Shown: positions 1 through 64,000 of the stretch, piece after piece
Layout of the letters: each line of letters begins with the position of its first letter
Position numbering within the stretch: position 1 is the first letter of the stretch
NCBI RefSeq assembly: GCF_027579695.1
Contig: NC_083587.1
Location: 45,931,232-45,995,231, forward strand
Length of the DNA: 64,000 nucleotides
Source of the DNA: Neoarius graeffei
Taxonomy: Eukaryota > Chordata > Actinopteri > Siluriformes > Ariidae
Direction of reading: 5' to 3'
The notes under the pieces: model-generated
Seen by the model: only the letters and a program-made list of their open reading frames with translations
What the model was told of the DNA's origin: nothing
The model's database searches: none
Made by a program: the position numbers and the translations under genes

Positions 1-262
1 CTTTGACCTTGAGTGACCCTAAAAGGTCAAACTCAAGGTCACGGATTTTCAGAGGGTTATAACTTGAAAACGGTTGATGGTAGACAGATGTTTACCATTA
101 TCAACTTATAGGAAGTGCCATACAGGCTTTCATTTGGCACCATGATCTTTGACCTTGAATGACTTTGAAATGTCAAACTCAAGGTCATGGATTTTCATAG
201 GACTATAACCTGACAGCTGATGATTGAGAAATATTACCATTATCAACATATAAAATAAGTGC
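1..262. repeat. Tandem duplication, about 146-bp unit, two copies
   Basis: The segment starting CTTTGACCTTGA at 1 recurs at 147 and both copies run through the shared block TTACCATTATCAAC. The copies have drifted by tens of percent. Each is rich in TGACCT/AGGTCA hexamers. No gene is seen here; the left end may continue outside the window. Confidence 0.8.
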
Positions 263-977
263 TGCCGGGCAGAGGTCCAGCCCAGATACCTCTGAGCCTC
301 CAAGCTTGTATTCAGATGACGATAATGAATTCAGAACCCTTATAAAAGCAACAACACAATCATTCAATAAGCCACCACAGCAATTTAATTTGAACTGTCT
401 CCTCCAGTACAGAACCTCTGCCACACCTTAAAAATCTCCTTTTCAGCCACATTTGAATGTAGAGACAGTTAATGGCCCAAGAGCAGAAGTGGTAGTCATG
501 GCAGAGCATGACGATGATGGTATAAAAGGACTGGGCAGGATGTAAACCCTGAACACCAGGTCCCATTAGTCTAAAAAGCAGCAGCCAGAGTCCCAACCAA
601 AACTAGATCCATGCTATAAAATGTATACAATAATTATAAAATACAGCGCTGAATACATGATACACTATAAAGCACTGAATGGTGACCTCCTGGTCTTTTC
701 TAATTGGTGTTCAGAACTGAGACATGGTCTCAATCTTCTAATCTATTTTTATGTTTTGCAATGACCATTTTAGCTGTGGTCTGAATTCAAGAGGGAGGTC
801 CACATAAACTATACAATTTACTTATTCAAAATATAACTTATTGCATTCATTGTTGTTTTTAGGCTGTATAATTTTGCTCATTTTTATAGAGGATGTCAGT
901 AGTTCTATAGAGAACTATGTCGTTCTATCAAGACTGACATTATTAAGACTGAATGACACGACAAAAATGGCAAAACT
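263..977. other. No recognisable gene or repeat
   Basis: AT-rich sequence. The short open frames present have no recognisable domain, splice sites or repeat family that I can name. Confidence 0.5.
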
Positions 978-988
978 GGTTGATAAAA

Positions 989-1301
989 GGCAGCACGGTG
1001 GTGTAGTGGTTAGGACTGTTGCCTCACAGCAAGAAGGTTCTGGGTTCGAGCCCAGCGGCCGACGGGGGCCTTTCTGTGTGGAGTTTGTATGTTCTCCTCG
1101 TGTATGCGTGGGTTTCCTCCGGGTGCTCCGGTTTCCCCCACAGTCCAAGGACATGCAGGTTAGGCTAATTGTTGGCTCTAAATTGACCGTAGGTGTGAAT
1201 GGTTGTTTGTCTCTGTGTCAGCCCTGCGATGACCTGGTGACTTGTCCAGGGTGTACCCCGCCTCTCACCCTGCACAGGATAAGCTGTTACAGATGATGGA
1301 T
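989..1301 (+). mobile_element. V-SINE-type tRNA-derived SINE
   Basis: A tRNA-like head carries an A-box-like TGGTGTAGTGG and a perfect B box (GGTTCGAGCCC). It is followed by the conserved fish V-SINE core (CCGGTTTCCCCCACAGTCC) and an ATGG-type tail. Flanking near-identical 11-mers GGTTGATAAAA (978-988) and GGTTGACAAAA (1302-1312) are the target duplication. This entry describes the family; later copies note only what differs. Confidence 0.9.
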
Positions 1302-1559
1302 GGTTGACAAAAACATTATTCTTTAATCACTCACTTTAAAAATATAATAAAAACAAATATAATAGTAGTTAGTAGTACCACCTTTGCATGATTTCAAATT
1401 TGGCTACTGCCTCTAGATGTCAGCAAACTTCTAAACTCGGCCTCGTACTCACTTTATACCATTCTGTGTATTATTCTAAGACTGTTGGTGGTGCTGTTAC
1501 ACACTGTTCCACAAAAGTCCAAAATAATGAATGCTAAAGTTAAAGATTAAATCATCGAT

Positions 1560-1915
1560 AGGCACCATAGTGGTGCAGTGGTTAGCACTGTCACCTCACA
1601 ACAAGCAGGGTCTGGGTTTGAACCTGCCGGCCAACTGGGGTCTTACCTGGGTGGAGTTTGCATGTTCTTCTCATGCCTGCATGGGTTTCCTCCAATCCTC
1701 TGGTTTCCTCCGACAATCCAGACATATGGATTAGGTCAACTGGCTACTCTAAATTGCCCATAGGTGTGAATGAGAGTGTGAATGGCTGTCTGGCTGTCTG
1801 TGTGTGTTAGATCCGCAAAAGCCTGGCCACCTGTCCAGTCTGTACCCTACCTCTCACCCAGTGTCAGCTGGGATTGGCTCCAGCCCACCCATGACTTCAA
1901 ATGATAAGCGGTGTA
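1560..1915 (+). mobile_element. Old, diverged V-SINE
   Basis: Same head, core and tail order as the copy at 989, but with many substitutions (for example GGTTTGAACCT in the B box). It ends near GATAAGCGGTGT without a clean tail. Age is inferred from the divergence. Confidence 0.8.
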
Positions 1916-2157
1916 AAAAGTGAACAAAAGATAGAATAAATAATCAACTTTGGATGAAATTGTGCCCAGAATTATCAACGTTGCTACAGACACATAAATC
2001 CAATCTGCATTGAGTAGTTTGAATGTTTGTTTTTACATAAGGAATAAACCAGATAACTAATCATTTAGAGAGCTAGGAATGTCATGATTTGCTAGACAAT
2101 GCTATGTAATGCTAGCTTACTCCCTTGCAGTTAACTAGGTAACACTGGGAGTAACAT

Positions 2158-3502
2158 CATAGGCGGTTTTAAATGGGGGCCGGGGGGGCCAGTGCCCCTG
2201 TAAAATTGCTCCTGGCCCCTGTTGTGGCCCCTGTGCTGAACAGATAATAAGCTTTATTAATTTCGACATGTGCTGGCTCGAAGATCGGAACTGACATGAC
2301 GGAGTGTTCTACACGCACACCGTTACCTGCAACAGAAAGATCAGCAGCAGCGCGAATTGTAAACTTCGGACGTGAGAGATAACAGCTGCAGCCCTGCAAG
2401 AACTAGGCTACTGCAAAGAAGCGAAGGTAAGGAAAATTATTCAATTTTGTAACATCAGTGTTTGCACATATCCGTGTTTTACTGTTGTTGTTCACTACAA
2501 TAATAAATCCGTTTTATTGCGCTTTCTTAAAAGTGCGTTGCACAGCAATAAGTAGCCTAACTTAATATTTTTGGGAAATGAGTAAAATAACCGACAGTGT
2601 TTAACCTTCTTGTAAAACTCGAATGGCCTTGTGATATGTAGAGGCTACATTCCTCTCCGTTTACTTTTTAGTATAGGCCTACTGTAGGCTATCATCATGA
2701 AAAGGAGCAAGAAGGACATTATGTCCTTTTTTGCCACTGTTGGCAAAAAGCAACATAGAGAGAGTAAGGAAGATGAAGATTATGAAAGAGGAGAGAGAGC
2801 CAGAGGTGGAGAGAGAGCCAGAGGTGGTGGTTGGAGAGGTGGAAAGTGAGGCATCTGAAAGGCAATCTGAGAGTGAGGATGAAGACATTCAGGATCAGAT
2901 TGAGGGACAGAATGAGGGACAACCCAACGAGTCATTGGGACAACCAGATTCACCATGCATATCAAGTACAGCACCATCAGGTTTGTGATGTTGAACAAAT
3001 GCGTGTGTGTGAGCAGTGTTGGCCTACAATTCATATAGCCTACCCTGAAAGTGTGAAGTGTGAATAAAAATTATAAATATAAAATAAAAATAATAGATAT
3101 AATAATAAATTAATAAATGAATAATGATAAATGTTCTCAGTAGCACTCTCATATTTACTGTATTCATCTTTCTCCAGATATCAGCAAGTGCTTGGACGAC
3201 ACTCCAGTGCAGCCACATCTGAAGAAAAGATTCATTGTATGCAAAAATAGAAATCTTATTTTACAAAAAAGAGAAACATGGTTTTAAGATTTATTGAACA
3301 CAATTTATTTTATGTTTAGGCTATTGAGACAGAATGTTTCTCATTGTATTTATGCTCAATGTATTTTGTTTTGGTTTTAAATAAACTAAACAAAACATTT
3401 TGAACGCTTAAATATTGCCATGTTTTGTCCATATGTGCCCCCTTGAAAAAACACTGGCCCCACCTCGGCCCCCCTAGTAATTTTGGTCTAGAACCGCCAC
3501 TG
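2158..3502 (+). mobile_element. Non-autonomous hAT element with exact 8-bp target duplication
   Basis: The element starts CATAGGCGGTTTTA and ends TAGAACCGCCACTG, giving terminal inverted repeats of the form CAGTGGCGGTT. It is flanked on both sides by AGTAACAT (2150-2157 and 3503-3510), the 8-bp duplication typical of hAT transposons. Further in, both ends carry G-rich, C-rich inverted sequence with GGGGCCAGTG. At 1345 bp it is too short to encode a full transposase; only an amino-terminal remnant is left. Confidence 0.88.
2697..3230 (+). pseudogene. hAT transposase amino-terminal remnant, two exon pieces
   Basis: From the ATG at 2697 the frame begins MKRSKKDIMSFFATVGKKQ, a lysine-rich start with an SFF motif usual for TTF/ZMYM1-type hAT transposases. 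It stops after 50 codons at 2849. A second frame across the same stretch gives an acidic E/D/S-rich segment, so a frameshift is likely. A possible donor follows at about 2980 (CAG/GTTTGT). After an acceptor-like TTTCTCCAG, a second piece starts near 3178 (DISKCLDDTPVQPHLKK) and resembles the region before the TTF zinc finger. No catalytic domain is present. The exon reading is inference. Confidence 0.5.
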
Positions 3503-3510
3503 AGTAACAT

Positions 3511-3885
3511 TCAGCTGAAGAAAAAAAAATAATCGTCACTGCTCATTACAAACAAAACCAGGACAGCAAAGACACTGACACAGACCTTTCTCATACCAGC
3601 AAATCTGTTTGAGTTCTCATGTGGTTTTCAGCTGTCACTACACCACTGATCTTAACTCGTTAGCATAGAATTTAGCTAACAATGCTAACACCTATAGAGA
3701 CAACCGTTTAAAAAAAACTCATGAGAGCTTATTACAAATTAAGACAGGACAGTGAAGACACTTGACTATTCCTTTTCTTTTCCTGACCAGCTGAATTCTG
3801 TGTTTATAGTGTTATAACTTCAAGCAGGTGAATAGCTGAATGGGCAACACCCCCAGGTCATGCTCAAATGCTAATACTAGACACA
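3511..3885. other. No gene seen
   Basis: Sequence between the hAT element and the next SINE. I see nothing beyond short A-runs and no recognisable repeat ends. Confidence 0.5.
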
Positions 3886-3896
3886 GGCGTTTGATG

Positions 3897-4276
3897 CCTC
3901 ATCTCATCTCATTACCTCTAGCCGCTTTATCCTGTTCTACAGGGTCACAGGCAAGCTGGAGCCTATCCCAGCTGACTACGGGCGAAAGGCGGGGTACACC
4001 CTGGACAAGTCGCCAGGTCATCACAGGGCTGACACATAGACACAGACAACCATTCACACTCACATTCACACCTACGGTCAATTTAGAGTCACCAGTTAAC
4101 CTAACCTGCATGTCTTTGGACTGTGGGGGAAACCGGAGCACCCGGAGGAAACCCACGCGGACACGGGGAGAACATGCAAACTCCACACAGAAAGGCCCTC
4201 GCCGGCCACGGGGCTCGAACCCAGACCTTCTTGCTGTGAGGCGACAGCGCTAACCACTACACCACCGTGCCGCCCC
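3897..4276 (-). mobile_element. Full-length V-SINE
   Basis: The minus-strand copy has an intact head (GGCGGCACGGTGGTGTAGTG on its own strand) and a GAGATGAGATG tail. An exact 11-bp duplication GGCGTTTGATG lies at 3886-3896 and 4277-4287. Confidence 0.95.
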
Positions 4277-4287
4277 GGCGTTTGATG

Positions 4288-4968
4288 TAACAAATAATAA
4301 AAATGCTTGGATGATATAATTATACAGTTCACCCTGCTAGTCCAGTTATACCAGCGATCCCAGCTACAGATCGGTCTTCTCTGATTTTCATTTGATAGTT
4401 GGAGAAGAATAGCATACTGCTAACTTGCTTGGTAATATCTGCAACCTTTTCGATGACATTTTGTGGTAAAATGTTTCATCACAAAGAAACACTGTTGTAG
4501 TGTATGTCATGTTAGGCTAATAATAATAAATCTAACGAGCACACCCAATGAAAATGTTTACTTTTATGAGGTACATGCGGCAGAATAAACATGTACATGA
4601 AGAAAAAAAAAAAACAAAGAAGCCTTTGTCACATATAGCTTGTTAGGATGTTGGGGTCAGAGCACAAGCAGCTGTAATACGGCACCTCTGGAGCAAAACG
4701 GGTTTAGGGCCTTGCTCAAGGACCCAACAGTGGCAGCTTGATGGTTTAGGAGCTTGAATCATAACCAACATTACAATGACATTTAATTACCTTATTCCTT
4801 ATGAAGGAACGTGTTGTAGCCATGTGATAATTAAAATTTCTGCAGTGCCTGGAACTTAGTCAACACATTAAAAGAAAAAGAAATGCTTTAATACGCCCGT
4901 AATATCACTGTGCATTTGTGATTTTTTTTTAAACTGTTAATGTCAGCTCATCTTTCCAAATTTTTAAT
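4288..4968. other. No gene; SINE-tail-like fragment near 4640-4760
   Basis: The block around TTGCTCAAGGACCCAACAG resembles the 3' part of common fish SINE/L2 repeats, with no recognisable head. The rest is unassigned AT-rich DNA. Confidence 0.4.
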
Positions 4969-4979
4969 CCATAAGAGCT

Positions 4980-5356
4980 CATCTCATCTCATTATCTCTA
5001 GCCGCTTTATCCTTCTACAGGGTCGCAGGCAAGCTGGAGCCTATCCCAGCTGACTACGGGCGAAAGGCGGGGTACACCCTGGACAAGTCGCCAGGTCATC
5101 ACAGGGCTGACACATAGACACAGACAACCATTCACACTCACATTCACACCTACGCTCAATTTAGAGTCACCAGTTAACCTAACCTGCATGTCTTTGGACT
5201 GTGGGGGAAACCGGAGCACCCGGAGGAAACCCACGCGGACACGGGGAGAACATGCAAACTCCGCACAGAAAGGCCCTCACCGGCCCCGGGGCTCGAACCC
5301 AGGACCTTCTTGCTGTGAGGCGACAGCGCTAACCACTACACCACCGTGCCGCCCCC
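4980..5356 (-). mobile_element. Full-length V-SINE
   Basis: Young-looking copy with the short variant ATCCTTCTACAGGG in place of ATCCTGTTCTACAGGG. Exact 11-bp duplication CCATAAGAGCT at 4969-4979 and 5357-5367. Confidence 0.95.
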
Positions 5357-5479
5357 CCATAAGAGCTACATAATCTTAATTTATTATCCAGAACAGCAAA
5401 GGTCAGCAAAACACAACTCCATGTTAAACAAGCGTGTTCTGAGAGCACAATATCCCCTGCTGCCAACTATTTCTATGCT

Positions 5480-5755
5480 GTAAGTGCTTCATACACCTTC
5501 ATGAAATTGTCAAAGTACAAGTTTGGTAACCAAGAGCTGTAACTCTAGTAAAATGTGACTGAATTGAACGAAATTGCAATATGCGTATTACAGACATATA
5601 ACAACAAAGAATCCTGTCAAGTTTCATGAAATTCTTCCAAAAATTGTGAGAGGAGTTGATTTCAGAAGGCGAGTACCCTTCCTGGGACGGATAGACGGAC
5701 GGACCTTGCCACGACATAATCCCTCTTCGGGCCTTTCGGCCAGCGGGGGATAAAA
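5480..5755. repeat. Unassigned interspersed-repeat-like segment downstream of ino80c
   Basis: Contains GGACGGATAGACGGACGGAC and a GC hairpin (GGGCCTTTCGGCC) next to TAATCCC, an arrangement I associate with dispersed fish repeats. It lies 3' of the ino80c stop codon and could be within its 3' UTR. No convincing minus-strand AATAAA was identified in this stretch. Confidence 0.35.
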
Positions 5756-6096
5756 ACTAACAGACAGACACCACTTTAAAAGCCCCAGCTTTATATTATA
5801 CAGCAAACAAACATACAAAATAGCTTTGTGAGTCAATCATTTAACATCTAATAAACCAAATATTGAGAATGAATCTTAAATACAATTCAATAAGATATTA
5901 CCTCACAGTGATACACATGTACAACTTTGCCATTAACAAGGATCATAACAAATGAGTTTCTGTGATCTTGTGTCATACTCAGGAAGTCACTAGTGCCTGA
6001 TGTAATTTCCTGAACACAACGTTTGAAGCGAGTCCAGTGTTGTCTTCATGTATTCAGAAAATTGGACATGAACGTGTGTGAGAGAGAGAGAGATGA

Positions 6097-6228
6097 TCAG
6101 GGCACGATGCAGGTGGCTTTTCGTAATGCCAGGTAGCCCGCCACTACATCTGTAGGTAGGAGACGGATGTACGAAAACTCTTCAGATGAGGTAAACCGCA
6201 GCTTAGTCTGAGGGTCTGTGTAGTTTGC
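6097..6228 (-). CDS. ino80c: ino80c coding exon 5 and stop (residues 167-209)
   Basis: Acceptor TTTCTCCAG; starts ANYTDPQTKLRF with the rest of the YL1 C-terminal domain. It ends KATCIVP at the TGA at 6099-6097. Confidence 0.95.
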   Translation of the reverse strand, partial: ANYTDPQTKLRFTSSEEFSYIRLLPTDVVAGYLALRKATCIVP

Positions 6229-9200
6229 CTGGAGAAACAAAATGCCAAAAGTATTTACCAAACAATTTAGGAATTTCATACACATACATTACTCTACTTT
6301 GAAGCAATAGCCATGTGACGTTTTTACTCCGGATATTTTTAAAATGTTTGTCTACTAGTAGGCGTCTCAGCCATACTTAAAGGTTCACTTGTAATACACC
6401 AGACATTCCGTTTACATTTCATTGTTTAAAGTGTCTCATCATGCTTAATTCAGGAACCACATCATATCGTATGATTAAATTAGATTCTATAATTAGATGC
6501 CGTTTATCCAGTTACATAATAAAAATACGAATATCCAATATATACTTTAAGTTCAAATGTGAACTACATATAGCTTACCTTGGAATAAAATTCTAGCTAC
6601 ACAATCTAGATAATATACTGCAAATAAAATGGCACAGAACATATTATTATTAATCACATACACTACCAGTCAAAAGTTTGTACACCCCTACTCATTCATA
6701 GGTTTTTCCTGTGTTTTGACCATTTTCTACAGCGTAGAACAATACTGAAGACATCAAAACTATGAAATAACATTATATGGATACAAGTGTTTTACTGGGA
6801 ATTATTATACGTACAGGACACTTTTCAGATGGAATAAAAACATGTATTCTATTCCCTTCTAGCAGGTTTAATTCATTTGGTTTGATTGCATGCGACGTTG
6901 TTAGCATATCGCTTATCCTACGTGTATTACGTCACTCTACCCAATGGAGAATGAGCATTGAATATGGTTTACAATACCGCATTGTTATCAAGACATGTCG
7001 TCAGACGTCGGAGCTCATGGAAATATTCAATGAGAGTTTTCTACTACGCATGCAAGATTTTACTGCGACAGTTTACTGCGAGCAAACAAAGAAATGTTTC
7101 TGCGCATGCGCAACAGAAAACTTTAAAATTTGTAATATGCATCTTATGATAAAATGCCATAAGATATGCATTACACGTAAAACCTCTGCACTAGCGAGCG
7201 ACTGTGACAATTTGTAAAATCTATAATTGTTCCATCAAATATGTATAATAATAAATAATAATAAAAAATAGTTTTTTTCATGGTATATCAGATATATTCC
7301 ATTCAGCTAGCATGATACTGAACTCGTCTTTGACTCATTCAATATCATGCTACAGTGGTGCTTGAAAGTTTGTAAACCCTTTAAAATTTTCTACATTTCT
7401 GCATAAATGAGACCTAAAATATCATCAGATTTTCACACAAGTCCTAAAAGTAGATAAAGAGAATCCAGTTAAACAAATGAGACAAAAATATTATACTTGG
7501 TCATTTATTTATTGAGGAAAATGATCCAATATTACATATCTGTGAGTGGCAAAAGTATGTGAACCTCTAGGATTAGCAGTTAATTTGAAGGTGAAATTAG
7601 AGTCAGGTGTTTTCAATCAATGGGATGACAATCAGGTGTGAGTGGGCACCCTGTTTTATTTAAAGAACAGGGATCTATCAAAGTCTGATCTTCACAACAC
7701 ATGTTTGTGGAAGTGTATCATGGCACGAACAAAGGAGATTTCTGTGGACCTCAGAAAAAGCGTTGTTGATGCTCATCAGGCTGGAAAAGGTTACAAAACC
7801 ATCTCTAAAGAGTTTGGACTCCACCAATCCACAGACAGACAGATTGTGTACAAATGGAGGAAATTCAAGACCATTGTTACCCTCCCCAGGAGTGGTCCAC
7901 CAACAAAGATCACAACAAAGAGCAAGGCCTGTAATCCTCAGCAAGGTCACAAAGGACCCCAGGGTAACTTTTAAGTAACTGAAGGCCTCTCTCACATTGG
8001 CTAATGTTAATGAGTCCACCATCAGCAGAACACTGAACAACAATGGTGTGCATGGCAGGGTTGCAAGGAGAAAGCCACTGCTCTCCAAAAAGAACACTGC
8101 TGCTCGTCTGCAGTTTGCTAAAGATCACATGGACAAGCCAAAAGGCCATTGGAAAAAAATTTTGTGGACGGATGAGACCAAAATAGAACTTTAGTTTAAA
8201 TTAGAAGCGTTATGTTTGGAGAAAGGAAAAACACTGCATTCCAGCATAAGAACCTTGTCCCATCTGTGAAACATGGTGGTGGTAGGATCATGGTTTGGGC
8301 CTGTTTTGCTGCATCTGGGCCAGGACGGCTTGCCATCATTGATGGAACAATGAATTCTGGATTATACCAGTGAATTCTAAAGCAAAATGTCAGGACATCT
8401 GTCCATGAATTGAATCTCAAGAGAAGGCGGGTCATGCAGCAAGACAACGACCCTAAGCACACAAGTCGTTCTACCAAAGAATGGTTAAAGAAGAATAAAG
8501 TTAATGTAAGCCAAGTCAATGGCCAAGTCAAAGTTCTGACCTTAATCCAATCAAAATGTTGTGGAAGGACCTGAAGCGAGCAGTTCATGTGAGGAAACCC
8601 ACCAACATCCCAGAGTTGAAGCTGTTCTGTACGGAGGAACGGGCTAAAATTCCTCCAAGCCGGTGTGCAGGACTGATCAACAGTTACCGGAAACGTTTAG
8701 TTGCAGTTATTGCTGCACAAGGGGGTCACACCAGATACTGAAAGCAAAGATTCACATACTTTTGCTACTCACAGATATGTAATATTGGATCATTTTCCTC
8801 AATAAATAAATGACCAAGTATAATATTTTTGTCTCATTTGTTTAACTGGGTTCTCTTTATCTACTTTTAGGACTTGTGTGAAAATCTGATGTTTTAGGTC
8901 ATATTATGCAGAAATATAAATTCTAAAGGGTTCACAAACTTTCAAGCACCACTGTAGACATTCACCAAAGATAAACTTTATATCTTCGCATGACCGTGTA
9001 ATATCCTCTCTCTAATATATAGTAAACAAGAAAGTGATAAACGTAATATGCTTCATAGCAGAGAAGTTCCATATTCAAGAGATTATGGTAATACATCAAC
9101 CTGATTTTTATGGCTTTTGCAACCGTACAACGTCCGTACACCATCACAGGGTGCCCAATCGTAAGTGCAATGCAACGCATCTCAAACACAACTATACAAT

Positions 9201-12200
9201 GAAATTTGTATCTTTATTTACATAAGGGTTGTTTTACAATCAGGGTATGCAAACTAAAAATCACATTTAACACTTATTATCTTCAATATCAAAAGGCTTG
9301 ACTAAATAAACTTGGTTGTTTATTGTAGCCCTGTGATAGCTCTATTTACCATGCAAAAAAAATATTTGGTGATAACGTTATTTTTGGTGAATATACTGTA
9401 TGTCATATTTAGTAAAATTACTCGTGTCATTTAGAAAAACTGCTTTTTTGACCACAGGTAGCTCCAAAAGGGATGCACTTAAATCATTCTTTATACCATA
9501 AAACAAATATTTGGTTCCATATCATTGGAAACATAGTTAAGTTTTAATGTTGAATGTCAGTAAGTTTTCAGACTATTTTGATCAAATTAGTATGTAATTG
9601 TGTCAAAAAAATGTCCTCTCCAAGGACATTTTCATTTTACATTTTCAATATAAAATAACATATCTAAAATGATTATTTTCATCCTAAAATGTGGTCAAGA
9701 TATTGGGACATAAATATTAGAGACAACTAACACAGAGCTTACAGCCTTGTATTTAAAAGCACTATGGAAGTAGTGGATTCTGAATTGTCAAAAAAAAAAA
9801 TGTCCTCTCCAATTTTTTGTCAATTTAAAGAAATAGGTGACACTTAAATGAACAAGGCTGTGCAAGGTCTGCAGACTACACAAGAAAAAAAACCTAAATA
9901 GTTCATGAACATGCTATAACATTCACCTAATGTTATGGACTACTAACAATTTCTTAACTGTTGGAATTTTATTTCTAATCAGCTATTTTTTGACAAGGAG
10001 TCTTTGATAACATTTTTGCTACTTTTCTTTATCTTATAGCAGATTACACAAAACTACCATACACGTGCCAAAAAATTACCTGAAATCTGTTCTTTAACTT
10101 GTCCTTCACTTAAAAACTGGTACAAAAACCAGTTTGAATCAATTTGAATTTTGGACCCCTGTGACACAAACTTTGTACCCTGATTGTAAAACAACCCATA
10201 AGGTAGATGGGTTTTTAAATCCAGCACTTATTTTTAATTTGTTTTTTAAGAAAATAATATGGGATCATTTACTAACACATTTTACACTCATCAAGAGCGC
10301 TGCTTTTAGGCAGTGCCTAAATATATATATTATATATGCTATTTTAGATTCTTCAAAATAGCCAGCGTTTACCTTGACACTGTGCACACTATTGAGGTTT
10401 TTCACCCACGTGACCAAGTCATGTGATGCATCGTTAGGCTGCCATTTTGGACGTCACGGCTCGAATCAGTTTGAATGCGAGGAAGGCGACAAACGAAAAA
10501 CGTAAAAGAAAAAGGAGCGAGATGCAGAAAACACCTTCACTATCCAGCGACGTAGGGCATTTACAGGGCGAGCAGAGGGAGAGGTATTTGCAAAAATTGA
10601 GGTTAGCAGGCTTAGAAAACGACGTTTACCTGCTTCCACCAGGATTGTTCACTGACGTACGGAAGTACACGAAGCCCTCGTCTTTACCTGACTTCGGCCC
10701 ACATGATCTGTATACCTATGTCATTAAAAACCCATCGCCATACACAGGTATTGATCTGAAAGCGTACAAGAGTTTGGATGCCTACAAATATTTTGTGTCA
10801 GGCTGGGTAACATGCCTACATCAGCGGGTCGTCCCTGGAGCCGGTGGTCGCCATCTTATTACAGCTAAGGTTTGTTCACATTTTCATTTACTTTCGGTCC
10901 TCAGGATAAACAAAATGTTATTAAATGTCATTGAAATAACTTCTTAGTCTGTTGAGACATGGCCCGTTATAAATTTGCTGTTACCAGGCAATGACCAAGA
11001 ACTGTATTATTAGGGTCGGTGTCTGTGTTGTAGCAGTGTACTAGCAGCTAGCTGTTAGCACTAGCTAATGTCAACAACATCATAGCTGGTATGTTACTGT
11101 AGCAATGTTTACGTTCAGTCATTTGGATGACTGTTAAAACCTTTCAGTCTCAAGTTTTTCCTTTACTGTATTTACTAGTTTACTGTAATTATGATCCGGC
11201 AGCTATTTACACCGGATCCAGTGTAAATAGCTGCCGGAGCGCGCTCCAGCTTGCTCCCCCTCAAATTAAGCAGCGTGCTCCAGCTTGCTCCCGGAGTGCT
11301 CCGGGAGCAAGCCGGAGCGCGCTGCTTAATTTGAGGGGGAGCAAGCCGGAGCGCGCTCCGGAACCTCGGCCAGAGCACTCCGGGAGCAAGCCGGAGCGCG
11401 CTGCTTAATTTGAGGGGGAGCAAGCCAGAGCGCGCTCCGGCAGCTATTTACACTGGATCCGGTGTAAATAGCTGCCGGATCATAATTACAGTAAACTATT
11501 AAATACAGTAAAGGAAAAACTTGAGACTGAAAGGTTTTAACAGTCATCCAAATGACTGAACGTAAACATTGCTACAGTAACATACTAGCTATGATGTTGT
11601 TGACATTAGCTAGCTTGACCTTCAAAATGGCGGACACCGGGGCGTCACGTGACCCTGTGACATCAGGTGAAAAACCTCAATTGGCATTATCTTAACCAGC
11701 TTCATGAGGTAGTCACCTGGAATGCTTTTCAATTAACAGGAGTACCTCATCAAAAGTTAATTAGTGCAATGTCTTGCCTTCTTAATGTGCTTGAGATCAA
11801 ACAGTAAATAGTAAATGTACAGTAAATAGCCCTATTCGATAACTGTAGTATTTCAGTCAAGAACCACTCAACTAAGTAAAGAAAAACAACACCCACCATT
11901 AAAAGACAAGTCATGTCAAAGTAATTAATAAAAATAAATAAAAACTATTGAATTAGGAGGTGTGTCCAAACTTTTGGCTAGTACTGTACACCAGAAACAC
12001 ATGACCTTATTAACTTTCACAAAAAAAAAATTGTTTTTTAAAAAAATCAGCATTTGGTATGCATGCTTAAACCTAATGCTCCTTACGTGAGCTTCTTGTT
12101 CCAAATCCCAACACCTGCTTTATTACACATATCAGGAGAGGCACAATCTGGCTGTCTAAGCTGGTGGACTAATTAGCATGCGCAGACAACAGATCATTTC

Positions 12201-15200
12201 AGAATCAGGACCATACAGCTATGTGGAACTGATAAAACTGTGCAAAATAAAAACCAGTACAAAGCAGTCACACTTCACAATTAAACAGATCAGGGGAAAA
12301 TAATGATGCTTGCCAAAGAAAGACTCAAAAATATCTTTAACCTACAATCAGGTATATCAGACGCTCGCTGGCCGTGAAAATTGTGCAGACGCTCATTTAA
12401 GTTTCCAAATCGGCCATTGCTTAACTCCTGAATATTTTCTATCATTACAAAGCTTATTCCTGCTTTCCAAAGAGATCATTAAGATCTGTTCAGTACTTTG
12501 GGAGTAACGGCAGGTTGAAGTCGGTACAGAGTAAAAACTCTGCTCACGTGACATCAGGAAACTGCCAGTGCTTTTTGAGTCACGGCAAAGTGCTCAGGCT
12601 CTCTCTCTCTCTGATCAGTTTCTGACTGGGTTCCTCGTGAATATCAAAAATCAGATAACTTTTATAGGGATGTTCTCTCGCCCTCACTGTTTCTGATGAA
12701 GTATTCAGGAAAATTTTCCGTCAGCTAGTTTTGAGGTTATGACTCACGGGAGACTCTGAAGTGAGTTTTCATAGCTTTACCTACTTCCAATTAATTGAAT
12801 TTTCACATCAAACTGATTCCTGTCAATAAATAACTATTTTAGAATATAACTGCAGTTGTTTTGATGAAAAATATTGAGAGCTTAGTGGTCGGAATGATAT
12901 TTTTAAAAACCGGAAGCCAGAAACGCAAGTGTTCATTTCAATTCAATTAATCGGAATGTGGTTCACACAGTTTTTTTCAAGGTTAGCCTTGAAAGCTGCG
13001 AATGTTAATCGAAATAATCATTGATATTCTTTCATATAAACACTAGTAGGCCCTACTTTTGAGAAATACAAAGGCCTAGAGAGCACAAAGAGGGTATTAG
13101 AAATAATATTTTATTACTTTTTTTTATTTTGATAGAGAATGGTAGATATGAATGACATTCAATGCTTATTTATGCATATTTTATAACGGTCTTTATAATC
13201 AAAATTGATTTCTCCTTCTCTGTGATGTGTAAATGAGAGTCAAGATCAGCTTTATACTGCACAAATAAAGCCATCTGGTGAAACTTCGAAGAAGAGAGGG
13301 TACAGATTTAGCAAGTTTACATAATTAGCATACTTAATACTAATTTACATAATTTGTCTTTACTAATTTTTCAAACCTTGTATTCAGTATTTAACCATCT
13401 ATGTGCCTTCCAATTTCCATGATAATTTTTCAAGATATTAAGTTAAGAAAAAACTAGTGCTGTCAAGCGATTAAAATAATTAATCGCGATTAATGTCGCG
13501 ACAGCCATAGTTAACTCGCGATTAATCGCAATTTAATCGCACATTTTTGTCACATAAAAGACCATTGTAATTCTCTTGCTTTGTACCAATGGTTTTTTTT
13601 TTTTATTACAAAGCACAACACGTCTTGTCACAGCAACTGCAAAGTAAAACCTAAGCCGAGCACCGGCGCGGGGCGAGCAAGAGAACCATGAGTGAAATGA
13701 GCTACTGTTTGAGTTAGTCTACAACTTTTAATCAGAGAGACAGGTTACACAGTGACGGTAGGCTTGACATGCTTGATTATAATATAAAGTACACTATTAT
13801 ATTAAGTTTAAGTTGTTCGTTGATAAATATTGCATTGAATCTGATCTTTACTGTTTCAGCTCACTTAACACATTTTGTACTTTTACACTTTCTGCCTGTT
13901 GATGCGTCGCGCTGTCCAATCAAAGGCGGCCAAATTTGCATATTACAGGAAGGATTTCTGGGATAGCATTGAGTTTACAGTTCAGAGGGATCTGGCTTCT
14001 TTAGACGCTGTCTTCTTAAAACTGAATTAATATTTAAAAAGAGCTAAATGAGCCAGTCTTTTGAACGGCTCTTTTCAAAGAACGGATCACAAAGATGCAG
14101 ATCCCATCAAACAGCCATAAATCCCATCTCTACTAGCGCGCCCTGCCCGCGCTGGTTCTCGGGGGAGGGCAGAGGACTCTGGCTGTGCGGGGCGTGGCAT
14201 TACAGTCTAGCTGCTATCGTTTTGTCTCTGTTCCAAGTTCCTGGCAGTTTCAAAAGCTTATGAAAAACCTACATCATGTCACAGAGCGTTAATCTCGCGA
14301 TAAAAAAATTATCGCCGTTAAAATTGAGTCAAGTTAACGCGTTAATAACGCGACATTTTTGACAGCACTAGAAAAAAACATTTGCTCTCATTCGTTAAAT
14401 GAGGCCCATTTTGGACCACATGATCCTCATACGGAATATTACTGCAGTTTTCTAAAAATTAAGCCGTTTTTTCAATCTTTGATTTGTAATATCTCAAGAA
14501 CATACTTTTTAATTCTGTAAAAACTATGTTGTTCTGCATTTAATTCTGAATTCAATGAGAGCAGTTTCAAGCAATTTGGGCTGAATTTTCACCTGACATG
14601 CCTACTACAATGTGAGGACAAAACATTGCGCTCATAATCAAATACTGGGCAATGACCTGCTGAGGGTTTTGGGGGTTTTTTTAAAGATGCAAATGCCACT
14701 GTGTTGCATTAGTGATAGATTAGACAGACAGACAGACAGACCTTACTTGTGCAGATTGGGGTTGTAAGTTGTGGCTGCAGCTCTACAATAGGTTTCATTT
14801 CAATTTCTTTTCTCATTCAATCACTGATTTTTTTTTTTTATATTTCATCACCATATCAAGAGGCGGCATGGTGGTGTAGTGGTTAGCGCTGTCGCCTCAC
14901 AGCAAGAAGGTCCGGGTTTGAGCCCCGTGGCCAGCGAGGGCCTTTCTGTGCGGAGTTTGCATGTTCTCCCCGTGTCCGCGTGGGTTTCCTCCGGGTGCTC
15001 CGGTTTCCCCCACAGTCCAAAGACATGCAGGTTAGGTTAACTGGTGACTCTAAATTGACCGTAGGTGTGAATGTGAGTGTGAATGGTTGTCTGTGTCTAT
15101 GTGTCAGCCCTGTGATGACCTGGCGACTTGTCCAGGGTGTACCCCGCCTTTCGCCCGTAGTCAGCTGCCAGCTGGGATAGGCTCCAGCTTGCCTGCGACC

Positions 15201-18200
15201 CTGTAGAACAGGATAAAGCGGCTACAGATAATGGATGGATGACCATATCAAAACTCAAAGCACAGAAATAGCATGTACACAGCAATTAGCAGAACTAAGA
15301 AATAATTCTCACTCACCGGTAAGCCTGAAATATCAGAATACTTTTTAGGAGGCTTCAGGGAAGGAGGAGCATCTATGTTATAATCTGTCAGAAATCAAGA
15401 GAGCTAAATTAAAAAGTTGCCATTTTGCAAAGCATAATTTCAGTTTAAGCGCGACTCAGACATACAGTTAGGATCACTGATTCTCCAGGGCAGCGCTCTC
15501 TCTGCTGCCAGAATCTGCTTCAGGTTCTTCCACGTCCGATTCTTTTTCCCTGCAGCCGCCCCGCCGATACCAGAGTGCTACGGGGGGGATGACGACACCC
15601 ACAACACAAGGAAATTAAAACATTTGCTTTACAATTATTAGAAGACACTTACAAGAATAATATACGGGAGCAAACTGAATTGTGTGCAAGATCTGAACAT
15701 CAGCATCATCATGCAGGTTCAGTTACAAGTCCGTATTTTTCAGTTGAAAAAACTCCGGACCCCAAAGCAGTTTGAAAGCTTGTCTGGAGACCTACCACAA
15801 AGTTGGGGTCTTTAAAAGACAGGGGCTTTGAAACCGGTTCTGCACCTACATCCACTGTAGTAACCAACTTTCCATCCACCAATTCCACTGGGAGAATCTG
15901 AAGGGAAGGGGGATGAAATTAAACGAAAAAAATAATAATAATAGCCAAGTCTTGAAACATGACGGATCTGGCAAGATGGCTATCAGCGATTTGTCTGCGT
16001 GACAAAATTCAAAATGTTAACCCAAACAAACACTAGGCCAGATTTAACACTCTTAGCTCAGATTTAAAGTTTAAAAAACTATTCCTGCCAAATATACTCC
16101 AACATTCAGAAAATAATATACTATACATCCTTATGAAACAATATTATAACCTGGACAGCAAAGCCATAAAATATGACATGGTGTGTGTGAGGTGGCCCAT
16201 AAATCACAAACAATCCATTAGGTAGCATTTGTCAAAATGTTCTTGCACGGTCACCACATCATCAAAACAGAGAAGAGCGCTCACACTTCCTGCACGGATA
16301 CACTCACCAACCACTTTATTAGGAACACCCATCCACCTGCAGTTCTCTAATCAGCCGATCCCTTGACAGCAGCACAATGTATAAAATCATGCAGATACAA
16401 ATTAAGAGCTTCAGTTAATGTTCACTTCAAACATCAGAATGCGGGGGTGTCGTGGCTCGGGTGGATGAGGCGCCATGCCATGGATCTGGGCGACCCGGGT
16501 TCGATTCCGGCCCGAGGTCATTTCCCGATCCCTCCCCGTCTCTCTCCCGCTCATTTCCTGTCTCTACACTGTCCTATCCAATAAAGGTGCAAAAAGCCCA
16601 AAAAATATCTTTAAAAAAACAAAACAAAACATCAGAATGGGAAAAATTGAGATCACTAACACTACGTTCACACTGCAGGCTGAAGTGACTCAAATCCGAT
16701 CTTTTCGCCCATATGTGACCTGTATCCGATCTTTTATTGACAATATGAACGACACAGATCCGATTTTTTCAAATCCGACCCAGGCCGTTTGGATATATGG
16801 TCCTAATTCCGATTCCTATCCGATCTTTTCATATGCGACTTCAGTCTGAACCGCCAGGTCGCGTTCATCCGACTTACACGTCATCAACAAGCCACAAACG
16901 TCACTATTCTGCGCTGAAGTAGGCGGCGGGTCTCTCAAAAAAAAGTTACAACAACATGGCGCATGACATCAATGTGACTCCACACCCACACGTTCCTTTG
17001 AACGGAGGTTGCAGTCATTACCCCGCAGAACGCCTGAGCCAAAACCCTTGCCCTCTTCCTTCTCAACCTCCTCCTTAACATCAGGCTATTGTGCTTGTTC
17101 TGGCTCCGTCGCAACAACAACTGCATCATCGCCAGGTACTCCATGCTGGCTACTGTCATACACAGGAAACTTTAGGTTACTTCCGTAAACACTGGCCATG
17201 CTCACTGCGTGTGACGTTGTCGTATCCTGCAATGCGCATGCGGAACACTTTTAGGTCGCTTTTCGTTCATACTGAGGATCACATACAAGTCGCATATATT
17301 TGTTAATGTGAACGACCTCACAAAAAAATCGGATTTCACAAAAAAATCGGAATTGAGCATTAAGCCTTGCAGTGTGAACGTAGTGTAAAAGTTCACCAAA
17401 TGCAACATCAGGAAAGTAGAAATTTTGAAAACACTTTCACAGTCATAACCCTACTGCTCACCTTCATTCCTCTTCGTTCCAATGCATACCTCCATCTCTC
17501 CAAACCCAGCCTCCTTTCTACTTTCACCACATATCACAATATCATCCACAAACATCATGTTCCATGGTGACTCTTGCCTCACTTTGGGGACTCCCTAAAG
17601 TGAATGACGCATGAAATGGAATGACGAATGACAGCTAGTGATTTGAACAATAAATGGTCCCTTGTCATTCAGATTCTTATAAATGGAATAACGATTGAAA
17701 CGTAGGTGGAATGACATGCTTTCAGCTCATGAAATGGAATGACATTGTTTCTAAGTGGAATGACATACTTTTAGGTTATGTTATCAGTGATATCACCTTT
17801 TACAAATGGAATGACAGCGTTTCCAGGTGGAATGACGTACTTTAAGCTAATGTTATCAGTGATATCCCCTTTTACAAATGGAATGACAGTGTTTTTAGGT
17901 GGAATGACATACTTTGAGGCAATGTTATCAGTGATATCACCTATAACCTAACCCTAACAACAATGTCATTCCATTTGTTAATTTGATATCACTGATAACA
18001 TTGCCTCAAAGTATGTCATTCCACCTAGAAACCTTATCATTCCATTTGTAAAAGGTGATATCACAAACATCATGTTCCATGGTGACTCTTGCCTCACTTT
18101 GGGGACTCCCTAAAGTGAATGACGCATGAAATGGAATGACGAATGACAGCTAGTGATTTGAACAATAAATGGTCCCTTGTCATTCAGATTCTTATAAATG

Positions 18201-19300
18201 GAATAACGATTGAAACATAGGTGGAATGACACGCTTTCAGCTCATGAAATGGAATGACATTGTTTCTAAGTGGAATGACATACTTTTAGGTTATCAGTGA
18301 TATCACCTTTTACAAATAGAATGACAGCGTTTCCAGGTGGAATGACATACTTTAAGCTAATGTTGTCAGTGATATCCCCTTTTACAAATGGAATGACAGT
18401 GTTTTTAGGTGGAATGACATACTTTGAGGCAATGTTATCAGTGATATCACCTATAACCTAACCCTAACCCTAGAAACAATCTCATTCCATTTGTTAATTT
18501 GATATCACTGATAACATTGCCTCAAAGTATGTCATTCCACCTAGAAACCTTATCATTCCATTTGTAAAAGGTGATACCACTGACAACATTAGCTCAAAGT
18601 AAGTCAATACATATAGAAACCCTGTCATTCCATTTGTAAAAGCTGATATCCCACCAAGCACCCACTTATCTTATCCTAGGGAGGTCTACAACTAAAGATT
18701 TCAATCGTTATTCCATTTGTAAGAATCTGCATGACAAGGGACCATTTATTGTTCAAATTTACTACCTGTCATTCGTCATTCCATTTCATGCGTCATTCAC
18801 TTTAGGGAGTCCTTCACTTTGTCCGTCAAGCTATCCATCACTATGGCAAACAAGAAAGGACTCAAAGCAGATCCTTGATGGAGTCCCACCTTCACCTTGA
18901 ACCATTCAGTCGGTCCAACTGCGCACCTCACTGCTGTCTCACTGTTCTCATACATGTCTTACACCACTCTGATATACTTCTTACAGGTTACACAAGTTTA
19001 CAGACCTTATAAACCATGCATTTTGTGCTTTTGGAGGAAAAAAATCTCATAAAAGCTAGAACCTGTGAACACTGGAGGTTTTACCTGAGTGCTGTGACTG
19101 ACCCCGGACACTGAGTGCACTTTCCTCCGTTTGTTGTTGCTGCTGTTCGGTTGTGTTAGCGGCTGAGCCGCCGGGCTCACAGCTCGTTTCTTCCCTTTAG
19201 CTTGAGCACTCGGTGCGACTAATACATGTTTGAGGTTATTATTAACCGCAGAACTTGACTCTCCTACAATAAACGACTCAACTGGATACTGCGCAGCCAT
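6097..19300 (-). CDS. ino80c: ino80c, INO80 complex subunit C (Ies6-type), five coding exons
   Basis: INO80C is the vertebrate counterpart of yeast Ies6, a non-catalytic subunit of the nuclear INO80 nucleosome-remodelling complex. Joining 19300-19085, 15897-15796, 15577-15466, 15384-15317 and 6228-6097 gives 630 nt, 209 codons plus stop, with no internal stop. The human protein, as I know it, has 192 residues. Conserved stretches include SKPLSFKDPNFV, NRTWKNLKQILAAERALPW, IDAPPSLKPPKKYSDISGL and NYTDPQTKLRF. The last two belong to the YL1 carboxy-terminal domain (about residues 147-185), and the protein ends LALRKATCIVP. The first 72 residues are low-complexity, basic and poorly conserved. 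The ATG at 19300 sits in a good context (A at -3, G at +4). All introns are GT-AG. Introns 2 and 3 are 218 and 81 bp; introns 1 and 4 are 3.2 and 9.1 kb and filled with transposons. Confidence 0.95.
6798..7350 (+). mobile_element. Element related to the Crypton-like copy at 23.5-24.3 kb
   Basis: From ATTATTATACGTACAGGACA to the block ending ATATCATGC this matches the inverted copy at 23549-24342 at both ends, but the interiors differ. It breaks off where the Tc1 element begins. The palindromic second arm seen in the other copy is absent here. No coding remnant is recognised in this copy. Confidence 0.6.
7353..8954 (+). mobile_element. Tc1-like transposon, full length but defective
   Basis: Long terminal inverted repeats start CAGTGGTGCTTGAAAGTTTG, and both ends are flanked by TA (7351-7352 and 8955-8956). 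The repeats extend over roughly 200 bp (compare 7353-7555 with 8750-8954). The length of 1602 bp is normal for Tc1-like elements. A second copy is at 44767. Confidence 0.95.
7720..8741 (+). pseudogene. Tc1-like (DD34E-type) transposase, broken
   Basis: Starts MARTKEISVDLRKSVVDAHQ, a paired-type helix-turn-helix region. It then runs through LPRSGPPTKI, KILWTDETKIEL (first catalytic Asp), QQDNDPKHTS (second Asp) and a C-terminal block MLWKDLKRAVHV, ending GGHTRY at the TGA at 8739-8741. Frameshifts near 7925-7990 and 8195-8210, plus in-frame stops (for example near 8370 and 8510), prevent a complete protein. It is a dead copy and no source of transposase. Confidence 0.92.
8957..9225. other. Unassigned sequence between two insertions
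   Basis: It follows the Tc1 copy but does not continue the Crypton-like palindrome, so one side of that element was probably lost. No coding signal is seen. Confidence 0.4.
9226..10197. mobile_element. TIR MITE with 4-bp ATAA flanks
   Basis: Inverted ends GGGTTGTTTTACAATCAGGG (left) and its complement at 10178-10197, flanked by ATAA at 9222-9225 and 10198-10201. It is 972 bp, AT-rich and has no open frame of note. Superfamily is not assigned; a 4-bp duplication is compatible with several. Confidence 0.7.
10447..10869 (+). CDS. 5' exon of a SWIM/YqaJ-type fish multicopy protein, partial
   Basis: The frame is open from 10447; the first in-frame ATG is at 10522, and an upstream start or exon is possible. 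After a basic stretch (KRKRKRSEMQK) come LPPGLFTD, LPDFGPHDLYTYVIKNPSPY, LKAYKSLDAYKYFVSGWV and PGAGGRHLITAK. From memory these match the amino-terminal part of repetitive teleost proteins that carry a SWIM zinc finger followed by a YqaJ-like nuclease domain. The frame reaches a donor-like AAG/GTTTGT at about 10869. The SWIM and YqaJ parts are absent, replaced by the palindrome. Function in this copy is unlikely. Confidence 0.6.
11061..11613. repeat. Giant inverted repeat, arms about 250 bp
   Basis: CTAGCTAATGTCAACAACAT at 11061 reads back as its complement ending at 11613. The arms are nearly identical, pairing the blocks ATTATGATCCGGCAGC and CGGATCCAGTGTAAATAG. The centre is GC-rich (GGAGCAAGCCGGAGCGCGCT), with additional direct and inverted copies of AATTTGAGGGGGAGCAAGCC. 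Open frames here are mirror images of one another and are not genes. Confidence 0.93.
11990..13446. other. ino80c intron 4 sequence without a recognised element
   Basis: AT-rich, with short CT and A/T runs. No repeat ends, splice pairs or domains are identified. Confidence 0.45.
13455..14370. mobile_element. Non-autonomous hAT-like element
   Basis: Inverted ends are TAGTGCTGTCAAGCGATTAA and TTTTTGACAGCACTA. Flanks GAAAAAAC (13447-13454) and GAAAAAAAC (14371-14379) fit an 8-bp duplication with one extra A. Both ends have clusters of TTAATCGCGATTAA-type short palindromes. No transposase domain is visible in the 916 bp. Confidence 0.75.
14380..14849. other. Intron sequence, no gene
   Basis: A short GACA run at about 14724-14740 is the only distinct feature. 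Confidence 0.45.
14860..15241 (+). mobile_element. Full-length V-SINE
   Basis: Head, core and tail are complete. Exact 10-bp duplication ACCATATCAA at 14850-14859 and 15242-15251. It lies 75 bp downstream of ino80c exon 4 (in gene direction), close to the donor side of intron 4. Confidence 0.93.
15317..15384 (-). CDS. ino80c: ino80c coding exon 4 (residues 144-166)
   Basis: Acceptor TTCTGACAG; completes the tyrosine codon and encodes NIDAPPSLKPPKKYSDISGL; donor GTGAGT. Confidence 0.93.
15466..15577 (-). CDS. ino80c: ino80c coding exon 3 (residues 107-144)
   Basis: Acceptor CCCCGTAG; starts HSGIGGAAAGKKNRTWKNL. It ends one base into a tyrosine codon before the donor GTATGT. Confidence 0.93.
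15796..15897 (-). CDS. ino80c: ino80c coding exon 2 (residues 73-106)
   Basis: Acceptor CCTTCAG; 34 codons ending DPNFV; donor GTAGGT. Phase 0 at both ends. Confidence 0.93.
16442..16626 (+). mobile_element. Short tRNA-derived SINE, second family
   Basis: The tRNA-like head has an A-box-like TGGCTCGGGTGGATGAGG and B box GGGTTCGATTCCGG. It is followed by CATTTCCTGTCTCTACACTG, an AATAAA and an A-rich tail. Exact 13-bp duplication AAACATCAGAATG at 16429-16441 and 16627-16639. Unrelated to the V-SINE core. Confidence 0.93.
16660..17385. mobile_element. PIF/Harbinger-type MITE with TAA target
   Basis: The TIR begins CACTACGTTCACACTGCA at both ends, flanked by TAA (16657-16659 and 17386-17388). 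Repeated AATCCGATTTTTT/ATCCGATC motifs lie just inside. A minus-strand arginine-rich stretch near 16935-17159 could be a decayed DNA-binding remnant, but I cannot confirm it. Confidence 0.8.
17397..19000 (-). pseudogene. Non-LTR retrotransposon reverse transcriptase fragment, split
   Basis: Outside the MITE at 17587-18813, the minus strand encodes VKVGLHQGSALSPFLFAIVM (RT motif B region) upstream and MMFVDDIVICGES (the catalytic xxDD box) downstream, followed by degraded thumb sequence. The two parts meet across the MITE target TCACTTTG. No complete element ends are seen. The clade is not assigned. Confidence 0.78.
17587..18813. mobile_element. MITE with 8-bp target duplication and internal 515-bp tandem duplication
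   Basis: Ends are GGGACTCCCTAAAGTGAATG and its near-complement ending AGGGAGTCCT, flanked by TCACTTTG (17579-17586 and 18814-18821). The interior is built of GGAATGAC and GTCATTCC motifs. The segment from about 17549 recurs 515 bp later at about 18064, nearly unchanged, and includes LINE sequence from outside the element. The duplication therefore post-dates insertion. Confidence 0.85.
19085..19300 (-). CDS. ino80c: ino80c coding exon 1 (residues 1-72)
   Basis: Begins MAAQYPVESF; contains the basic stretches KGKKR and NNKRRK, possible nuclear localisation signals. It ends at HSTQ, followed by the donor GTAAAA. Phase 0. Confidence 0.9.
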
Positions 19301-19458
19301 TTTCTCTAATTAAGCTAAACATTAAATACCTCAGACAAACACTTTTCCCTACATAGCTACATGCTAACAAATATCCTCTTCTTCTGCCTCGAGCTGTATG
19401 TTGAGATCTAACATTGTGGTGTATTACTGCCATCTACAGGCCTGGAGAGTCACTACAG
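19301..19458 (-). promoter_or_regulatory. ino80c: Probable ino80c promoter and 5' UTR
   Basis: This is the only single-copy sequence upstream of the ino80c ATG before a transposon begins at 19459. No TATA box at a useful distance is evident. The assignment rests on position alone. Confidence 0.45.
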
Positions 19459-19493
19459 CAGGGGTGGGCAATTATTTTTTCCATGGGGCCACA

Positions 19494-19816
19494 TCTCATC
19501 TCATCTCATCTCATCTCATTACCTCTAGCCGCTTTACACCCTGGACAAGTCGCCAGGTCATCACAGGGCTGACACATAGACACAGACAACCATTCACACT
19601 CACATTCACACCTACGGTCAATTTAGAGTCACCAGTTAACCTAACCTGCATGTCTTTGGACTGTGGGGGAAACCGGAGCACCCGGAGGAAACCCACGCGG
19701 ACACGGAGAGAACATGCAAACTCCGCACAGAAAGGCCCTAGCCGGCCACGGGGCTCGAACCCAGGACCTTCTTGCTGTGAGGCGACAGCGCTAACCACTA
19801 CACCACCGTGCCGCCC
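19494..19816 (-). mobile_element. V-SINE with internal deletion, inside the hAT
   Basis: The tail is a long CATCT run. The region between GCCGCTTTA and CACCCTGGACAAG is missing compared with full copies. Confidence 0.88.
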
Positions 19817-20099
19817 TGCTGGCATAATATTAATTGTATTTCTTTATATAAAGCAATAAATAACATTGTTTTTACAAGCTGCTAAGACTGGTAAGAGTAT
19901 GGAAAAAACAAGGTTGCCTTCCAAAAAATATGTCATTTATTCAATCAAATTTCCCAAAACAATGGTTAACAAAATGCGAACGTTTGTACCATTTTTTTCA
20001 GTCACATTCACCCCAAAACACAATAAAGACATCACAGTATTGTCTTTCTACTCAAAATATCAAGCAAGATACATCATATCATAATAATGATGCCCACAT

Positions 20100-20485
20100 T
20101 GGGCGGCACGGTGGTGTAGTGGTTAGCGCTGTCGCCTCACAGCAAGAAGGTCCAGGTTCGAGCCCCGTGGCCGGTGAGGGCCTTTCTGTGTGGAGTTTGC
20201 ATGTTCTCCCCGTGTCTGCGTGGGTTTCCTCCGGGTGCTCCGGTTTCCCCCACAGTCCAAAGACATGCAGGTTAGGTTAACTGGTGACTCTAAATTGACC
20301 GTAGGTGTGAATGTGAGTGTGAATGGTTGTCTGTGTCTATGTGTCAGCCCTGTGATGACCTGGTGACTTGTCCAGGGTGTACCCCGCCTTTCGCCCGTAG
20401 TCAGCCGGGATAGGCTCCAGCTTGCCTGCGACCCTGTAGAACAGGATAAAGCAGCTAGAGAGAATGAGATGAGATGAGATGAGAT
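20100..20485 (+). mobile_element. Full-length V-SINE, inside the hAT
   Basis: Intact head and GAGATG tail. The flanks GCCCACATT and GCACACATT are an approximate duplication. Confidence 0.9.
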
Positions 20486-20960
20486 GCACACATTTGTAGT
20501 CTAATCACCTCTTGTGACCTGCTCGCAACAACGTCAATTCGGTGTAGGTATCAGATCTACAGATCGGCTCGGGCTCCGGCGCCTGCTGGTGATGTCACAC
20601 TATGTGATTGGCTGGACTGTTTGAAGGATGATGTACAAGTTTGTGGTTGGTCTGGACAAATTACGGAAGTAGTTATCGCGGGATTAGGTTTCGTGGGATT
20701 TTATGTCATGTTCATGTCACGCGCATTGCGTTTTTGTTGAACACAACTTCAAAATAAAAGCAATGCACATTCAGTCCATGCATGAGGTAAAATTAGAAAA
20801 TACGTTTATTTTGTAATTTCTAATTAACCTTACGTGGGCCGGTCAGAATGAATCAAAGGGCCGGATGCTCAGGTAAAATGCTCAGGTCTGCACTACAGCT
20901 ATCAAGAGTTGTACTGGTTGAGGGTGAGTTGGAGCCTGCCCCAGCTGACACTGGGACACA

Positions 20961-21338
20961 CTCATCTCATCTCATTATCTCGAGCTGCTTTATCCTGTTC
21001 TACAGGGTCGCAGGCAAGCTGGAGCCTATCCCAGCTGACTACGGGTGAAAGGCGGGGTACACCCTGGACAAGTCGCCAGGTCATCACAGGGCTGACACAT
21101 AGACACAGACAACCATTAAACACTCACATTCACACCTATGCTCAATTTAGAGTCACCAGTTAACCTAACCTGCATGTCTTTGGACTGTGGGGGAAACCGG
21201 AGCACCCGGAGGAAACCCACGCGGACACGGGGAGAACATGCAAACTCCGCACAGAAAGGCCCTCACCGGCCACAGGGCTCGAACCTGGATCTTCTTGCTG
21301 TGAGGTGACAGCGCTAACTACTACACCACTGTGCCGCC
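20961..21338 (-). mobile_element. V-SINE inserted in an older V-SINE
   Basis: Complete minus-strand copy. Direct 12-mers CACTGGGACACA (20949-20960) and CACTGGGCCACA (21369-21380) appear to be its target duplication. A 32-bp segment lies between its head and the right 12-mer; see the palindrome entry. V-SINE remnants before 20949 and after 21381 belong to the older host copy. Confidence 0.75.
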
Positions 21339-21416
21339 CAGATTAGTTCAATTTTACTCTAAATTGCTCACTGGGCCACACCTTTGAGCAATTTAGAGTA
21401 AAATTGAACTAATCTG
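21339..21416. repeat. Perfect 32-bp inverted repeat, 14-nt loop
   Basis: Arms at 21339-21370 and 21385-21416 are exactly complementary (CAGATTAGTTCAATTTTACT reads back at the far end). The arms extend outward imperfectly because SINE heads face each other on either side. Confidence 0.95.
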
Positions 21417-22317
21417 GGCGGCATGGTGGTGCAGTGGTTAGCTTTATGGTTAGGATTATGACATCATCAAGGTGACATATCAGGATCAGATTACTCAATA
21501 TTTTTCCTTTTCAGAGTGGTCTCCAGGGCAGCACGGTGGTGTTACCTCACAGCAAGAAGGTCCTGGGTTCAAGCCCAGCGGCCGATGAGGGCCTTTCTAT
21601 GTGGAGTTTGCATGTTCTCCCCATGTCTGTGTGGGTTTGCTCCAGTTTCCCCCAAAGGCTTCCTGATAGCCTTAAAAGACTGTCTTTAGTGATCTACAGT
21701 ATCTTCTCAGAAGACTCTCTGAGGACAGGTTCAAGAGTTTCCTCATAAACAAACAAACAAACAAACAAACCGAAATGCCTAATAAGGAGAAAGCAGGCAC
21801 TGACATCAAAATACCTGGCATCAGGATTATGACATCATCAAGGTGACACTGCTGGTCAGCAATGCTAGAATATCAATATTAATATCAGGATCAGATTACT
21901 CAATATCTTTCCTTTTCAGAGTGGCCCTCAGGGCGGCACGGTGGTGTAGTGGTTAGCACTGTCACCTCACAGCAAGAAGGTCCTGGGTTCCAGCCCAGCG
22001 GTCGATGAGGGCCTTTCTGTATGGAGTTTGCATGTTCTCCCTGTGTCTGTGTGGGTTTCCTCCGGGTACTCTGGTTTCCCCCACAGTCCAAAGACATGCA
22101 GGTTAGGCTAATTGGTGACTCTAAATTGACCGTAGGTGTGAATGTGAGTGTGAATGGTTGTTTGTCTCTGTGTCAGGCCTGTGATGACCTGGTGACTTGT
22201 CCAGGGTGTACCCCGCCTTTCGCCCGTAGTCAGCTGGGATAGGCTCCAGCTTGCCTGCGACCCTGTAGAACAGGATAAAGTGGCTAGAGATAATGAGATG
22301 AGATAATGGATGGATGG
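21417..22317 (+). mobile_element. Composite multi-head V-SINE flanked by one 14-bp duplication
   Basis: ATTGAACTAATCTG at 21403-21416 and again at 22318-22331 brackets the whole unit. Within it are a short head (21417-21443), a second partial head and core (about 21531-21655), and a complete V-SINE with 3' tail (about 21933-22317). Segments of the same non-SINE spacer separate them (GCTTCCTGATAGCC, AATGCCTAATAAGGAG, GATCAGATTACTCAATAT). The same spacer builds the array at 56.8-62.2 kb. Confidence 0.8.
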
Positions 22318-22331
22318 ATTGAACTAATCTG

Positions 22332-22418
22332 CATGTCTTTGGACTTTGAGAGGAAACCGGAGAACCCAGAGGAAACCTATACAGACATGAGGAGAACATG
22401 CAAACTCCACACACTGTC
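22332..22418 (-). mobile_element. Remainder of the older V-SINE
   Basis: CATGTCTTTGGACTTTGAG through GCAAACTCCACACA is V-SINE core on the minus strand. It joins to 21381-21416 if the composite insertion is removed. Confidence 0.7.
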
Positions 22419-22436
22419 AGAAAAGAGGTATAGGAC

Positions 22437-23363
22437 AGAGGCGGCAGCAGGAAGTTTTGGATGGGGAGTGACGTGTCGCATGCCAAAGGCACGCCAAATC
22501 TGGGGGGGAGGGGGATCTGGGGGCATGCCCCCAGGAAATTTTGGAATTTTTAACCCTGTAAAATGTTATTTCCTGCATTTTGAAATTTTGGTGGAGTAAA
22601 GTTCAGTTTAATGCCTATTAGAGTACATTTCTTCCATGGATTTTTTTTCTATATGAAACAGAACCAATGATACTATAACGTAATTACGTCTACTTAGTAT
22701 CGTTGAGAGGATAACACCCTCTTACCATGGGTTTGGTCAGGGCAGCAAGCAACTTCATGTAGATCTAGAGCAGCATCAAGTTTTTGGGTGCCCAAAACTG
22801 CTTGTACGCCTTTTGAATGCTATCTAGCCATCCAGACAGGACACGAGTTATCAGTCAGATACAAAAGTAGCGACACTGTCATAGTCTTGCTGTCACAGGG
22901 TCCCCGCTTTGGCGCAAGTACCCAAGGAGACCAGATATGTCTAGACAGTTGCCACAGCAACGGGTTAATTAGTCCACAGAATATTCATAAATCAGCTTGT
23001 CTACTAAAAGTGATGGGTTTTGCAGTTCTGCGTAAGCCAAATAAGGAAAATCCCGGAAAGCGGAGGCAATCGGTGCCGTCAGGGCCAGGCTAATTTGCAT
23101 TGGTTTTGGTGCGAATGGTTGCTACCAATCTACAGTACAAAGGGATGCCGCCAGGGCACCGGGATGAAGGGACACAGTGGGATTTAATAAGGGAAAACAA
23201 AGGCATGTAGCAGGCTGTTTATTCACACTACTCTCTCCTTTTCTTCCTTGTAAATAGTCAAAGGACTCCCATCGTAACTTGGGGGGGCACAGCACCCCAA
23301 CATAATTTTTGGGGGGCAGTCACCTCTCCTGCCCCCCCTCTGCTGCTGCCACTGCAGTAGGAG
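22437..23363. mobile_element. Probable hAT-type MITE
   Basis: Ends CAGAGGCGGCAGCAG and CTGCTGCTGCCACTG are inverted, and G-rich/C-rich blocks (GGGGGCATGCCCCC) lie inside. The 8-bp flanks agree only partly, so the boundaries are less certain. Confidence 0.55.
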
Positions 23364-23369
23364 TCCATT

Positions 23370-23545
23370 TCTGTCCCCCAAGGTACAAGCTACACTAATG
23401 TACCCCTGAGAACTCACTATGTGTATCTTTCTAGGACCAAAAAGGTACATATATGTTCCAAAGCAATACATAAAGGGTACAAATAAGTACCTTAGAGAGT
23501 ACTGCCCCAGTGACAAACTGTTGTACCCTAAGGGTACAATACTGG
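23370..23545. repeat. GTACC-rich MITE-like repeat
   Basis: Repeated GGTAC/GTACC motifs (AAGGTACAAGC, AAAAAGGTACATATATG, TGTACCCTAAGGGTACAA), a pattern known from dispersed fish MITEs. Clean ends are not resolved. Confidence 0.45.
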
Positions 23546-23617
23546 CTGGCTTTTTTTCATGGTATATCAGATGTATTCCATTCAGCTAGCATGATACTGA
23601 ACTCGTCTTTTACTCAT

Positions 23618-23784
23618 TCAATATCATGCTAGCTGAATGGAATATATCTGATATACCATGAAAAAAAGACAGCCAATATTATTATTATTATTATTATACA
23701 TTCCTTTTGGGTGTTCAACACGTCTTTCTCTTTCAAAATTCTCTCAAAATCTTCCGTATTTAACAAAGCAAACCTGGCAGCCAT
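23618..23784 (-). pseudogene. Possible Crypton/KIAA1958-type amino-terminal remnant
   Basis: From the minus-strand ATG at 23784 the frame reads MAARFALLNTEDFERILKEK, then DVLNTQKE. This resembles the start of DUF3504-type tyrosine-recombinase-derived proteins, in which an acidic helix precedes a K-D-x-x-N-T motif. It then runs into an ATT-repeat-encoded isoleucine tract and stops in the palindrome. No recombinase domain is present. Confidence 0.4.
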
Positions 23785-23930
23785 GTTTGTTTACAAATTG
23801 TCACTGTTGCTTGCTAACGCGGAAGTTTTGCATCTTCAACGAGTGACCTCATGTTGTCTTGACAACCGTGCAATATCTTAAACCATATTCAATGCTCATT
23901 CTTCATTGGGTAGAGTGACGTAATACATGT

Positions 23931-24215
23931 CAAAAAGTCAAAGTCCTTCCCGCACCATACATGGCACATTTGGCAGCACCAATTTCCCTTTCGTAGCCCT
24001 CGGCCTCTCACCTATATTACATAGCTAGGGTTACAGTGGGGGGCTAGTCCTCTGGTAACTGCGAGAGTTTGACTCCCCACTTGCATCTGTATTGCCAGAT
24101 GGTAGTCGGCACCATTTTTATAATGGTCTTTGGTATGACCCAACCACGAGTTGAACTCGCGATCTCCTGATCGAGAGGCGGACACGCTAACCACTCGGCC
24201 ACTCGCCGGTGTAGG
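23931..24215 (-). mobile_element. tRNA-derived SINE, third family
   Basis: The minus-strand head has an A-box-like TGGCCGAGTGGTTAG and B-box-like GCGAGTTCAACTC. The body contains GGGGAGTCAAACTCTCGC and GTAACCCTAGC. Exact duplication ATACATGT at 23923-23930 and 24216-24223. The copy near 6921-6946 shows the uninterrupted site. Confidence 0.9.
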
Positions 24216-24654
24216 ATACATGTAGGATAAGCGATCTGCTAACAATATTGCATGCTATCAAACCAAATGAATGAAACCTGCTAGAAGGGAACAGAATACA
24301 TGTTTTTATTCCATCGAAAAAGTGTCCTGTATGTATAATAATGTACTTTATTTTCTGAGAGTGTACAGTCGAACCCAGAACCTGCTTACTGTGAGGCGAC
24401 AGTGCACCACCCTGATTTCTACTTCAATGACTGTAAAATCAATGACCAGCATAACGTCTCTAAAAAGTAAAGACACCACAGGTCTTGCACTGCCGCTGGT
24501 TGTCTGCAGTATAATATGTAGCACCGTTCATCCCCATGTGTTTCAGTGTCCAAATAACCTGCTTTCATGGCATGTCACTTTTCTCACCTGAACTGTCTTT
24601 CCATCGATAGTGTCTAATTCAAACAGTTAGTTTTCCCTATGCTATCTGCACAAT

Positions 24655-24762
24655 TTTTAAAAATTCCCCCACGTTATTCTACCATCGTTAGGGTTTTGCT
24701 GGGAATCAAACCCGGATCGCTGGTGTAGTGATCTAGCAAACCCCCACTAGGCCACCAGGAGG
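24655..24762 (-). mobile_element. tRNA-like SINE head fragment
   Basis: The minus strand gives TGGTGGCCTAGTGGG and, about 45 bp on, CCGGGTTTGATTCCC. These are A- and B-box-like elements at the spacing of a tRNA-derived SINE. The tail is not defined. Confidence 0.5.
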
Positions 24763-25644
24763 AATGACTCAAGTGCAGAGGCGTGAGGCGAAAGTAGAGT
24801 ATCAAAAAACAGTTTATTTACAATATATACACTATATACAATCCAGGGAAAAAAAAACAAAAAGTATAATCCAAAAGGTTCAAAGTCCAAAAAATGAGAA
24901 AAGAAGAGGCAAAATGCAAAACGCTCAGAAGATCCAAAAAGGTAGTACAAAGTCCAAAGAAAAGAAAAGGCAAAATGCAAAACACTCAGAAGATCCAAAA
25001 GGGTAAAACAAATCCAAAGAAAACAAAATACCAAAAAATACAAGCGCATAAGCAAGGTACACGGGACAGAGGAACCAAACCATAGATAGCACAAAGACTC
25101 CGTGACTAGGGACCAAACTGAGGGAGTATATATACCAGGGCCGGCTCTAGGTCTTTGGCTGCCCTAGGCGAGATTGAGTTTTGCCCCCCCCCCCCCCCCC
25201 CCCCAAAAAAAAACCCTCTAATAACATCTAAATAACACTTTAATCTAATTACTCTATTCTATTACTATTAAACAATGTACGGTGCATGGACAATAAACAA
25301 GAAGTCATTTTTATCTTTTTCATTATTGTTATTATTGTTATCATTATTCGCATAAAGTGTCGCAAAGTAAAATGACCACACAAATCCAATACATATCTCC
25401 ATATAATGGGCAAAAACTCTTCCGCACCCTGTTCAAAGTGTAGTGCATGGACAATAAACAAGAAATTATTTTTAGTTTCTTTTTTGCTATTAAAAGTTAA
25501 GTCATCTCTGAAGAATTAACAAATTAAATGAATAAAAAATTCTACAATTCTAAATTGTGCAAACTTAAGCACCCTGTTAGGACATCAATGGTCTGTATTT
25601 TCAAACAAAAGTGCCATTATGGGTACTTTGTTATTGAAGTAACA

Positions 25645-25875
25645 TTACAATGGGACTCGTCTGGTCTTCCTAATGGCAAATTCCTTGATAATATCATCAA
25701 ATGATATTTCTCTTGAGATCTCTTGGTTGATGCTCATCAGAGCAAGCCCATTCAGACGTTCTTGACTCATTGTTGACCTTAAGTATGTCTTCAGCAGTTT
25801 TAATTTTGAAAAGCTTCTTTCAGCAGAAGCTACTGTCACAGGTAGTGTAACAGCAGAGGTAAGGAGCGCGTATTT
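25645..25875 (-). pseudogene. hAT transposase C-terminal dimerisation domain fragment
   Basis: The minus strand encodes LPVTVASAERSFSKLKLL, then STMSQERLNGLALMSI, ending with a stop at 25645. The A-S-A-E-R-x-F-S and R-L-x-x-L-A-L-x-S-I motifs are the hallmark of the hAT C-terminal dimerisation region, closest in style to ZMYM1/TTF-type transposases. Nothing upstream of about 25875 continues the catalytic domain, so this is a terminal piece only. Confidence 0.88.
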
Positions 25876-25904
25876 CTACATCCCCAGCCGTATCAGAGGT
25901 GTTG

Positions 25905-26132
25905 TAAAAAAGGTTTTCAACCTTTTTGAGCCAGGGCGCACTTTTTTCAATGAAAAAATCTCAAGGCACATCACCAATAGAAAATGTTGACTGAAACTAA
26001 AACGCTGTTGCCAATATTTACAATATACAGTCATTCTATAATTTTCCACGGTACACTTGGTGATCTCTCACGGCACACTAGTGTTCCGCGGTACTAGAGT
26101 TCGGCAGCACAGTGGTTGAAAACACTGTACAC
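25905..26132. mobile_element. Small hAT-type MITE nested in the hAT relic
   Basis: Inverted ends GGTTTTCAACC and GGTTGAAAACACTG, with CGGCACACTAG/TACCGCGG inside, match a common hAT MITE style. The flanking duplication is not clear. Confidence 0.5.
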
Positions 26133-27394
26133 CACTGATGCACTTGGTAACATCTCCATTCAATAACTCCATCCCTCCTTTTTGGTGGGGTTTTGGTCAC
26201 CCTTGGCACCCCTGGGCACACTTTGCGCTCTAGGCAATTGCCGGCGCTGGTAAAGAGAACACATCTGAGTGCTTGTTTCGTTTCCCTGCAGTCTTGACGC
26301 ACTGAGATTGTTTCTTGTTTTCAACACGTTTATTATATTTTCCTCCAGGAAGCTCTTTGCAACATGGTTGCTTGAATGAGCTGCTAAACTGTCATTTTAA
26401 TGAGAACACAGATCAACAAAGCAACTTTGTTTTATTAAAAAAAAAAAAACGTGCCAGGCACCATTGGAATATCTCGCTGCGAAACGTGTTCGGTGTATAA
26501 AAGACCTTTACTTCAGCCCAGACTGCTCAACGACACAGACAGACTGCTCCAAGTGCAGCCATATTCAAAACAAGCAACAGATCTATGTCAGTTATCTACG
26601 TTATGCAAAAACACTCTTTAGCCAACAACACTTAGGCTATTACATGGCCAAAACAGAGAATAGCCGCGGATGCGCACTTGAGCGCTTATTGTTTCATGAT
26701 TAACAACCACACCTCACCCCACCCCGCTTTTTTTGACAAATCGCACCCTGACTACATGCTTTGCTGTACAGTTAAATTAGGCTAAGACATTATAATGCTG
26801 ACTCGTTTTCAGAATAGTGGAAGTCATAATTTTTCTCCCCCCGTTTCTGTGCCCCTGGATGGACACAGCGCCCTTAGCATTTGCCTATATTGCCTATGCC
26901 ACGGCCGGCTCTGATATATACACAAAACTAAATGGGAAACAGGTGACACTAATGAGGACAAACAGGCAATCAACACAAACACAAAACACAGGAACAGTGG
27001 CGGCCTCTAGAGGCCAAAACAAACAAGACAAGATAAGGAAATAACAGCGGCCTCTAGAGGCCAAAAACAGTCCCAGTCCTAACAACCATATCATAAAAAG
27101 GCATTGATACAAGATAATAAAGTGATTGGCAGCCTTGGCTCTAGCTGGGCCTTTGAATTAGGAGAAGGGGCGGACCTACCAAATTAGTAGGTGTACATGA
27201 CTTCGAGTCTTATCTATATTGTGCAGACTCTGGCTTCAGATAGCAGCAGAAAGTCCCTGCTGCAGTACACAAAATTTGACAACATGGCAGAGGAATTGTG
27301 GCTTTATTTCTATAGAACAAGGTCATGAAGCCATGGAGCCGTTCATGGTTTTTACAGTCATTACTTCTACTTTTCCTTAATTCATCATTCATTC

Positions 27395-27605
27395 CTCATT
27401 AGTAACCACGTTATCCTGGTCAGGGTGGTGGTGGATCCAGGGTCTATCCTGGGACCACGGGGTGTGAGGTGGGAATACATCCTATTAAATCACACTGCAC
27501 CCTTCACACATGGGGAAATTTATTGTAGCCAATCTACTGACTGACATGATCTTGGGGTGCTGGGAAGAAACCAGAGGACTCAGAGGAAACCCACTTGAAT
27601 ACATG
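27395..27605 (-). mobile_element. Very old V-SINE-like fragment
   Basis: GGGGTGCTGGGAAGAAACC...GAGGAAACCCACTTG and CCTGGTCAGGGTGGTGG line up loosely with the V-SINE body. Strongly diverged. Confidence 0.4.
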
Positions 27606-27691
27606 ACATACAGACCTGTTCACACCAGGTATCAGCATCTGTCTCGAGTCATCCAATCACAATTGGACAGCGAATACGCATCACTTTGAAG

Positions 27692-27979
27692 TCTAAATCT
27701 AAAGTCCTTTCCCGTGCCATATGGCACATAGGGCGGCGCCGATCTCCGTTTCCGTAACCCTCGGCCTCTCGCCTATTGCATAGCTAGGGTTACGGTGGGG
27801 GGCTAGTCCTCTGGTAACCGCGAGAGTTTGACTCCCCACTCACATCTGTATTGCAGCGTGCCTTGTCAGATGGCAGAAGGTACCATTTTTATGATGGTCT
27901 TTGGTACGACCCGACCGCGAGTAGAACTCGCGATCTCCCTATCAAGAGGCGGACACGCTAACCACTAGGCCAACTTATG
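27692..27979 (-). mobile_element. tRNA-derived SINE, third family, second copy
   Basis: Same family as 23931-24215. Exact 12-bp duplication ATCACTTTGAAG at 27680-27691 and 27980-27991. It sits between two near-direct blocks (27616-27663 and 28437-28483, both CCTGTTCACACC...CCAATCAC) that may be ends of an older element. Confidence 0.92.
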
Positions 27980-28483
27980 ATCACTTTGAAGACCTGACAT
28001 TAAAATGTGTCTACTGTGACCATTTGTGTTCAGATTTCATACATCATTTCTGCACGAGAAAGTGCATCATGCACATGTATTACATCAGACGTCCGCTGCA
28101 TTTATTTTCAAGCAGAAACATCCAATGAATCCTATTGTATCTACCTTTATGGAACGTTTCAAATGTGGTCTGATAAGGAAACTTATAAACGAATGGGAGA
28201 TGAGATGTGACCAACAGCAGCTGCTCTCATCTATGCTGTTATTGCATTGTCAAGCTCTGCCTTTCAATATGATTTCCAGACAGTCGAACAATAATTACAT
28301 CTTTTATATTGTCCGCGACACATCATGACATATTTTCGTTCACACTAGAAATGTGATGTGGCCACACGTGGCCCAGACCACCTCCAAATGTGGTTTGATT
28401 GATCAGATCACAATGCATCTTTGAGATGCATTCGACCCTGTTCACACCTGTATTTAGTGCTGACTACTTATCATCCAATCACC

Positions 28484-29180
28484 GAGGTGTGAATGGGTCC
28501 ACAGTAACCTAAGTTCAGACACAAACCAGGGATTGGGGACCCTGGAGGTTGTGAAAAAAAAATTATTCTGATGTTAATTTTTGGATTTCTCTCACTTTCC
28601 CAGCTCTCCTACTTATGCAGCCATTTCCTCATCTTTATACTGCATATGAATTTTTTGCAAATGCTATCTGACTATAAGGAATATAACTATAAATAACTAT
28701 TCAATCCTTGGCCTGTGCCTATGATTAACATATTAATATTTTTAAATTAATGTTTTTTAACCTCTTAAGGCCCAAGGTGATGGGAGGTGTGACTCACCTA
28801 GACAGATATACCCAAAATTAATTACAAATGGTTCCACAATTATTAGTCGATATATATAATCTTGGACTCCATGGATATGTAAAACCTCAGATAATATATT
28901 TCCAGCGTCAGTAACACTGTGATTGTTACTATGCCTGAGTACATTGTGATAAACCAAAGTGAGAAATTAACTTTTTTTTATCCTCACCTAAAGTTTATTC
29001 TAGATTAGACAGTGGATAACACCATGATAGCAATCATGCACAAAGATGCATTTTTTTCATTCAGCAACTCCTTGACTACAACTGGACAAAAAAAAAAAAA
29101 AAACCACACACTTAGGAATACTGTATTATAAAGTCCATAGATATTACAAAAGTTTTAGTAAGCATAGAACTTAACAAAAC

Positions 29181-29215
<35 letters not shown>

Positions 29216-29293
29216 TGGAAGCCAATTATAGTAGTGTTCTATTGGACCCAGTACCATGTCCATAGGGTTTAAGAAATAAATAAAGAAAAATGG

Positions 29294-29371
<78 letters not shown>

Positions 29372-30195
29372 ATCTCCAGAAGAACAGCACAGTTTCTATA
29401 AATCACAGATACGAAAGTGTAACTGCCAAGCCAAACAATTCAAGGTCAGTGACATTAATTGAATTTCAAGTGTCAAATAACATTTTCTCCAAAACTGCCC
29501 ACACAGTTGGATGTAAGAACCGCTGACACCTCAAAACTAGAGTATATGCAATCTTTTTTCCCAGATTTAGACTCATGCATTAAGACAGGGTTCTCGATGC
29601 TGGCCACATGTCTACCTTATTTTAAATTTTCTTATTATCTGGTAGTGCATGTGATGATCAGCGTGTATGTTTGGTATTTTGTACTGCTGATGTAGTAGGT
29701 CAGCATGGGTTTATTATGACGTAATTTTAGGTTGCTAAAAGGTTAGATTGAGGCTATCTGTCACATCAATGTTAAGTGACTTGATCCAGTCAAGATTAGT
29801 ATGTTATTACAGTATAAGGTATTATACAATGTTTTTTCCATAGTTATACATGAAACTATTATCACTCTTTGTGCTTTTATGTGAATCTCATTTAATCTTG
29901 TTCTTGCTGATAGGAATGAAAAATTGTCTTGGGATCTCGGATCTCTGATCTGATTTACAGTATTATTATTTTTTTAAATGCTTGCTCAACAATGGCAGGC
30001 CTTATCTTGGTTTAGGATCTTTTCTGTCCAGTTGCATATTTAGCCTACATACCACTGCTTGGCTGGCAGTTTCCCGTAGTGATGGGAATTCTGGATCTTT
30101 TCAGGGAGTCAATTCAATTGACTCAGCACAACAATAAATGTCGGATTTTCTGCTTCCAAAACTATTCCTTGCCAGTTTTTTTTTTAAATACCGGC
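28484..30195. other. No gene; microsatellites
   Basis: AT-rich single-copy-looking DNA with a TTTA run (29181-29212), a long GATA run (29294-29370) and poly-A tracts. No domain or splice pattern is recognised. Confidence 0.5.
29294..29370. repeat. GATA microsatellite, about 19 uninterrupted units
   Basis: Pure GATA repeat over 77 bp. Confidence 0.97.
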
Positions 30196-30267
30196 CAAAA
30201 GTTGTTGGACACTGTGTCCCAGTTGCCCTAAGGACCACAGACCAATGGCACTGACCTCCCGCAGTAT

Positions 30268-30608
30268 GAAAAAAAGAAAGAAAGAAAGAAAAAAACTTTA
30301 TTCATCACATGCACAGTGAAATTCATCCTCTGCATTTAACCCATCTGAAGCAGTGAACACACACACACTCAGAGCAGTGGGCAGCCCAGAGCACCGGTAC
30401 CTTGCTCAAGGGCACCTCAGCCCAAGGCCGTCCCACATCAACCTAACCGCATATCTTTGGACTGTGGGGGAAACCAGAGCACCCGGAGGAAACCCACACA
30501 GACACAGGGAGAACATGCAAACTCCACACAGAAAGGCCCTCGCCGGCCTCGAACCTGGAACCTTCTTGCTGTGAGGCGACCATGCTAACCACTACACCAC
30601 CCTGCCAC
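30268..30608 (-). mobile_element. V-SINE variant with a different 3' domain
   Basis: Head and core are V-SINE, but the 3' part is the GTACCTTGCTCAAGGGCACC type ending in an A-rich AAAGAAAG stretch (as read on the + strand, at the left). The same variant occurs inside the units at 56.8-62.2 kb and at about 61.35-61.74 kb. Confidence 0.8.
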
Positions 30609-31081
30609 CACTGATGAAGCCACTATCTCCTATTTCCTCTGAGATGTGAAAGAGTTCAACCACCATTTATCTGCTAAATTGTGTCTATGCCAACCTGGAT
30701 AAGCCGGTGAGCACTGTAAGTCTCTTTTTTTTTAACTTCAGGAGTACGTTCCACTAGATGAATTAAAAGCTTTAAAATATTCTTAAAGTATCCTAAAAGT
30801 TTAGAAAGTGCTAAATTTCAGTGTATTTACTTATAACTTTAAGAATTCTTATAGTATAACTTTACGTGACTTTCCATGACTTCTTAAAAATAACAAAATG
30901 CTGTTAAAAAGAACATTTAAGATGTCACTTAAAGTTACTAAATTTAACATTTAAATGTACTTAAAGTCACTGCTACTTTTAAGAATACCAATAAAGGGTC
31001 TTAAAGTTATTAGTATATTTAATGAATTTAAAAAGTTCAGTAAAGGGACTTAAATTTACTACTAAATTTAAGGGCTGGTCT

Positions 31082-31831
31082 CAGGCTTGTAGTACTTGAG
31101 TCCAGGACTCGGTCTCGAGTCTGACTTGTGCCTAATTTTAAGGACTCATGACTTGACTTGGACTTGAGCACTGATGACTCTGACTCATGCATTAACTGCA
31201 TTCAAACTCATAAATTGGAGACGAGGACTTGGATTTTTTCTTTATTTTTGTAACATGCCATCATCATTTGGCATAAGATATTTATATGTACATTAATTTT
31301 TATAATAATTTTGTGCAAGAGAATGCACATTCATCTGTTCATACGTCATGTTCAGGAACAAACTAATATTAATGGCACTAAAATGCCTGGAGAGAAGCCC
31401 CTAGGATTGTATGCTTTGCTTATACAGACTTCTCGTGCAGTGGGAAAAAATGCACTGCTATGTGTTCCATGTGTAGAAGAACTATCAAGGAGATGATGGG
31501 GACAACCTCGAACTTCAATCGTCATTGGGTAAGACTCCACCCAGAGAAGTAAGTGACACGCTATGTTCATTGCTCTGTTGATAGTGGGACTTGCTTGCTG
31601 ACCGGTGAACTCGCTAGTGTTAACCCTCTGTCATGTTATTTGCTCTGTTGACAGTGGGGCTTGTGTCGGACTCAACTTGGATCAGTAGTGGACTCGACTC
31701 GGACTTGACTCGGATCAATAGTGGACTTGACTCAAAATTTTCTTTAATGACTTGGACTTGACTCGGGCTTGAACATTGGGGACTTGAGACTGGACTTGGA
31801 CTCGAGGTTTAATGACTTGACTACAACACTG
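31082..31831 (+). mobile_element. hAT element relic with 8-bp duplication
   Basis: Ends CAGGCTTGTAGTACTTGAG and GACTTGACTACAACACTG. Flanks GCTGGTCT (31074-31081) and GCTAGTCT (31832-31839) differ at one base. The interior is rich in GACTTGGACT/GAGTCC repeats. Confidence 0.85.
31430..31558 (+). pseudogene. BED-type zinc finger remnant of a hAT transposase
   Basis: One frame gives ALLCVPC; after a shift, the next gives MCRRTIKEMMGTTSNFNRHW and then VRLHPEK before a stop. C-x2-C followed by SNFNRHW-x3-H fits the BED finger at the start of many hAT transposases. Only this finger survives. Confidence 0.6.
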
Positions 31832-31893
31832 GCTAGTCTTAAAGGTAACTTAAATATACTACTAAATTTAAGGTTCCTTTAAGGTTTAGAAAC

Positions 31894-32255
31894 ATCCGTC
31901 CATCCATAGCCACTTGTCCTGTTCTACAGGGTCGCAGGCAAGCTGGAGCCTATCCCAGCTGGCTATGGGAGAGCGGTGGGATACACCCTGGACAAGTCGC
32001 CAGGTCATTGCAGGGCTGACACAGAGACAAACAACCATTCACACTCACACCTACGGTCAATTTAGAGCCACCAATTAACCTAACCTGCATGTCTTTGGAC
32101 TGTGGGGGAAACCGGAGCACCTGGAAGAAACCCATGCAGACACGGGGAGAACATACAAACTCCACACAGAAAGGCCCTCACCGGCTGCTGGGCTCAAACC
32201 CAGAACCTTCTTGCTGTGAGGCGACAGTGCTAACCACTACACCACCATGCCGCCG
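31894..32255 (-). mobile_element. V-SINE
   Basis: Full-length, with an ATGGACGG tail. Approximate duplication GGTTTAGAAAC/GGGTTAGAAAC. Confidence 0.88.
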
Positions 32256-33389
32256 GGTTAGAAACAATGCAATTAAATTAATATTTTCACCTAGTGTTCA
32301 ATACCATCCTTCCGGCTCTACTGGGTGAAAAGCTGACAATGATGCAGGTGGATGCCCGCTTTGTTTCCTGGATTGTCTGCGATGTGACTGGCAGACCACA
32401 GCATGTGTGCATGCCCCACTGTGTGTCTGACAGAGTGATCGGAGTGATTAGTAACACCTGTTTCCCTTCCTCTTCACCCTCTACACCACGGACTACCACA
32501 CACAGTTCTGCCATCTTGAAAAGTTTTCTGATGACTCTGTTGTAGTTGGATGTATCAACAAGGGCGAGGAGGCTGAGTACAGGGCCGTGGTGAGAAACTT
32601 TGTGACATGGTGTGAGCAGAACCATCTCACTGATTGTGGATTTGAGGAGGGCCAAGGCACCAATGACCCCATTTTCCATCCAGGGAAAAGGTCAGTGTGG
32701 ACATTGTGGAGGATGATAAGTCCCTGGGAGTGTACACTGACAATAGACTTAGAACACTGAAGCCCTCTGGAAGAAGGACCAAAGTCGTCTCTACTTTTTG
32801 AGGAGGCTGAGGTTCTTCAACATCTGCCCAGAAAATGCAGAGGATGGTTTATGACTCTGTGGTGGCCAGTGCTCTCTTGTTTGCTGTTGTGTGCAGGGGC
32901 AGTGAGCTGAAGGTAGCAGATGCCAACAGACTCAACAAACTGATCCATGACACCAATGACGTTGTGAGGTGAAGCTAGACTCTCTGGCATTGGTGTCGGA
33001 GAGGAGGTTGTAGTGGACAATGTAGTCCACACGCTCCATGATATGCTGGTCCAGCACAAGGGTACATTCAGTGCAAGACTCATTTTACTGAGATGCACCA
33101 CAGAGTGTCACAGGAAGTCCCACCTGTGACCATCAAACTTTTCAACTCTTCCCTCAGAGTATCACTCATTCTGAGTCCATAGACTGGCTCTTGGACTTCT
33201 TTCACTCCTGTCAGAAGCTTCTTTACCCCAGAATTATTTATCATTTTAGTGCCAACTGTCCAAAACTGGCTTTTACACTATTGTTATAGATTGAAATATG
33301 GTGCACATATTTTAACATTTTTCTATTTCTATATACAGTACGTTGTTGCTGTTTATTATTTATTACTTCCTTATAATTTCTTCATGCTT

Positions 33390-34060
33390 ATATATACCAT
33401 ATACCATTCAGCCATAAAATTAAAAACATTGATAGGTGAAGTGAGCCCTGTGATGACCTGGCGACTTGTCCAGGGTGTACCCCGCCTTTCGCCCGTAGTC
33501 AGCTGGGATAGGCTCCAGCTTGCCTGCGACCCTGTAGAAGGATAAAGCGGCTAGAGATAATGAGATGAGGGATAGGTGAAGTGAATAACACTGATTATCT
33601 CATTACAGTGGTACCTGTCAAGGGGTGGGATATATTAGGCAGCAAGAGAACAGTCAGTTCTTGAAGTTAATGTGTTGGAAGCAGGAAAAATGGGTGAGGG
33701 TAAGGATCTGAGTGACTTTGACAAGGGCCAAATTGTGATGGCTTGATGGCACATCTTGTGGGGTGTTCTGGGTATGTAGTCGTTAGTACCTACCAAAAGC
33801 GGTCCAAGGAAGGACAACCAGTGAACAGGTGACAGAGTCATGGGTGTTGAAGGCTCATTGATTTGCAGGGGGCATGAAGGCTTGCCCATATGGTCCAATT
33901 CCACAGAAGAGCTGCTGAAAAAGTTAATGCTGGCTAAAACAGAAAGGTGCCTTGCAACCTGATATATCCCACCCTTTGACAGATGCCATTGTAAGAGCAT
34001 AATCAGTGTAATTCACTTTACCTGTCAGTGTTTTTAATTTTATAGGTGACCGGTGTATTT
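33390..34060 (+). mobile_element. Tc1-like element relic, internally deleted
   Basis: Inverted ends CAGCCATAAAATTAAAAAC and GTTTTTAATTTTATAGGTGAC, with subterminal AGGTGAAGTGAATAACACTG. The middle retains a broken transposase start recognisable as MGEGKDLSDFDKGQIVMA and VVLPKAVQGRTTSEQ-like degraded text before a large deletion. A truncated V-SINE (33445-33570) lies in its left arm. Confidence 0.7.
33445..33570 (+). mobile_element. 5'-truncated V-SINE with exact 14-bp duplication
   Basis: Starts at GCCCTGTGATGACC, so it lacks head and core, and runs to the GAGATGAGG tail. GATAGGTGAAGTGA is present at 33431-33444 and 33571-33584. Confidence 0.95.
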
Positions 34061-34289
34061 CTAGTCTAGAATGTGAGCAACTGTAACATGACCCGATTTT
34101 CCCTGTATTTCTAATTCTGATTGAATGTTTGTTAGAAAATTGAATACTTTATGTACAAAACCAGCAAATAGTTACATATTCACTTTGACAAATACAATGA
34201 GTATTCCTACTATTCATTGTGCCTGTGCCTAACTTTTAAAATAGTATCTGAAGAAGATCCTGTCTATTTATCCTAAATGAGGAATCTCT

Positions 34290-34670
34290 GTGATTTTGAC
34301 CAGAGCATGATTGATGGTTTGAGGATTTCAGAAACCTCTGACACAACAGTCTCAGGAGTTTACACAGAATGGTGTGAAAAACAAAACAAAACAAAAACAT
34401 CCAGTGACCAGCAGTTCCTCAGGAAATGCTTTGTTAGTGAGTGAGGTCAGAGGAGAATGGTACGGTTGGTTTGAGCTGACAGGAAGGCTGTGGTAACTTA
34501 AATAACCACTCTTTACAACTGTGGTGAGCAGAAAAGCATCTCAGAATGTGCAACGCATGGAACCCTGGGGATTGATGGGGTACAACAGCAGGAGACCACA
34601 TCAGGTTCTGCTCCTGTCAGCCAACAGCATTAATGTGAGGCTGAGCACAGGCTCAATGAAAAATAGACAG
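34290..34670 (+). pseudogene. Tc1-like transposase relic, amino-terminal half
   Basis: Degraded frames contain GVYTEWCEKQN-, ASQNVQRMEPWGLMGYNSRR- and QVLLLSANS-like blocks, which I recognise from a second common fish Tc1 family. No ends are defined and many frames are broken. Confidence 0.55.
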
Positions 34671-34741
34671 TTGGGGAAAAATAGATAGAAAAAAATAACA
34701 GGTGATGTTGGGGGGGTTCACAGTAAATATATATGTAGATC

Positions 34742-35109
34742 ATTCCATCCATCCATCCATTATCTGTAGCCGCTTTATCCTGTTCTACAGGGTCGCAGGC
34801 AAGCTGGAGCCTATCCCAGCTGACTATGGGCGAGAGGCGGGGTACACCCTGGACAAGTTGCCAGGTTATCGCAGGGCTAACACAGAGACACACACTCACA
34901 AACATTCACACTCACTGTCAATTTAGAACCACCAATTAGCCTAATCTGCATGTCTTTGGACTGTGGGGGAAACCGGAGCACCCGGATGAAACCCACGCAG
35001 ACATGGACTGCAAACTCCACACAGAAAGGCCCTTGCCGGCCACTGAGCTCAAACCCAGGACCTTCTTGCTGCCAGGTGACAGTGCTAACCACCATACCAC
35101 CGTGCTACC
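34742..35109 (-). mobile_element. V-SINE
   Basis: Full-length, with an (ATGG)n tail. No convincing target duplication was found. Confidence 0.85.
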
Positions 35110-35329
35110 CAACATTAGACATACAGAGTCAAAAAATATATCCCTTAGCATGTTTCACTTTGACCAGATGCTGTTAGTAGCCATCAACAAGCTTCTGGCA
35201 GAATTCCGGGTGGATATCTGACCACGCTTTTTGACAGAATTGGTAGAGTTTAATAAAATTTGTGTGTTTCCTGGCATGGACCCGACTTTTAAGCACAGTC
35301 CGGATATTTTCTATAGGGCTGAGGTCATA

Positions 35330-35592
35330 AATCATGCAATGTCTTAAAATGTTGGGAGAGCAACAGGAGCTGTAATGAACCTACCTGAGACAGGATCCAC
35401 GTGTATTTTATTTTCTCATACACAGTAAGGAGGATGTTTCACAGGCATAGAATTGCAGAAGATTGTAGTATTTGGGGTCCTCAAGTCTCCTAATCTAAAA
35501 TTACATGCTTTCATCTCACCACCAACATACTGTAAGCACCTGGAGTTTGCTCAACGCTACTGGAATTCTAACTGGAACCAGGTCCTATGGTC
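35330..35592 (+). pseudogene. Tc1/mariner transposase relic, target of the Rex3 insertion
   Basis: The plus strand encodes HLEFAQRYWNSNWNQVLWS up to the Rex3 junction. The frame would continue at 38958 (NE...). This is the region before the first catalytic Asp in Tc1-like transposases; the rest is lost or unrecognisable. Confidence 0.55.
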
Positions 35593-35610
35593 TCTCTCGT
35601 CTTCTTCCGC

Positions 35611-38600
35611 TTATCCAGGACCGGGTCGCGGAGGCAGCAGTCTAAGCATGGAAGCCCAAACTTCCCTTTCCCCAGACACCTCGGCCAGCTCCTCGGGAAG
35701 AACACCGAGGCGTTCCCAGGCCAGCCGAGAGACATAGTCCCTCCAGCGTGTCCTGGGTCTTCCCCGGGGCCTCCTCCCGGGGGGACATGCCTGGAACACC
35801 TCCCCAGGGAGGCGTCCAGGAGGCATCCGAAAAAGATGCCCGAGCCACCTCAGCTGGTTCCTCTCGATGTGAAGGAGCAGCGGCTCTACTCCGAGCTCCT
35901 CCCGAGTGACTGTGCTTCTCACCCTATCTCTAAGGGAGCGCCCAGCCACCCTGCGAAGGAAACTCATTTCAGCCGCTTGTATCCGCGATCTTGTTCTTTC
36001 TGTCATTACCCAAAGCTCATGACCATAGGTGAGAGTCGGAACGTAGATCGACCGGTAAATTGAGAGCTTCGCCTTTTGGCTCAGCTCCTTCTTCACCACG
36101 ACGGACCGGTAAAGCGACCGCATCACTGCGGAGGCTGCACCGATCCGCCTGTCGATCTCACGCTCCATCCTTCCCTCACTCGTGAACAAGATCCCGAGAT
36201 ACTTAAACTCCTCCACTTGAGGCAGGACTTCTCCACCAACCTGGAGAGGGCAAGCCACCCTTTTCCGGTCGAGAACCATGGCCTCGGACTTGGAGGTGCT
36301 GATTCTCATCCCAGCCGCTTCACACTCGACTGCAAACCGCCCCAGTGCATGCTGAAGGTCCTGGTTTGAAGAAGCCAACAGGACAACATCATCCGCAAAA
36401 AGCAGAGATGAAATCCTGTGGTTCCCAAACAGGATTCCTTCCGGCCCCTGGCTGCGCCTAGAAATTCTGTCCATAAAAATTATGAACAGAACCGGTGACA
36501 AAGGGCAGCCCTGACGGAGTCCAACATGCACTGGGAACAGGTCTGACTTACTGCCGGCAATGCGAACCAGACTCCTGCTCCGTTCGTACAGGGACTGGAC
36601 AGCCCTTAGCAAAGAGCCCCGAACCCCATACTCCCGAAGCACCCCCCACAGAATACCACGGGGGACACGGTCGAATGCCTTCTCCAGATCCACAAAGCAC
36701 ATGTGGACTGGTTGGGCAAACTCCCATGAACCCTCGAGCACCCTATAAAGGGTATAGAGCTGGTCCAGTGTTCCGCGACCAGGACGAAAACCGCATTGTT
36801 CCTCCTGGATCCGAGGTTCGACTATTGGTCGAATTCTCCTCTCCAGTACCCTGGAGTAAACTTTCCCTGGGAGGCTGAGAAGTGTGATTCCCCTATAATT
36901 GGAGCACACTCTCCGGTCCCCTTTCTTAAAAAGAGGGACCACCACCCCAGTCTGCCACTCCAGAGGCACTGTCCCCGACCGCCACGCGATGTTGCAGAGG
37001 CGTGTCAACCAAGACAGCCCCACAACATCCAGAGACTTGAGATACTCAGGGCGGATCTCATCCACCCCCGGTGCCTTGCCACCGAGGAGCTTGCAAACCA
37101 CCTCAGTGACTTCGGCTTGGGTAATGGACGAGTCCACCTCTGAGTCATCAGCCTCAGTCTCCTCAGTGGAAGACATGACGGTGGGATTGAGGAGATCCTC
37201 AAAGTATTCCTTCCACCGCCCGACAATGTCCCCAGTCGAGGTCAACAGCTCCCCACCCGCACTGTAAACAGTGTTGGCAGAGTACTGCTTCCCCCTCCTG
37301 AGGCGCCGGACGGTTTGCCAGAATTTCTTCGAGGCCGACCGATAGTCCTTCTCCATGGCCTCCCCAAACTCCTCCCAGTTCCGAGTTTTTGCCTCCGCAA
37401 CTGCCCGAGCTGCAGCACGCCTGGCCTGCCGATACCCGTCGGCTGCCTCAGGAGTCCTGGAGGTCAACATGGCCCGATAGGACTCCTTCTTCAGCTTGAC
37501 GGCATCCCTTACTTCCGGTGTCCACCACCGGGTTCGGGGATTGCCGCCACGACAGGCACCGGAGACCTTGCGGCCACAGCTCCGAACAGCTGCATCCACA
37601 ATGGAGGTAGAGAACATGGTCCACTCAGACTCAATGTCCCCCGCCTCCCTCGGAAGCTGGGAAAAGCTCTCCCGGAGGTGGGAGTTAAAGACCTCCCCAA
37701 CAGAGTGCTCGGCCAGACGTTCCCAGCAGACCCTCACCATACGTTTGGGCCTGCCAGGTCTGTCCAGCTTCCTCCTCCGCCAGCGGATCCAACTCACCAC
37801 CAGGTGGTGATCAGTTGACAACTCAGCCCCTCTCTTCACCCGAGTGTCCAAGACATAGGGTCGGAGATCAGATGACACGACTACAAAGTCGATCATCGAC
37901 CTCCGACCTAAGGTGTCCTGGTGCCACGTGCACTTATGGACACCCCTATGCTCGAACATGGTGTTCGTTATGGACAAACTGTGACTAGCACAGAAGTCCA
38001 ATAACAAAACACCACTCGGGTTCAGATCGGGGAGGCCGTTCCTCCCAACCACGCCCCTCCAGGTGTCACTGTCATCGCCCACGTGAGCATTGAAGTCCCC
38101 CAGTAGCACAATGGAGTCCCCAGTCTGAGCACCCCTCAGTACCTCTCCCAGGGACTCCAAGAAGGCTGGATACTCTATACTGCTATTTGGCCCGTAGGCA
38201 CAAACAACAGCAAGAGCCCTCTCCCCAATCCGAAGGCGCAGAGAGGCGACCCTCTCGTTCACTGGGGTAAACTCCAACACATGGCGGCTGAGCTGGGGAG
38301 CTATAAGGAAGCCCACACCAGCCCGCCGCCGCTCACCACGGGCGACTCCAGAGAAGTGGAAAGTCCAGCCCCTCTCAAGGAGCTGGGTTCCAGAGCCCAA
38401 GCTGTGCGTGGAGGTGAGCCCGACTATCTCTAGCCGGTACCTCTCAACCTCCCGCACAAGCTCAGGCTCCTTCCCCCCCAGCGAAGTGACATTCCATGTC
38501 CCAACAGCCAGCCGCTGTGTCCGGGGATCAGGTCGTCGAGGCCCCTGCCTTCGACTGCCACCCAATCCACACTGCACCAAACCCCTACTGCTACCTCTGT

Positions 38601-38784
38601 GGGTGGTGAACCCACAGGAGGTCGGGCCCACGTCACCTCTTCGGGCTGAGCCCGGCCGGGCCCCATGGGCAAAGGCCCGGCCACCAAGCGCTCGCATACG
38701 AGCCCCAACCCCGGGCCTGGCTCCAGGGTGGGGCCCCGGCTGCGTCCTACCGGGCGACGTCACGGTCCTGGATTTTTCCTCCAT
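35611..38784 (-). CDS. Rex3-type endonuclease/reverse transcriptase, intact ORF (1057 aa)
   Basis: A single uninterrupted frame encodes the retrotransposition enzyme. It nicks target DNA with an AP-type endonuclease and copies element RNA there. Endonuclease landmarks are GTWNV (about 95-99), [10 protein letters not shown] (228-236), SMIDFVVVS (296-304) and STDHHLVV (323-330). The usual catalytic Glu region reads GLTSTHSLG (122-130), so that residue is not obvious. RT landmarks are [11 protein letters not shown] (567-577), [21 protein letters not shown] (697-708), [13 protein letters not shown] (755-767), the catalytic FADD (796-799) and [11 protein letters not shown]. The C-terminal region is [11 protein letters not shown]. 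The first 90 residues are proline/arginine-rich without a known domain. The intact frame suggests a recent insertion; activity is unproven. Confidence 0.95.
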
Positions 38785-38945
38785 AGGGGTTTTTTGGTGA
38801 ACTGCTCTTGGTCTGGCCTGTCACCTAGGACCTGTCTGCCTTGGGAAACCCTAACAGGGGCATAATGCCCCCGACAACATAGCTCCTAGGATCATTCAAG
38901 CACACAAACCCCTCCACCACAATAAGGTGGCAGTTCTAGGAGGGG
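38785..38945 (-). promoter_or_regulatory. Rex3 5' region, structured
   Basis: GC-rich and self-complementary, with CCACCTTATTGTGGTGG, GGGGGCATTATGCCCC and two copies of TCCTAGG about 70 bp apart that can pair. It should hold the internal promoter. Some RTE-related elements are known to carry a self-cleaving HDV-like ribozyme at this position; whether this one does is not shown. Confidence 0.5.
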
Positions 38946-39043
38946 GGTCCTATGGTCAAATGAAAAAAAAAAAAAAAGATTTTTGCTAACAAGCAGTCAA
39001 AGGTGGGATTTACATACAAAGAAGGAGGGTATATATACACAGT

Positions 39044-39540
39044 AGTGTGCAAAAGTCTTAGGCACATGTAAAGAAATGCTGTAGACCAAAACTGGCTTAA
39101 AAATAAAGGAATTAAATGTTTCAACATAAAAAAAATGCTTTCAATAGCAATAAGCCATAATAAATGAATCAAAGTCAATATCTGGTGTGAGACGACCCTT
39201 TGCTTTAAAAAAAAAAAAGTAGTCTCAGGTACAATGAGTGCAGGTTTATAAGGAAATGAGCTGTAGGTTTTACTGAGCATCTTACAGAACCAGCCACAGT
39301 TCTTCTGGACACTTTGACTGTTACACTCGCGTCTTCATTTTGCACCAAAAACCGAGCAGCCTTTATTATGTTTTCTTTTTTAATCTGAAAAGTGCTCTCT
39401 TATGTAATATGCTGCTCAGATACAAACTTTTTTTTGTAACATTTAATTTTGTGCTGAAAAACGAACTTTTGGAACTCTACAATGTTTTTGCACCGACTTG
39501 ATAATGTAGAAGTCATAAAACAGAAATCTAGAACAAAGTT
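39044..39540. repeat. Tc1/mariner-type terminal repeat fragment
   Basis: AGTGTGCAAAAGTCTTAGGC at 39046 is a terminal motif of a widespread fish Tc1/mariner family. A matching right end is not visible, so this is a broken copy. Confidence 0.45.
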
Positions 39541-39595
39541 TGTATGACAAAAAAAAATAGGTTGCCCAATATATATACGGTATATATATGAGCGG

Positions 39596-39891
39596 CTGGT
39601 GAGTGGAGTATGTTCTCCCCGTGTCTGCGTGGGTTTCCTCCGGGTGTTCCAGTTTCCCCCACAGTCCAAAGACATGCAGGTTCGGTTAATTGGTGGCTCT
39701 AAATTGACCGTAGGTGTGAATGTGAGTGTGAATGGTTGTTTGTCTCTGTGTCAGCCCTGCAATGACCTGGCGACTTATCCAGATTGTACCCCGCCTCTCG
39801 CCCATATTCAGCTGGGATGGGCTCCAGCTTGCCTGCGACCTTGTAGAATAGGATAAGCAGCTACAGATAATGGATGGATGGATGTTTCTAA
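39596..39891 (+). mobile_element. V-SINE, head missing
   Basis: Starts inside the core and keeps the rest through the ATGGATGG tail. The tail is followed by TTTCTAAACC, as in the inverted copy at 31894-32255. Confidence 0.88.
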
Positions 39892-39946
39892 ACCTTAAAG
39901 GAACCTTACATTTAGTAGGATATTTAAGTTACCTTTAAGACTAGCC

Positions 39947-40003
39947 AGCTGGCATAGGCTCCAGCTTGCCTGCGAACCTGTAGAACAAGATAAGTGGCTA
40001 CAG
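39947..40003 (+). mobile_element. V-SINE 3' fragment
   Basis: Only the last part is present (GCATAGGCTCCAGCTTGCC to CTACAGATAATGG). Confidence 0.75.
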
Positions 40004-40034
40004 ATAATGGAGATGTATATATATAACACTGTAT

Positions 40035-40660
40035 ATAGTATCTACACTGTTAAGCATGGGCATGGTGGAGGGTGTGTAATATTATGGGGTTGTTTTTACA
40101 TTACATTGATGGCATTTAGCAGATGCTCTTATCTGGAGCAATGTACAACACACCCAGAGCAACCTGGGGAGCAGTTGGAAGTTAGGTACCTTGCTCAAGG
40201 ACACTTCAGCCATTCCTGCTGGTCCAGGGAATTGACCCAGTAACCTTTTGTTCCCAAAGCTGCTTCTCTAACCGTTAGGCCATGGCTTCCCCAAAGGTTT
40301 TCCTTCAAAGACACTAAGAATTAAGACTAAGAACCTTGTAAGCTTTCCTGTGAGATATTTTACATGAAAATCTGGCTGCCTTTGCCAAGAAGGTACAACT
40401 GCATCATGGTAGGCTCACCCAGTACGACTCTGATCTCGAACATACATCTGAATCCACACAAAAACAGATCAGTGGTCACAGAATCAAGCTTATGACATAG
40501 CCATCTAAATCCTCTGATCATCCAAAACCCCACTGAAAATGTGAGTGATGAACTGAAGAGGAGTGTCCACAAGGAAAGACCTAAAACACTGCAGGATGTG
40601 GAGAGATTGTGTAATTGAGGAGTGTCTCACATTCCATGCTCTCTATTCTAATATAATCTC
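40035..40660 (+). pseudogene. Tc1/mariner transposase relic, C-terminal half, split by a SINE
   Basis: TVKHGHGGGCVILWGCF at the left is the conserved VKHGGG-x-x-MxWG segment. At the right, degraded frames give NELKRSVHKERPKTLQDVERLC, the region after the catalytic Glu (shown in two parts by frameshift). A SINE-like insert lies at about 40096-40295. Confidence 0.6.
40096..40295 (-). mobile_element. tRNA-derived SINE with AGCAGATGCT tail motif
   Basis: GGCATTTAGCAGATGCTCTT and TTGCTCAAGGACACTTCAGC (read on +) are typical of a common fish SINE tail. The minus-strand head has GGCCTAACGGTTAGAGAAGC and GGGTCAATTCCC, which are A- and B-box-like. Confidence 0.65.
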
Positions 40661-41204
40661 ATCATGCATTAGAAGAAAAGACTCTGTGCATAAGATATTA
40701 AATGATTTAGTTTAAGGATATTTTTTGATATGGGTTTTTTATTTTCTTAAAATAAATGCACTTATAATGTAATTACTTATAACCTGTTTTAGCCACCTAA
40801 TAATTGTCATTATTCTGTAGATGACTGTCAGATTAAAACACAAGCTGTTGAGCAGATACAGCTTGGTTACCAGCTTAAATGAGTTTTACAGCCTTGCATT
40901 TACCGTTCTACTGCACTGAGGATGGAGATAATTATCCACAGGTCTACCTTTTACAGCACTAGGCCTCGTCGTCTATGGAAAATGCTTAAGGTTAAAATAA
41001 ACACATTTGCAGATTCCAGTCAGTCTGGAATCTACTTTTCGCAATATTCCCTTGGATGGACTTTTACTATTCTTATACTATTTTACTATAAGTGTTGTTT
41101 GTAGAAAATGCTGCAAAAAATCTTCTACTATTGTCCACACTGAATTTCTATTATTAAACAGGAATAGTGAAATTTCATGTATAACAAGAGAGTAATATTT
41201 AGTA

Positions 41205-41730
41205 CCAGTCAAAAGTTGGTACACCCCTGTATTTTGACTATTTTTACATTGTAGAACAATAATGAATACATTGAAACTATGAAATAACATTTAGAACATA
41301 TCTGGAATTATGTGGTAAACAAAAAAAAGTGTTAAAAATACAAAACATGCTTCATATTTTAGATTCTTCAAAGTAGCCGGCATTTACCTTGATGACACTT
41401 TACACACTACTGGCATTATCTTAACCAGCTTCATGAGGTAGTCACCTGGAATGCTTTTCAATTAGCAGGTGCCTCGTCTAAAGTTAATTAGTGCAATTTC
41501 TTGCTGCTTTAATGCATTTGAGATCAAATGGTAAATAGTAAATAATAAAAATACAGTAAATAGCCCTATTCCACTCCACAACTGTACTAATCTATATTAT
41601 GTCAAGAATCGCTCAACTATATGTAAAGAGAGATGACAGCCATCATTACTTTAAGACATGATGTGACTTTTAATTCATAAAAATAAAGAAAAACCATTGA
41701 ATTAGAAGGTGTGTCCAAACTTTTAACTGG
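41205..41730. mobile_element. Tc1-type MITE, intact
   Basis: CCAGTCAAAAGTTGGTACAC and its complement at the right end, each followed by TA (41203-41204 and 41731-41732). It is the reference copy for the split element at 6666-11981. Confidence 0.9.
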
Positions 41731-41739
41731 TACTTTCTT

Positions 41740-42001
41740 TCTTTTGTTACTAATGATACCCCAGTACAGAATAATATAAAGTGAATCTGAATCATCGGTA
41801 ATATATTCTCATTTCTTCTTTTTAACAGTTAATATAATGGTTAGAAGTTTAAGTTTGATTTATGGCCGATGACAAGCAGCCTCATTATGGAATAAAGCAC
41901 AGTAATGGCAGTTATGTTTCAATTTCATACATTGTGCTGGAACTAAATGAATAATTATCTTTGGTCAGATTCAGCCCTGTAGAATTAGATCTGAGACGAT
42001 T

Positions 42002-42037
<36 letters not shown>

Positions 42038-42700
42038 GCCATATGGGGAGGGAAAGAAGGAGGGAGAAAGAAATCCATTATTCCTCCTACAATAATAGTA
42101 TTTGGATTTACAGTGCATATCATGCAGAGGATGAATAATACATCTCAGCCGTCCTATCTTCCAGTCTCTCTCTCTCCTTATTGCAGTGTAACTGCTATGA
42201 AAACAACAATTTGTCTCTTTTTCTCATGAGGGATGATCAAGTGGTTATGTATGTGTGCAACTTCTTATTTATACCCCAAGGAAACAAAAAGGCAGCAAAA
42301 GAGTTTATGAAGACTGGCAGCAAATATAAATAATGATATATGTTTTCATGTACATCACCGTGAACATTGCATTCATTCCTATTTGATTAAAGCGATAGAT
42401 GTTTAAACCAGTTTTGGTTTTTAAACAAATACATATTACAGAAAGTTCTCGTATTTTCCACTTACTTGTTTCTCATAATTTCAGATTCATTTTGGAGCTT
42501 AAACTGATGAACAATCTTCAACGTTTAACCAGGATGTGTATTCCTGGGAAAATGAAAGATTGTCATAAGTGCCTGATGTACTACTAACATGGATCACTAC
42601 TTTTTAAAAAAATTGCAAGAGAGCGACAGTAAAATTGGAATGTCATGATGCAGGATGTTCCAAGTGCTGCAATTTAATATAAGAATGTTTCTGCACATGC
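41740..42700. other. No gene seen
   Basis: AT-rich, with a pure CT run at 42006-42033. Nothing else was recognised. Confidence 0.5.
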
Positions 42701-42720
42701 TGATGCCATTTTATCATATC

Positions 42721-43068
42721 CATCTATTATCTATGGCACTTATCCATCAGGGTCATGGGGAAGCTGGAGCTAATCCCGATTGACTTCAGGTGAGAGGTGG
42801 GGTACATCTTGGACCGGTCACCAATATCGCAGGGCTAACACAGAGACGAACAATCATTCACACTCAAGGGCAATTTAGAGTAGCTAGGTGACCTAATTCA
42901 CATGTCTTCGGACTGTTAGAGGAAATCAGAGCACCCAGAGGAAACCCACGCAAGCATGAAGAGAACATATACACTCCACATAGAAAGGCCCAAGTCAGCC
43001 ATGAGGTTCGAACCCAGAACTTTCTTGCTGTGAGGTGACAGCGCTAGCTGTGGCACCACCTTGCCAGC
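42721..43068 (-). mobile_element. Diverged V-SINE with exact 15-bp duplication
   Basis: The body is clearly decayed, yet CCATTTTATCATATC is identical at 42706-42720 and 43069-43083. Confidence 0.92.
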
Positions 43069-43454
43069 CCATTTTATCATATCTTTTATGAAACCATAAT
43101 AAGGTTCCAGAGTACACATATTAACCCAAGTATACGGTAGCTGACCTTTACGAATTCATTTCCTTTTAGTGTGTGCTGAAAAAAGCACAAATATATAATA
43201 AAAAAAACCTGTTTCCTTGTTTTCTCATTTTCAGGTCCAAATGAAAAATACACGAACACAATAAACACAGACTAAGGACAACAATGTATTTGTATTTATG
43301 TTTCCATTTATTGGAAAAAAATCATTTCGAGGTGGTGTTCATTGAGTTTAATTAATACGATTAATTTGAATGTGAGAGAATGTATAATTCCATACATTCA
43401 AACGTTACAAAGAATTGTTTGGTCTTAATGTCCATAAAGAATTGTTTGTATGTC

Positions 43455-44107
43455 TTAAAGTGCCATTCCACCATTGGATATATTCTTTGGCATAAAATAC
43501 AATATATTTTATGACAACATGACTAGACAGAGAAATCTTTTAGCTTCAAAATGATATATCAAACATAATTTTTTGACAATGACAAGTATATTAATTTTGC
43601 AACCAAAGTCACCTACCCTTTTAATTTCCGCGCAGTAGTGAAACATGATGTCATTGGCAGGTTCCCCTTCTTGTGTACCACGTGTCAGTCTATTTTTAGA
43701 CCAGGAAACCCCCAAAGTGAGAGAGTCATTTCCCCTCGTATATGGGGGCCAAAAAAATTGCGAAAAATTGAGCTAATCTTTCAGTTAGCTAGATTTATTG
43801 GTATTAGCTAGATTTATTGGTATTATTTTTATCGCGTTCTATCCGCCATTGCTGATAATATGTGCCACGTCACACGTCACATGGTACACAAGAAGGGGAA
43901 CCTGCCGATGACATCACACGCGGAAATTAAAAGGGTAGGTGACTTTGGTCGCAAAATTAATATACTTGTCATTATCAAAAAATTATGTTTGATGTATCAT
44001 TTTGAAGCTAAAAGATTTCTCTATCTAGTGATACCATTTATATATGTTGTCAAAATATATTGTATTTTATGCCAAAGAATACATCCAATGGTGGAATGGC
44101 ACTTTAA
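43455..44107. mobile_element. TIR MITE with very long inverted arms
   Basis: TTAAAGTGCCATTCCACC at the left is mirrored at the right end, and complementarity continues for over 200 bp on each side (for example GGGTAGGTGACTTTGG). Either TTAA at each end is the target duplication, or TATGTC (43449-43454 and 44108-44113) is. The centre is unpaired and carries CCGCCATTGCTG. Confidence 0.85.
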
Positions 44108-44339
44108 TATGTCATAATGACATATTAAGAAATACATCATGTAGGCAGTCTGGTTTTACATGCAGAAACAGAAACAGGTCTCCAGGAAGAGGTGTGTGAG
44201 GTTCTTCAAGATGTTGAAAAACCCAGTTCCTTATAATTAATCTGCAGGACAGTGTATTTAATAGAACTGAGACAGTTTTAAAGACATGCACCAAATGTTG
44301 ATTGGGTTACAATTACTATTGTTTAGTTCTTTTAATAGT

Positions 44340-44710
44340 TATCACCTCTGCCAAATTTGCTGGAAGAGGTTATGCTTTCGCCTTGGTTTGTTCACCTATT
44401 CCCAATGTAACTCAAAGAGTGGTGAATGGATTTGGATGAAATTTGGTGGAACGGTGAGCCATGGGCCAAGGAACAATTGATTAGATTTTGATGTAAATCC
44501 GGATATGTATGTAGATCCAAGATCCAGCTATGTATGCGAATCCAGGATTTTTTTTGTCTGTTCCCAACGTAATTCAAAAAGTAGTGAATGGATTTTGATG
44601 AAACTTTGACAAAAGGTGAGCCATGGGCCAAAGAACAATCTATTCGATTTTGATGCCAATCTGAATATGTGACTTGGCAGAGGTATACAATCTACCGAGT
44701 ACCCTTCTAG
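44340..44710. repeat. Dispersed repeat with internal duplication
   Basis: GTGGTGAATGGATTTGGATG...GGTGAGCCATGGGCCAAGGA (about 44420-44485) recurs as GTAGTGAATGGATTTTGATG...GGTGAGCCATGGGCCAAAGA (about 44580-44650). The family is not named. Confidence 0.6.
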
Positions 44711-45133
44711 TTTTTAAAGTAGAAACATGTCATTTTTATTCTTCTTGAAAATACTACTATGCGCTACAGTGGTGCTTGAAAGTTTGTGAACCCTTTAGAA
44801 TTTTCTATATTTCTGCATAAATATGACCAAAAACATCATCAGATTTTCACACAAGTCCTAAAAGTAGATAAAGAGAACCCAGTTAAACAAATGAGACAAA
44901 AATATTATACTTGGTCATTTATTTATTGAGGAAAATGATCCAATATTACATATCTGTGAGTGGCAAAAGTATGCGAACCCCTAGGATTAGCAGTTAATTT
45001 GAAGGTGAAATTAGAGTCAGGTGTTTTCAATCAGTGGGATGACAATCAGGTGTGAATGGGCACCCTGTTTTATTTAAAGAACAGGGATCTATCAAAGTCT
45101 GATCTTCACAACACATGTTTGTGGAAGTGTATC

Positions 45134-46670
45134 ATGGCACGAACAAAGGAGATTTCTGAGGACCTCAGAAAAAGCATTGTTGATGCTCATCAGGCTGGAA
45201 AAGGTTACAAAACCATCTCTAAAGAGTTTGGACTCCACCAATCCACAGTCAGACAGATTGTGTACAAATGGAGGAAATTCAAGACCATTGTTACCCTCCC
45301 CAGGAGTGGTCGACCAACAAAGATCACTCCAAGAGCAAGGCGTGTAATACTCGGCGAGGTCACAAAGGACCCCAGGGTAACTTCTGAAGGCCTCTGCATG
45401 CTCTTGCGACAAGGCTTTCGCAGATAGCTTTTCGCAGACAGTTGTAATTTATCATTGAGCGGGGAGTAATAGGCGTGCGCGAGGTTATTCACCGCCACAA
45501 TGCAAGGGGGCGCGAAGTCGTGAAATCGCTAGGAGTAGTTGGTGGGTGTGGTTAGTGGAGTGTTTATCCTCTGGTTACTTATAATGACTAGAACTGGAGT
45601 CGTATAGATGTACGTACTTCCTCACTTCCTCAATCAACCGCTCTTCGTGCTGCTCCATCTTCGCTCGTGTTTTTAAAAATGGTGGTCGTGAAAACAAACC
45701 AAACCGAGAAAGTAGGGAAGCGGAAGTGCGTGTACAGCAGATGTAGAGTGGAACAATCAGAGCCCTCTTGTCTGCGAGGCTTCTGCGGTGGTCACAATTT
45801 TTGGGAGGTGCGCGCAGAGCGTCTGCGAAGGTGGGGAGCTACCGCAGACGCTGTCTGCGACGCCATCTGCGAGGACTGGGTTGTCAGCATAAATTGGCCT
45901 TAAGTAACTGAAGACCTCTCTCACATTGGCTAATGTTAATGTTCATGAGTCCACCATCAGGAGAACACTGAACAACAATGGTATGCATGGCAGGGTTGCA
46001 AGGAGAAAGCCACTGCTCTCCAAAAAGAACATTGCTGCTCGTCTGCAGTTTGCTAAAGATCACGACAAGCCAGAAAGACTATTGGAAAAATGTTTTGTGG
46101 ACGGATGAGACCAAAATAGAACTTTTTGGTTTAAATGAGAAGCATTATGTTTGGAGAAAGGAAAACACTGCATTCCAGCATAAGAACCTTATCTCATCTG
46201 TGAAACATGGTGGTGGTAGTATCATGGTTTGGGCCTGTTTTGCTGCATCTGGGCCAGGACGGTTTGCCATCATTGATGGAACAATGAATTCTGAATTTTA
46301 CCAGCAAATTCTAAAGGAAAATGTCAGGATATCTGTCCATGAACTGAATTTCAAGAGAAGGTGGGTCATGCAGCAAGACAACGACCCTAAGCACACAAGT
46401 CATTCTACCAAAGAATGGCTAAAGAAGAATAAAGTTCATGTTTTGGAATGACCAAGTTAAAGTCCTGACCTTAATCCAATCGAAATGTTGTGGAAGAACC
46501 TGAAGCGAGCAGTTCATGTGAGGAAACCCACCAACATCCCAGAGTTGAAGCTGTTCTGTACGGAGGAATGGGCTAAAATTCCTCCAAGCCGGTGTGCAGG
46601 ACTGATCAACAGTTACCGGAAACGTTTAGTTGCAGTTATTGCTGCACAAGGGGGTCACACCAGATACTGA
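45134..46670 (+). pseudogene. Tc1-like (DD34E-type) transposase, broken by insertion and mutations
   Basis: MARTKEISEDLRKSIVDAHQ starts the DNA-binding region, which stays open to the MITE at 45388. Downstream, frames give WTDETKIELFGLNEKHYVW, VKHGGGSIMVWACFAASG, MQQDNDPKHTSHSTKEW and, after a stop and shift near 46448, NPIEMLWKNLKRAVHV. All three catalytic acidic residues are recognisable. This copy is better preserved than the one at 7720 but still inactive. Confidence 0.93.
45388..45900. mobile_element. PIF/Harbinger-type MITE inside the Tc1 copy
   Basis: The left end AGGCCTCTGCATGCTCTTGC and the reversed right end AGGCCAATTTATGCTGACAA are imperfect inverted repeats, both leading to TCGCAGAT. 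TGA (45385-45387) and TAA (45901-45903) fit a 3-bp TAA duplication with one mutation. The other Tc1 copy shows the empty site. CGCAGA repeats dominate both arms. Confidence 0.8.
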
Positions 46671-46892
46671 AAGCAAAGGTTCACATACTTTTGCCACTCA
46701 CAAGTATGTAATATTGGATCATTTTCCTGGATAAATAAATGACCATGTATAATATTTTTGTCTCATTTGTTTAACTGGGTTCTCTTTATCTACTTTTAGG
46801 ACTTGCGTGAAAACCTGATGATGTTTTAGGTCATATTTATGCAGAAATATAGAAAATTCTAAAGGGTTCACAAACTTTCAAGCACCACTGTA

Positions 46893-47242
46893 TTTGTTAG
46901 CCATTCTCTAGTTCTGTCTGTGTTCTTAAAATGAGAGACAATCAGAGCGATGGACAAAATGCACTTAACATCCTATTCATATTTCATCACAAAAACGTTG
47001 TTACAACTATGCATGCTGCATATACAGTAAATATATGATACTGGAGATTCCATGTTGCAGCTCAGTTGTAAACTAGTCTAAATAGTTTATGAGACAAAGT
47101 TGGACTGCAGTAAATAACAGGCATGATGATTTCCCCAGGCCGCTGTCCGAAACCTTTAGTGTCCCTGCTGAAAGAAAACACCTACTCCATACAGTATGCA
47201 CACTCACTGAGCCAGGCTGATAAGATATCAGTCACAATGCAG

Positions 47243-47290
<48 letters not shown>

Positions 47291-47484
47291 GTCACATGCA
47301 TACAAAAAGGAATCAAAAATACCTGCAGCTAAGTAAGGAATAAAACATAAGCAGGTGTGTAGTTATAGGAAACTAATCAGTGATGGGTTGGTGTGATGTA
47401 GATTATTGTCCTAACAATAATAATGAAAAATTATTGTCTTCTTACACCACAGGAATTTGCCATTGATTACAATTTTTCATTTTA
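46893..47484. other. No gene; ATT microsatellite
   Basis: An ATT run at 47244-47290. The rest is AT-rich without a recognised repeat. Confidence 0.5.
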
Positions 47485-47496
47485 ATAAAGAACACA

Positions 47497-47869
47497 CAGG
47501 CGGCACGGTGGTGTAGTGGTTAGCACTGTCGCCTCACACCAAGAAAGTTCTGGGTTTGAGCCCAGTGGCCAACGGGGGCCTTTCTGTGTGGAGTTTTCAA
47601 GTTCTCCCCGTGTCTGCGTGGGTTTCCTCCGGGTGCTCCGGTTTCCCCCACAGTCCAAAGACATGCAGGTTAGGCTAATTGGTGGCTCTAAATTGACCAT
47701 AGGTGTGAATGTGAGTGTGAATTGGTGTGTGTGTCTATGTGTCAGCCCTACGATGATCTGGCAACTTGTCCAGGGTGTACCCCGCCTTTCGCCCATAGTC
47801 AGCTGGGATAGGCTCCAGGTTACCCATGACCCTGCACAAGATAAGTGGTTATGGATAACGGATGGATGG
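47497..47869 (+). mobile_element. Full-length V-SINE with exact 12-bp duplication
   Basis: ATAAAGAACACA at 47485-47496 and 47870-47881. Confidence 0.95.
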
Positions 47870-47881
47870 ATAAAGAACACA

Positions 47882-48130
47882 ATGATCCTGATATTCTGGC
47901 ATATGAGACTGCCAGGACATGTAGTACACAAGCTAGTCTTCTGGGAACATCTCCATGGACACCACTCTAGAGGGAGACCGTGCCTAACCTTTGTAGATAC
48001 ACTCCGCAGGGACACTGGACTTGACAACACTGGCGAGACAAAGGTGCTTATGGCTGATAGACTACTGTGGTGGAACACCATCAGTGTTCAGTCCTGGAAG
48101 CCGCCATAAGTCAAGACAAGTCAAGTCAAA
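47882..48130 (+). pseudogene. LINE ORF2 carboxy-terminal fragment
   Basis: The frame reads LRLPGHVVHKLVFWEHLHGH, then SRGRPCLTFVDTLRRDTGL and a C-terminal tryptophan-containing end. RGRP followed by a W-rich end is typical of the terminal part of several non-LTR ORF2 proteins. It is followed by repeated AAGTCAAG tail units. The 5' part is missing. Confidence 0.65.
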
Positions 48131-48442
48131 GAACATCAAGTCTTTTTATCTGTTTATAGTTACACTTAAAGTGCTGATGACACGTTTTTGACATCTTTGG
48201 CGATGTTTTATAACATAAAAAGTAATTCCCGATGATCCATATATTAATTCACGAAGGCGCCTATTTTACAAGTTATGATAAAAAACGCGGCTATTTGGGC
48301 AAATTTGACGGGGCTGCAGCACCCAGGAGACGAAAGAGGAGGAGGAGCTATATGACATCAGCGAAAGAACCTTCCTCCTAACTTACCAGTTTGTTGTTGA
48401 TGCAACAGGTGTTCAGTTTATCATTATTAGTATTATTATTAT

Positions 48443-48505
<63 letters not shown>

Positions 48506-48523
48506 TCTCTATATATAGTTATT

Positions 48524-48910
48524 ATGCCTTCGCGTTGTGTTGCCGGCTTTTGCTCCAAAACCCACAAGGATGGGGTAAGTTTATTCAAGTTTCCCAGAGA
48601 TCCCGAGCTGCATGCGAAGTGGGTGAAGCAAGTCAGGCGGACTCGTGACAAGTGGGAGCCCTCACCAACATCCGTCCTGTGCTCTGAACACTTCGATTTG
48701 GATTGTTTTGACACCCTTCCCAGCTTAAAAGAATCTCTTGGGTGTTCAGTTCAGCACAAACATGTGTTGCTACCATCAGCAGTGCCTACAGTATTCCGGA
48801 GGGGGTCTACTAGTAGCTATGCCGGATCCAGCAGTCGCCTGGGACAAGGCGACTCCTCCAAAGACAGTCCTCCTGTCAGAACATGTGTTGAGAAACGACA
48901 TAAGATAAAG
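48524..48910 (+). CDS. THAP-domain exon of the TTAA-target element
   Basis: The ATG at 48524 starts MPSRCVAGFCSK. THAP zinc-finger landmarks are C-x4-C at residues 5 and 10, KWVKQVRR, WEPSPTSVLCSEHF (C-x2-H) and a terminal AVPTVF motif near residue 89, so the whole roughly 90-residue domain is present. A serine-rich linker follows and the exon ends at a donor AAG/GTACGT near 48911. THAP domains bind specific DNA. Here it would be the transposase DNA-binding part or a derived protein. Confidence 0.85.
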
Positions 48911-49469
48911 GTACGTAGAGCTATAGAGTGCTCCGACATGATGCTAAAAATAGTAACCATGTGGTCTGCACGGCCATCTTGGAAGTGACTCGCTCCAGAG
49001 CGCTCATAGAGTACACATCATAGAGTACACATTCATGATAATCATAAATGTAATCATAAAGTCGGCGTGATATTAGTCATGCATTTGCTTGTGAAAGCTT
49101 GCGGCTTTCATGTAACCGCCGCCTAGCAATGAGAGGCAAAGGGTAAAGAGGGTAGTCTATCATAGATTCTATTCAGAAGAGTACATGATTGCTTAAAAAT
49201 TAGGTATTTTAACAATTTGCATCTGTTTTGTGATTATCATGACACTTGTGTGTTATATAGAACTGTATGTCTTATCAGCACATCGAGGATCTTCCACCGG
49301 AGGCTTTAGCAAGTACTCGTAGCAACACTACACTTTACCCTTTGCCATGTGTTGTTAGGGAACGGTAGCAAGTACCCCGATGACCGACTTCAAGAATATC
49401 TAGAAAAAATTTAGAAATTATACTTTCCAAAAGTCATTTGAGCTGAGTGTATTCCATTTATATTGTAGG

Positions 49470-49770
49470 TTCTTGCTGATGTTTTTGCGGAGTATGACGC
49501 AGCTGCTGAATCAGAAGCTGCAGAGTTTGTATGTACTAGTTGTGAACATTCACATTATTATCAATCTCATTTATTTAAAATCAGATAAAATCATGCCATC
49601 ATGATCACTGCTTAAAGTACCAGTATTTGGTTGTTCTTTTGTTCAGAACTGTGATGCCAGCTGCCAAGTAGACCGGCGTTTTCATGCGCCATTTCCATTG
49701 AGTAGAACAGCCAGTGAACCGCAGCGTGTTCTTCCGCTGACGTCACAGCATGGCCGCGAGCCACGGACCC
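49470..49770 (+). pseudogene. Possible downstream exons of the THAP gene
   Basis: After an acceptor-like ATTGTAG, a 59-bp piece (49470-49528) reads VLADVFAEYDAAAESEAAEF and ends at GTATGT. After TTGTTCAG near 49647, a further piece begins NCDASCQVDRRFHAPF. Phases are compatible with splicing from the THAP exon. The rest of the protein is missing; later frame is unlike a transposase. Confidence 0.5.
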
Positions 49771-50013
49771 AGTTTTCTTGCGCTGTGCAATTAAAAGTTG
49801 GATATTCGCATAACAACAGCTTCTTTTCACGTAATTATGACAGAAATCTAACATGTTTGCCATGTTGTATAGTTTATTTAAGAAATTGCATAGAGTCATG
49901 TTCGTGTCATCAGCCCTTTAATGGCTGTGAAACAAGTTAGTTCCATGTATGTTAAAGCTGCTATAAACAGTATTTCCTTCACCAACCTCTTATTTTATTC
50001 CTATCCCAAAGTT

Positions 50014-50392
50014 CATCTCATCTCATCTCAATATCTCTAGCCGCTTTATCCTTCTACAGGGTCGCAGGCAAGCTGGAGCCTATCCCAGCTGACTACGGGT
50101 GAAAGGCGGGGTACACCCTGGACAAGTCGCCAGGTCATCACAGGGCTGACACATAGACACAGACAACCATTCACACTCACATTCACACCTACGCTCAATT
50201 TAGAGTCACCAGTTAACCTAACCTGCATGTCTTTGGACTGTGGGGGAAACCGGAGCACCCGGAGGAAACCCACGCAGACACGGGGAGAACATGCAAACTC
50301 CACACAGAAAGGCCCTCGCCGGCCCCAGGGCTCGAACCCAGGACCTTCTTGCTGTGAGGCGACAGCGCTAACCACTACACCACCGTGCCGCC
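50014..50392 (-). mobile_element. Full-length V-SINE with exact 13-bp duplication
   Basis: CTATCCCAAAGTT at 50001-50013 and 50393-50405. Carries the short CCTTCTACAGGG variant, like 4980-5356. Confidence 0.95.
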
Positions 50393-50729
50393 CTATCCCA
50401 AAGTTAATGAGACAAAAAGAAAAAAAATTGCCTTGCCCTGTTATATTCTTGAGAAACTGAAAAGCTCTTGCATGAAGGAAAATTATTGTTTTATCTCTGA
50501 CGGTTACAAAGTGTTGACACTGAAGACTCCTTCCAAAAATGCTAAGTAAACGTTTTATGAAAAACTTCACCAACTCAACATTTAAATGACATTTTAATCC
50601 ATTTATGCAGAGACATACACGCCCCCGTGTAAAAATAATAATGGATTAAAATGAGCACATTAATATTCATAGGTGATTTGTGATTTTTACAGGCAGAAAT
50701 GTTGTCAGAACTGCTGTCACAGAAAATTA

Positions 50730-53700
50730 AGACACAGAGACACAGACAACCATTCACACTCACATTCACACCTACGGTCAATTTAGAGCCACCAATTAAC
50801 CGAACCTGGATGTCTTTGGACTGTCGGGGAAACCCACGCAGACATGTGAAGAACATGCAAACTCCACACAGAAAGGCCCTTTTTGGCCACTGGGCTCGAA
50901 CCCAGGACCTTCTTGCTGTGAGGAGACAGTGCTAATCACTACACCACCATGCTGCCTCATCCATTATCTTTAGTCACTTATCCTGTTCTACAGGGTCGCA
51001 GGCAAGCTGCAGCCTATCCAAGCTGACTATAGGTGAGACGCGGGGTACACTTTGGACAAGTCGCCAGATCATTGCAGGGCTGACATATAGAAACAAACAA
51101 CCATTCACACTCACATTCACACCTACGGTCAATTTAGAGCCACCAATTAACCGAACCTGGATGTCTTTGGACTGTCGGGGAAACCGGATGAAACCCATGC
51201 AGACATGGGGAGAACATGCAAACTCCACACAGAAAGGCCCTCGTCGGCCACTGGGCTTGAACCCAGGACCTTCTTCCTGTGAGGTGACAGTGCTAACCAC
51301 TACACCACCGTGCCACCTCATCCATTATCTCTAGCCGCTTATCTTGCTCTACAGGGTCGCAGGCAAGCTGGAGCCTATCCAAGCTGACTATAGGTGAGAG
51401 GTGGGGTACACCCTGGACAAGTCGCCAGATCATCGCAAGGCTGACACATAGAAACAAACAACCATTCACACTCACATCTATGGTCAATTTAGAGCCACCA
51501 ATTAACCGAACCTGGATGTCTTTGGACTGTCGGGGAAACCGGACAAAACCCACGCAGACATGTGGAGAACATGCAAACTCCATACAGAAAGGCCCTTGTC
51601 GGCCACTGGGCTCGAACCCAAGACCTTCTTGCTGTGAGGAGACAGTGCTAACCACTACACCACCGTGCCACCTCATCCTTCCATCCATCCATTATCTCTA
51701 GCCGCTTATCCTGTTCTATAGGGTCGCAGGCAAGCTGGAGCCTATCCAAGCTGACTATAGGTGAGACGCGGGGTACACCTTGGACAAGTCGCCAGATCAT
51801 CGCAGGGCTGACATATAGAAACAAACAACCATTCACACTCACATTCACACCTACGGTCAATTTAGAGTCACCAATTAACCGAACCTGGATGTCTTTGGAC
51901 TGTCGGGGAAACCCATGCAGACATGTGGAGAACATGCAAACTCCACACAGAAAGGCCCTTTTTGGCCACTGGGCTCAAACCCAGGACCTGCTTGCTGTGA
52001 GGAGACAGTGCTAATCACTACACCACCATGCTGCCTCATCCATCCATCCATCCATCCATCCATCCATCCATTATCTGTAGTCATTTATCCTGTTCTACAG
52101 GGTCGCAGGCAAGCTGCAGCCTATCCAAGCTGACTATGGGCGAAAGGCGGGGTACACCCTGTACAAGTCGCCAGATCATCGCAGGGCTGACATATAGAAA
52201 CAAACAACCATTCACACTCACATTCACACCTACGGTCAATTTAGAGTCACCAATTAACCGAACCTGGATGTCTTTGGACTGTCAGGGAAACCCACACAGA
52301 CATGTGGAGAACATGCAAACTCCACACAGAAAGGCCCTTTTTGGCCACTGGGCTCGAACCCAGGACCTTCTTGCTGTGAGGAGACAGTGCTAATCACTAC
52401 ACCACCATGCCGCCTCATCCATCCATCCATCCATCCATCCATCCATTATCTGTAGTCACTTATCCTGTTCTACAGGGTCGCAGGCAAGCTGCAGCCTATC
52501 CCAGCTGACTACGGGCGAAAGCCGGGGTACACCCTGGACAAGTCGCCAGATCATCGCAGGGCTGACACATAGAAACAAACAACCATTCACACTCACATTC
52601 ACACCTACGGTCAATTTAGAGCCACCAATTAACCGAACCTGGATGTCTTTGGACTGTCAGGGAAACCCACGCAGACATGTGAAGAACATGCAAACTCCAC
52701 ACAGAAAGGCCCTTTTTGGCCACTGGGCTCGAACCCAGGACCTTCTTGCTGTGAGGAGACAGTGCTAATCACTACACCACCATGCCGCCTCATCGATCCA
52801 TCCATTATCTGTAGTCACTTATCCTGTTCTACAGGGTCGCAGGCAAGCTGGAGCCTATTCAAGCTGACTATAGGTGAGACGCGGGGTACACCTTGGACAA
52901 GTTGCCAGATCATCGCAGGGCTGACACATAGACACAGACAACCATTCACACTCACATTCACACCTATGGTCAATTTAGAGCCACCAATTAACCGAACCTG
53001 GATGTCTTTGGACTGTCGGGGAAACCCACGCAGACATGTGAAGAACATGCAAACTCCACACAGAAAGGCCCTTTTTGGCCACTGGGCTCGAACCCAGGAC
53101 CTTCTTGCTGTGAGGAGACAGTGCTAATCACTACACCACCATGCCGCCTCATCCATCCATCCATCCATTATCTGTAGTCACTTATCCTGTTCTACAGGGT
53201 CGCAGGCAAGCTGGAGCCTATCCCAGCTGACTATGGGCAAAAGGCGGGGTACACCCTGGACAAGTCGCCAGATCATCGCAGGGCTGACACATAGAAACAA
53301 ACAACCATTCACACTCACATTCACACCTACGGTCAATTTAGAGCCACCAATTAACCGAACCTGGATGTCTTTGGACTGTCGGGGAAACCCACGCAGACAT
53401 GTGAAGAACATGCAAACTCCACACAGAAAGGCCCTTTTCGGCCACTGGGCTCGAACCCAGGACCTGCTTGCTGTGAGGAGACAGTGCTAATCACTACACC
53501 ACCATGCTGCCTCATCCATTATCTGTAGTCACTTATCCTGTTCTACAGGGTCGCAGGCAAGCTGGAGCCTATCCCAACTGACTGTGGGCGAGAGGCACAG
53601 AGACAAACGATTCACACTCACATTCACACCTATGGTCAATTTAGAGCCACCAATTAACCGAACCTGGATGTCTTTGGACTGTCGGGGAAACCCACGCAGA

Positions 53701-55850
53701 CATGTGGAGAACATGCAAACTCCACACAGAAAGGCCCTTTTTGGCCACTGGGCTCGAACCCAGGACATGCTTGCTGTGAGGAGACAGTGCTAATCACTAC
53801 ACCACCATGCCGCCTCATCCATCCATCCATTATCTGTAGTCACTTATCCTGTTCTACAGGGTCGCAGGCAAGCTGGAGCCTATCCAAGCTGACTACGGGC
53901 GAAAGGTGGGGTACACCCTGGACAAGTCGCCAGATCATCGCAGGGCTAACACATAGAAACAAACAACCATTCACACTCACATTCACACCTACGGTCAATT
54001 TAGAGTCACCAATTAACCGAACCTGGATGTCTTTGGACTGTCGGGGAAACCCACACAGACATGTGAAGAACATGCAAACTCCACACAGAAAGGCCCTTTT
54101 TGGCCACTGGGCTCGAACCCAGGACCTTCTTGCTGTGAGGAGACAGTGCTAATCACTACACCACCATGCTGCCTCATCCATTATCTGTAGTCACTTATCC
54201 TGTTCTACAGGGTCGCAGGCAAGCTGGAGCCTATCCCAGCTGACTACGGGCGAAAGGCGGGGTACACCCTGGACAAGTCGCCAGATCATCGCAGGGCTGA
54301 CATATAGAAACAAACAACGATTTAAACTCACATTCACACCTACGGTCAATTTAGAGCCACCAATTAACCGAACCTGGATGTCTTTGGACTGTCGGGGAAA
54401 CCCACGCAGACATGTGGAGAACATGCAAACTCCACACAGAAAGGCCCTTTTTGGCCACTGGGCTCGAACCCAGGACATTCTTGCTGTGAGGAGACAGTGC
54501 TAATCACTACACCACCATGCTGCCTCATCCATTATCTGTAGTCACTTATCCTGTTCTACAGGGTCGCAGGCAAGCTGGAGCCTATCCCAACTGACTGTGG
54601 GCGAGAGGCACAGAGACAAACGATTCACACTCACATTCACACCTATGGTCAATTTAGAGCCACCAATTAACCGAACCTGGATGTCTTTGGACTGTCGGGG
54701 AAACCCACGCAGACATGTGGAGAACATGCAAACTCCACACAGAAAGGCCCTTTTTGGCCACTGGGCTCGAACCCAGGACATGCTTGCTGTGAGGAGACAG
54801 TGCTAATCACTACACCACCATGCCGCCTCATCCATCCATCCATCCATTATCTGTAGTCACTTATCCTGTTCTACAGGGTCGCAGGCAAGCTGGAGCCTAT
54901 CCCAGCTGACTACGGGCGAAAGGCGGGGTACACCCTGGACAAGTCGCCAGATCATCGCAGGGCTGACACATAGAAACAAACAACCATTCACACTCACATT
55001 CACACCTACGGTCAATTTAGAGCCACCAATTAACCGAACCTGGATGTCTTTGGACTGTCAGGGAAACCCACACAGACATGTGAAGAACATGCAAACTCCA
55101 CACAGAAAGGCCCTTTTTGGCCACTGGGCTCGAACCCAGGACCTTCTTGCTGTGAGGAGACAGTGCTAATCACTACACCACCATGCTGCCTCATCCATTA
55201 TCTGTAGTCACTTATACTGTTCTACAGGGTCGCAGGCAAGCTGCAGCCTATCCAAGCTGACTATAGGTGAGACGCGGGGTACACCTTGGACAAGTCGCCA
55301 GATCATCGCAGGGCTGACATATAGAAACAAACAACCATTCACACTCACATTCACACCTACGGTCAATTTAGAGCCACCAATTAACCGAACCTGGATGTCT
55401 TTGGACTGTCGGGGAAACCCACGCAGACATGTGGAGAACATGCAAACTCCACACAGAAAGGCCCTTTTTGGCCACTGGGCTCGAACCCAGGACCTTCTTG
55501 CTGTGAGGAGACAGTGCTAATCACTACACCACCATGCCGCCTCATCCATCCATCCATTATCTGTAGTCACTTATCCTGTTCTACAGGGTCGCAGGCAAGC
55601 TGGAGCCTATCCCAGCTGACTATGGGCGAAAGGCGGGGTACACCCTGGACAAGTCGCCAGATCATCGCAGGGCTAACACATAGAAACAAACAACCATTCA
55701 CACTCACATTCACACCTACGGTCAATTTAGAGCCACCAATTAACCGAACCTGGATGTCTTTGGACTGTGGGGGAAACCCACACAGACATGTGGAGAACAT
55801 GCAAACTCCACACAGGACTTTCTTGCTGTGAAGCGACAGTGCCTCATAAG
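50730..55850 (-). repeat. V-SINE satellite: about 14 tandem monomers
   Basis: CAGGGTCGCA (or its one-base variant) recurs at 50991, 51352, 51719, 52098, 52473, 52832, 53195, 53546, 53857, 54208, 54559, 54874, 55225 and 55584. Steps are 351-379 bp, except 311 and 315. Each monomer is an almost complete V-SINE joined head to tail with no other DNA between. Most lack the 18 bp around GGAGCACCCGGAGG present in dispersed copies and read CTGTCGGGG or CTGTCAGGG instead of CTGTGGGGG. ATCC runs mark the joints. Short ORFs repeat with the monomers and are not genes. Confidence 0.95.
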
Positions 55851-55899
55851 CATTATTAACAAAAGGCTTGACTGAACAGACATGATTCCAGAGTTTGTT

Positions 55900-56599
55900 A
55901 GTTGAATGAATGCCAAATCTGATTGGCTGCGCTGCCGGTATGCAGCGGTGTAATCTTTCATTCTGTGAAGTTTCTCCTTTAGACGGAACCGTTATCTGTG
56001 ATTTCTCTTCCGGGTTGCGTCGGTGGGCGGGGACAGAGTTTCCTCCGACTCCTCCTGCTCTTCCAGCAGGCAGCGCAGCGGCTCTTCAGCGCGAGCCGTG
56101 TAGCGCGCGCTCAAGCCCGGCTCGTTTATTTCGCAATTCGTGCGGAGAGGAGTTGAGAATTTGGACGACGCCATTTTATGAAGTCGAATATTCACGACGG
56201 GTGGGTCATTGTGCGCGAAAAATCTTTCTCGAACTCATATTTTTAAGGTCTCGTGTGTGTTTTTTTTCCTCTCAGAACGAGAGAGCTCCTCATCTTCACC
56301 GGGACGCGACAAGGCTAACGGCCCTGAGCGGCTTTTACCTCAGTGAGGCTGCTGGAAACGCGGCGCTTTAAATTAACCCACACAGATAACGGATAACGGA
56401 AAGAACAGACCGGTTTCTCGAGTTTTTCTAGTGTTTTTGTTTGTTTATTTGTTTGTTTGTTTGTTTTTCCTGGTGAAGTGAAGGACATTTTGGTCGCACG
56501 CCGCTGTCACGAGGAGGAAAATGCCACTTAGTCAACATCTCTAAGGTTCCTGAGAGGAAAACAGCCCCGGTGCGGAGCGCCAAGCCTTCACTTTTAAAG
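55900..56599 (+). promoter_or_regulatory. CpG-rich promoter and probable non-coding first exon of a plus-strand gene
   Basis: In contrast to its surroundings the block is GC-rich with many CpGs (GGGTTGCGTCGGTGGGCGGGG, AGCGCGAGCCGTG). It contains no TATA box and ends TTTTAAAG/GTAACT, a consensus donor at 56599/56600. No long credible ORF begins here, so the exon would be 5' UTR. Known mammalian order puts GALNT1 head to head with INO80C, which this layout reproduces; no GALNT1 coding exon is in the window. Confidence 0.55.
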
Positions 56600-58938
56600 G
56601 TAACTCACCGCTTTAACACACGGTTTGCTTGGTTTTCATTTCTCCACCCCGTCGTGAGGAACTTGTAATCCAAGCTTCCTTCACAAAACCGCTTCTCTTT
56701 TCACTGGAAAAGATATAAAATAAGCTTCCCGCCTAATTTCAGTACCTCAGAACTCACTCTTAGCTCGAGTATCAGATCAGATGTTCATTTACATTGAGGT
56801 CTAAGGACTATTTAATGGTGTTGTCAGTGTTTAACCAGGTGATGGCAGTTAAAGAGCTTCCTGTTAGCTTCCTAATAGCCTTAAGAGATTGTCTGTCTTT
56901 AGTGACCTACAGTATCTTTTTCTCAAGAAGACTCTCTGAGAAAGAGTTTCTTCGTGAACAAACTGAAATGCCTAATAAGGAGAAAGCAAGCACTGGCATC
57001 AGGATTATGACGTCATCAGCTGGTCAGTAACGCCAGATTATCAATCTCAGGATCAGATTACTCAATATTTTTACTCTTCAGAGCAGTCCCCAGGACGGCA
57101 TGGTGGTGTCGTGGTTAGCACTGTTGCCTCACAGCAAGAAGGTCCTGGGTTCGAGCCCAGCGGCTGACGAGGGCCTTTTTGTATGGAGTTTGCATGCTGT
57201 CCGTGTTGGTTTCCTCCGGATGCTCTGGTTTTTTTTTTTTTTTTTTTAAGAGAGAAACCTTTCTTCGTCATATGCACATTTCAAGCACAGTGAAATTCAT
57301 CCTCTGCATTTAACCCATCTGAAGCAGTGAACACACGCACACACTCGGAGCAGTGGGCAGCCACACCAGAGCGCCCGGTGAGCAGTCAGGGTTTCGGTAC
57401 CTTGCTCAAGGGCACCTCAGCCCAAGGCCGCCCCACGTCAACCTAACTGCATGTCTTTGGATTGTGGGGGAAACCCACACAGACACGGAGAGAACATGCA
57501 AACCCCACACAGAAAGGCCCTCGCCGGGTTTGAACCCGGAACCTTCTACCTGTAGTGGTGCTAACCACTACACCACCGTGCCGCTGGTTTCCCCCCAAAG
57601 GCTTCCTAATAGCCTTAAGAGATTGTCTGTCTTTAGTGACCTACAGTATCTTTTTCTCAAGAAGACTCTCTGAGAAAGAGTTTCTTCGTGAACAAACTGA
57701 AATGCCTAATAAGGAGAAAGCAAGCACTGGCATCAGGATTATGACGTCATCAGCTGGTCAGTAACGCCAGATTATCAATCTCAGGATCAGATTACTCAAT
57801 ATTTTTACACGTCAGAGCGGTCCCCAGGACGGCATGGTGGTGTCGTGGTTAGCACTGTTGCCTCACAGCAAGAAGGTCCTGGGTTCGAGCCCAGCGGCTG
57901 ACGAGGGCCTTTTTGTATGGAGTTTGCATGCTGTCCGTGTTGGTTTCCTCTGGGTGCTCTGGTTTTTTTTTTTTTTAAGAGAGAAACCTTTCTTCGTCAT
58001 ATGCACATTTCAAGCACAGTGAAATTCATCCTCTGCATTTAACCCATCTGAAGCAGTGAACACACGCACACACTCGGAGCAGTGGGCAGCCACACCAGAG
58101 TGCCCGGGGAGCAGTCAGGGTTTCGGTACGTTGCTCAAGGGCACCTCAGCCCAAGGCCGCCCCACGTCAACCTAACTGCATGTCTTTGGATTGTGGGGGA
58201 AACCCACACAGACACGGGGAGAACATGCAAACTCCACACAGAAAGGCCCTCGCCGGCCGCTGGGTTTGAACCCGGAACCTTCTACCTGTAGTGGTGCTAA
58301 CCACTACACCACCGTGCCGCTGGTTTCCCCCCAAAGGCTTCCTAATAGCCTTAAGAGATTGTCTGTCTTTAGTGACCTACAGTATCTTTTTCTCAAGAAG
58401 ACTCTCTGAGAAAGAGTTTCTTCGTGAACAAACTGAAATGCCTAATAAGGAGAAAGCAAGCACTGACATCAGGATTATGACGTCATCAGCTGGTCAGTAA
58501 CGTCAGATTATCAATCTCAGGATCAGATTACTCAATATTTTTACTCTTCAGAGCGGTCCCCAGGACGGCATGGTGGTGTCGTGGTTAGCACTGTTGCCTC
58601 ACAGCAAGAAGGTCCTGGGTTCGAGCCCAGCGGCTGACGAGGGCCTTTTTGTATGGAGTTTGCCTGCTGTCCGTGTTGGTTTCCTCCGGGTGCTCTGGTT
58701 TTTTTTTTTTTAAAGAGAGAAACCTTTCTTCGTCATATGCACATTTCAAGCACAGTGAAATTCATCCTCTGCATTTAACCTATCTGAAGCAGTGAACACA
58801 CTCGGAGCAGTGGGCAGCCACACCAGAGCGCCCGGGGAGCAGTCAGGGTTCCGGTACCTTGCTCAAGGGCACCTCAGCCCAAGGCCGCCCCACGTCAACC
58901 TAACTGCATGTCTTTGGATTGTGGGGGAAACCCACACA

Positions 58939-59484
58939 TACCCCTTTTCCACCAAATCAGTTCCATGGCTGGCTTGGAGCCAGTGCTGGTTCACAACTCG
59001 TTCAACTTGCGAGCCAGCTGAGAACCAGTTTGCTTTTCCATAGCTCGCGGAGCTACGTCAGTTACGTCGCTGTATACGTCAGTTACGTCGCTGTATACGT
59101 CATTACGTTGCTGTATACGTCAGTTACGTCGCTACGTTTGCATAAACCTTGGCGCGAATATTGAAGCAAAAACAGCACGGAAGCAGCAGCAGCAACAACA
59201 ACAACAATAATAATGGATGACTTCGCGTTTGTACAGCTGCTGCTTCTCGTCGCTTAAAAATGGCGATCTTTCGCAGTCTTGTTATTGTTGTTGGTCTTAA
59301 CAACTCCGCCCCCCCGCTGACATAAGCGGTTCTTTCCTCTGGCCCATCAGAGAGTTGGTGCTAGCCTGGAACCGGTTTTTCTGGCCCCAGAGCCAGTTCT
59401 TTGTCAGTGGAAACGGAGAACCCGGTTCCAAACTAAGCACTGGCCCTGAACCAGCCCTGGAACTGCTTTGGTGGAAAAGGGGCA
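58939..59484. mobile_element. TIR element inserted in an array unit, 3-bp ACA duplication
   Basis: Ends TACCCCTTTTCCACCAAA and TTTGGTGGAAAAGGGGCA. ACA at 58936-58938 and 59485-59487. Neighbouring units lacking it (for example near 57475 and 58205) show the empty site CACACAGACACGG. Inside are four copies of a 20-21-bp unit with TACGTCAGTTACGTCGCTG and a short frame MDDFAFVQLLLL. Superfamily is uncertain. Confidence 0.85.
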
Positions 59485-60222
59485 ACAGACACAGGGAGAA
59501 CATGCAAACCCCACACAGAAAGGCCCTTGCTGGCCGCTGGGTTTGAACCCGGAACCTTCTACCTGTAGTGGTGCTAACCACTACACCACCATGCCGCTGG
59601 TTTCCCCCCAAAGGCTTCCTAATAGCCTTAAGAGATTGTCTGTCTTTAGTGACCTACAGTATCTTTTTCTGAAGAAGACTCTCTGAGAAAGAGTTTCTTC
59701 GTGAACAAACTGAAATGCCTAATAAGGAGAAAGTAAGCACTGACATCAGGATTATGACGTCATCAGCTGGTCAGTAACGCCAGATTATCAATCTCAGGAT
59801 CAGATTACTCAATATTTTTACTCATCAGAGCGGTCCCCAGGACGGCATGGTGGTGTCGTGGTTAGCACTGTTGCCTCACAGCAAGAAGGTCCTGGGTTCG
59901 AGCCCAGCGGCCGACGAGGGCCATTTTGTATGGAGTTTGCATGCTGTCCGTGTTGGTTTCCTCTGGGTGCTCTGGTTTTTTTGTTTTTTTTTTTTAAGAG
60001 AGAAACCTTTATTCGTCATATGCACACTTCAAGCACAGTGAAATTCATCCTCTGCATTTAACCCATCTGAAGCAGTGAACCACACTCGGAGCAGTGGGCA
60101 GCCACACCAGAGCGCCCGGGGAGCAGTCAGGGTTTCGGTACCTTGCTCAAGGGCACCTCAGCCCAAGGCTGCCCCACGTCAACCTAACTGCATGTCTTTG
60201 GATTGTGGGGGAAACCCACACA

Positions 60223-60745
60223 TACCCCTTTTCCACCAAATCAGTTCCATGGCTGGTTCGGAGCCAGTGCTGGTTCACAACTCGTTCAACTTGCGAGCCA
60301 GCTGAGAGCCAGTTTGTTTTTCCATAGCTCGCGGAGCTACGTCAGTTACGTCGCTGTATACGTCAGTTACGTCGCTGTATACGTCAGTTACGTCGCTACG
60401 TTTGCATAAACCTTGGCGCGAATATTGAAGCAAAAACAACACGGAAGCAGCAGCAGCAACAACAACAATAATAATAATGGATGACTTCGCGTTTGTAAAG
60501 CTGCTGCTTCTTGTCGCTTAAAAATGGCGATCTTTCGCGGTCTTATTGTTGTTGGTCTTAACAACTCCGCCCCCCCGCTGACGTAAGCGGTTCTTTCCTC
60601 TGGCCCAGCAGAGAGTTGGTGCTAGCCTGGAACCGGTTTTTCTGGCCCCAGAGCCAGTTCTTTGTCAGTGGAAACGGAGAACCCGGTTCCAAACTAAGCA
60701 CTGGCCCCGAACCAGCCCTGGAACTGCTTTGGTGGAAAAGGGGCA
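60223..60745. mobile_element. Second copy of the same TIR element at the same site
   Basis: Same junctions in a different array unit (ACA at 60220-60222 and 60746-60748). It has one fewer of the TACGTCAGTTACGTCGCTG repeats. Because position within the unit is identical, it arose by duplication of the unit, not by a second insertion. Confidence 0.85.
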
Positions 60746-62231
60746 ACAGACACGGGGAGAACATGCAAACTCCACACAGAAAGGCCCTTGCCAGCCGCTG
60801 GGTTCAAACCCGGAACCTTCTACCTGTAGTGGTGCTAACCACTACACCACCGTGCCGCTGGTTTCCCCCCAAAGGCTTCCTAATAGCCTTAAGAGATTGT
60901 CTGTCTTTAGTGACCTACAGTATCTTTTTCTCAAGAAGACTCTCTGAGAAAGAGTTTCCTCGTGAACAAACTGAAATGCCTAATAAGGAGAAAGCAAGCA
61001 CTGGCATCAGGATTATGACGTCATCAGCTGGTCAGTAACGCCAGATTATCAATCTCAGGATCAGATTACTCAATATTTTTACACATCAGAGCGGTCCCCA
61101 GGACGGCATGGTGGTGTCGTGGTTAGCACTGTTGCCTCACAGCAAGAAGGTCCTGGGTTCGAGCCCAGTGGCCGATGAGGGCCTTTTTGTATGGAGCTTG
61201 CATGCTGTCCATGTTGGTTTCCTCCGGGTGCTCTGGTTTCCCCCAAAGGCTTCCTAATAGCCTTAAAAGATTGTCTTTAGTGATCTACAGTATCTTTCTC
61301 AAGAAGACTCTCTGAGGACAGGTTCAAGAGTTTCCTCATAAACAAAAAAGAAGAAAAGAAAGTAAGCACAGCTTTATTCATCACACACTTGTGAAATTTC
61401 CTCTCTGCATTTAACCCATCTGAAGCAGTGAGAACACACACGTGTGAGAAATGAGCGCGCACACATACTCAGAGCAGTGGGCAGCCATGCTAACAGCACC
61501 CGGGGAGCAGTTGGGAGTTAGGTGCCTCACTCAAGGGCACCTCAGCCCAAGCCATATTAACCTAACCTGCATGTCTTTGGATTGTAGGGGAAACCGGAGC
61601 ACCCGGGGGAAACCCACGCAGATACGGGGAGAACATGCAAACTCCACACAGAAGGGCCCTTGCCAGCTGCTGGGTTCGAACCCAGAACCTTCTTGCTGTG
61701 AGGCGACCATGCTAACCACTACACAACTGTGCCGCCCCAAACAAACAAACTGGAATGCCTAATAAGGAGAAAGCAAGCACTGACATTAAAATGCCTGGCT
61801 TCAGGATTATGACGACATCAAGGCGACACTGCTGGTCAGTAATGCCAGATTATCCATATCAGGATCAGATTACTCAATATTTTTACTTTTCAGAGTGGTC
61901 CCCAGGACGGCATGGTGGTGTCGTGCTGAGCACTGTCGCCTCACAGTAAGAAGGTCCTGGGTTCGAGCCCAGCGGCCGACGAGGGCCTTTCTGTATGGAG
62001 TTTGCATGTTCTCCCTGTGTCTGTGTGGGTTTCCTCCGGGTGCTCTGGTTTCCCGTACAATCCAAAGACATGCAGGTTAGGTTAATTGGTGGCTCTAAAT
62101 TGACCGTAGGTGTGAGTGTGAATGGTTGTTTGTGTCAGCCCTGTGTACCCCACCTCTTGCCCATAGTCAGCTGGGATAGGCTCCAGCTTGCCTGTGACTC
62201 TTTAGGACAGGATAAGCGGCGACAGATAATG

Positions 62232-63492
62232 GATGGGAGTGGTCCCCATATCAAATTAGGCCATCAAAGTGACATAAATTCTTGGTTGGGAGACCGGCAA
62301 CAAACACTACAAGTTCGACCCTGACAAATCATTGTTCAGGTTCTTGCGTGTGTCGTCGGGGAGGAGGGTCAGGAAATTGGCGATCAAGGAGCACGTCGTA
62401 GGAGTTTTCAAACTAAGAGAGAAAACTAGAAAAATTCTGACGTGCTTGACTTTCATCAGGGTGTTATTGGGCGTCTTAGATGCCACATCGCTGTTCTTTG
62501 ATTATGTCACGCGAAAAGGTTTGTCCTTTTCATTGGATATTTCTCGATAAAATCATGTCAAAATCTGGCTGAATTAGTGTAGTGTAGTCTAGTCCCAGCG
62601 TAAGTCGGCAATCAGGCTCATGGGATGTGACAGCTGCTGCAACGTCTCCTGGATTTGATTACACTTGAAGCTCGGCGTTTTTGAAGATTCAGTATGGTGC
62701 TTGATTGATCATGCAGTCGGATGATGCTCTTGCAGCTCGGTAATCACTCACATGTCCATTAGGAGATTACAGAGCGTGTTTGGCTGTCTGGACAGCGCCA
62801 GCCAGGATCTGATCTGGACAAATCCAGATTTAATATTAGTAAAAGGTTTGATATTCGTAAAAGAGAATGAGGCTTCCAATATTATTTTTTTCTTCTGTTT
62901 AGTTACATAAGCTGTTGATGTGACTGTCACCTGTGTGTTTATTTCACTCATCCAACAACCGGAGGGAATAAAACAGAGGTGTAGTGATGGGACGATTTGG
63001 AGAAGGCCATTGATTTGATTTAAAAGGGAATGAATTAAGAGTTGAGACAATTCACAACAAATAGATTATCAATTACAATTGTTCATAAAATGCATTATTG
63101 TTATTACTGAAAAAAGTGCAAACATTCATATTTTATAACTGATGTATAAATAGGATTGGAAGGTGATATTTCTGTCATCGTTTACAAATAAACGTTAGAC
63201 CGACCCCAAATTCAGACCAAACTTAATTACTTATCAGTCTAAATCTAATGCTACTGTATCATTTTTTTATTGTTGTAGCAGATTCAGTGATATTGTAAAA
63301 TCAAATTGAATCAAAATTGTGTTGGATGGAAGCGTGAGGTTTACACTATGGCTGTCATGAATATCATTTTCAACAGAGGACAGCGGCTCAGTGCATGAAG
63401 AGTAGTGGTACTACTATTACTACTAAGGCCATCCTTAAAAAAAAATCCGTTTCCTGTCCACCGGGTGAGCAAAAAAATTTTCGGGAGGGAGG

Positions 63493-63500
<8 letters not shown>
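62232..63500. other. No gene seen; possible intron of the downstream gene
   Basis: Mostly single-copy-looking DNA without recognised domains or splice pairs. If the first-exon reading at 56.6 kb is right, this is its first intron. Confidence 0.45.

Positions 63501-63546
<46 letters not shown>
63501..63546. repeat. AT microsatellite
   Basis: 23 uninterrupted AT units, directly abutting a truncated V-SINE. Confidence 0.97.
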
Positions 63547-63550
<4 letters not shown>

Positions 63551-63665
63551 GTGATGACCTGGCGACTTGTCCAGGGTGTACCCCGCCTTTCGTCCGTAGT
63601 CAGCTGGGATAGGCTCCAGCTTGCCTGCGACCCTGTAGAAGGATAAAGCGGCTAGAGGAGATGAG
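63547..63665 (+). mobile_element. 5'-truncated V-SINE
   Basis: Starts CCCTGTGATGACCTGG, practically the same point as the copy at 33445, and has the same GTAGAAGGATAAAG variant. No clear duplication because of the flanking AT and GATA runs. Confidence 0.88.
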
Positions 63666-64000
63666 ATATATAGATAGATAGATGGATGGATAAGAAATCG
63701 TTTGCTTTTTCTTTCAGTACTTTTTTTATTACAAAAGCAGACACATTTAATAAAATGACAGTTTAATCAACTGAAACTTGTACAAAAACTTTAAGTTAGC
63801 ATTTTAAATGCTGGCTGCAACATTTGCAAAACTTTTACAAAGGTACTTAAAATGTCCGACACACGGACTTTTTGTATTTCTAAATTGACCGTTAGGCCTA
63901 GTTCGGATGAAATTACACTATTAAAATGATCACTGAATGATTTGTTTTTCTGAATCTTTACTATTTTGTTGTTCGCTAGAATACCATTTTGTGATTTCAT
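63666..64000. other. No gene seen
   Basis: AT-rich sequence to the window edge. Confidence 0.45.

Follow-up and report, generated by a model that had tools for sequence, protein, structure and literature searches.

A composite SINE block bounded by a single 14-bp duplication in the catfish Neoarius graeffei, and its relation to a SINE-derived tandem array

Here we describe a 901-bp block of DNA (21417-22317) within a 64,000-nucleotide stretch of the Neoarius graeffei genome (NC_083587.1, positions 45,931,232 to 45,995,231, hereafter the window), and we consider it well supported by the sequence that a single retroposition moved the whole of it: one 14-bp duplication encloses the block, SINE termini stand at both of its ends, and no duplication surrounds either of the two inner stretches tested. 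We take the block to be a real single retroposition of a composite, and to represent not a new SINE family but a SINE insertion of the template-switched or 5′-extended kind. Its source appears to be a tandem array lying elsewhere in the window, at 56.8-62.2 kb, or a close paralogue of that array. The features on which the argument draws are collected in Table 1.

Table 1. Parts of the composite block, its neighbouring elements and the tandem array (positions in the window)
Feature	Positions	Strand	Evidence or remark
Antisense SINE	20964..21341	-	imperfect 11/12 duplication CACTGGG[A/C]CACA at 20949-20960 and 21369-21380
5′ extension of the antisense SINE	21342..21368	-	inverted copy of the block's left flank
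Target-site duplication, left copy (ATTGAACTAATCTG)	21403..21416	+	exact match, motif search, duplication scan
Head 1, SINE nt 1-27 only	21416..21442	+	25/27 against young consensus; G21416 ambiguous between head and duplication
Filler of 9 nt between head 1 and spacer A	21443..21451	+	TTTATGGTTAG, once in the window
Spacer A, putative copy of the source SINE's host flank	21452..21525	+	lacks about 34 nt present in spacer B; contains TTTTT and TTTT
Head 2, SINE nt 1 to about 159 with internal deletions	21526..21657	+	one deletion within the first 40 nt
Non-SINE segment (about 166 nt), putative left part of the source-locus flank	21658..21822	+	sequence match to array
Spacer B, adjoining the SINE, putative right part of the source-locus flank	21823..21930	+	sequence match to array
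Complete SINE with tail, possible chimera	21931..22317	+	shared array-SINE sites confined to the part before about 22175
Target-site duplication, right copy (ATTGAACTAATCTG)	22318..22331	+	exact match, motif search, duplication scan
Older SINE interrupted by the block	22332..22413, left continuation 21371-21402	-	alignment to old-type consensus
Tandem array, six spacer-head units	56842..62236	+	same window, about 35-40 kb from the block, same orientation
Terminal full SINE of the array	61905..62236	+	12-bp duplication GAGTGGTCCCCA at 61893-61904 and 62237-62248

A preliminary description, made from the letters alone, had placed a 14-mer at the borders of a 901-bp block, and the two copies of this 14-mer, ATTGAACTAATCTG, are indeed identical (14/14). 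Allowing up to one mismatch, the 14-mer has three matches in the window, against the 0.03 expected from shuffles of the window; the third copy is inverted and lies at 21339-21352. Between the two direct copies, the block starts at base 1 or 2 of a SINE head, one G being ambiguous, and stops after the short-repeat tail of a SINE. The contents that the description had listed, namely two partial heads, non-SINE spacers and a complete SINE with its tail, are recovered in the part-by-part layout of Table 1. It had further held that the block splits an older SINE which reads continuously once the block is removed, and this too was confirmed: after excision in silico, the flanks align across the junction to the old-type SINE consensus at 101/121 ungapped positions.

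The description's central proposal, retroposition of the whole block as a single unit, finds good support in a duplication scan of 16 rows, which included two stretches inside the block. The scan returned 14 nt for the whole block, where the maximum among 200 random partners was 10 nt; the last SINE taken by itself gave 5 nt, and the stretch from head 2 to the tail gave 4 nt. Since the tested inner pieces lack duplications of their own, the block would have arrived as one unit. Random partners reached 26-27 nt in some other rows of the scan because they fell inside other SINEs. Among the other SINEs scanned, seven rows gave duplications of 9-14 nt and five gave no clear exact duplication; no clear one (5-7 nt) was seen for the array's antisense SINE or for rows 20101, 34744 and 19535.

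The non-SINE parts of the block have their counterpart in the array, which the preliminary description had left unmentioned and whose order is collinear with that of the block. Positions 21657-21822 are identical to 61248-61345 plus 61739-61802 at 152/160 sites, and positions 21823-21927 are identical to 61803-61902 at 90/99; it is thus the DNA to the left of the array's terminal SINE that matches spacer B, and the DNA to the right of the same SINE is absent from the block. Because that terminal SINE bears its own 12-bp duplication, GAGTGGTCCCCA, spacer B can be read as host flank, and on these matches we regard the spacers as the host flank of one SINE insertion and as no component of any SINE family. 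Head 2 ends at its 3′ side in the tandem-duplication junction TTTCCCCCAAAGGCTTCCT, starting at 21646. Of the forms of the junction TTTCCCCC(C)AAAGGCTTCCT that were searched for, the window holds five copies in the array, one in the block and no others; since block and array have it in common, the simplest order puts the tandem duplication before the block. The flank segment is unbroken in the block and split in the array by an antisense SINE at about 61346-61738; most simply, the block was copied before that antisense SINE entered the array, as a copy without it. The shared junction and the segment free of the interrupting SINE together argue that the block is an RNA-mediated copy of the array or of a close paralogue. 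The array itself consists of tandem units with a partial SINE and of a terminal unit that reaches the SINE end, as SINE-derived satellites do.

Several other repeats were seen in the window. An element of about 520-540 bp with inverted ends (CCCCTTTTCCACCAAA / TTTGGTGGAAAAGGGG) has two copies inside array units, at about 58940-59482 and 60225-60742 as judged by eye, and looks like a non-autonomous DNA transposon amplified along with the array. The array units also contain, in antisense orientation, SINEs of a second type that resemble the first in the head and differ in the 3′ part (57232-57583 and equivalents, and 61346-61736, by eye). On the minus strand, 50731-55815 holds a head-to-tail SINE tandem array with 15 SINE matches and periods of 363, 351 and 351 bp, and at 17732-18648 there are 72-bp tandem repeats whose neighbouring stretches form long perfect inverted repeats with each other.

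That array and block share one window, about 35-40 kb apart and in the same orientation, is also what a DNA-level event would produce, be it a segmental duplication, a gene conversion or a repair patch from the array, with the 14-mer present by chance. We hold such an event to be very improbable, given the exact 14-bp duplication at the block ends with only 0.03 matches expected, the coincidence of those ends with SINE termini, and the lack in the block of the array's outer flanks, on account of which segmental duplication was rejected. The preliminary description's suggestion of a multi-head V-SINE type finds no support, the spacers matching the DNA that flanks a single SINE within an array. 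Membership of the block in a multi-head SINE family that propagates and amplifies by itself is favoured by a terminal SINE complete with head and tail and by the existence of one composite with its own duplication; all the same we judge this reading improbable. The other occurrences in the window are confined to one tandem array whose outer flanks mark the locus of origin, head 1 breaks off after its 27th nucleotide, and the first 40 nt of head 2 include a deletion. Because of these last two features, neither upstream head amounts to a whole promoter of the kind that tRNA-derived SINEs have. The 64 kb contain one copy of a head-spacer-head-full-SINE composite with its own duplication. Confinement of every other copy to one duplicated region without its own target duplications had been named beforehand as telling against movement as a unit; the other copies in the window do all lie within a single duplicated region, yet the block carries a duplication of its own and is without that region's outer flanks.

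Exact probes were also run against other sequence collections. A 22-base spacer pattern matched 0 prokaryote contigs, which says little about fish, and 0 viral contigs matched either a SINE-head pattern of 26 bases or a junction pattern of 19 bases, again with little bearing on fish. Matches of a 19-base spacer pattern to 4 viral contigs were set aside as chance, the similarity to the block being confined to stretches of 18-21 bases.

Whether the array at 56.8-62.2 kb was itself the parent depends on how its units relate to those of the block. Within the block, spacer-head units A and B differ at 14/192 sites; unit A differs from array unit U5 at 24/178 sites and from U6 at 18/192, and unit B differs from U6 at 21/235. 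In a tree, the block pair stands apart from all six array units with a bootstrap value of 94. Because the block units are closest to each other, U5-U6 as the direct parent would need either homogenisation or a paralogous source. At the head start, all six array units have GGACGGCAT, and the last SINE of the block has GGGCGGCAC, like the young consensus. Homogenisation within the array after copying would explain the divergence between block and array, and a paralogous source array elsewhere would explain it too. On sequence comparison, we therefore name as the source the array or a close paralogue of it.

The terminal SINE may be of mixed origin. The array SINE and the young consensus disagree at 32 sites, and of these the block shares with the array SINE 12/22 before about 22175 and 0/10 after it (Fisher 0.004; 0.010 with a scanned breakpoint). 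When young-versus-old sites alone are used, the scanned-breakpoint p is 0.09. The young consensus was built from 9 copies and the old from 5, some of them partial, with the array at 50.7-55.8 kb and other SINE matches excluded. In its 5′ part, the last SINE is identical to the array SINE at 217/235 sites, to the young consensus at 226/244 and to the old consensus at 230/245, and because of these three figures plain identity singles out no array source for the 5′ part; in its 3′ part, it is identical to the young consensus at 107/109 and to the old at 105/110. The pattern of shared sites is suggestive of a chimera with a breakpoint at about 22169-22181.

Taking these observations together, we lean towards the view that the block is one target-primed reverse-transcription insertion of a 5′-extended and probably chimeric SINE, formed by template switching. 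The sequence supports a first series of steps, in which a SINE would have entered host DNA, making the duplication GAGTGGTCCCCA; the head of that SINE plus host flank would then have been duplicated in tandem; and a segment of the array, or of a close paralogue, running from spacer through partial head, flank and spacer to full SINE, would have been copied elsewhere, where it came to be bounded by a new 14-bp duplication within an older SINE. As for the copying itself, we infer that a LINE reverse transcriptase may have started at the tail of a SINE RNA of the young type. Near 22169-22181, where the SINE bodies are homologous, it would have changed template to an RNA spanning the array and copied this leftward, before a final jump to about nt 27 of a SINE RNA head and on to that head's 5′ end. 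Switching at both ends would explain at once why the block starts with a SINE head, why that head breaks off in a 27-nt jump and why the last SINE looks mixed. Head 1 and the filler could alternatively have arisen by a later deletion. Splicing was rejected as the source of the 27-nt jump, no clear splice pair being visible by eye. Elsewhere in the window, the minus strand at 35611-38784 holds an open reading frame of 1057 amino acids with endonuclease and reverse transcriptase domains, and an open reading frame with a THAP domain lies at 48524-48988.

The preliminary description had envisaged a single transcript starting at an upstream head. In this account, one pol III transcript would run from an upstream array head through the spacers to the terminal tail and be retroposed whole, the 5′ gaps being later deletions or features of the source. 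Such a transcript is possible: the block spans a SINE head start to a SINE tail, the array is collinear with it, the 5′ unit of the block carries several small deletions anyway, and the chimera signal is suggestive at most. Pol III is stopped by runs of four or more T, and pol II is unaffected by short T runs. The sense strand of the block has TTTTT at block position 85 and TTTT at positions 92 and 497, and a run of four T is absent from 9/10 ordinary SINEs examined in the window; these runs weaken the single transcript, as do the head that stops after 27 nt and a possibly chimeric last SINE whose 3′ part shares none of the ten sites with the array SINE. We consider read-through by pol III unlikely, if quite credible, and template switching would appear to fit somewhat better.

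The T runs would be no obstacle if the main template had been a pol II transcript of the array neighbourhood, with the 5′ SINE head gained by a template jump. This possibility specifies the middle RNA of the template-switching account and is not opposed to it, and we put it forward tentatively, as a possibility with somewhat more in its favour than read-through by pol III. Just upstream of the array on its sense side, a CpG-rich stretch at 56000-56599 (observed/expected 1.33 and 1.09) is possibly a promoter; yet the array itself contains stretches with comparable or higher values (1.53 at 59000-59299 and 1.18 at 60200-60499), neither a gene nor a transcript was found, and the one open reading frame tested there, at 55910-56371, has no Pfam match.

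To the left of the block lies an antisense SINE (20964-21341), which differs from the young consensus at 14/373 sites and has an exact duplication of 4 nt without its 5′ extension and of 7 nt with it. Positions 21339-21370 form an inverted repeat (32/32) with 21385-21416, which reaches up to the head of the block, includes the 14-mer and was likewise absent from the preliminary description. The resulting palindrome, 21313-21442, derives from the extension of the antisense SINE and points to priming by a cDNA end on a nearby SINE head. We suppose that the antisense SINE landed later, less than 50 bp to the left of the block; judging from the anatomy of the site, the end of its cDNA (GCCGCCC) may have primed on the block's GGGCGGC and been extended outward to the nick, which would have produced the palindrome. 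The simplest order is the block first and the antisense SINE second, and if so, the left junction of the block predates that insertion. Four matches to Rfam microRNA families over the palindrome were rejected as hairpin artefacts; all score below the gathering score, and the searched stretch has 14 such weak matches.

What makes the locus informative is that the composite lies in one 64-kb window with an array closely related to its source, and that the steps can be ordered there through duplications and later insertions. It links SINE-derived satellites and retroposition, processes that are usually handled separately, and it offers a concrete candidate, in a fish, for template switching guided by SINE homology and carried out by a LINE enzyme. 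If such events are recurrent, they would be a route for moving host flank and for seeding new tandem arrays; as a single case, the block is a curiosity. A broader idea, which we regard as speculative and rather unlikely to hold, is that SINE-derived arrays in this genome repeatedly seed composite retroposons, which would start on a SINE RNA, move by homology into an array RNA and close on a SINE head, and which would thereby spread host flank and satellite units and found new arrays; in the putative cDNA-end priming of the antisense SINE, homology would have guided the same kind of step, with DNA as the target.

Among known systems, the first to compare is the V-SINE superfamily, a label that we apply to these SINEs on a presumed resemblance. 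Ogiwara and colleagues are said to have described it in 2002 as a single-head unit without spacers, having a tRNA-like head and a conserved central stretch. The SINEs of the window may be like it in head and central stretch, and they have a short-repeat tail; the block composite, with its several heads and its spacers, is unlike it. Stretches in the SINE heads are, by eye, what we take to be A- and B-box-like sequences, and ARAGORN found 0 tRNA genes in the window, as is possible for diverged SINE heads. In 5′ transduction by SVA or L1, upstream flanking DNA travels with the element. The block is similar in that upstream DNA moved with the element, and differs in that this upstream DNA holds another partial SINE head derived from a tandem duplication. 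Among the titles and openings of abstracts listed by a literature search in which subscription papers are thinly covered, none mentions, for fish, the retroposition of part of a SINE-derived array, which weighs little. Template switching has been invoked for the origin of new SINE families in carp, according to the accessible part of PMC2653535. The squamate SINE-derived satellites of PMC10702118, as the accessible part of that paper presents them, have a terminal unit reaching the SINE end, and the array at 56.8-62.2 kb is likewise built from SINE parts with a longer terminal unit that extends to the SINE terminus; unlike those satellites, its unit includes host flank, and a segment of it, or of a close paralogue, appears to have been retroposed elsewhere. 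The nearest described case that we found is that of the primate Alu/LINE-1 chimeras, for which the accessible text of PMC13174262 describes one duplication around the composite and a mostly full-length Alu. Like them, the block has a single duplication enclosing a SINE fused to other retrotransposed RNA; unlike them, as far as that text goes, it has a SINE of the same kind at both ends and a middle of host flank and partial head from an array, its proposed 3′ breakpoint lies inside homologous SINE sequence, and the enzyme here would not be the mammalian L1.
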